From Gammaproteobacteria bacterium (GTDB lineage Bacteria; Pseudomonadota; Gammaproteobacteria; Ga0077536), in contig JAIEQK010000045.1 of assembly GCA_019747795.1 (NCBI GenBank), positions 1-32,531 of the forward strand: a stretch of 32,531 bases of DNA. Reading direction: 5' to 3'. A program made the translations under genes and the position numbers. Below the pieces are notes generated by a model. The model was not told the origin of the DNA. It worked only from the letters and a program-made list of their open reading frames with translations, and did no database searches. Positions 1 to 32,531 of this stretch are shown in pieces. Position 1 is the stretch's first letter. Every line of letters begins with the position of its first letter.

Positions 1-47
1 GTTCGTTATGCATTTTCCAACGCCGCGATTGGTGGTGACAGATAATG

Positions 48-88
48 GGGGACAGACCCGGTTTGCGCACCAACGGTGGTCTGTCCCC
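48..88. repeat. REP-like palindrome 1 (ACAGACC/GGTCTGT family)
   Basis: Two perfect 11-nt inverted arms, GGGGACAGACC at 48-58 and GGTCTGTCCCC at 78-88, are separated by a 19-nt loop. The element lies just past the stop codon of the GDT1-family gene that ends at 110 on the minus strand, so its transcript could fold into a 3' hairpin. The arms share the ACAGACC/GGTCTGT core with the palindromes at 2232-2264 and 23039-23066, which suggests a dispersed extragenic palindrome family. There is no U-tract, so a classical terminator role is uncertain. Confidence 0.65.
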
Positions 89-109
89 GATTCTCCTATC
101 CGGTTCTGG

Positions 110-688
110 TCAGAATCCGAAGCGCGCGCCCATGCCGGCCAGCGTGGCGACACCGAGCAGGGCGAACAGCGCGGCCGCGCTGCCGTGCACCCACTTCATC
201 GGTATGCGCGTCGCGAGCCGCTCGCCGGCGAACACCGCCGGGGTGTCGGCCACCAGCATGCCGAGCGTGGTGCCGAGCACCACCAGCAGCGGCGCGGCAT
301 AGTGCGCCGACATGGCGACGGTCGCCAACTGGGTCTTGTCGCCCATTTCGGCCAGGAAGAAGGTCACCAGGGTCGCGCCGAACACGCCAAGCCGGCCGGC
401 GACCCGTGCTTCGTCGGACTCGATCTCGTCCGGGATCAGCGTCCAGGCCGCCATGCCGAGGAACGAAAGTCCCAGCGCCCAGCGAAGAGTCTGCGGCGCG
501 AGGACCGCGGTGATCCAGGCGCCGAGCGCGCCCGCCAGACCGTGGTTCACCAGGGTCGCGACCAGGATGCCGAGCACGATGGGCAGCGGTTTCTTGAAGC
601 GCGCCGACAACAGGAATGCGAGCAATTGGGTCTTGTCGCCGATTTCAGCGAGGGCGATGACGCCGGAGGAGATGAGCAAGGCTTCCAT
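110..688 (-). CDS. GDT1/TMEM165 (UPF0016) family Mn2+ exporter-like membrane protein
   Basis: This 192-aa protein is almost entirely hydrophobic and carries the two signature repeats of the family, AEIGDKTQ (E15, G17, D18, K19, T20) and AEMGDKTQ (E114, G116, D117, K118, T119). Each lies in the first helix of a three-helix half, giving the usual six-helix inverted-repeat fold. Family members move Mn2+ or Ca2+ across membranes, and bacterial ones are manganese exporters. The ATG at 688 is chosen because the protein aligns from MEALL and a GGAAG lies about 7 nt upstream. Longer in-frame starts would run through the riboswitch. The upstream yybP-ykoY aptamer strongly supports manganese export as the role, with expression rising when Mn2+ is high. 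The inner membrane is the expected location. Confidence 0.93.
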   Translation of the reverse strand: MEALLISSGVIALAEIGDKTQLLAFLLSARFKKPLPIVLGILVATLVNHGLAGALGAWITAVLAPQTLRWALGLSFLGMAAWTLIPDEIESDEARVAGRLGVFGATLVTFFLAEMGDKTQLATVAMSAHYAAPLLVVLGTTLGMLVADTPAVFAGERLATRIPMKWVHGSAAALFALLGVATLAGMGARFGF

Positions 689-752
689 GGAGAACTTCCG
701 GCCGGCACAGGACGCATGACCACGGCACCTCTCCGGCCAGGACGGAGGCGCA

Positions 753-861
753 GTGGTCAAAGGTCTTGCCAGGCTGGGATACTGCGCGCGCCATGGCCGG
801 TGGGCCAAGTGTGTTGACGCGTGCCTTCTCGCGGACGAGAAGCGGCTACTCCCCAATGACG
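753..861 (-). promoter_or_regulatory. yybP-ykoY manganese riboswitch
   Basis: Read on the minus strand, the leader of the GDT1-family gene has the landmarks of the class in order: GGGGAGTAGCC near the 5' end (854-844), the GTCAACACACTTGG loop segment in the middle, and GGCAAGACCTTTGACC at the 3' end (770-755), which closes helix P1 against GTCA at the 5' side. A GC-rich hairpin (CTCCG/CGGAG, about 731-745) and then the Shine-Dalgarno region follow, so control could be by termination or by hiding the ribosome site. Known members bind Mn2+ and turn on exporters of exactly this type. The boundaries are by eye. Confidence 0.88.
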
Positions 862-866
862 TGGCC

Positions 867-872
867 AGTGTA
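867..872 (-). promoter_or_regulatory. candidate -10 element of the riboswitch/GDT1 transcript
   Basis: The minus strand reads TACACT here. Transcription starting about 7 nt downstream would begin at about 860, right at the first base of the riboswitch aptamer. No good -35 is visible at 17 nt (TCGCTT/TTCGCG-like only), so the call rests on the -10 and its position. Confidence 0.35.
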
Positions 873-983
873 CCAGCCCGGCCGCCGCGAAGCGACCGCG
901 CGCCGCCCATGGCGCACCCTGGTATTGATCCCGATCACGCGTCAGCCTGTCGTGGCGCGTCGTGTGGGGCGCGGAGGAGAGTG

Positions 984-2210
984 ATGGACAAGCAGAGTTT
1001 CTATCGTGACGCGCGCGGCGATCTCACCGGACCGCTGGCCGGTGTGCGGGTGCTGGATGCGACGACCGCGTGGTCCGGCCCGATGGCGGGTTGCCTGCTG
1101 GCCGACCTGGGCGCGGACGTGGTGCGCATCGTGCCGCCCGGTGACCCGGGGCTCCGCTGGCCGCCGCACCTGCCGGGCACATCCGCGCGGTCCTTCGCCG
1201 AGGAGACGGTCAACCGCAACAAGCGCAGTGTGGCGCTCGACCTGCGCCAGGCCGCGGGCGCCGAAGTCTTCCTGCGCCTGGTGCGGGACGCCGACGTCGT
1301 GCTCGAGAACTTCAAGCCCGGCACGCTCGACGGCTGGGGAGTCGGCTATCGGCAGTGCGCCGCGGCGAAGCCGGACCTGGTGTTCGTGTCGATCAGCGGC
1401 TGGGGACAGTTCGGCCCGCGTCACGCGCGGCCGGGCTACGATCCCGCCGCGCTCGCCTACGGCGGGTGGCAGTCCTTGAACGGCTCGCCCGACGGGCCGC
1501 CGACCAAGGCGCCCACCTTCCTGTGCGACGATCTCGCAGGCCTGCACGCGGCGCTCTCGGCGCTCGCGGCCCTCCATCATCGTGGCCGGACAGGTGAAGG
1601 CCAGCACGTCGACGTCGCGCTGCTGGACGCGATCCTGTTCCAGTCCAACGGTCTCCTGACACTAGGCGCAAGCGAGGTGCCCCTGCAGCGCTGGGGCAAC
1701 GAACTCGCGGTCTCGGCGCCCAGCAACAACTACGCCTGCTCCGACGGGCACGTCTACATCGGCCTGGTGCTGGACAGCCACTGGCGCGCGTTGTGCGAAG
1801 TGATGGGCCGGCCCGAGTTCGCCAGCGCGCCCGGTTTCGCCACCAACCTCGAGCGAGTCGAGCAACGCCAGGCGATCAATGCGCTCGTCGGTGGCTGGGC
1901 CGCGACGCGCACCCGCGCCGAGATCCTCGCCGCGCTGGACGCGGCCGGCATCGTCTGCGCGCCGGTCAACGACTACGCCACCGCCGCCCGCGACGCGCAC
2001 GTGCTGGCCCGCGACATGCTGCAGCCGACCGTGCTGTCGGATGGCTCGACCGTGCCGCTGACCGGCCCGGCGGCGAAGTTCTCCCGTACGCCCACCCGCG
2101 TGCGTCACGCCGCGCCCGTGCCGGGCGCGCAGACCGAGGAAGTGCTGACGGCGGCGGGCTACGACGAAGCGAGCCTCGCGCGACTGCGGGCGCAGGGCGC
2201 CATCGGCTGA
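984..2210 (+). CDS. CaiB/BaiF (class III) CoA transferase
   Basis: This 408-aa protein has the standard class III CoA-transferase layout: an N-terminal segment GVRVLDATTAWSGPMAGCLLA followed by ADLGADVVRI (about residues 20-50), RNKRSVALDL (78-87), VVLENFKPG (105-113), SISGWGQFGP (136-145) and GEGQHVDVALLDA (204-216). Asp182 in the CDDLAGLH segment aligns with the catalytic Asp that forms the acyl-anhydride and CoA-thioester intermediates. The family moves CoA between carboxylic acids or racemises 2-methylacyl-CoAs; the substrate cannot be read here. ATG 984 is chosen because GGAGGA lies 6-7 nt upstream and the homologous region begins soon after. Residues further upstream in the frame have no family match. 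The gene is divergent from the riboswitch-controlled transporter, with no operon partner on its strand. Confidence 0.92.
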   Translation: MDKQSFYRDARGDLTGPLAGVRVLDATTAWSGPMAGCLLADLGADVVRIVPPGDPGLRWPPHLPGTSARSFAEETVNRNKRSVALDLRQAAGAEVFLRLVRDADVVLENFKPGTLDGWGVGYRQCAAAKPDLVFVSISGWGQFGPRHARPGYDPAALAYGGWQSLNGSPDGPPTKAPTFLCDDLAGLHAALSALAALHHRGRTGEGQHVDVALLDAILFQSNGLLTLGASEVPLQRWGNELAVSAPSNNYACSDGHVYIGLVLDSHWRALCEVMGRPEFASAPGFATNLERVEQRQAINALVGGWAATRTRAEILAALDAAGIVCAPVNDYATAARDAHVLARDMLQPTVLSDGSTVPLTGPAAKFSRTPTRVRHAAPVPGAQTEEVLTAAGYDEASLARLRAQGAIG

Positions 2211-2231
2211 GCGCCGAACGGCGCTCGAATA

Positions 2232-2264
2232 CACAGACCTGGTTTGTTCGAAGCCAGGTCTGTG
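2232..2264. repeat. REP-like palindrome 2, possible bidirectional terminator
   Basis: Perfect 11-nt arms CACAGACCTGG (2232-2242) and CCAGGTCTGTG (2254-2264) enclose an 11-nt loop. The element fills the short space between the convergent ends of the CoA transferase gene (stop 2210) and the cupin gene (stop at 2272), where a hairpin would serve both transcripts. The ACAGACC/GGTCTGT core is shared with the palindromes at 48-88 and 23039-23066. Confidence 0.65.
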
Positions 2265-2271
2265 CCCCGGT

Positions 2272-2547
2272 TCAGGGCACGCGCTTGCTGAACAGGAAGC
2301 GGGCGCCTTCCGGCCCGTATTCCTCGTGATGGGGAATGCCGCTTGCCAGCGTAAAGGTGTCGCCCGGCCCGCAGGTGAAGGTACCGGTTGCCGCGACCAC
2401 GGTGATCTTCCCCGCCAGGATCAGGGCCGAGGCGGTGAACTCGTGGCTGTGCTCGGTGGTGGCGAAGTTGGGGTCGCGCACCGCTTCGACGGGCGATTCG
2501 AAGCCCTGCTCGGCGAGCGAGGCACGAAAGTCGGCTTCGGTCATCAT
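2272..2547 (-). CDS. small cupin-domain protein
   Basis: This 91-aa protein is a single cupin barrel. Motif 1 is EHSHEFTASALILAGKITV (residues 32-50, metal-ligand candidates His33 and His35 with Glu36) and motif 2 is CGPGDTFTLASGIPHHEEYG (59-78, with His73/His74). No other domain is present. The ATG at 2547 has AGGAG about 8 nt upstream; a second ATG follows directly. It lies 71 nt downstream of the tandem carboxymuconolactone-decarboxylase-like gene on the same strand, and such cupin/CMD pairs are common in small peroxide- or lactone-related operons. The substrate is unknown. A sensory or metal-binding role is as likely as an enzymatic one. Confidence 0.85.
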   Translation of the reverse strand: MMTEADFRASLAEQGFESPVEAVRDPNFATTEHSHEFTASALILAGKITVVAATGTFTCGPGDTFTLASGIPHHEEYGPEGARFLFSKRVP

Positions 2548-2583
2548 GGCGTTGTCTCCTCTTGGATGCGAATCTCGTTGCAG

Positions 2584-2609
2584 GGACAGGCCGCGTACGC
2601 GCCCTGTCC
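2584..2609. repeat. 26-bp interrupted palindrome between CMD-like and cupin genes
   Basis: The 26 bp are GGACAGG (2584-2590), a central perfect palindrome CGCGTACGCG (2592-2601) and CCTGTCC (2603-2609), broken only by a C/C mismatch on each side of the centre. The element lies 3' of the CMD-like gene and 37 nt before the cupin start. It could be an RNA hairpin adjusting cupin expression, an operator for a dimeric regulator, or a degenerate relative of the GGGACAG palindromes elsewhere in the window. Confidence 0.5.
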
Positions 2610-2618
2610 GTTCTTCAT

Positions 2619-3437
2619 TCAGACGCGTGCGTCCAGCTTCGCGAAGGCGGCCTTCATCGCGCGCGCGCCTTCGACCGCGCGCGGAATGCCGCCGTAGATG
2701 GTCATCTGTACCATGATCTCCTCGACCTCCTCGCGCGTGAGGCCATGGTTGAGCCCGGCGGGAATGTGGAAGGCCAGCTCGTCGGCCCGGCTCAGCACGG
2801 TGAGAATGGCGATCACCGCCATGCTGCGATCGCGGCGGCTCAAGGCCGGGCGCGACCACACGTCGCCGAAGGCCCACAGGTAGGCGATGCGCCCGACCTC
2901 GCCGAGATGGCCGATCAAGGCCGCCATGTCGTCGGCCGGGTCCGCGAGCGCCTTGCCCTTGGTGAGCGTCTGGCGCACGTCTGCGGCGCGGCGCATGCGC
3001 TCTTCGTCGTCGAGCTTGTCGCCGGCCGCGCGCGGCGGCAGCTGCTCCACGCCGTCCAGCGCGCGGAAGCGCGCGTCGATCACGCGGCTCGCCTGCATGG
3101 CCATCGGGTAACCGGCGTAGGCCGCGACGTGCAGCAGCAGTTCTTCGAGCTCCGCGCGCGTGAGCCCGTTGTTGAGTCCGAAGCCGGTGTGCAGGCCGAG
3201 TTCCTCGGTGCTGCCGATGGTCGCCAGCACGCTGATCACGATGAGGCTGCGATCGCGCCGCGAGAGCTGCGGCCGCGCCCACACATCGCCCAGCACCACG
3301 TCAACCGCAAAGGTGCCGAGCGGGCCGAGCCGCGCGCTCATCGCCTGCGCGGCATCTTCTTGCATGGCGCCGGCGGTGAAGCCGTGGAGAACCTCGAGCG
3401 CGTCGGCGTGGCGTTCGGCGTAGGTGCGAGATTTCAT
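2619..3437 (-). CDS. tandem carboxymuconolactone decarboxylase (CMD)-like protein
   Basis: The 272-aa protein holds two copies of the CMD helical domain, about residues 40-125 and 180-265. Both contain GDVW-x-RP-x-LSRRDRS (from 50 and 191) followed by GLN-x-GLTR-x-E-x-EE (87 and 228). The protein has no cysteine at all, so it is not an AhpD-type peroxidase using a CxxC pair. It resembles the lactone/decarboxylase side of the family, in which a protomer can be built from two fused domains. ATG 3437 has GGAG 8 nt upstream; an in-frame ATG six codons earlier is possible. It is upstream of the cupin gene in a likely two-gene operon. The substrate is not evident, and no other beta-ketoadipate genes are nearby. 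Confidence 0.87.
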   Translation of the reverse strand: MKSRTYAERHADALEVLHGFTAGAMQEDAAQAMSARLGPLGTFAVDVVLGDVWARPQLSRRDRSLIVISVLATIGSTEELGLHTGFGLNNGLTRAELEELLLHVAAYAGYPMAMQASRVIDARFRALDGVEQLPPRAAGDKLDDEERMRRAADVRQTLTKGKALADPADDMAALIGHLGEVGRIAYLWAFGDVWSRPALSRRDRSMAVIAILTVLSRADELAFHIPAGLNHGLTREEVEEIMVQMTIYGGIPRAVEGARAMKAAFAKLDARV

Positions 3438-3719
3438 GAGCGCTGCTCCGTGCATCGAGGAGGGTGGACGCGGGACCTCGCCGTCGCCGCGTGGCGAAGG
3501 CCTGCGGCGATTGTAGGCGTTCCGGCGCGGCGAGGGGCAACCGTGGCGAGCTCCCGTCCCCTGGCGAGGGTCCGCAGGCCGGCTACCATGGCGAGGTGGG
3601 CGCTTGCGAGCGCGCCGCGGCCGCGCGGTAACCAAGGACGTGCGCGCTGCGAACTAACCGATGACCCCGGCGCCGGTCGCCCCGTCGTCGGTCCCTGCTA
3701 CACGTAAAGGAAAGTCCAC

Positions 3720-4982
3720 TTGAATGCCAGGCAACTGTTCCTGCTCCTGCTCGGCCTGTTCGCGGCGTCCGCGTCCTTCGGCGCCATGCCCGAGCCGTCG
3801 TCCGCCACCAGCCACGTAAAGACCATCGTGCTCGGCGCCGGTTGCTTCTGGGGCGCCGAGAAGGGCTACGAGGCGCTCGACGGCGTGGAGGACGCCGTCT
3901 CCGGCTACGCCGACGGGCGCGGCGTGGAGCCCGACTACGAAGCCATCAGCAGCCTCGCGCACCGTCGCGACCCGGACAATTACGCGGAGGTGGTCCAGGT
4001 GCGCTACAACATCGAGGTGCTGAGCACGCGGGCACTGCTGCAGCACTTCTTCGAGCAACACGATCCGACGCAGCTGAATCGCCAGGGCAACGACGTCGGC
4101 ACCCAGTATCGTTCGACCATCCTGTACGCCGACGAGGAACAGCGCGCCACCGCGGAGCAAGTGCTGGACGAATACCAGAAGCTGCTCACCGCCGCCGGTC
4201 GCGGCGCCATCGTCACCACCATCAAGCCGCTCGAGACCTTCCATCCGGCCGAGGACTATCACCAGGACTACCTGGCGAAGAACCCGCGCGGCTATTGTCC
4301 CGATCACGCGACCGGCGTGCGCTTCGCCGCGACGACCACACCGCCGCCGGACAACGCCGCGCTGCTGCGCGGCAAGCACGTGCTGGTGCTCGAAGCCGAG
4401 CACTGTCCGTTCTGCGCGCGCTTCCGTCGCGACGTCACCGATGCCTATGCCGGGAGCGTGCCGCTCACCCATCGTCGTGCCGACCAGCTGCAGGGCCTGA
4501 CGCTCAAGACGCCCACCTGGGCGACGCCGACGGTGTACTTCCTCGACAACGGCAAGGAAGTCAGCGGCCACCAGGGCTACATGAGCGCGGCCGACTTCTA
4601 CCGTGCGCTCGGTCGCGCCAAGCTCGGCGACAGTGATGCCTTTCACGTCGCCTTCGACAAGTCGACCGACCGTCGCTTCTGCTGGAGCTACGAGAAGTTG
4701 AAGCACACGCCGGACGGTGTGTTCGTCGACAAGCTCTCCGGCGCGCCCTTGTTCGATACGCGTGACCGTTTCGATTCCGGCTCGGGCTGGCTGTCCTTCA
4801 CCCGCTCGGTGGAGGGCGCCACCGTGGAACAGTCGGACGACAGCCACGGCATGCAGCGCACCGAAGTGTTGTCCAAGAGCACCGGGATTCATCTCGGCCA
4901 CGTGTTCGACGACGGGCCGGACGGCAAGCCGCGCTATTGCATCAACGCGACGGTGCTGGAGTTCAAACCGCGCGCGCACTGA
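3720..4982 (+). CDS. msrAB: exported MsrA-thioredoxin-MsrB fusion (methionine sulfoxide reductase)
   Basis: A 420-aa protein with three catalytic parts. Residues 1-22 are a signal peptide (charged start, LFLLLLGLFAASASFGA, cleavage after SFGA). MsrA spans about 33-200, with GCFWG (catalytic Cys42) and a likely resolving Cys193 in GYCPDH. A thioredoxin-like domain spans about 215-305, with CPFC (Cys229, Cys232) and the cis-Pro loop ATPT (Pro270). MsrB spans about 305-417, with FDSGSGWLSF (351-360), HLGHVFDDGP (391-400) and catalytic Cys407 in RYCIN. The four zinc cysteines of many MsrBs are absent. The start is TTG at 3720: AAGGAAAG lies 7 nt upstream, only this frame gives the signal peptide, and the nearby ATG is out of frame. 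The likely role is periplasmic repair of both methionine-sulfoxide diastereomers. The domain order differs from Neisseria PilB, where thioredoxin comes first. Confidence 0.93.
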   Translation: MNARQLFLLLLGLFAASASFGAMPEPSSATSHVKTIVLGAGCFWGAEKGYEALDGVEDAVSGYADGRGVEPDYEAISSLAHRRDPDNYAEVVQVRYNIEVLSTRALLQHFFEQHDPTQLNRQGNDVGTQYRSTILYADEEQRATAEQVLDEYQKLLTAAGRGAIVTTIKPLETFHPAEDYHQDYLAKNPRGYCPDHATGVRFAATTTPPPDNAALLRGKHVLVLEAEHCPFCARFRRDVTDAYAGSVPLTHRRADQLQGLTLKTPTWATPTVYFLDNGKEVSGHQGYMSAADFYRALGRAKLGDSDAFHVAFDKSTDRRFCWSYEKLKHTPDGVFVDKLSGAPLFDTRDRFDSGSGWLSFTRSVEGATVEQSDDSHGMQRTEVLSKSTGIHLGHVFDDGPDGKPRYCINATVLEFKPRAH

Positions 4983-5095
4983 AGGCGGCGGGACGAGGCG
5001 TGGTCGCGGCGGCGGAGATGCCCGTGCCTTGGGGCTCACAGGCATCCCGTGCGCTTGGGCCGAGTCCGCGAACGGCGCTCGCTGGCGCGTGCCCG

Positions 5096-5470
5096 CTACG
5101 GCTGGAGGTAGTAGCGGCCCTTGTAGCTGCGGGTCGCGAGCTCCATTTCGCCGATCACCAGGATTGCCCGTCCGTCGGGCGTCAGGGTTTGGCCCCGAGT
5201 GCGCCACTTGTGTCCGGGCAAGGTCTGCATGGTGCCCGACACTTCGGCGTCCAGGACCTTGCCGTCTCGAAGGTAGGCCACGCCGACCGTGGTGAAGCTG
5301 CCGTTCTGCAGATCCCGCGTGCGTAGCTGCATGGTCGCCAGCGTGGTCGCCTCCCATGCGCCCTGAATGACGCCCTCGAAGTTGATCTCGAAGTGCTTCG
5401 CGCCATCTGGGGCATTGCGCACCGTCACCGAGGTCACCGTGTAGTCAAAGCTCGCGATTTCCTGCTCCAT
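5096..5470 (-). CDS. hypothetical protein, predicted beta-rich, 124 aa
   Basis: I do not recognise a family. The 124-aa sequence alternates short hydrophobic and polar stretches with many Thr/Val residues (YTVTSVTVRNA, TTLATMQLRTRD, AILVIGEMELATRSYKGRYY), as expected for an all-beta barrel or sandwich. It has no cysteine, no signal peptide and no membrane segment. The ATG at 5470 is preferred over that at 5476 because AAGGAG lies 8 nt before the former and only 2 nt before the latter. It is convergent with the Msr fusion (113 nt between stops) and transcribed alone. A lipocalin- or DUF3224-like fold is a guess only. Confidence 0.6.
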   Translation of the reverse strand: MEQEIASFDYTVTSVTVRNAPDGAKHFEINFEGVIQGAWEATTLATMQLRTRDLQNGSFTTVGVAYLRDGKVLDAEVSGTMQTLPGHKWRTRGQTLTPDGRAILVIGEMELATRSYKGRYYLQP

Positions 5471-5776
5471 TGCCATGGCTCCTTGTCCGATCCCTACATC
5501 ACCCGAACGTCGACGCTCTGGTCCTCGGCGTGTCGCCAGCCTTGCCAGCCGCATGAGGCGATCATGGTAACGAGCCGAACGCCACGGCGCGCTCGTCCGG
5601 TCGGACACGTGGCCGAACCTTGGGCGCGGCCCTGAGCGCGCTGAACGGCATGGCGATGGGTGCGAGGCTGGGCGCCGGTGACGAGCACGAGCGCCAGATG
5701 GCGACGTTGGCGCGCTGGCCGGCCCGCGTGGCGACGTCGAGCGTGACGTCGGTGCGAAGGGGCCGGCCGGCGTGAC
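5471..5776. other. intergenic stretch without recognised gene
   Basis: About 300 nt lie between the unrecognised gene ending its 5' side at 5470 and the GST stop at 5777. I see no convincing ORF on either strand, no strong hairpin with a U-tract and no good promoter match. It must hold the promoter of the 5096-5470 gene and the 3' end of the GST transcript. Confidence 0.5.
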
Positions 5777-6415
5777 TCAAGCTGGCGGCGTCGCCGCCGG
5801 CCCCGCGAGCGCCATGGCCTTCACGTAGGCCGGGCGGCTGGTGACGCGCTGCACGTAGGCCTGCGTGTTGGGCAGGTCCTCGATGCCGCGGCCGCCGAAC
5901 AGTGGCAGCGAGGTCAGGGTGAACATCGACATGATGTCGGCGCAGGTGAACTCGGCGCCGCCCAGATAGGGCGCGTCGCCGAGGCGCTTCTCGAGATAAC
6001 CGTAGTAGCCCGCTTCGCGGCGCGCGATGAGGCCGGCCACGCGTTCGGCTTCGGGTCCCGTGGCGGGGCCGGCGTTCAGACCCATGCGGCCGAGGAACAG
6101 ACCCATGATGTTGTTGTTGAACTGCAGCCAGTAGAGGTAGTGCGGGTAGTCCGGCTGGTCGGGATGCACGGTGAGGCGTCCGCCGCCGTGACGGTGGCAG
6201 AGGTATTCGACGATGGCGGTCGACTCGGCCATCACGAGATCGCCGTCGGTGATGACCGGCGCGGTGGAGGCGGGGTGCAGCGCGAGGTAGTCGGCCGGCA
6301 TGAGGCCGTTCTCCTGGCGGCGGTACCACTTCAGCTGGTAGGGCAGACCGAGTTCCTCGGCGAGCCAGACGATGCGGTCGGATTGCGACACGCCAAGGTG
6401 ATGGATGATGAGCAT
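5777..6415 (-). CDS. glutathione S-transferase family protein
   Basis: This 212-aa protein has the GST two-domain layout. The N-terminal thioredoxin fold (about 1-80) carries SQSDRIVWLAEEL with Ser10/Ser12 as the candidate thiol-activating residue, the cis-Pro loop TAPV (Pro53) and the gamma-glutamyl-binding pair Glu64-Ser65 in AESTAIVEYL. The helical C-terminal domain (about 90-205) includes FTCADIMSMF, the N-capping box/hydrophobic staple region. ATG 6415 has GGAG 8 nt upstream. The gene lies 115 nt downstream of the HAD phosphatase gene on the same strand, so it may be the last gene of the mutase operon or be transcribed separately. The electrophile substrate is unknown. Confidence 0.9.
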   Translation of the reverse strand: MLIIHHLGVSQSDRIVWLAEELGLPYQLKWYRRQENGLMPADYLALHPASTAPVITDGDLVMAESTAIVEYLCHRHGGGRLTVHPDQPDYPHYLYWLQFNNNIMGLFLGRMGLNAGPATGPEAERVAGLIARREAGYYGYLEKRLGDAPYLGGAEFTCADIMSMFTLTSLPLFGGRGIEDLPNTQAYVQRVTSRPAYVKAMALAGPAATPPA

Positions 6416-6530
6416 GACTGGTCTCCGGCTAACGGCCTGTGGGGCCTGGGGATTGGTTCGATGATTCGCTGGATGCTCGGCCATTGTCGCGCAGTCGGGC
6501 GTCGCACTGAACGCACGCGCGCGGCGCGCC

Positions 6531-7013
6531 TCAGCCCAAGAGTCGGAAGCGCTCCAGGAACTCGCGTACGCAGCCGTCGCCGCCGCGGCGTTCCAGCACC
6601 ACGTCGCAGATCGCCTTGACCCGCTCCATGGCGTCCGCCGGGCATGCGGCCACGCCCACCGCCTCCAGCACCGGCAGGTCGTTGATGTCATCGCCGATGT
6701 AGGCCACCTGGGCAAGCTCGAGGCCGAGTGTCGCGCACCAGCCGCCGAGCACCTCGAGCTTGGGTGCCTGGCCGACGTACACGTGTTGTACTTCCATCAT
6801 CTTCGCGCGATGCACGATCGCGCCGTCCACCAGGCTGTGGCTGATGAGGCCGATCTCCAGGCCGCGGGCCACGGCCCGCTTCACGCCGAGTCCATCCTTG
6901 GCGTTGAACTTGCGGCACTGTTCGCCGGAGTCCAGCACGTAGATGCCGCCGTCGGTGAGGGTGCCGTCCACGTCGAGCGCGAGCAGACGGATGTCCTGTG
7001 TCGTGTTCGTCAT
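6531..7013 (-). CDS. KdsC-like HAD-superfamily phosphatase
   Basis: This 160-aa protein is a capless C0-type HAD phosphatase. Motif I is DVDGTLTDG (nucleophile Asp14, acid/base Asp16), motif II is the LIS segment with Ser58, motif III is Lys85 in PKLEVL, and motif IV is GDDINDLPVL (Asp108, Asp109). This matches the KDO-8-phosphate phosphatase (KdsC) subgroup in length and motif I context. However, the usual GR-x-S after motif II is replaced here by HSL, so the substrate may differ. No other KDO genes are nearby. The start codon follows the B12-subunit stop by 17 nt with only a weak, distant GAGGA, so translation probably depends on the upstream gene. A role in the mutase pathway or in lipid A synthesis cannot be separated from sequence alone. 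Confidence 0.8.
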   Translation of the reverse strand: MTNTTQDIRLLALDVDGTLTDGGIYVLDSGEQCRKFNAKDGLGVKRAVARGLEIGLISHSLVDGAIVHRAKMMEVQHVYVGQAPKLEVLGGWCATLGLELAQVAYIGDDINDLPVLEAVGVAACPADAMERVKAICDVVLERRGGDGCVREFLERFRLLG

Positions 7014-7030
7014 GCGCGGGTCTGCAGTCC

Positions 7031-7426
7031 TCAGCGTCCGACCACGCGGTGGATGCAGGCGCAGATGTCGGCGAGCGCGCTGCCGGGGGTGAAGATCTCC
7101 CGCACGCCGAGCGCGCGCAGATGAGCGAAGTCGGCGTTGGGGATCACACCGCCGGCCAGCACCGGGATGTCTTCGCCACCGGCTTCGGCGAGCGCAGTGA
7201 AGAGATCTTCGAACACCACGTTGTGCGCGCCGGACAGAATGCTCACGCACACCAGGTCGACGTCCTCCTGCACGGCGGCGCCGGCGATGCGTCGCGGACT
7301 GACGCGCAGCCCGGTGTAGATCACCTCCATGCCGTCGTCGCGCAGCGCCTGGGCCAGCACCAGTGCGCCGCGATCGTGGCCGTCCAGGCCGGGCTTGGCC
7401 ACCAGCACGCGCAGCGGCCGGCTCAT
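7031..7426 (-). CDS. B12-binding subunit of acyl-CoA mutase
   Basis: A 131-aa cobalamin-binding domain. It has the D-x-H-x2-G signature in LDGHDRG (Asp15, His17 as lower cobalt ligand, Gly20), the SxL element in VSILSGAH, and the GG element in LAGGVIPNAD. This is the small subunit of the two-protein mutases found in archaea and many bacteria, in which the B12 domain is separate from the catalytic barrel. The ATG at 7426 overlaps the TGA of the large-subunit gene as ATGA, so the two are translationally coupled and should be made in equal amounts. The protein should pair with the 562-aa subunit to isomerise a short branched acyl-CoA, probably methylmalonyl-CoA. Confidence 0.94.
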   Translation of the reverse strand: MSRPLRVLVAKPGLDGHDRGALVLAQALRDDGMEVIYTGLRVSPRRIAGAAVQEDVDLVCVSILSGAHNVVFEDLFTALAEAGGEDIPVLAGGVIPNADFAHLRALGVREIFTPGSALADICACIHRVVGR

Positions 7427-9111
7427 GGCAGCACCCCGGCGTGGGCCTGGTGCTTGCCGAACACGCTGGCCATCGCGCCGCACATCTCGCCCAGGGTGGC
7501 GTAGGCCTTGGCGGCTTCGAGCAGCGGATACATGAGATTGCCATTGCCGTGGGCCTCGGCGGTGAGGCGTCCCAGGGCCAGCGCCACGCGTCCGTTATCG
7601 CGTTCGCGGCGCAGGCGTTGCAGGCGCGCGATCTGGGCGTCCACCATCGCCGCGGAGGGACGGTGCAGGCTGATGTCCGGCGCGGTCCCGTCCTGGAATC
7701 GGTTGACGCCGACCACTACCTGTTCGCCGTTCTCGATCTGGCGCTGCTGGGCGTAGGCCGAGCGCGCGATCTCGCCCTGGGCGCGGCCGTCCTCGATGGC
7801 GCGCAGCATGCCGCCCTCGGCCTCGATACGCGCGATCTGCGCGCCCACCTCGCGCTCGATCTCGTCGGTCAGGGCCTCGACATAGTAGGAGCCGCCCAGC
7901 GGATCGATGACATCACCGACGCCGCTCTCGTAGGCCAGCACCTGCTGGGTGCGCAGCGCGAGCAGCGCGGAATGCTCCGAGGGCAGGGCCAGCGCCTCGT
8001 CGTAGGCCGCGGCGTGAAAGGACTGCACGCCGCCGAGCACGGCCGCCAGGTTCTGCAGCGCGACACGCACGATGTTGTTCTCCGGCTGCTGCGCGGTCAG
8101 CGTGCTGCCGGCGGAACCGGCACCGGTGCGCCACATCCAGGACGCCGGATTGCGCGCGCCGAAACGTTCGCGCAGCAGCTTGGCCCACAGCCTGCGCGCT
8201 GCGCGGAACTTCGCCGCCTCGGGAAAGATCTCCGCCGAGGCCGTGAAGTTGAAGGCGATGCGCCGCGCGAAGTCGTCGATGTCCAGGCCGCGGGCGAGGC
8301 AGGCTTCGATGTAGGTGATGGCGTTCGCCAGCGCGAAGGCTACTTCCTGCACGCGCGTCGCGCCGGCCTCGCGCATGTGGTAGCCGCACACGTTCATGAA
8401 GTTCCAGCGCGGCAGGTGGCGGGTGCAGTACTCGATCACGTCGATGCACAGGCGCAGCGCCGGCCGCGGCGGGTAGATGTAGGCGCCGCGCGCGAGGTAT
8501 TCCTTCAGGATGTCGTTCTGCGTGGTGCCGCTGATCCGTTCGAGCGGCAGTCCTTCCTTCTCCGCCGTTGCGACGTACAGCGCGAGCGCCACCGCCGCGG
8601 CGCCGTTCATGGTCAGCGAGGGGCTCGCCTGTTCCAGCGGCAGGCCGTGGAAGATCGTTTCCATGTCCTGAAGCGAATCGACCGCGACGCCGACCACGCC
8701 GACCTCGCCGCGGGCGTCGGGGTCGTCGGAATCGAGCCCGAGCTGGGTCGGCAGGTCGAAGGCCACCAGCAGGCCGCCCTGGCCGCGGTCGAGCAGGTAA
8801 CGAAAGCGTTCATGGGTTTCCTCGGCCGAGCCGAAGCCGGCGTATTGCCGCATCGTCCACAGGCGGCCGGGGTACATGGTCGGCTGGATGCCGCGGGTAT
8901 AGGGATACTCGCCGGGGAAGCCCAGTTGTTCCAGGTAGCCGCACCCATCGTCCTCACGCGGGGTGTGGAGCAGGGGCGCCGCGCCTTCCTGCGCGCGCCA
9001 GCCGGCCGGTGCGATGGTGGCCGGGCGCAGGCCCTTGTCGACCGCAGGCGCCAGCACGTCCTTCTCCCAACGTTGCCGCGCGGCCGCGACGCTGCCCTGG
9101 TCTTCGCTCAT
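7423..9111 (-). CDS. methylmalonyl-CoA mutase-type large (catalytic) subunit
   Basis: This 562-aa protein is the TIM-barrel substrate-binding subunit of adenosylcobalamin acyl-CoA mutases, ending before the B12 domain. Visible landmarks are [24 protein letters not shown] (71-94), [16 protein letters not shown] (116-131), [24 protein letters not shown] (194-217) and the active-site His245 in CGYHMREAG. Substrate-discriminating positions are Tyr90 (RQYAG) and Arg208 (LARGAY), which match Tyr89/Arg207 of methylmalonyl-CoA mutase rather than Phe/Gln (isobutyryl-CoA) or Ile/Gln (2-hydroxyisobutyryl-CoA). Gln76 replaces a Tyr usually seen in RG-x-Y-x-TM. GGGGAGG lies 7 nt before ATG 9111. No meaB-type GTPase chaperone or epimerase is in view. 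Confidence 0.93.
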
Positions 9112-9144
9112 GGATTGCCTCCCCTGCCTTGGCGGCCGAAGCAA

Positions 9145-9160
9145 TGCACGAAACACGCCG
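9145..9160 (-). promoter_or_regulatory. candidate sigma54 (-24/-12) promoter of the mutase operon
   Basis: On the minus strand the sequence reads CGGCGTG-N4-GTGCA, with the invariant GG and GC spaced by exactly 10 nt. Four of eleven other consensus positions differ from TGGCACG-N4-TTGC, so the match is moderate. A start about 12 nt downstream (about 9134) would leave a 23-nt leader containing the Shine-Dalgarno site of the gene starting at 9111. The adjacent enhancer-binding-protein gene and the upstream TGTCGC repeats raise the likelihood. Confidence 0.4.
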
Positions 9161-9230
9161 TGATGCCCGCGGTCGGCTGGTGGGGCAGGGCGGGGCGCTT
9201 CGTGGTGGCCGGCACCGGCCAGGTGGGCGA

Positions 9231-9306
9231 TGTCGCAGCAGCCGGCGGCGCCCTGCGCGGTCCGGCACTGTCGCAGATCCGGGACAGATGTCGCGACGCA
9301 TGTCGC
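9231..9306. promoter_or_regulatory. cluster of four TGTCGC hexamers, candidate activator-binding sites
   Basis: TGTCGC occurs at 9231, 9269, 9289 and 9301 on the plus strand (GCGACA on the transcribed strand). The third is extended to TGTCGCGAC, which contains the palindrome GTCGCGAC. All four lie in the space between the activator gene's stop (9330) and the mutase start (9111), about 70-150 bp upstream of the -24/-12 candidate, where enhancer sites for sigma54 activators normally sit. The binding protein is inferred, not shown. Confidence 0.4.
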
Positions 9307-9329
9307 GCCCCTGCGCCGCGCGCGGACCC

Positions 9330-11258
9330 TCAGCGCCAGATCCAGTCGCGCGCCAGCCCGTACTGGTTCAACTTGCGGTAGAGCGAACTGCGGCTGATGC
9401 CGAGCAGCGCCGCCGCGGCGCTGACATTGCCCTGGCAGTCGCGCATGGCGCGTTCCACCGCCGCCGCCTCGGCAGCCTTCAGGCCCTGGGCAGGCGCGGG
9501 CCGCGCGGCCTCGCTGGCGGGCGTCGTGCCCCGCAGTTTTGCCGGCAGATCCTCTACGCCGATGCGCGCCTCGGTTGCCAGCATCGCGGCGCTGCGGATC
9601 ACGGCGTGCAGTTCGCGCAGGTTGCCCGGCCAGTCGTAGCCCTCGAGCACCGCCAGCGCCGCGGCGTCGAGATCGAGGTCGCGGCCGCTCTCGGCGCAGA
9701 AGTGGCGTGCCAGCAGCGCGATGTCGTCGCGCCGCGCGCGCAGCGGCGGCAGAACCAGCACCGCGCCGCTCAGGCGGTAGTAGAGATCGCGCCGCAGTAC
9801 GCCTTCGTTCATGGCCTGCTCGGGGTCGCGGTTGGTGGCCGACATGATGCGCACGTTGATCGGGCGGGCGCGGTCGGCGCCTATCGGCACCACTTCACCG
9901 TCCTGGATCACGCGCAGCAGCGCCACCTGCAGCGCCGCGCTGGTCTCGGTCACCTCGTCGAGGAAAATCGTGCCGCCATCGGCCTGTTCGAACTTGCCCT
10001 GCTGTCCATGACGGTTGGCGCCGGTGAAGGCGCCCTTTTCATAACCGAAGAGTTCCGAGGCGATGAGTTCCTGCGGAATGGCGCCGCAGTTGACCGCGAC
10101 GAACGGTCCGTCGGCGCGCTCGCTGGCGGCGTGGATGGCATGGGCAAGCAGTTCCTTGCCGGTGCCGGTCTCGCCGTGCAGCAAGAGCGGCAGCGGCGTG
10201 GGCGCGAGGCGTGCCGCCATGTCCAGGGTGTGCTTGAACACGGCGTTCTCACCGCGCAGGTGCACAAAGCGATAGCGCGTTCGCCAGGGGTTGGCGGCGC
10301 GCGCCGCGCGGCCGGCGGCCGGTACGGTGAACAGGGCACCGCGCACGCCGTCGGTCTCGATGGCGGTGTTCACCACGCGCTCGCTGGTGCGCGGTCGCAA
10401 TTGGAAACCGTCGTCGTCGGCCGGCTGAGCGCCGAAGTCTTCCGCGAGGCGTGGCAGGTCCGCCAGGGCGACGCCGATGTGGGCCGCGTCCAGGCCATAA
10501 CGCCGGGCCGCCGCGTCGTTGAACACGATCAGGCAGCCACGTCGATCCACGGCGAGGCAGGCGTCGTGGGCATGCTTGGCGGCCTGGCGCTGGAAACGCT
10601 CCAGCACGCGGGCGCGCAGCCGCCAGTCGCGTTCGGCGATGGCACGTTCGATGGCCTCGCCGGCGTGCAGCGCGAGATCGAGCACCGCCGGATGCAGCGC
10701 TTCGCGCAGACCTGAGATGTTGATCGCGCCGAGCACCGTCCGGGTCAGGGGATCGTGCAGCGGCACGGCCTGCGCGGCCCAGTCGTGCCAGCTCAGGCAG
10801 TAGTTCTCGCACCAGCCGGCGCGCACCGGCACCCCGTCGTGCAGGCAGGCGCCGAGCGCGGTGCAGCCCACCGCGGCTTCGCTCCAGTCGGCGCCGGGCA
10901 CGATGTTGAGTTCGCGTGCCCGATCGAGAGCGACCGAGCCCTGGTGTACGCGCACCGCGCGCCCGCTGCGGTCGGCCACCATGACCACCTGGTGGGGCTC
11001 CACGAGCGCGGCGGCGAGCAGTTGGAAGGCGGGATCGAGCACCGCGTGCCAGGGCACGGAACTCCGCGGCGGCTCGCTCTCGGAGGTCGCGAGCGGCGCG
11101 CGACTCAAGCGCGGATCCACGCCGCAGGCGCGTGAGCGCAGCCAGGAAGCGCGTATCGCCGCGGGCAGTTCGTCGAGCGCGGCATCGTGGCCGCTGACGA
11201 ACGCCTCCCACAGCCGTCGGGTGCCCCGTTCGTCGCTGTTCAGCCGGTCGTTGGCCAT
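9330..11258 (-). CDS. sigma54-dependent transcriptional activator, AcoR-like
   Basis: The 642-aa protein has a GAF-like sensor at about 75-215, a PAS-like segment at about 220-320, an AAA+ sigma54-interaction domain at about 335-575 and a Fis-type helix-turn-helix at about 600-635. The AAA+ domain has Walker A GETGTGKE (362-369), the sigma54-contacting loop GAFTGA (409-414) and Walker B GGTIFLDE (428-435). The HTH is NVSAAAALLGISRSSLYRKL (611-630). There is no receiver domain, so it should respond directly to a small molecule, like AcoR. ATG 11258 has GGGAGG 5 nt upstream. It is divergent from the dikinase operon, which has an exact -24/-12 promoter, and lies directly upstream of the mutase operon on the same strand. 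It is the obvious candidate activator of one or both. Confidence 0.95.
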   Translation of the reverse strand: MANDRLNSDERGTRRLWEAFVSGHDAALDELPAAIRASWLRSRACGVDPRLSRAPLATSESEPPRSSVPWHAVLDPAFQLLAAALVEPHQVVMVADRSGRAVRVHQGSVALDRARELNIVPGADWSEAAVGCTALGACLHDGVPVRAGWCENYCLSWHDWAAQAVPLHDPLTRTVLGAINISGLREALHPAVLDLALHAGEAIERAIAERDWRLRARVLERFQRQAAKHAHDACLAVDRRGCLIVFNDAAARRYGLDAAHIGVALADLPRLAEDFGAQPADDDGFQLRPRTSERVVNTAIETDGVRGALFTVPAAGRAARAANPWRTRYRFVHLRGENAVFKHTLDMAARLAPTPLPLLLHGETGTGKELLAHAIHAASERADGPFVAVNCGAIPQELIASELFGYEKGAFTGANRHGQQGKFEQADGGTIFLDEVTETSAALQVALLRVIQDGEVVPIGADRARPINVRIMSATNRDPEQAMNEGVLRRDLYYRLSGAVLVLPPLRARRDDIALLARHFCAESGRDLDLDAAALAVLEGYDWPGNLRELHAVIRSAAMLATEARIGVEDLPAKLRGTTPASEAARPAPAQGLKAAEAAAVERAMRDCQGNVSAAAALLGISRSSLYRKLNQYGLARDWIWR

Positions 11259-11317
11259 GCACCCTCCCGTGACGTCCAGACCTGGGTGACCGCCGTGCAG
11301 GCGATCCCCGGCGAACG

Positions 11318-11346
11318 AGTATAGGCCACTGCCCACCGCCGGCCAG
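11318..11346 (-). promoter_or_regulatory. candidate sigma70 promoter of the activator gene
   Basis: On the minus strand a TATACT -10 (11323-11318, five of six consensus) follows a weak CTGGCC -35 (11346-11341) at 17-nt spacing. Transcription would start near 11311, giving a leader of about 50 nt. The -35 lies 10 nt from the divergent -24 element, so the two polymerases could interfere with each other. Confidence 0.42.
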
Positions 11347-11355
11347 CGGCGGCCA

Positions 11356-11371
11356 TGGCACGCGCGTTGCA
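11356..11371 (+). promoter_or_regulatory. sigma54 (-24/-12) promoter, exact consensus
   Basis: TGGCACG (11356-11362), CGCG spacer (11363-11366) and TTGCA (11367-11371) reproduce the full consensus TGGCACG-N4-TTGCA, with GG and GC 10 nt apart. Transcription should start near 11383 and lead into the dikinase operon beginning at 11434. The 5' leader has an imperfect hairpin (GGGGACACG at 11383-11391 with CGTGCCCC at 11402-11409). The divergently encoded GAFTGA-type activator supplies the partner that sigma54 requires. Confidence 0.88.
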
Positions 11372-11433
11372 CCTCGGTCAGCGGGGACACGTCGCTCACG
11401 GCGTGCCCCTCGGCCACTCGGGGGAGGAGAGCC

Positions 11434-14232
11434 ATGCCTGACGCCAGTCTCGTCGTCGGCTTCGATGACGCGCTTGCCTCGCGACACGACCTGGTCGGCG
11501 GCAAGGCCGCCAATCTCGGACGCCTTAGCCAGGCCGGGTTCCCCGTGCCGCGCGGTTTCACCGTCGGTGTGGCGGCCCACCAGTTGTTCCACGGCAGCAT
11601 CGCCGAGCAACTCGCGGCCCTGCTTGGCGATCTCGACTACGCCCACGCCGAGCGGCTCGAAACCCAGACCGCGGCGCTACGCGGGCTGATCCTCGGCAGT
11701 CCGGTCCCGCCGGCGCTGGCGGCCGCCATCAGCGAGGCCTACGCCGGCCTGGCCGCCGACGGCGCGCCGCTGGTGGCGGTGCGCTCCTCCGGTACCGCCG
11801 AGGATCTCGCCGAGGCCTCCTTCGCCGGGCTGCACGACACCTTTCTCGACGTGCAGGGCGCCGACGCCGTACTGGCCGCGGTGAAACGCTGCTGGGCCTC
11901 GCTGTGGACGGCGCGTGCGGTTCACTACCGTCACCAGCGCGGTTTCGACCACGCCGACGCCCGTCTCGCGGTGGTGGTGCAGCGCATGGTGGCCGCCGAG
12001 ATGGCGGGCGTGCTGTTCACCGCCAATCCGCTCAACCTGCGCACCGACGAGTTCGTGATCAATGCGAGCTGGGGACTTGGTGAGGCCGTGGTAGCAGGCA
12101 TCGTCACCCCCGACGAGTTCGTGGTGGCGCGCGACAGCCTGGCGATCAAGCGGCATACGCTCGGCAGCAAGGAACTGCAGATCATCAAGCATCCCGACCA
12201 GCCCGGCACGCTGCGCGAAGCCGTGCTGCCGGCCCGCCGCGACAGTTTCTGTCTCGGCGAGGCCCAGGTCGCCGAACTCGCTGCGCTGGGCAAGCGGGTG
12301 ATGGCGCACTACGACGGTCTGCCGCAGGACATCGAGTGGGCCTGGGCCGAGGGCCGCTTCCACCTGCTGCAGGCGCGGCCGGTGACCGGCGCGGAATTCA
12401 CCTGGGACGAGGACATCAACGCCACCATCCCCGCGCATCACGACGAGCACACGGTGTGGACCAGCACCTGGGCGGATGACTTTCTCACCGGTGGCGTGAC
12501 ACCGCTCTACTACTCGGTGCGCGTGGGTGGCGAGTTCCAGCGCACCCACGATCACACCAACCGCGTGTACGGCTTTCCCCAGCTCGAAGGCGAGCTGATC
12601 TTCAAGTACCACCGCGCCACGGCGTACTTCAACTGCGACGTCGAACGCGAGTGGAACATCGTTTCCCTGCCTTCGCGGCTGCGCAACCTCGACTACGTGC
12701 CACACACCTGGGACGAGGCTCTGCGCGCCGCGCCTTTCAATGGGCTGCGCTTTCTGAAGATGATGGTGCGCATGCACTGGCTCGCGCCGCAGACCGGCGT
12801 GCTGCACTGGCTGTCGGACAAGCCGGGCGGGGTCTATCACTACCTGAAACATCGCGTGGCGGAAGCCAACGGTCCCACGCCCGAGGCCCTGCGCGCGCTT
12901 ACCGACGTGGAACTCGAAGCGCAGATCGCCCGCACGCGGCAACTCGCCGACGAGTGGTGCCTGACGCTGTGGGCGGGCTTCAACTTCTGGGCGGTCGGCG
13001 CCATGGGCCTGCTCGCGGTGCTGGTCGAGCGCTGGTACGACGGCGCCAACCGCGCGGTATACCAGGATCTCATCAGCGGCATGCCCAACACCCTGATGAT
13101 GATCGAGAGCCGCGCGCAGTGGCGCCTCGCCCAGCGCGTGCGCAACTCGCCGGTGCTGCGCGCCCTGCTGGCGGAGCACGAGGGCGCGGCGTTCTTCGCC
13201 GCGCTGCCGGCGCACGAGGACGGGCGCGCCTTCCTCGTCGAGTACGACGCCTTCCTGCGCGAACACGGCCATCGCGGTCACCAGGACCGCGACTACTACT
13301 ACAAGCGGCGCGTCGAGGATCCGGGCATCGACTACCGCATGCTGCGCGCCTACCTGCTGAGCGACGACACCACCACGCCCGAGCAGACCGAGCAGCGCCT
13401 GATCGCCGCGCGCGAGAAGGCCACCCGCGAAGTGCTGGACAACATTCGCGCCAAACCCTTCGGTGCGCTCAAGGCGCGGCTCTTCAGCGCGCTGCTCGGC
13501 TACGTGCACAAGTTCCTGGTGCAGCGTGACGACGAGCGCCACTACTACGATCGCATCACCTACCAGACCAAGAAGGTCTACGCCGAACTCGGCCGCCGCA
13601 TGCATGTGCGCGGCCTGCTGGACGGGCCTGAGGACTTCTTCTTCCTCGCCGAGGGCGAACTGCGCGAGGTGCTGGCAGGGCGCGACTCGCGGCCGCTGAC
13701 CCAGGCCAAGATCGCCGCGCGCCGCCGCGTGTTCGAGCGCCGCAACCGGCGCGAGGAACACACCCCGCCCTACCTGGTGGGCGGCGAGGCGCTGGACATC
13801 AAGGCACGCACCGAGATGCACGTGGTGGACGATGCGACGGGCGAGGGCCTGCGCGGCCTCGGCACCGCGGTTGGGCGTACCACCGGCATCGCGCGGGTGG
13901 TGCCGAACATCGACGACATCGGGCGCGTGCAGAAGGGCGACATCCTCGTCACCAACAGCACCGATCCGGGCTGGGCGCCGGTGTTCGCCATCATCGGCGG
14001 GCTGGTGCTCGAGACCGGCGGCCTGCTGGCCCACGGCGCCTGCCTGTCCCGCGAGTACGGCCTGCCGTCGGTGCTGCTGCGCCACGCCATGCGGCGCATC
14101 GAGGACGGGGCCCTGATCACCATCGACGGCGCGAGCGGCTTGGTCACCATCGAGCCGTCACCGACGGTCGCGGTCGCGGCGTCGGCCACGGACGACGCCG
14201 CGGCGTGGCAGGCCGCCGGCGCCACGCCATGA
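11434..14232 (+). CDS. PEP-synthase-like dikinase 1 (rifampin-phosphotransferase-type architecture)
   Basis: A 932-aa protein with three domains. The N-terminal ATP-grasp domain (about 1-320) has GGKAANLG (22-29), VRSSGTAEDL (116-125), an NPLNLRTDEFVINASWGLGE region and QARPVT (313-318). A large helical middle domain (about 340-800) contains HGHRGHQDRDYYYKRR (611-626). A C-terminal phosphohistidine swivelling domain (about 815-910) has His867 in ETGGLLAHGACLSREYGLP. There is no C-terminal PEP/pyruvate TIM barrel, so this is not PEP synthase. The plan is that of rifampin phosphotransferase, where ATP phosphorylates the His and the phosphate passes to an organic hydroxyl, giving AMP and Pi. The acceptor is set by the middle domain and is unknown. 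ATG 11434 has GGAGGAGA 5 nt upstream. It is the first gene after an exact sigma54 promoter. Confidence 0.9.
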   Translation: MPDASLVVGFDDALASRHDLVGGKAANLGRLSQAGFPVPRGFTVGVAAHQLFHGSIAEQLAALLGDLDYAHAERLETQTAALRGLILGSPVPPALAAAISEAYAGLAADGAPLVAVRSSGTAEDLAEASFAGLHDTFLDVQGADAVLAAVKRCWASLWTARAVHYRHQRGFDHADARLAVVVQRMVAAEMAGVLFTANPLNLRTDEFVINASWGLGEAVVAGIVTPDEFVVARDSLAIKRHTLGSKELQIIKHPDQPGTLREAVLPARRDSFCLGEAQVAELAALGKRVMAHYDGLPQDIEWAWAEGRFHLLQARPVTGAEFTWDEDINATIPAHHDEHTVWTSTWADDFLTGGVTPLYYSVRVGGEFQRTHDHTNRVYGFPQLEGELIFKYHRATAYFNCDVEREWNIVSLPSRLRNLDYVPHTWDEALRAAPFNGLRFLKMMVRMHWLAPQTGVLHWLSDKPGGVYHYLKHRVAEANGPTPEALRALTDVELEAQIARTRQLADEWCLTLWAGFNFWAVGAMGLLAVLVERWYDGANRAVYQDLISGMPNTLMMIESRAQWRLAQRVRNSPVLRALLAEHEGAAFFAALPAHEDGRAFLVEYDAFLREHGHRGHQDRDYYYKRRVEDPGIDYRMLRAYLLSDDTTTPEQTEQRLIAAREKATREVLDNIRAKPFGALKARLFSALLGYVHKFLVQRDDERHYYDRITYQTKKVYAELGRRMHVRGLLDGPEDFFFLAEGELREVLAGRDSRPLTQAKIAARRRVFERRNRREEHTPPYLVGGEALDIKARTEMHVVDDATGEGLRGLGTAVGRTTGIARVVPNIDDIGRVQKGDILVTNSTDPGWAPVFAIIGGLVLETGGLLAHGACLSREYGLPSVLLRHAMRRIEDGALITIDGASGLVTIEPSPTVAVAASATDDAAAWQAAGATP

Positions 14233-14260
14233 CAACCACCGGCCGGAAGGGGAGAGCAGC

Positions 14261-16969
14261 GTGATCATTCGATTCGACGACACACGGGCGCAGGACATCC
14301 TCGCCGTGGGCGGCAAGGCCCGCAGCCTGGCCGCGCTGACCAGCGCCGGCTTCCAGGTGCCGCCGGGCTTCATCGTGTCCACCGACGCGCAGAGCGCGTT
14401 CTTCGCCGCCCATGGGCTGGACGCCAAGATTGCCGGCCTGCTGGCCGGCCTCGACTACGACGATGTCGCGCGCCTCGAGACCGTCACCGCCGAGATCCGC
14501 GCGCTGATCGAAGCCAAGCCGCTGCCCGCCGAGCTCGCCGCCGCGATCACCGCCAGCTACGCGCAATGGGACGCAGACTGTCACGTCGCGGTGCGTTCCT
14601 CCGGCACCGCCGAGGATCTCGCCGAGGCGTCCTTTGCCGGCCTGCACGACACCTATCTCGACGTGCGCGGCAGCGACGCCGTCCTGCTCGCGGTGCGCCG
14701 CTGCTGGGCCTCGATGTGGACCGCGCGTGCCACTGCCTACCGTCAGCGCGGCGGCTTCAATCACGCCTCCGCGCGCATCGCGGTGGTGGTGCAGCGGATG
14801 ATCGCCGCGGAGGTGGCGGGGGTGATGTTCACCGCCAACCCGCTCAACCTGCGCACCGACGAGATCGTGCTGAACGCGAACTGGGGCCTGGGGGAGGGCG
14901 TGGTATCGGGCATCCTCACGCCCGACACCTTTGTGGTCGCCATCGACGACCTCGCCATCCGCCGCCAGACCCTGGGCGACAAGGCCGTGCAGGTGGTGCG
15001 CGCGGCGAGCGGCGTCGGCACCGAGACCCGTGACACGCCGCACGCGCTGCGCGACATTCCCTGTCTTGCGCCAGACAAGGTTCGCGCGCTGGCGGCGCTG
15101 GGCCGCGAGGTGATGGAGCACTGCGAAGGCTTGCCCCAGGACATCGAGTGGGCCTTCGCGGGCGGTGAGCTCTACGTGCTGCAGGCCCGCCCCATCACCG
15201 GCGTGGAGTTCACCTGGGACGAGGACGTCGACGCCTGGCATGGCGCGCCCGAACAGCCCGACACGGTGTGGACCCACACCTGGGCGGAGCAGTTTCTGAC
15301 AGGCGGCGTGACGCCGCTGTTCTCTTCGCTGTGGGCCTGGGCCTGCGAGGAGAACTGGACGTATTTCTCCAAGCTTTACGGCTTCGAGGAACTGACCAAC
15401 GTGCGGTGGTTCAAGTACCGGCGCGCCACCTGGTACTTCAACTGCGACGCCGAGAAGATCTGGCAGAAAGGCCAGTGGCCGGCCGCGCTGCGTGACCTGA
15501 CCAACATCCCGCCCGCGTGGCAGGAGGAATTCGCGCGGGACGAGACCAGCCTGCTGGAGGTCGGACGCCTGTTCCTGCGCCTGCACATCGCCGAACCCAA
15601 GCACGGCCTGTTCGGCTGGTTCCGCAACACCTATTCATGGATCGACGGCAAGATCCCGCTGGCCAAGGGCCCGACCGTGGCCGAGTTGCAGAAGCTCTCC
15701 GACCGCGCGCTGCGTAAGCAGTGCGAGCACAGCGTGAAGATCATCTCTGACTTCTTCGAGACCCTGTGGCCGGGCTTCTCGTGGATTGCGCCCGCCTGCT
15801 TCGGCATGCTGAACAGCCTGCTCGGCAAGTGGTACGACGGCGACGCCGCGAGCGTGTTCCAGGATCTGATCGCCGGTATCCCCGATACCGCGCTGGTGCA
15901 CGAGACCGAGGACCTGTGGCGCCTGGTGGACGCGGTCAAGGCTTCGCCCAAGGTGCAAGCCTGCCTGAACGCCCATGAGGACGCCTCCTTCTTCCGCGCG
16001 CTCGAAGGCTTCGAGGAAGGTCGCGCCTTTCTCGTGCAGTACGCGCGCTACGTCGAGGCCCACGGTCATCGCGGCCATCCCGATCGCGACATCTACTACA
16101 AGCGCCGCGCCGAGGACTCCACCGTGGATTTCCTCGCCCTGCGCAGCCTGCAGCACGCCGACGACTCGAGTCGCCCGGAGCAGGTGGAGGCGCGGCTGGT
16201 GGCGCGGCGTACCGCCGCCACCGAGGCGGTCGTGCAGTGCCTGCTGAAGCAGCCTTTCGGCGGCCTCAAGACCGAGGTGTTCAAGGCCGTGCTGGGCTAC
16301 ACGCTGCGCTTCATGAAGTTCCGCGACGATGAACGCTACTTCCTCGACCGCATGACCCTGCAGATGAAGCGCTCCTTCGCCGAACTCGGCCGTCGCCTGC
16401 ATCAACGCGGCATCCTGGACGGCCCCGAGGACTTCTTTTTCCTGGCCCGCCACGAGCTCTACGAGGTGGCGGACCGCCGCACGGCCGGCAAGCTGGTGCG
16501 TGCCAAGATCGCCGGCCGGCGCGCGGTGTTCGAGCGCCGCAACGCGCGTCTGGAACACACCGCCACCTATATCCAGGGCGACACCGTGCTGCCGCTCGAA
16601 CATCGTAATGGCATCGCGCCGCCCGACGACGGCGCCCTGCGCGGCCTCGGCACCAGCCGCGGCGAAGTGACCGGCCGCGCGCGGGTGGTGCGCTCGATGC
16701 ACGAGATCGGCCGCGTGCAGAAGGACGACATCCTGGTGTGCAACAGCACCGATCCCGGCTGGATGCCGGTGTTCCCGATGATCAAGGGCCTGGTGCTGGA
16801 GACCGGCGGCATGCTCGCCCACGGCGCCTGCCTGTCGCGCGAGTACGGTCTGCCGGCGGTGCAGTTGCGCAACGCCATCGCACTCATCGAAGACGGTGCG
16901 GAGATCCGCATCAACGGCGACAGCGGCGCCATTCGCGTGATCAAGGAGGCCGCGGCAGCGGTGGCATGA
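14261..16969 (+). CDS. PEP-synthase-like dikinase 2, paralogue of the preceding gene
   Basis: This 902-aa protein has the same order of domains as its neighbour: ATP-grasp (GGKARSLA near 21, VRSSGTAEDL at 111-120, QARPIT at 308-313), helical middle domain with HGHRGHPDRDIYYKRR (601-616), and phosphohistidine domain with His854 in ETGGMLAHGACLSREYGLP. The ends of the two proteins are visibly near-identical in many blocks while the middles diverge, as expected for a tandem duplication with changed acceptor specificity, or for two subunits of one complex. All catalytic motifs are intact in both. Translation starts at GTG 14261 with AGGGGAG 6 nt upstream, 28 nt after the first gene's stop. Its own stop overlaps the following CoA transferase start. 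Confidence 0.9.
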   Translation: MIIRFDDTRAQDILAVGGKARSLAALTSAGFQVPPGFIVSTDAQSAFFAAHGLDAKIAGLLAGLDYDDVARLETVTAEIRALIEAKPLPAELAAAITASYAQWDADCHVAVRSSGTAEDLAEASFAGLHDTYLDVRGSDAVLLAVRRCWASMWTARATAYRQRGGFNHASARIAVVVQRMIAAEVAGVMFTANPLNLRTDEIVLNANWGLGEGVVSGILTPDTFVVAIDDLAIRRQTLGDKAVQVVRAASGVGTETRDTPHALRDIPCLAPDKVRALAALGREVMEHCEGLPQDIEWAFAGGELYVLQARPITGVEFTWDEDVDAWHGAPEQPDTVWTHTWAEQFLTGGVTPLFSSLWAWACEENWTYFSKLYGFEELTNVRWFKYRRATWYFNCDAEKIWQKGQWPAALRDLTNIPPAWQEEFARDETSLLEVGRLFLRLHIAEPKHGLFGWFRNTYSWIDGKIPLAKGPTVAELQKLSDRALRKQCEHSVKIISDFFETLWPGFSWIAPACFGMLNSLLGKWYDGDAASVFQDLIAGIPDTALVHETEDLWRLVDAVKASPKVQACLNAHEDASFFRALEGFEEGRAFLVQYARYVEAHGHRGHPDRDIYYKRRAEDSTVDFLALRSLQHADDSSRPEQVEARLVARRTAATEAVVQCLLKQPFGGLKTEVFKAVLGYTLRFMKFRDDERYFLDRMTLQMKRSFAELGRRLHQRGILDGPEDFFFLARHELYEVADRRTAGKLVRAKIAGRRAVFERRNARLEHTATYIQGDTVLPLEHRNGIAPPDDGALRGLGTSRGEVTGRARVVRSMHEIGRVQKDDILVCNSTDPGWMPVFPMIKGLVLETGGMLAHGACLSREYGLPAVQLRNAIALIEDGAEIRINGDSGAIRVIKEAAAAVA

Positions 16970-18135
16970 TGAGAGCACACGAATCCCTGCCGTTTCCCCT
17001 GGCCGGCATGAGGGTGCTGGACCTGACGCGCGCCCTGTCCGGCCCGTTCGCCACCCGCATCCTGTCGGATCTCGGCGCCGACGTGATCAAGGTCGAGCCG
17101 CCGGACGGCGACATGACCCGTGCCTATGGCAGCCGCATCGGCGGGCTGGCCAGCCACTTCACCCAGCACAACGCCGGCAAGCGCGACATCTGCATCGACA
17201 TGAAGGCCGCGGGCGCGGTCGAGCTGGTGCTGGCCCTGGCCGAGGTGGCCGACATCGTGGTGGAGAATTTCCGGCCGGGCGTGATGGCCCGCTTCGGTCT
17301 CGACTGGGCCACCCTGCACGCGCGCAATCCGCGCATGTGCATGTTGTCCATCTCGGGCTTCGGCCAGGAGGGACCGGAACGCGAGCGCGCCGCCTACGCG
17401 CCGGTGCTGCACGCCGAGTGCGGCCTCATCGATCGTTTCGCGGAGCTCGGCAAGCATCACGCGGTGGACTTTCCGGCCTCGAGCGCCGACACCACCGCGG
17501 CGGTGCACGGCGTGATCGGCCTGCTCGCGGCGCTGCTGATGGCGGCGCGCACGGGGCAGGGACAGCACATCGATCTCGCCATGATCAACACGCAGTTCTA
17601 TCACGACGACTTCCTGTCCATGGTGTTGTCCGGGGACACGCCGCCGGCCGGCAGCGGTGAGGTGTGGACCGTGGCCGGCGGCCGCATGGTGGTGGCGACG
17701 ACCTTTTCCTACCTGTGGAAGAAGGTGTCGCGTCACGGCGGTCTTGCCGATCCCGGCGACGAGGACGGGCGCCGTGCGGCGCTGGCCGCGTACTTCGCGA
17801 GCTTTCCGAGCTGGGAGGCGGTGACCGCCATGCTCGATTCGCTCAACCTCGCCTGGGGGCGGGTGCGGCCGTGGCGCGAGGCGGTACACACCAATCCGAG
17901 CGTCGGACCGCGGGAAGTCATCACGCAGATCGACGATCGCGTCGGCGGCACGCGACCCACCACCCAGGCGCCCTACCACTTCAGTGCCGCGCGCGCCGGT
18001 GTGCGTGGCCCAGCGCCCTATCGCGGCGAGCACAACGCCGAGATCCTGCGCGACTGGCTGGGCTACGACGCCGATCGCATCGCGACCCTGCACGTGACCG
18101 GCGTGCTGTCGGCGCAGGAGGACGCGCAGCCATGA
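16966..18135 (+). CDS. CaiB/BaiF (class III) CoA transferase, operon member
   Basis: A 389-aa class III CoA transferase with GMRVLDLTRALSGPFATRIL (14-33), DLGADVIKVEPPDGD (35-49), VVENFRPGVMARFGL (98-112), SISGFGQEGP (128-137) and TGQGQHIDLAM. Asp175 in SSADTTAAVHG sits where the catalytic Asp of formyl-CoA transferase is found, with matching downstream spacing to the LLAALL helix. The ATG at 16966 overlaps the dikinase-2 stop as ATGA, so translation is coupled; a second ATG follows immediately. It probably transfers CoA to a carboxylate made in this pathway, or racemises its CoA ester. It is only distantly similar to the CoA transferase at 984-2210 and belongs to a different branch by eye. 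Confidence 0.93.
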   Translation: MMRAHESLPFPLAGMRVLDLTRALSGPFATRILSDLGADVIKVEPPDGDMTRAYGSRIGGLASHFTQHNAGKRDICIDMKAAGAVELVLALAEVADIVVENFRPGVMARFGLDWATLHARNPRMCMLSISGFGQEGPERERAAYAPVLHAECGLIDRFAELGKHHAVDFPASSADTTAAVHGVIGLLAALLMAARTGQGQHIDLAMINTQFYHDDFLSMVLSGDTPPAGSGEVWTVAGGRMVVATTFSYLWKKVSRHGGLADPGDEDGRRAALAAYFASFPSWEAVTAMLDSLNLAWGRVRPWREAVHTNPSVGPREVITQIDDRVGGTRPTTQAPYHFSAARAGVRGPAPYRGEHNAEILRDWLGYDADRIATLHVTGVLSAQEDAQP

Positions 18136-18188
18136 ACCGTCCCGCACTTTCGACCACGATTGACGCATGCCCGGAGCCACGCACATGA
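18132..18188 (+). CDS. 18-codon mini-ORF bridging two operon genes
   Basis: The short ORF encodes MNRPALSTTIDACPEPRT. Its ATG overlaps the CoA transferase stop (ATGA at 18132-18135) and its TGA overlaps the amidohydrolase ATG (ATGA at 18185-18188). The double ATGA arrangement would let ribosomes carry over from one gene to the next and is the typical geometry of a coupling ORF. The peptide matches nothing I know and may have no function itself. Chance is possible, because only 49 nt separate the two genes. Confidence 0.35.
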   Translation: MNRPALSTTIDACPEPRT

Positions 18189-19906
18189 GTACCTACGACA
18201 TCCTGATCAAGAACGGCACTGTGGTCGACGGCACGGGCGCGCCGGCGCGCCACGGCGACGTGGCCATCAGCGACGGTCACATCGTCGAGGTGGGCCAGGT
18301 GTCCGGCAGCGCCGCGCGCGTGATCGACGCGGCGGGCAGGCTCGTGACTCCCGGCTTCGTCGACATCCACAGCCATCTCGACGCGCAGTTCGCCTGGGAT
18401 CCCATCGGCAGTTCGTCCTGCTGGCACGGCGTGACCTCGGTGGTGGTGGGCAACTGTGGCGTGACCTTCGCGCCGGTGCGACCGGACGATCACGCCAAGC
18501 TCGCCAAGCTCATGGAATCGGTGGAGGACATTCCGGCCAAGGCCATCATGTCCGGCCTGAAATGGAACTGGCAGACCTATGGCGAGTACTACGACGCGCT
18601 GGACGCGAGCCCCAAGGGCATCAATGTGGGCGGCATGGTCGGCCACTGCGCGCTGCGCTACTACGCCATGGGCGATCGCTGTCTCGACAGCAAGAACCAT
18701 CCGACGGACGACGAACTGGCGTTGATGGTCGCCGCGGTCGATGAAGCGCTGGCCGCGGGCGCGCTCGGCGTCTCGTCGTCACGCATCCTCGGCCACCGCA
18801 CGCCGGAAGGTCAGCCGGTGCCTGGCACCTTCGCCGAGAAGCGTGAACTCTTCGCGCTGGCCTATCCACTGGGCGTCCGCGGCCGTGGGCTGTTCGAACT
18901 GGTGCCGCGCTTCGAGACCGACGATCCCGCCAACTGGGCAAAGTCGCAGCGCGAGATCGACTGGATGGCGGAGATGTCGCGCGTCACCGGCAGGCCGGTG
19001 ACCTATTCCTTCTTCCAGTTTCCCCATCTGCCCACCCAGTACCGCGCGGTCCTGGAAATGACCCGGCGCTGCAACGCGGCCGGCGCCAACGTCCGGCCGC
19101 AGACCACCGCGCGCGGCATCGGCGTGCTGTTCGGGCCGCAGCTCCGCAGTCCCTTCGATCGCAACCCGGCGTGGCGCGCGATGCGCAAGCTGACGGTGGC
19201 GGAGAAACTCGCGGTCTACGCCGATCCGGTTCGGCGCGCGGAGCTGGTGCGCGAGGCGAACGAGAACGGCCCCTTCGCCGACGAACTGGAGCGCCTGTAC
19301 GTGCTGGAAGGGCCGGACCCTGACTACACCCCCGACCGGGCGCGCTCGCTGCCCGCGCTCGCCGCCGCGCGCGGCGTGAGCCTCGCCGACGTGTATATCG
19401 ATGTCATGCTCGCGTCCGAGGGCACGGCCTTCATCAACCATCCCCATCTGAACCCGACCTTCGAGGCGGTGGAGGAGATGCTGAGCGATCCCATGGTGGT
19501 GCTGGGGCTCGCCGATTCCGGCGCGCATGTCGGTCAGATCATGGACGCCAGCCAGCCGACCTGGCTCATGAGCTACTGGGTGCGCAAGCGCGGACTGTTC
19601 GGCATCGAGGAGGCGATCCGTCGCCTGACCTCGGACACCGCCAGTCTGTTCGGCATCTCCGATCGCGGCCGCCTCGCGCCCGGCGCGCGCGCCGACGTCA
19701 ACATCATCGATTTCGATCGACTGCGCCTGCACATGCCGGATTTCATCCACGACTTCCCCGCCGGCGCCGGCCGCCTGATACAGAAGGCCGACGGCTACGA
19801 TTACACCCTGGTCAACGGCCAGGTGTTCATGGAGGGAGGCGAGCACACGGGCGCGCTGGTCGGTGAACTGCTGCGCAGTGGTGTCGACCTGCGCGCTCGA
19901 GCGTGA
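18185..19906 (+). CDS. D-aminoacylase (N-acyl-D-amino-acid deacylase) family amidohydrolase
   Basis: The 573-aa protein has the amidohydrolase TIM-barrel fold. An N-terminal beta-sandwich segment (YDILIKNGTVVDGTG) precedes the metal-binding H-x-H in VDIHSHLDAQ (His62, His64), the cysteine ligand candidate Cys91 in VGNCGVTFAP, GHCALR in the second metal region and the catalytic-Asp region GLADSGAH. The C-terminal GRLAPGARADVNIID followed by the closing beta-sandwich is typical. The family hydrolyses N-acyl-D-amino acids and related cyclic or linear amides; many members have unknown substrates. The ATG at 18185 has GGAG 8 nt upstream and fits the family start better than ATG 18167. It is the last gene of the sigma54 operon, so its substrate is likely an amide made or consumed by the dikinase/CoA-transferase steps. 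Confidence 0.9.
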   Translation: MSTYDILIKNGTVVDGTGAPARHGDVAISDGHIVEVGQVSGSAARVIDAAGRLVTPGFVDIHSHLDAQFAWDPIGSSSCWHGVTSVVVGNCGVTFAPVRPDDHAKLAKLMESVEDIPAKAIMSGLKWNWQTYGEYYDALDASPKGINVGGMVGHCALRYYAMGDRCLDSKNHPTDDELALMVAAVDEALAAGALGVSSSRILGHRTPEGQPVPGTFAEKRELFALAYPLGVRGRGLFELVPRFETDDPANWAKSQREIDWMAEMSRVTGRPVTYSFFQFPHLPTQYRAVLEMTRRCNAAGANVRPQTTARGIGVLFGPQLRSPFDRNPAWRAMRKLTVAEKLAVYADPVRRAELVREANENGPFADELERLYVLEGPDPDYTPDRARSLPALAAARGVSLADVYIDVMLASEGTAFINHPHLNPTFEAVEEMLSDPMVVLGLADSGAHVGQIMDASQPTWLMSYWVRKRGLFGIEEAIRRLTSDTASLFGISDRGRLAPGARADVNIIDFDRLRLHMPDFIHDFPAGAGRLIQKADGYDYTLVNGQVFMEGGEHTGALVGELLRSGVDLRARA

Positions 19907-19948
19907 CCTCTTGAGCCCTCGCGCTGTCGCCACGCGCCGCAACGGCGC

Positions 19949-22258
19949 TCACAAGCTGCCAATGACCTCCATGAGCGTGCCGATCGGCACTGGTTTCACC
20001 AGGTGCTCGTCGAACCCTGCCTCGGCGGTCTTGCGCTGGTCCGCCTCCTGGCCCCAGCCCGTGACCGCCACGACTCGCACCTGACCGCCGAGCGGCAGGG
20101 CGCGGATGCGCCTGCACACTTCGTGGCCGGACATGCCGGGCATGCCCAGGTCGAGCAGGACGAGTTCAGGCTGCCACTCGGTCAGCACGCGCAGGGCCGC
20201 CTCGCCGGCATAGACGGTGCGCGGCTCGTGGCCCAGTTCTGCGAGCAGAAAGGCGAGCATGTCCGCGGCGTCCTGGTTGTCATCGACGACCAGCACGCGA
20301 CGGCCGCGCTGGACCATGGCCACGTCGGCCTGCCCTTCGCCCGGCACGAGGGAAGTCGTGCTTTGCCAGGTCACGGGCAGTGTGACGGTGAACACGCTGC
20401 CCTGGTCGGCGCCGGAGCGGGTCAATTCCAATGTGCCGCCGTGGCGTTCGACAATGTCGCGCGCCAGGGTCAGCCCGATACCGAGACCTTGGGCGGACGG
20501 CAGCCGCGCGTCGCGCACCTGCCCGAACAGTTCGAAGATATGCGCCGACCATTCCGGCGCGACGCCGATGCCGGAGTCGCTCACCTCCACTGCGCACCGA
20601 TCAGCTTCAGCGCGGATGGTGATGCTTATGTCGCCACCCGGCTCGGTGAACGTGGCGGCATTGTTCAGCAGGTTGCCGAATACCTGTGCGAGGCGCGCGG
20701 TGTCGCCATCGACCATCAGGCGCGGGTCCGCCTCCTGCACCGTGAACCGATGCCCCCGGCTGGCGATCTCCGGGCCGGCGGACTCGGCGGCCGCGCGGAT
20801 CACCTCGCGCAGCGCCACCGGCTTGCGGTGCAGCTCCGCGACGCCGCGCGAGAAACGAGAGATGTCCAGCAGATCGTCGAGCAGGCGGCTCATCTGCTGG
20901 ACCTGGCGCTCGATGACTGCCCCACAGCGGCGCAGCACCGGGTCATCGCCCGCCCGCGCACGTACGATGTCATTGGACGCCCGCAGAGGCGCCAACGGGT
21001 TGCGCAGCTCGTGGGCGAGCATCGCCAGGTGTTGGTCCTTGCGCTGGCTGCTCTCCACCAGTTGTCGTTCCCATTCCTTGCGGTCGGTGATGTCCGTGTT
21101 GCTTTCCAGCACGAATCCCGGACCGAAGGGATCGGCGGCGTGGAGCACCCAGCGCGACAGGGTCACCACAGGGTGGCCGTCCCGACGCGTGTGCTCGAGT
21201 TCGCCCTGCCACTCGCCCTCTCGTTCGAGCTGGCGGCGGATGTAGTCGAGTGGGTCGGTGAAACGCGTCCGGAGCAATTCGTGGGAACGTTGGCCGACTG
21301 CCTCTTCCCGCCGATAGCCATAGAGTTCCTCGGCACCGCGGTTCCAGAACAGGATTCGATCGTCAGGGCCACGCGTCAGGATGGCGTCGCGGCTCAGATC
21401 GAGCAGGCGCGCCTGATTTGCCACGTGGGTCTCTGCCAGCTTGCGCGCGGTGATGTCGGTGGCCATGTAGGAGAAGCGCATGCGCCCGGCGGGGCCGCGG
21501 TGTACCGGTACGACGACGCACGACAGCCATACAGACTCGTCGTCACGCAGGTGCTCGTATTCGAAGTGCACGGGGCGGCCGGCGCGCTCGCATTCGCGGT
21601 AGCGAGCGACCCACAGGCGTTCAATGTCGGTCGAAGCGCCGAGTTCGCGCGCCGAAAGACCGGCTGTGCCGCCGATCGGCGCGCCGAGGAAGCGAGCCGT
21701 GGCCGGGCTGTCGTACACGTGCAGGATTTGGCTGTCGTCATCGGCGATTTCCACCAGGCCGAGCAGCAAGGGCGAGGTATCGAAGATGCTGCGCAGCGCA
21801 TGCTCGCTCGCCGCCAGTCGCGTTTCGGTCTCCTTGCGGGCGGTGATGTCCTGCGAGAGACCGATGAGGCGCAACGGGCGCCGATCCGCATCGAACTCGA
21901 CCTGCCCCGTCTCGGCCAGCCAGGACACCGCGCCGTCCTCGCGCAGCAGGCGGTACTCGGATGTGTAGCGCCCCTGCGGGTGGTCGAAGGCCGCCCGGAC
22001 GTTCCGTTCGAAGACCTCGCGATCGGCCGGATGCACGGCCTGCCGCACCGCCGCAAAGGTGGTGAGCATTTCGTTTGACGTCGGCCACAGCGTGGGGTCG
22101 GTCGAGTAGAGGCGCCGCACTTCGTCCCGCGCGACGTCCCACTCGAAGGCGATCGCGTAGGACGATTCGAGTGCCAGCTGCAGACGTAGCGCGGCGTCGC
22201 GGGACCAGTCGTCGTGCGGTCGCGAGGCTTCATCGCTCGGCGTCTGCTGTGCGGTCAT
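19949..22258 (-). CDS. soluble PAS-PAS-PAS hybrid histidine kinase with receiver
   Basis: The 769-aa protein has three PAS domains at about 25-145, 150-275 and 280-395 (each ends with a DIT-x-RK PAC tail). HisKA follows with the phospho-acceptor His416 in AHELRNPL, then HATPase (N-box NLLNNAAT at 529-536, G1 DSGIG at 561-565, G2 GLGIGL at 591-596), and a C-terminal receiver with acidic pair Asp659/Asp660, phospho-acceptor Asp703 (LLDLGMPG) and Lys755. No membrane helix or signal peptide is present, so it senses a cytoplasmic signal. ATG 22258 has GGAG only at a wide spacing. No HPt or output regulator is next to it. It is convergent with the amidohydrolase gene (42 nt apart). Confidence 0.93.
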   Translation of the reverse strand: MTAQQTPSDEASRPHDDWSRDAALRLQLALESSYAIAFEWDVARDEVRRLYSTDPTLWPTSNEMLTTFAAVRQAVHPADREVFERNVRAAFDHPQGRYTSEYRLLREDGAVSWLAETGQVEFDADRRPLRLIGLSQDITARKETETRLAASEHALRSIFDTSPLLLGLVEIADDDSQILHVYDSPATARFLGAPIGGTAGLSARELGASTDIERLWVARYRECERAGRPVHFEYEHLRDDESVWLSCVVVPVHRGPAGRMRFSYMATDITARKLAETHVANQARLLDLSRDAILTRGPDDRILFWNRGAEELYGYRREEAVGQRSHELLRTRFTDPLDYIRRQLEREGEWQGELEHTRRDGHPVVTLSRWVLHAADPFGPGFVLESNTDITDRKEWERQLVESSQRKDQHLAMLAHELRNPLAPLRASNDIVRARAGDDPVLRRCGAVIERQVQQMSRLLDDLLDISRFSRGVAELHRKPVALREVIRAAAESAGPEIASRGHRFTVQEADPRLMVDGDTARLAQVFGNLLNNAATFTEPGGDISITIRAEADRCAVEVSDSGIGVAPEWSAHIFELFGQVRDARLPSAQGLGIGLTLARDIVERHGGTLELTRSGADQGSVFTVTLPVTWQSTTSLVPGEGQADVAMVQRGRRVLVVDDNQDAADMLAFLLAELGHEPRTVYAGEAALRVLTEWQPELVLLDLGMPGMSGHEVCRRIRALPLGGQVRVVAVTGWGQEADQRKTAEAGFDEHLVKPVPIGTLMEVIGSL

Positions 22259-22619
22259 CAGGAGGAGATCTCCAGTTCGCGTGGGCGGTCGCGTGCTGTA
22301 CCCGCGGCCGCCACCGAGCGCCGCGACCCCATCTGCCGTCGCCCGCTCCTGCAGTCGCCGACGGGGCTGCGATGCCAGCGACGGGGACCTCGAGGCATTC
22401 TGGCACACTGGCCCACGGCGGACCCGCCGGCCAGGTCGCAATAACTGCTGGTTCGGTGAGCGGTTGAGCGGCCGCGGGAGTTCGTGATCTGACGGCGACG
22501 CACGCCGCTTGTCCGCCAACTCTCCGGGCCAGCGGGCCGACAACCGCCGCGGTCAGTGAAGTACGATACTCTCGCGGCCGCTACCGACACGGCGGTGTAT
22601 GGCAACGCAGAGGGACGCA
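22259..22619. promoter_or_regulatory. divergent promoter region between hybrid kinase and PH-domain gene
   Basis: This 360-nt gap separates two divergently transcribed genes and has no supported ORF. On the plus strand a TACGAT -10 candidate at 22562-22567 has a weak CCGACA -35 (22537-22542) at 19-nt spacing, which would place a start shortly before the PH-domain gene. Nothing convincing is visible for the kinase side. Confidence 0.3.
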
Positions 22620-23021
22620 ATGGGCTATATCGTGGAGTCTCTGTCGGATGGCGAAGAGGTCGTCACCCTGTTTCACGTCCACTGGGTGTCCTACCTGTGG
22701 CCGATGTTCTATTCCACTCTCACCCTCGGTCTGCTGTTTCCCTTCGCGCTGTACGAGATCCTGAGCCTGCGTTTCATGGAGCAGGGGCTGACCAACAAGC
22801 GGGTGATCTTCAAGCGCGGCATCATCAGCCGGCGCACAGACGAGATGAAGCTGCGTTCGATCGAGACGGTGGAGATCGAGCAGGGCGTGTTCGGCCGCCT
22901 GCTCGACTACGGTACGGTGGTCGTCACCGGCCGCGGCATCAGCGACGTGGTGCTGAAGAACGTGGACGACCCGATGCTGGTCAAGCGCAGGATCGAGAGC
23001 GTCAGCAATCCGGTGGATTGA
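22620..23021 (+). CDS. bacterial PH-domain (DUF304-type) membrane protein
   Basis: This is a short 133-aa protein. A hydrophobic stretch at about 20-52 (VHWVSYLWPMFYSTLTLGLL and beyond) can form one long or two closely spaced membrane helices. It is followed by a bPH_2-type domain at about 55-128 with the usual LTNKRVIFKRGIISRRTDEM start and SIETVEIEQG core. Such proteins are inner-membrane and of poorly known role; some act in envelope stress or lipid-associated complexes. ATG 22620 is preferred over ATG 22599 because GAGGG lies 6 nt upstream and the family alignment starts near MGYI. It is transcribed alone and ends 17 nt before a strong hairpin. Confidence 0.87.
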   Translation: MGYIVESLSDGEEVVTLFHVHWVSYLWPMFYSTLTLGLLFPFALYEILSLRFMEQGLTNKRVIFKRGIISRRTDEMKLRSIETVEIEQGVFGRLLDYGTVVVTGRGISDVVLKNVDDPMLVKRRIESVSNPVD

Positions 23022-23038
23022 GCGCCGTCGCTCCCGCG

Positions 23039-23066
23039 GGGACAGACCCCGCACGGGGTCTGTCCC
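23039..23066. repeat. REP-like palindrome 3, probable bidirectional terminator
   Basis: Perfect 12-nt arms GGGACAGACCCC (23039-23050) and GGGGTCTGTCCC (23055-23066) around a GCAC loop make the strongest hairpin I see in the window. It is followed by TTCTC on the plus strand. It lies between the convergent PH-domain gene (stop 23021) and amidohydrolase gene (stop at 23081). Its core is the same as in the palindromes at 48-88 and 2232-2264. Confidence 0.75.
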
Positions 23067-23080
23067 TTCTCATCCTTGCC

Positions 23081-24841
23081 TCAGGTGCTCTGACCCACGC
23101 GGTTCAGCCGCAGCAGCTGCCCCGGCGTCCTGCCGGTGCATTCACCATCGCGGAACGTGACCTCGCCGTTGACCAGGGTCCAGCGATAGCCTTCCGCGCG
23201 CTGCACGCGCCGCCACTCGTTGGCCGGGAAGTCGTGGGCGATCTCGTAGTCCACTTCCGGCACGCGCTTCAGCTTGTCGAAGTCGTAGATCACGATATCG
23301 GCAGGCGCGCCCTCGCGCAGGAAGCCGCGGTCGGTGAAGCCCGCGGCCTGGGCCGGGAGATAGCTCAGGCGGTAGTGGGCCTGCTCCAGGGTCAGCTGGC
23401 CCGTGTCGCGCACGAGCCAGGTGAGCATCTCGGTGGTGAACGAGCCGCCGGTGAAGAAGCGCGTGTGCGCGCCGCCGTCCGACACGCCGGGAATGATGTG
23501 CTGGTTGCGCACCAGTTCGCCAACCTTCTTCGGATCGCAGCTCGCGATGTCCGCGGTCTTGTACAGCACCTTCAGATCGCCAGCCAGGCCGATATCGAGC
23601 ATCGCCTCGATGTGATGCTTGCCCTCGCTCTTGGCGATTTCGCCGAGCGCGCGACCGTGGTACTTGGCGAGTTCCGGGTGACCGGGTGTCGCTTCGATGA
23701 CGATGCCTTCGATGGGGCCGCCGACGCCGGTCGTGACCAGCATGTCCTCCTCGGCGATCATCTGCCGGCGGATCGCCGGATCGGCGAGCTTGACCTTCTT
23801 CTCCTCCGTGGTGCCGGTGGTGGCGCGGCTCCAGGCCGGGCTCGAATCGTAGAGGTTCCAGTCCTCCAGGCTGAACACGAAGGGCGCGCGCACCGTCACG
23901 GCCTGGCCGTAGACCCTGAGCCCGCGCTCGAAGCAGGAGTCGATCCACTTCATGGTCTCGGTGTGCACGTTCTCGTGCCCGGGCTCGTCGGAGGCGAGCA
24001 GGGCGTTGAACAGGATCGGCCTGCCGGTGCGCCGCGCGATCTCCTCGATGAAGAGCCGGTCCTCGTCGCTGCGCACGTTGACCGCGTCGGCATTCTTCGC
24101 GTTCAACAGCTGGATGAAGCCTTCACCGCGCTGGCCGACCATGTCGGCGAAGGCCAGCAGGGTCTCGTCCGGCACGACGTCGGTCGGCATCGGCGTGCCG
24201 TCGAAGTCGGCCTGGATGGAGTTCTGACCGAAGCGCTGGAAGCTGAAGCCCATCATGCCGGCATCCATCGCCTCGCTGATGAGCCGGTTCATCTCGCCGA
24301 TCTCGTCCTTGGTCGCCTGGCGGCCGGCTTTCGCGCCTTCGAGGCCCAGCACGTAGACCAGCAGCGGATTCAGCGGCACGTAGCTCAGCAGGTTCACGCC
24401 CTTCGGCAGCTTGTCGAGATGGTCCATCCACTCCGGCAGCGATTCCCATTCCCAGTCGAGGCCCATGCCTTCGACCATGGTGTCGTAGGGGATCTGCTCG
24501 GTGCGCACCATCATCTGCAGCAGGCGCTCGCGGTTCTCCTTGCGCGCCGGCGCGAAGCCGAAGCCGCAGTTGCCGATCGCGACCGAGGTCACGCCGTGCC
24601 AGCCGGAGATGGTGCAGTAGGGATCCCAGTGGATCTGGGCGTCGTAGTGAGTATGCAGATCGACGAAGCCGGGCGCGACGATGAGTCCCTCGGCGTCGAT
24701 CACCTGTTTGGCGTCGCTGGTGGCGATGCGGCCGATCTTCGCGACCTTGCCGTCCTTGATCGCGAGATCGCCCTTGAAGCGTGGCAGACCGGTGCCATCG
24801 ATGATGGTGCCGTTCTTGATCACTGTGTCGTACTTGGACAT
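23081..24841 (-). CDS. second D-aminoacylase-family amidohydrolase
   Basis: The 586-aa protein starts like its paralogue at 18185 (YDTVIKNGTIIDGTG) and has the same landmarks: H-x-H in VDLHTHYDAQ (His63, His65), Cys92 in IGNCGFGFAP, and the late SDGGAHTRFFTGG segment with the catalytic-Asp candidate. It ends with a REGAPADIVIYDFDKL metal-dependent-hydrolase tail. It differs from the operon copy in the middle third, with an insertion around AWSRATTGTTEEKKVKL, so the substrate probably differs. ATG 24841 has GGGGAG 9 nt upstream; the in-frame ATG three codons earlier would touch that site. It is transcribed alone on the minus strand. The family also contains enzymes acting on substrates other than N-acyl-D-amino acids, so the name is a family label only. 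Confidence 0.9.
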   Translation of the reverse strand: MSKYDTVIKNGTIIDGTGLPRFKGDLAIKDGKVAKIGRIATSDAKQVIDAEGLIVAPGFVDLHTHYDAQIHWDPYCTISGWHGVTSVAIGNCGFGFAPARKENRERLLQMMVRTEQIPYDTMVEGMGLDWEWESLPEWMDHLDKLPKGVNLLSYVPLNPLLVYVLGLEGAKAGRQATKDEIGEMNRLISEAMDAGMMGFSFQRFGQNSIQADFDGTPMPTDVVPDETLLAFADMVGQRGEGFIQLLNAKNADAVNVRSDEDRLFIEEIARRTGRPILFNALLASDEPGHENVHTETMKWIDSCFERGLRVYGQAVTVRAPFVFSLEDWNLYDSSPAWSRATTGTTEEKKVKLADPAIRRQMIAEEDMLVTTGVGGPIEGIVIEATPGHPELAKYHGRALGEIAKSEGKHHIEAMLDIGLAGDLKVLYKTADIASCDPKKVGELVRNQHIIPGVSDGGAHTRFFTGGSFTTEMLTWLVRDTGQLTLEQAHYRLSYLPAQAAGFTDRGFLREGAPADIVIYDFDKLKRVPEVDYEIAHDFPANEWRRVQRAEGYRWTLVNGEVTFRDGECTGRTPGQLLRLNRVGQST

Positions 24842-25219
24842 GCGCAACATCTCCCCTCGTGGTCATGCGCGCGTCTGACGCCGGCCGCGGCCGGGATGTC
24901 CGTACGCGCGCGCAGCGGTTGATCGGACAACTCCCCATCCACACGTATAGACCACCGCAACGGCGGGATCACGGTGGAGGGCGCACGAACTTCGTCAGCG
25001 CGCGGTCCGCGCCGCGCACCGGTTAGGTGGCGCCTGCGCCGAAAGGCGTAGGGCCGGGTCGCGGCATCGATTGAGAGGGGGACGAGGAACGCCGCGCGCG
25101 CCGCTTTCCCTGCGGGGCCGGGGTCAGAAGTGCGTCTGCGACCCGCGCGGGCCACCTCACCTTTCGGTGTGCTTCGAGTGCAGTAGCTTCATCGACGTAG
25201 GCGCGCGCCGCCGCGCGAC
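24842..25219. other. 378-nt intergenic stretch
   Basis: I see no supported gene between the ANTAR regulator and the amidohydrolase. The stretch contains small GNRA-type hairpins (CGCC-GAAA-GGCG near 25036-25047 on the plus strand, CACC-GAAA-GGTG near 25157-25169 on the minus strand) and a bulged hairpin at 25120-25144. None is placed convincingly for regulation. It must include the promoter of the amidohydrolase gene. Confidence 0.45.
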
Positions 25220-25876
25220 TCAGCCCTCGGCGGGGCGTCGCGCCGGCTCGAACTTGCGCAGGTACTTGTTCAGGCTCGCCAGCAGTTCCAGGCCGCCCTG
25301 ACCGGAGATCAGGCGTTCGGCGAGCGTCTGGAGCTTCTCCTGGTGCGAGCGCGCCGCGTAGCGCAGCACCTCGAACGCTTCGCCGTCGTTCAGACCGAAG
25401 CGCTCCATGACGATACCGACCGCGATGCTGACGGCCTTCTTGTCCTCGAAGTCGCCCGACAGTTTCTCCACCGAGCGCATGAGCTTGCTGATCTCGGTCG
25501 CGCGGGTCAGCGCGGTCGCGACCGCGGCGGTGAGCTGTTCGATGGCCACCGGCTTGACGAGATAGGTGATCGCGCCGCTCTTGGCCGCGCGCTCGATGGA
25601 CTCGTCGCCGAGCTGGCCGGTCAGGTGGATGAAGGGAATGCCATGCTCGCTCGCCAACGCCTGGCCGAGTTCGATGCCGTCACCGTCCGGCAGACCGATG
25701 TCGACGATAGCGAGGTCGGCGTGCTGCTGCGCGACCAGCTCGCGCGCGGCCTGCGCGGACTCGGCGCCGAGCGGCGTGTAGCCGCTGACCTTCAGGGCTT
25801 GCACCAGGAAGCGCAGCAGGCCGGGGTCGTCCTCGACCACGAGTATGGTTTGGCTCTTGCCGCTGTCCTGCTTCAT
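25220..25876 (-). CDS. response regulator with ANTAR RNA-binding output domain
   Basis: A 218-aa protein: receiver domain at about 8-125 with acidic pair Asp16/Asp17 (VVEDD), phospho-acceptor Asp59 (IVDIGLPDG) and Lys108 (LVKP), then an ANTAR domain at about 135-195 (KLSGDFEDKKAVSIAVGIVMERFGLNDGEAFEVLRYAARS). ANTAR regulators bind paired RNA hairpins in leaders and prevent transcription termination when phosphorylated. ATG 25876 follows a GGGGAAG at a somewhat wide spacing, and the upstream in-frame sequence has no family match. The gene is 202 nt downstream of the nine-PAS histidine kinase on the same strand. That kinase has no receiver of its own and is a natural partner, as in EutW/EutV-type systems. 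The RNA target is not evident in this window. Confidence 0.93.
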   Translation of the reverse strand: MKQDSGKSQTILVVEDDPGLLRFLVQALKVSGYTPLGAESAQAARELVAQQHADLAIVDIGLPDGDGIELGQALASEHGIPFIHLTGQLGDESIERAAKSGAITYLVKPVAIEQLTAAVATALTRATEISKLMRSVEKLSGDFEDKKAVSIAVGIVMERFGLNDGEAFEVLRYAARSHQEKLQTLAERLISGQGGLELLASLNKYLRKFEPARRPAEG

Positions 25877-26078
25877 GACGCGCGTACTTCCCCTGGCCTG
25901 GGGCCCGGCGCCCTGGTATGGACTCGTCGGCGCTGAGCGTGACCAGCCTAGAGCGGCCGCCAGGCCGGAAACTTTCGCGTTCCCTGCGCATTGCGCGGTG
26001 TTGGTTCCGGTCACCGCTGTGTGCGCGATCAGCCTTGCAGCGACCGCCCCGAAATCATGACTCGCCGCGCGCTGTCAA

Positions 26079-29000
26079 TCAAGATTGTGAACTACCCGAC
26101 AGCTTGACCGGCGTCGATTGCGCCTGCCGCCCGGCTGCCAACGGCAGGTCCAGCCAGAAACTGCAGCCGACGCCTGGCTCACCCTGCGCGCCGAGAACGC
26201 CGCCCATGGCTTCGGCGAGCTGGCGACTGAGCGCGAGACCGAGACCCATGCCCTCGACGCTGATGCGTTCGGCATCGAGCCGCTGGAACGGCACGAACAG
26301 CTTGCCGATCTGCTCGGCCGACAGGCCCGGGCCGTTGTCGTTGACTGTGATGCGCAGGAAGCCGGGCCGCTCGCCCGCTGCCAGGGTCATGTCCACGCGT
26401 CCGCGCGGCGCGTTGTACTTCACCGCGTTGCCGAGCAGGTTCAGCACGATCTGCCGCACCCGTGTGCGGTCGGCCAGCACCGGCGCCTGGCTGCCGCCGC
26501 GGTAGCGCATGCTGATCTGACGATGGCGCGCCTCGTTCTGCATCATCGACACGCATTCGGCGCACACCTCGTGCAGGTCGAAGCGCGCCAGCGTCACCCG
26601 CAGCTTGCCCATCTCGATGCGTGTCAGGTCGAGCATCTCGTCGACGATGTCGAGCAAGTGGCGACCGGCCTTCAGGATCTCGTCGACGTTCTCCGCCTGC
26701 TCGGCGGCGAGCGGATGGCGCTTGTCGTAGTGCAACAGTTGGCTGAATCCCAGGATCGCGTTCAACGGCGTGCGCAGCTCATGGCTCATCTTCGACAGGA
26801 ACTCGGACTTGCTGCGGTTGGCGCTCTCGGCCTCTTCCTTCAGGCGCTGCAGCTCCGCCAGGCGACGCTGGTCGGTGATGTCCTCGGCCAGGCCCGCAAT
26901 GCGCACCAGGGCGCCCCGTTCGTCCTCGATGGGAAACGCCCGGCAGCGTAGCCAGCGCACCTCGCCGTTGCCGCGAACGAGGCGGAACTCGGCACTGCCG
27001 TGGCCGCACTCCAGTGCGCGGTGCAACTCCTCACGCAGGCGGTCCTTGTCATCGTCGTGAACGCGCCGGAACCATGAGCCCCAGTCATCCTGCAGCGCTT
27101 CGCGCGGCATGTCCCAGGTGCGCTCGAACGCCGGGCTCAGGTATACCAGCTGGCCGGTGCCGGCGTTCATCAGCCAGAACACCTGGTCGACGTTGTCGGT
27201 GATCTGGCGCAGGCGGAGCTCGTTCTCGCGCAGCTGCAGCTCGGCCTGCTTGCGCGCGGTGATGTCCTGGCCGATGCCGACCAGGCGGCGCGCCACACCG
27301 TGGTCGTCGCGTTCGATGCTGCCCTGCTGGTGCACGTGGCGCACCTTGCCGCTCGGCAGCACGATGCGATGGTCGAAGTCGTACACATCCTGGTCCATCA
27401 GCGCTTCGTTCAAGAGCCGCAGCAGGCCCGCGCGCTCGTCGGGATGCACGCGCGCCACGAAGTCCTCCAGGCGGCCCGTGTCCTGCGTGGCCGGCAGGTC
27501 GAAGATCCGACGAATCTGCTGCGACCACAGCATGCTGTGGGTGGCGAGATCCAGCTCCCAGAAGCCGAGATTGCCGACCAACTGCGCGCGTTCCAGGCGC
27601 TGCGCGTAGTCGACCAGCTCGGCGTGGCGCTGGCGACTCTCGGTCACGTCGGAGGCGACGCCGGCGATGGCCAGCGGCCGACCCTGCGCGTCGCGCACCG
27701 AGCGTCCCTTGTCGTGGATCCAGCGCACCTCGCCGTCGGGGCGCAGGATGCGGTACTCGGTGTCGAGCACCGCGCCGTTCAGCATCGCCGCGAACTCGAG
27801 TGACATGCGTTCGCGGTCGTCGGGGTGGATGTGTTCGAGCCAGCCCACCGCATCGCTGCGCGCGGTCCCGGACGGCCGACCGAAGATCTGCTCGAAGCCC
27901 GGGCTCACGTAGAACGGCGTCTCGCCATCCAGGCTCAACAGCCAGAACGCATCGCTGATGGTCTCGGTGATCTGGCGCAGGCGCATCTCGCTCTGGCGCA
28001 GGGCCTGCGCCGCCTGGTGGCGCTCGGTGATGTCGCGCACCACGCCGGTGAAGCGCAGCGGCCGGCCGGCGGCGTCGCGCTCGACCGTCGCCTGGGACTG
28101 CAGGTAGAGCATGCGGCCGCTGGCGGTGAAGGCGCGCAGTTCGATGTCGTAGTCGGTGCCGTCGCGGAGCGCCTTCTCCATCACCTCGCGCACGCGCGGA
28201 ATGTCCTGCGGGTGGATGTAGTGGTAGTAGTCCTCGCCATCGACGACCGCGTCGGCGTCGACCTCGAACATGGCGCGCATCTCGGCCGACCAGTAATTGC
28301 GCCCGGTATCGAGGTTCAGCTCCCACAGACCAAGACGCGCCGCGCGCTGCGCGAGCGCGAGGCGCGAGGCATTGCGCGCCAGCTCCGCCTGCTGCTCGAC
28401 GCGCTGAGTGATGTCGCTGATGACGCTCGCGAGCGATACCACCGCGCCGGTGTCGTCGCGCACCAGGTCGGCCTTGTCGTGCACCCATAGCGTGGTGCCG
28501 TCGCGCCGCACAAGGCGGTACTCGGCGACGAAGCTGCCGCGGTCCAGCGTGCCTTTGAACTGCTCCAGTACCCGCGGGCGGTCCTCGGGGTGGACGAAGT
28601 CGCGCCAGCACAGGCCCGAGGTCACCAGGCTGTCGTTGGACAGACCGAAGATGCGCTCGTGGGCCGGACTCGCGTAGTACAGCTCGGTGCGCTTGAGATT
28701 GGTCAGGCAGAAGGCCTCGCTGCTGGCGTTCGCGATCTCGCGCAGGCGCATCTCCTGCTCCTCGAGCAGGCGCCGAGTGTCCACCCAGTCCGTCACGTCC
28801 AGCGCCACGCCGACGAAGCCACGCTGCGTGTCGCCGTCCATCAGCGGCACGAACTGGGCGCGGAAATAGCGCGGCACGCCGTCCGCCGGACGCGCCACCG
28901 GGCGGTCGGCCGCGACCGTCACGTGCTCGCCCGCCACCACGCGCCGGATGTGGGGCTCGACCAGGCGCGCGACGTCGTCCGGCAGGATCTCCGACAGGCG

Positions 29001-30308
29001 GCGACCTGGGAACCAGTCGCAGGGCTGGCCGTACCAGTCGGCGAAGCGCCGGTTGACGTAGATGAGTCGACCGTCGTTCTCACAGGCCGCGACCAGCGAC
29101 GGAATGGTGTCGATGATGGCCCGCACTTCCTGCGCGGCCTGGCGCACCGCCTGTTCGGCGCGCCGCTGATCGGTCAGGTCCTCGATCAGCGCGATGAAGC
29201 CGCGGGTGCGCCCGGCCACGGTGTCCGGCAGCAGGCGCACGCGCAGGATGCGATCCGGCTCGTCGAAGCGTTCGTTGCGCCGCACGTAGTCGAAGTCCAG
29301 GGTTTCGCCGCGCAGCGCGCAGGCCATCAGCGGCCCGGTGATGGCGAACGCTTCGCCCACCACCTCCTGCACGCGCCGCCCGATGAAGGCGTGCGCGGGT
29401 TGCTGGTACCAGGCGAGGAAGCCGGCGTTGACGTACCGGTAGCGCAGGTCGGCGTCGACATAGGTGATCAGCGCCGGCAGGTTGTCGGCCACCGCGCGCA
29501 GTTCCCAGTTGGCGCGCAGCGCCGCGTCCTCGGCGAGTCGCCTCTCGGTGTCGTCGGTCACCAGGGTGTAGACGCCGTACACGCCCTCCGGCCCGACCGC
29601 CGGCACCATGTGGGTGTTCAGCACCCGCACTTCGTCGCCGCGCGGCGCCTTGCGCTCGAACACGTAGTTGACCGGGTTGCCCGCCAGCGCGTGGCGCACG
29701 TGGGGCAGGATGCGCGCGAGCACGTCCTCGCCCAGGGTCTCGCCAATGGTGCGGCCGACGAACCACTCGCGCGGCTGGCCGTACCACCGTTCGTAGGCGG
29801 AATTGACGAAGCGATAGCGCAGGTCGGTGTCGATGAAGGCGATGAACACCGGCACGTGATCGACGATGCCGCGCAGCTGCTCCTGGGCCGTGGCCAGGTC
29901 ACGCTCGACCCGCCTGTAGCGCGAGATGTCCTCGACCACCGCGATGACGCCGTCCTGGCGACCCTCCACCAGGTTCGGCGTGTAGCGCGCCCGCATGTGC
30001 CGCGGCGGTCCATCGGGCGTGGCGGGCGGGTAATAGCCGACATACTCGAAGTCGACCGTCTCGCCGGCCAGCGCCGCCTCGAGCCGCGGGCGGATGATGG
30101 CGAGGATTTCCGCGGGCAGGGTATCGGCCACGCTGCGGCCGATGAACCAGTCGGCGGGGCGATTCCACGCCCGCAGGCACTCGGCATTGACCCGCCGGTA
30201 GCGGAGATCGGGGCCGATGCAGGAGATCATCAGCGGCACCGCGTCGACCATCGACGCCAGTTCCGCCAAGGTCTCGGGTCTGAAGCCGGGCGTGGAACTC
30301 AGATTCAT
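26079..30308 (-). CDS. soluble nine-PAS histidine kinase
   Basis: A 1409-aa kinase without signal peptide or membrane helices. Nine PAS domains follow one another at roughly 20-130, 150-260, 275-385, 400-515, 530-650, 655-785, 790-905, 915-1030 and 1035-1155. The first three share a D-x-DLRYR-x-VN type core and the fourth has GRLIYVNRRF, while the last five are of the PAS_3 type with YxSPxFE or W-S-x-x-x-R cores. HisKA (His1176 in MSHELRTPLNAILG) and HATPase with NLLGNAVKYN, DNGPGL and GMGLGLAL complete it. There is no receiver. ATG 30308 has GAGGG 9 nt upstream. Downstream is the ANTAR regulator; divergent is a single receiver gene. Either could take the phosphate. The repeats suggest internal duplication of PAS units. 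Confidence 0.93.
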   Translation of the reverse strand: MNLSSTPGFRPETLAELASMVDAVPLMISCIGPDLRYRRVNAECLRAWNRPADWFIGRSVADTLPAEILAIIRPRLEAALAGETVDFEYVGYYPPATPDGPPRHMRARYTPNLVEGRQDGVIAVVEDISRYRRVERDLATAQEQLRGIVDHVPVFIAFIDTDLRYRFVNSAYERWYGQPREWFVGRTIGETLGEDVLARILPHVRHALAGNPVNYVFERKAPRGDEVRVLNTHMVPAVGPEGVYGVYTLVTDDTERRLAEDAALRANWELRAVADNLPALITYVDADLRYRYVNAGFLAWYQQPAHAFIGRRVQEVVGEAFAITGPLMACALRGETLDFDYVRRNERFDEPDRILRVRLLPDTVAGRTRGFIALIEDLTDQRRAEQAVRQAAQEVRAIIDTIPSLVAACENDGRLIYVNRRFADWYGQPCDWFPGRRLSEILPDDVARLVEPHIRRVVAGEHVTVAADRPVARPADGVPRYFRAQFVPLMDGDTQRGFVGVALDVTDWVDTRRLLEEQEMRLREIANASSEAFCLTNLKRTELYYASPAHERIFGLSNDSLVTSGLCWRDFVHPEDRPRVLEQFKGTLDRGSFVAEYRLVRRDGTTLWVHDKADLVRDDTGAVVSLASVISDITQRVEQQAELARNASRLALAQRAARLGLWELNLDTGRNYWSAEMRAMFEVDADAVVDGEDYYHYIHPQDIPRVREVMEKALRDGTDYDIELRAFTASGRMLYLQSQATVERDAAGRPLRFTGVVRDITERHQAAQALRQSEMRLRQITETISDAFWLLSLDGETPFYVSPGFEQIFGRPSGTARSDAVGWLEHIHPDDRERMSLEFAAMLNGAVLDTEYRILRPDGEVRWIHDKGRSVRDAQGRPLAIAGVASDVTESRQRHAELVDYAQRLERAQLVGNLGFWELDLATHSMLWSQQIRRIFDLPATQDTGRLEDFVARVHPDERAGLLRLLNEALMDQDVYDFDHRIVLPSGKVRHVHQQGSIERDDHGVARRLVGIGQDITARKQAELQLRENELRLRQITDNVDQVFWLMNAGTGQLVYLSPAFERTWDMPREALQDDWGSWFRRVHDDDKDRLREELHRALECGHGSAEFRLVRGNGEVRWLRCRAFPIEDERGALVRIAGLAEDITDQRRLAELQRLKEEAESANRSKSEFLSKMSHELRTPLNAILGFSQLLHYDKRHPLAAEQAENVDEILKAGRHLLDIVDEMLDLTRIEMGKLRVTLARFDLHEVCAECVSMMQNEARHRQISMRYRGGSQAPVLADRTRVRQIVLNLLGNAVKYNAPRGRVDMTLAAGERPGFLRITVNDNGPGLSAEQIGKLFVPFQRLDAERISVEGMGLGLALSRQLAEAMGGVLGAQGEPGVGCSFWLDLPLAAGRQAQSTPVKLSGSSQS

Positions 30309-30425
30309 GCGGGGGATCCCTCGTCGCCAGGTCCGGCCGCGCGCGCCGCGCGCCATGGGCGGGTATTATCCGGGCCGCCGCGCCGCCCAGGCAAACGCGT
30401 TCGCGGCCAGCCGATGGAGAGCGCC

Positions 30426-30791
30426 ATGAAGATTCTCTACGTCGAGGACAATGCCGCCAACGCGCGGCTGCTCGCCAAGTACCTCGCGCTGCAGGGCGAC
30501 GTCGAACTGCTGGAGGCGGCGAGCGGCGAGGCGGGCGTGGCGCTGGCGCGGGCCGAACTGCCCGACCTCGTGCTGATGGACATCAACCTGCCGCACATGT
30601 CGGGGACCGAGGCGCTCGCCGCGTTGCGCGCCGACGCGCGCACCGCCGGCATCGCCGTGATCGCGGTGTCCGCCGACGCGCTGCCCGATCGCATCCAGGC
30701 GGCGCGCGCCGCGGGTTTCGACGACTACCTGACCACGCCGCTGGATCTCGCCACGCTCGAGGCGGTCATCACCCGTTACCGCGCGGGCTGA
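30426..30791 (+). CDS. single-domain receiver protein lacking the conserved lysine
   Basis: A stand-alone 121-aa REC domain. VEDN provides the acidic residues Glu7/Asp8, Asp52 in LMDINLPHMSG is the phospho-acceptor, and Ser82 in AVSAD is the conserved Thr/Ser. At the position of the invariant Lys, where this subgroup normally has TKP, the sequence is DYLTTPLD, with Thr104. The codon is ACG where AAG would be expected. ATG 30426 has GGAG 6 nt upstream; an in-frame ATG four codons earlier lacks a good site. It diverges from the nine-PAS kinase with 117 nt between starts, so it is probably that kinase's partner or a phosphate sink. Loss of the Lys usually weakens or abolishes phosphorylation-driven switching. 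Confidence 0.9.
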   Translation: MKILYVEDNAANARLLAKYLALQGDVELLEAASGEAGVALARAELPDLVLMDINLPHMSGTEALAALRADARTAGIAVIAVSADALPDRIQAARAAGFDDYLTTPLDLATLEAVITRYRAG

Positions 30792-30864
30792 GCCGCTTGG
30801 CGGCGCGCGGCGCGATGGCCGATACTGCCGCGCCGGCGCGCAGCCCGTCCCACGCGAGGAGTCC

Positions 30865-31605
30865 ATGTCCGAACCCGATGCCAAGAGCGCGGCCGCGAGC
30901 GCGGCGCGCGCATTGTTGAACGCCTGCTACGACGGCGTGCTGGCGACCCTGTCGGTCGACGTCGCCGGCTATCCCTTCGGCTCGGTCGTGCCCTACTGCC
31001 TCGATCAGCGCGGCCGGCCGCTGATCCTGATCGCCTCCATCGCCCAGCACACCAAGAACATCCGCGCCGATGGACGCGTGTCCTTGACCCTGTTCGACCG
31101 CGCGGAACCGGATCTGCAGGCCGCCGGGCGCGTGACGGTGCTGGGTGACGCGACTCGGCTCGCGCCCGAGGAGCGTGAACTGGCGCTGCGCTACTACCGC
31201 TGGTTCCCGCAGTCCCACGACTACGATCGCACCCACGATTTCCACTTCTACGCGCTCGAACCGCGGCGCATCCGCTTCATCGGCGGCTTCGGCGCCATCC
31301 ACTGGTTCGAGCCCGAGGCGGTGCTGCGCGCCAATCCGTTCGACACGCACGCCGAGCGTGGCATCCTCGAACACATGAACGCCGATCACGGCGACGCGCT
31401 GCGCCACTACTGCGCGCTGGCGGGGCTCGAGGTGCCAGAGGACGAAGCACCGGAGATGGTCGGCTGCGACGGCGAGGGCATGCATCTGCGCCTCGGCTTG
31501 CGCGTCCTGCGCATCCCGTTCCCGGCGCCGGTCGCGGACATGCAGTCGGTGCGCGCGACCTTGGTCGCGATGGCCCGCGCCGAGCGGCTCACACCTTCAA
31601 GGTGA
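30865..31605 (+). CDS. HugZ-like FMN/heme split-barrel protein with DUF2470
   Basis: The 246-aa protein has a pyridoxamine-5'-phosphate-oxidase-like split beta-barrel (about 15-150: VLATLSVDVAGYPFGSVVPY, LILIASIAQHTKNI, RVSLTLFD) followed by a DUF2470 domain (about 160-240) with HMNADH (170-175). This pairing is that of the HugZ/HutZ family, whose known members bind or degrade heme, although many homologues are uncharacterised and no heme-uptake gene is near. ATG 30865 has GAGGAG 5 nt upstream, 73 nt after the receiver gene on the same strand. Its last 17 bases overlap the convergent selD gene. Confidence 0.88.
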   Translation: MSEPDAKSAAASAARALLNACYDGVLATLSVDVAGYPFGSVVPYCLDQRGRPLILIASIAQHTKNIRADGRVSLTLFDRAEPDLQAAGRVTVLGDATRLAPEERELALRYYRWFPQSHDYDRTHDFHFYALEPRRIRFIGGFGAIHWFEPEAVLRANPFDTHAERGILEHMNADHGDALRHYCALAGLEVPEDEAPEMVGCDGEGMHLRLGLRVLRIPFPAPVADMQSVRATLVAMARAERLTPSR

Positions 31606-32531
31606 GCGCGGGCTCGCCCGCGGGCAGCACTTCACCGATCACCGCGGCGTCCGCGTAGCCTGCCGCGCGCAGCGCCGCCACGCAGGCCTGCGCGGCGTCT
31701 GCCGGCAGCGCGGCGAGCAGTCCGCCGCCGGTCTGCGGGTCGAAGCAGAGTGGCAGCGCGGGATGGCTGGCCGCCGCGTCGCCGATCCGGACCGCCTCCG
31801 CCGCGCGGCGATTGTCCGGCGCGAGCGTGCTGGCGACGCCCTGCGCGGCGAGTTCGGCGGCGCCCGCGAGGCGAGGCAGGGCGTCGAGGTGGACGCGCGC
31901 CGCGGCGCCGCTTGCGGTCAGCATCTCCAACAGGTGACCGCACAGGCCGAAGCCCGTCACGTCGGTCAGCGCGTGCGCGCCGTGGGCGCGGAGCGTCACC
32001 GCCGCGGCGGCGTTGGACAGCGCCATGACGGCGAGCGCCTCATCCAGCCAGTCGGCACGCGCGCGACCGCGCATCGCCGCGGCGAGCAGCACGCCGGCGC
32101 CGAGCGGCTTGGCGAGGATCAACGCATCGCCCGGCCGCGCACCGCGCTTGGTGAGCGCCGTGTCGGGCGCGAGCCAGCCGTTCACCGCGAAGCCGAGGCT
32201 CAGTTCCAGGCCCTCGGCCGTGTGCCCGCCGACCAGGGCCGCGCCGGCCGCGTCCAGCACCTCGCGCGCACCGGCCAGGAGCTGGGTCAGGTCCTCCTGC
32301 ATCTTGCGCGGCGCGGCGAGCGGCAGAGTGACCAGCGCCAGCGCCGTGTGCGGCGTGGCGCCCATGGCGTAGAGATCCGACAGACAGTGATTGGCGGTGA
32401 TGCGGCCGAACAGCCAGGGGTCGTCGATGAAGGCACGGAAGCTGTCCACGCTCTGCACCGCCAGCGCGCCCGCCGGCAGGCGCACGATGGCGGCGTCGTC
32501 GGGCGTGTCCAGCCCCACCAGCACGTCGGCG
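31589..32531 (-). CDS. selD: selenide, water dikinase SelD (5' part cut by window edge)
   Basis: The frame stays open to the window edge, so only the C-terminal 313 residues are present. They contain the SelD ATP/Mg-binding core: GLDTPDDAAIVRLPAGALAVQSVD, the GRITANHCLSDLYAMGATP segment, ALVGGHTAEGLELSLGFAVNG, LTDVTGFGLCGHL and FDPQTGGGLLAA. The enzyme makes selenophosphate from selenide and ATP, giving AMP and Pi, for selenocysteine or selenouridine synthesis. The N-terminal Cys/Sec-Lys loop lies outside. The wording around VGLDTPDDAAIV and ITANHCLSDL is closer to the SelD part of NADH dehydrogenase-SelD fusions than to E. coli SelD, so the full protein may carry an oxidoreductase N-terminus. 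It overlaps the HugZ-like gene's 3' end by 17 bp. Confidence 0.93.
   Translation of the reverse strand, partial: ADVLVGLDTPDDAAIVRLPAGALAVQSVDSFRAFIDDPWLFGRITANHCLSDLYAMGATPHTALALVTLPLAAPRKMQEDLTQLLAGAREVLDAAGAALVGGHTAEGLELSLGFAVNGWLAPDTALTKRGARPGDALILAKPLGAGVLLAAAMRGRARADWLDEALAVMALSNAAAAVTLRAHGAHALTDVTGFGLCGHLLEMLTASGAAARVHLDALPRLAGAAELAAQGVASTLAPDNRRAAEAVRIGDAAASHPALPLCFDPQTGGGLLAALPADAAQACVAALRAAGYADAAVIGEVLPAGEPALTLKV

Follow-up and report, generated by a model that had tools for sequence, protein, structure and literature searches.

Tandem RPH-type dikinases of an uncharacterised clade in a putatively catabolic operon of a gammaproteobacterium

Introduction

What do two complete, adjacent dikinases with the domain plan of rifampin phosphotransferase (RPH) phosphorylate in a gammaproteobacterium, and do they act separately or as one enzyme? 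The pair, here called A and B, lies in a stretch of 32,531 nt (contig JAIEQK010000045.1, assembly GCA_019747795.1) which in its full length is referred to as the window. Homologues of RPH frequently bear a mistaken annotation as PEP synthase, and for most of them the acceptor is unexplored (PMC4844700). An RPH-type mechanism has also been proposed in catabolism, for HpeHI, CreHI and PpsAB (PMC12167813, PMC9618137); in the Hpe pathway HpeHI phosphorylates the phenol substrate (PMC9618137, PMC12167813), the carboxylase accepts the phosphorylated compound only, and the phosphate is afterwards taken off by the HAD phosphatase HpeD (PMC9618137).

Materials and Methods

Relatives were sought in 58 genomes, one of which was the window's own, leaving 57 relatives, and the presence of A and B was scored in genomes which are incomplete. 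The first tree comprised 72 rows. The second was built from the middle and swivel domains and also took in RPH, a PigC-like protein and four split plasmid kinases, the last of these as stand-ins for HpeH, CreH and PpsA. One locus, L041 (the paralogue at C189), was left out. Structural models were built with AlphaFold2 from clade alignments. In a motif screen of the clade loci, genes within two genes of a dikinase were counted as near and those four to six positions away as distal.

Results

Two complete dikinase genes

Dikinase A (932 aa, ATG start) is encoded at 11434..14232 and dikinase B (902 aa, GTG start) at 14261..16969, head-to-tail on the forward strand with 28 nt between them in the ORF list; both assignments draw on the ORFs, Pfam, alignments, AlphaFold models and fold matches. 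The initial annotation had described two adjacent ORFs of these lengths as paralogues, and the coordinates, the lengths and the relationship (52% identity) were all confirmed. In each protein Pfam identifies an N-terminal PPDK_N domain (E ~1e-94) and a C-terminal PEP-utilizers domain (E ~1e-16), and it finds no PEP/pyruvate TIM-barrel domain in either, in agreement with the barrel-less plan proposed earlier. The ATP-grasp domain of A spans approximately aa 1-320, the helical acceptor domain aa 321-802 and the swivel (phosphohistidine) domain aa 803-908, and B follows the same plan.

The swivel histidines, His867 of A (14032-14034) and His854 of B (16820-16822), had already been singled out as phosphohistidines and are invariant in alignments of 46 and 38 rows, respectively. 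The middle-domain motif shared by the two proteins is HGHRGHQDRDYYYKRR in A (aa 611-626; 13264-13311) and HGHRGHPDRDIYYKRR in B (aa 601-616; 16061-16108), and the acceptor domain also contains R698-R702 in A (13525-13539) and R688-R692 in B (16322-16336). Throughout the clade described below the acceptor-domain signature is GHRGHxDRDxYYxRR plus RDxxR, whereas the same columns read GMRCxGEIDxxRxRW in three sequences of RPH type, of which one is annotated as RPH, and RPH also has REYPK rather than RDxxR. The motif is indeed unlike that of these RPH-type sequences, in line with the difference from antibiotic kinases suggested when it was first noticed.

Predicted structure and catalytic residues

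The models of A and B have mean pLDDT values of 89.3 and 90.0, and RPH is the only solved protein which matches them across all three domains, A being aligned over 816 residues (Z 38.7, rmsd 8.1) and B over 813 (Z 39.1, rmsd 8.8); it also ranks first for A in Foldseek (E 1e-46). The high full-length rmsd would fit differing positions of the swivel domain. The ATP-grasp domain is matched in addition by the structures of PEP synthase (2ols) and HpeI (9goj). In alignment with RPH, the ATP-site residues, the swivel His and the equivalent of the acceptor-domain Arg666 are all kept in A and B, and Glu667 and Lys670 of RPH are replaced by Asp and Arg throughout the clade; the second phosphotransfer of RPH-Lm requires Arg666 and Glu667 (PMC4844700).

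Family membership and phylogeny

Pfam, the models and the match to RPH-Lm agree in giving A and B the domain order of the RPH-type small-molecule dikinase superfamily (sensu PMC4844700). Within it, identity to RPH-Lm is 24-28% over long structural alignments, as against the >42% of RPH clade A, and block 9 of the rifampin-binding domain, which in RPH contains Arg-Glu and Lys (PMC4844700), has Arg-Asp and Arg in all 46 clade rows with letters there. None of the curated cut-offs was reached: A and B score 414 and 438 bits with NF041857 (RPH; cut-off 999), 368 and 361 with TIGR01418 (PEP synthase, the barrel of which is absent too; 739.75), 432 and 401 with NF052632 (RedH; 1350), and 391 and 358 with NF052631 (PigC; 1300). 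Nor do they resemble the two-component dikinases in having their parts on separate polypeptides, as the ATP-grasp and acceptor/swivel parts are fused in both.

In the first tree A and B fall within a clade of 44 rows which has a support of 100 and is distinct from both RPH and PEP synthase, and in the second they again stand apart from RPH, the four split plasmid kinases and the PigC-like protein; as some outgroup branches of the second tree are long, only the separation was taken from it. The initial reading of the pair as divergent dikinases built on the RPH plan is supported, the plan by the full-length fold matches and the divergence by the trees. By the tests made, A and B are RPH-type dikinases of an uncharacterised clade, neither RPH nor PEP synthase. 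A PEP-synthase-like gene proper is found at another place in the same genome (C198).

A groups with orthologues in the relatives G007 and G019, and B with orthologues in G007, G011 and G025. In both trees A and B are not each other's closest relatives; B is nearer to a third lineage (L039, L050, L055), in which the dikinase lies beside a DeoC/LacD-type aldolase gene, an arrangement also seen at L045. As B is closer to this lineage than to A, the pair does not stem from a recent tandem duplication; A and B are old lineages. The clade is also rare: of the 398 Pseudomonadota genomes sampled only one, the window's own, had a member at E 1e-180. Among the sources of its members are Thauera terpenica, a Sterolibacteriaceae MAG, Nevskia, Pseudonocardia and Mycolicibacterium.

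Two further clade loci contain two dikinases each, on one strand in a Halieaceae MAG (L084, 9941-17727) and convergent in a Pseudomonadales MAG (L078, 9971-15782). At eight loci of Chloroflexota, RPH-like dikinases are followed by a gene whose conserved family matches glycerol-3-phosphate acyltransferase.

A putatively regulated operon

A and B are followed on the forward strand by genes for a CoA-transferase of family III (16966..18135; CoA_transf_3 in Pfam), the start of which overlaps the stop of B (ATGA), and for an Amidohydro_3 protein of D-aminoacylase type (18185..19906, alternative start 18167; Pfam), which is the last gene of the operon and whose PDB relatives are D-aminoacylases. Upstream of A, a sigma-54 (-24/-12) promoter element, TGGCACGCGCGTTGCA (11356..11371, forward strand), matches 12 of 12 consensus positions and is the sole site with at most one mismatch in the window, where 0.35 would be expected. 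It lies inside the gap of ~175 nt between A and the start of a divergent sigma-54-dependent activator with a Fis-type HTH (9330..11258, reverse strand; Sigma54_activat and HTH_8 in Pfam), the start of which was picked by its start codon and an upstream GGGAGG. This activator is likely to be the regulator of the A-B operon. At the loci of relatives, no sigma-54 site was found with a full consensus match or placed like that of the window, so that sigma-54 control appears to be local.

The proposal that the pair is catabolic is consistent with this apparently regulated gene context and with the co-occurrence of the CoA-transferase and Amidohydro_3 genes described below, a catabolic rather than a biosynthetic direction being read from gene context. 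The presence of a CoA-transferase and amidohydrolases suggests that the compound has, or acquires, a carboxylic acid group or else undergoes hydrolytic opening.

Elsewhere in the window there are a second CoA-transferase III gene (984-2210, forward) and a second Amidohydro_3-like gene (23081-24850, reverse), neither of which is orthologous to the operon copy by the clustering used, as well as genes for a histidine kinase of ~1400 aa with many PAS domains (26079-30356, reverse) and an MsrA, thioredoxin-like and MsrB fusion protein (3720-4982, forward).

A gene set conserved among relatives

A was found in the window's own genome, G007, G011 (in fragments) and G019, and B in the window's own genome, G007, G011 and G025; two of the 57 relatives (G007 and G011) thus have both. 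The orthologues of the CoA-transferase (73-76%) and of the operon Amidohydro_3 protein (72-73%) were found in exactly these two relatives and in none of the others. A HAD orthologue (60-71%) was confined, among the 58 genomes, to the window's own, G007, G011 and G019, and an Amidohydro_2 orthologue (63-69% to the G007 protein) was present in these four and G032; in the window's own genome it is encoded on contig C294, beside another Amidohydro_3 gene. The neighbours of B in G007 and G011 are the CoA-transferase, two Amidohydro_3 genes, Amidohydro_2 and a SixA-like protein. The HAD orthologue is near B in G007, and in G019 the HAD gene is 297 nt from A. A P450 gene lies 113 nt from A in G007. 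On contig C4 of G011 (L054, L111) the orthologue of A is spread over several reading frames with stops, being either a pseudogene or the product of a sequencing or assembly error.

Phosphatases near the dikinases

The candidate for removing the phosphate in the window is a KdsC-like HAD phosphatase (C0 type; Pfam HAD) encoded in the divergent gene group at 6531..7013 on the reverse strand, 4.4 kb from A; its PDB relatives are KdsC and related sugar-acid phosphatases. In the motif screen, phosphatases of calcineurin or PTP type made up 9 of the 173 near genes and none of the 214 distal genes, the nine amounting to approximately five independent cases as the loci within a lineage are related. 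The HAD pattern matched one gene (L043), which belongs to the distal set, and the HAD gene of the window is itself distal.

Phosphatases of unrelated folds adjoin dikinases across different lineages of the clade. Calcineurin-like phosphoesterases do so at L046, L051, L056, L080, L083 and L086, PTP-like phosphatases at L071, L105 and L107, HD-domain proteins at L105 (by Pfam) and L094 (by homology to the L105 protein), a HAD_2 hydrolase at L089 and a KdsC-like HAD protein at L048. Many clade loci, the aldolase-linked ones included, have no phosphatase within two genes.

Other neighbours recur as well. A conserved protein of 189-191 aa with no Pfam match adjoins the dikinase at L046, L051 and L056. 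DUF7064/DUF7065 proteins make up 8 of 142 immediate neighbours as against 2-3 of 142 distal genes (at L080, L083, L084, L090, L091 and L106) and are possibly a second partner of clade dikinases. On a Rhodococcus plasmid a split kinase lies beside a histidine phosphatase gene, with a P450 gene nearby.

Discussion

The reading we favour, with a probability of roughly 0.6, is that A and B are separate RPH-type dikinases which place a phosphate handle on organic acceptors, that this phosphate is later removed by the HAD phosphatase, and that the whole is switched by sigma-54. In each enzyme the ATP-grasp domain would move the beta-phosphate of ATP onto the swivel His, giving AMP and Pi, after which the swivel domain would swing across to the acceptor domain and the phosphate would pass to an oxygen of the organic acceptor bound there in the helical middle domain. 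The phosphate would serve as a temporary handle or retention tag while the CoA-transferase and amidohydrolases transform the tagged compound, to be taken off by the KdsC-like HAD phosphatase, with the sigma-54 activator switching the operon on. The acceptors may be organic alcohols or phenols; A and B would most likely serve different acceptors, or different positions or intermediates of one pathway. To read the window operon as phosphorylation, transformation and dephosphorylation follows the precedent of the Hpe pathway, here with two complete dikinases. Against this reading weighs the position of the window HAD gene, which sits beside a B12-dependent mutase that the relatives do not co-inherit. 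The many clade loci with no phosphatase nearby, the small number of independent phosphatase cases and the lack of a comparable sigma-54 site in relatives also speak against it.

In their anatomy A and B are like RPH, and among small-molecule dikinases as a superfamily they represent a new variant. With RPH-Lm (PDB 5HV1, 5FBS-5FBU; PMC4844700) they share the order and fold of the three domains, the ATP-site residues, the swivel His and the Arg666 equivalent, but they differ from it in their low identity, motifs, operon context and clade. With HpeHI, CreHI and PpsAB they would share a role in catabolism, and just as the Hpe gene cluster includes a HAD phosphatase, the window has its KdsC-like candidate; however, in those systems the ATP-grasp and acceptor/swivel parts are separate proteins, whereas A and B are two whole, fused enzymes in tandem. 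PEP synthase also has the ATP-grasp and swivel His domains but, unlike A and B, the PEP/pyruvate barrel as well.

A wider version of the preferred reading would make the clade a third, single-chain branch of catabolic dikinases which all use the phosphate as a handle and have recruited phosphatases (HAD, calcineurin-like, PTP-like and HD) several times independently, the two dikinases of the window tagging successive positions or intermediates of one compound. We put this forward tentatively, as a possibility with the odds against it.

The initial annotation had left open whether the pair is heteromeric or of split specificity, and of these the latter has gained ground. Between A and B the middle domains are the least similar (45% identity, compared with 59% for the ATP-grasp and 67% for the swivel domains), and 66 of 203 columns which are fixed within each of the A and B groups differ between the two. 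As the acceptor domains have diverged most, the genes occupy separate loci in relatives, B occurs where A was not detected and each chain has the full catalytic set, split specificity is favoured on these comparisons over a heteromer. That A and B instead form one obligate heteromeric dikinase with a single acceptor is unlikely. The two genes are in tandem in one operon, only 28 nt apart, both are present in the window's own genome, G007 and G011, and the known catabolic relatives do consist of two components, though these arise from a split between domains (PMC12167813). However, an obligate heteromer fits poorly with two catalytically complete chains, with lineages that are not sisters in either tree, and with the relatives, where A and B lie apart in G007 and belong to different contigs of G011, and where, in incomplete genomes, G025 has B with no A detected and G019 has A with no B detected.

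A role in resistance, in which the acceptor of A and B would be an antibiotic or some other toxic compound with a hydroxyl group and the phosphorylated product would not be used further, is suggested by their sole full-length structural match, as RPH is itself a resistance enzyme (PMC4844700). We consider it improbable, as A and B miss the RPH cut-off by half and have the RPH motifs replaced, and resistance alone would leave unexplained both the co-inherited CoA-transferase, amidohydrolases and phosphatase and the phosphatases beside other clade members.

There is little likelihood, too, that A and B are part of a pathway for branched acids or tertiary alcohols via the neighbouring B12-dependent acyl-CoA mutase, whose large and small subunits are encoded at 7031-9111 on the reverse strand. 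These genes adjoin that of the regulator, the large subunit has 2-hydroxyisobutyryl-CoA mutase as its best relative of solved structure, and the conserved HAD gene lies 17 nt downstream of that for the small subunit, on the same strand. However, the mutases of the 57 relatives are only 40-52% identical, so that the enzyme is not co-inherited with the dikinase set, and in genomes that possess the conserved A/B set none is closer than 49%; moreover, where 2-hydroxyisobutyryl-CoA mutase has Ile, Asp and Gln, the enzyme of the window shows at aligned positions the Tyr and Arg of methylmalonyl-CoA mutase. A pathway via this mutase was demoted on account of the poor co-inheritance and the methylmalonyl-CoA mutase-like residues. 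Among the papers searched, none connected 2-hydroxyisobutyryl-CoA mutase or Thauera terpenica to PEP synthase. The 25-hydroxysteroid kinase was set aside, since it reportedly transfers the gamma-phosphate and makes ADP.

Least probable of all is that A and B are ligases of the RedH/PigC type, the prodiginine enzymes with an RPH-like domain order, in which phosphate would activate a carbonyl oxygen for condensation with another molecule and leave as Pi from the same active site: of the NCBIfam families RedH fits A best (residues 6-906, E 4e-129), but both proteins reach only one third of the curated score, the surroundings contain no pigment-type biosynthetic genes, and the PigC-like protein is distant in the trees and has no clade signature.

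The organisms in which the clade occurs point to terpenoid, steroid-like or aromatic alcohols as compounds that could be its substrates. With a clade signature, a conserved gene set, a candidate phosphatase and a sigma-54 operon in hand, the search for the acceptor becomes a defined problem. If the phosphate-handle logic holds true, catabolism initiated by phosphorylation would be broader than the phenolic pathways known so far.
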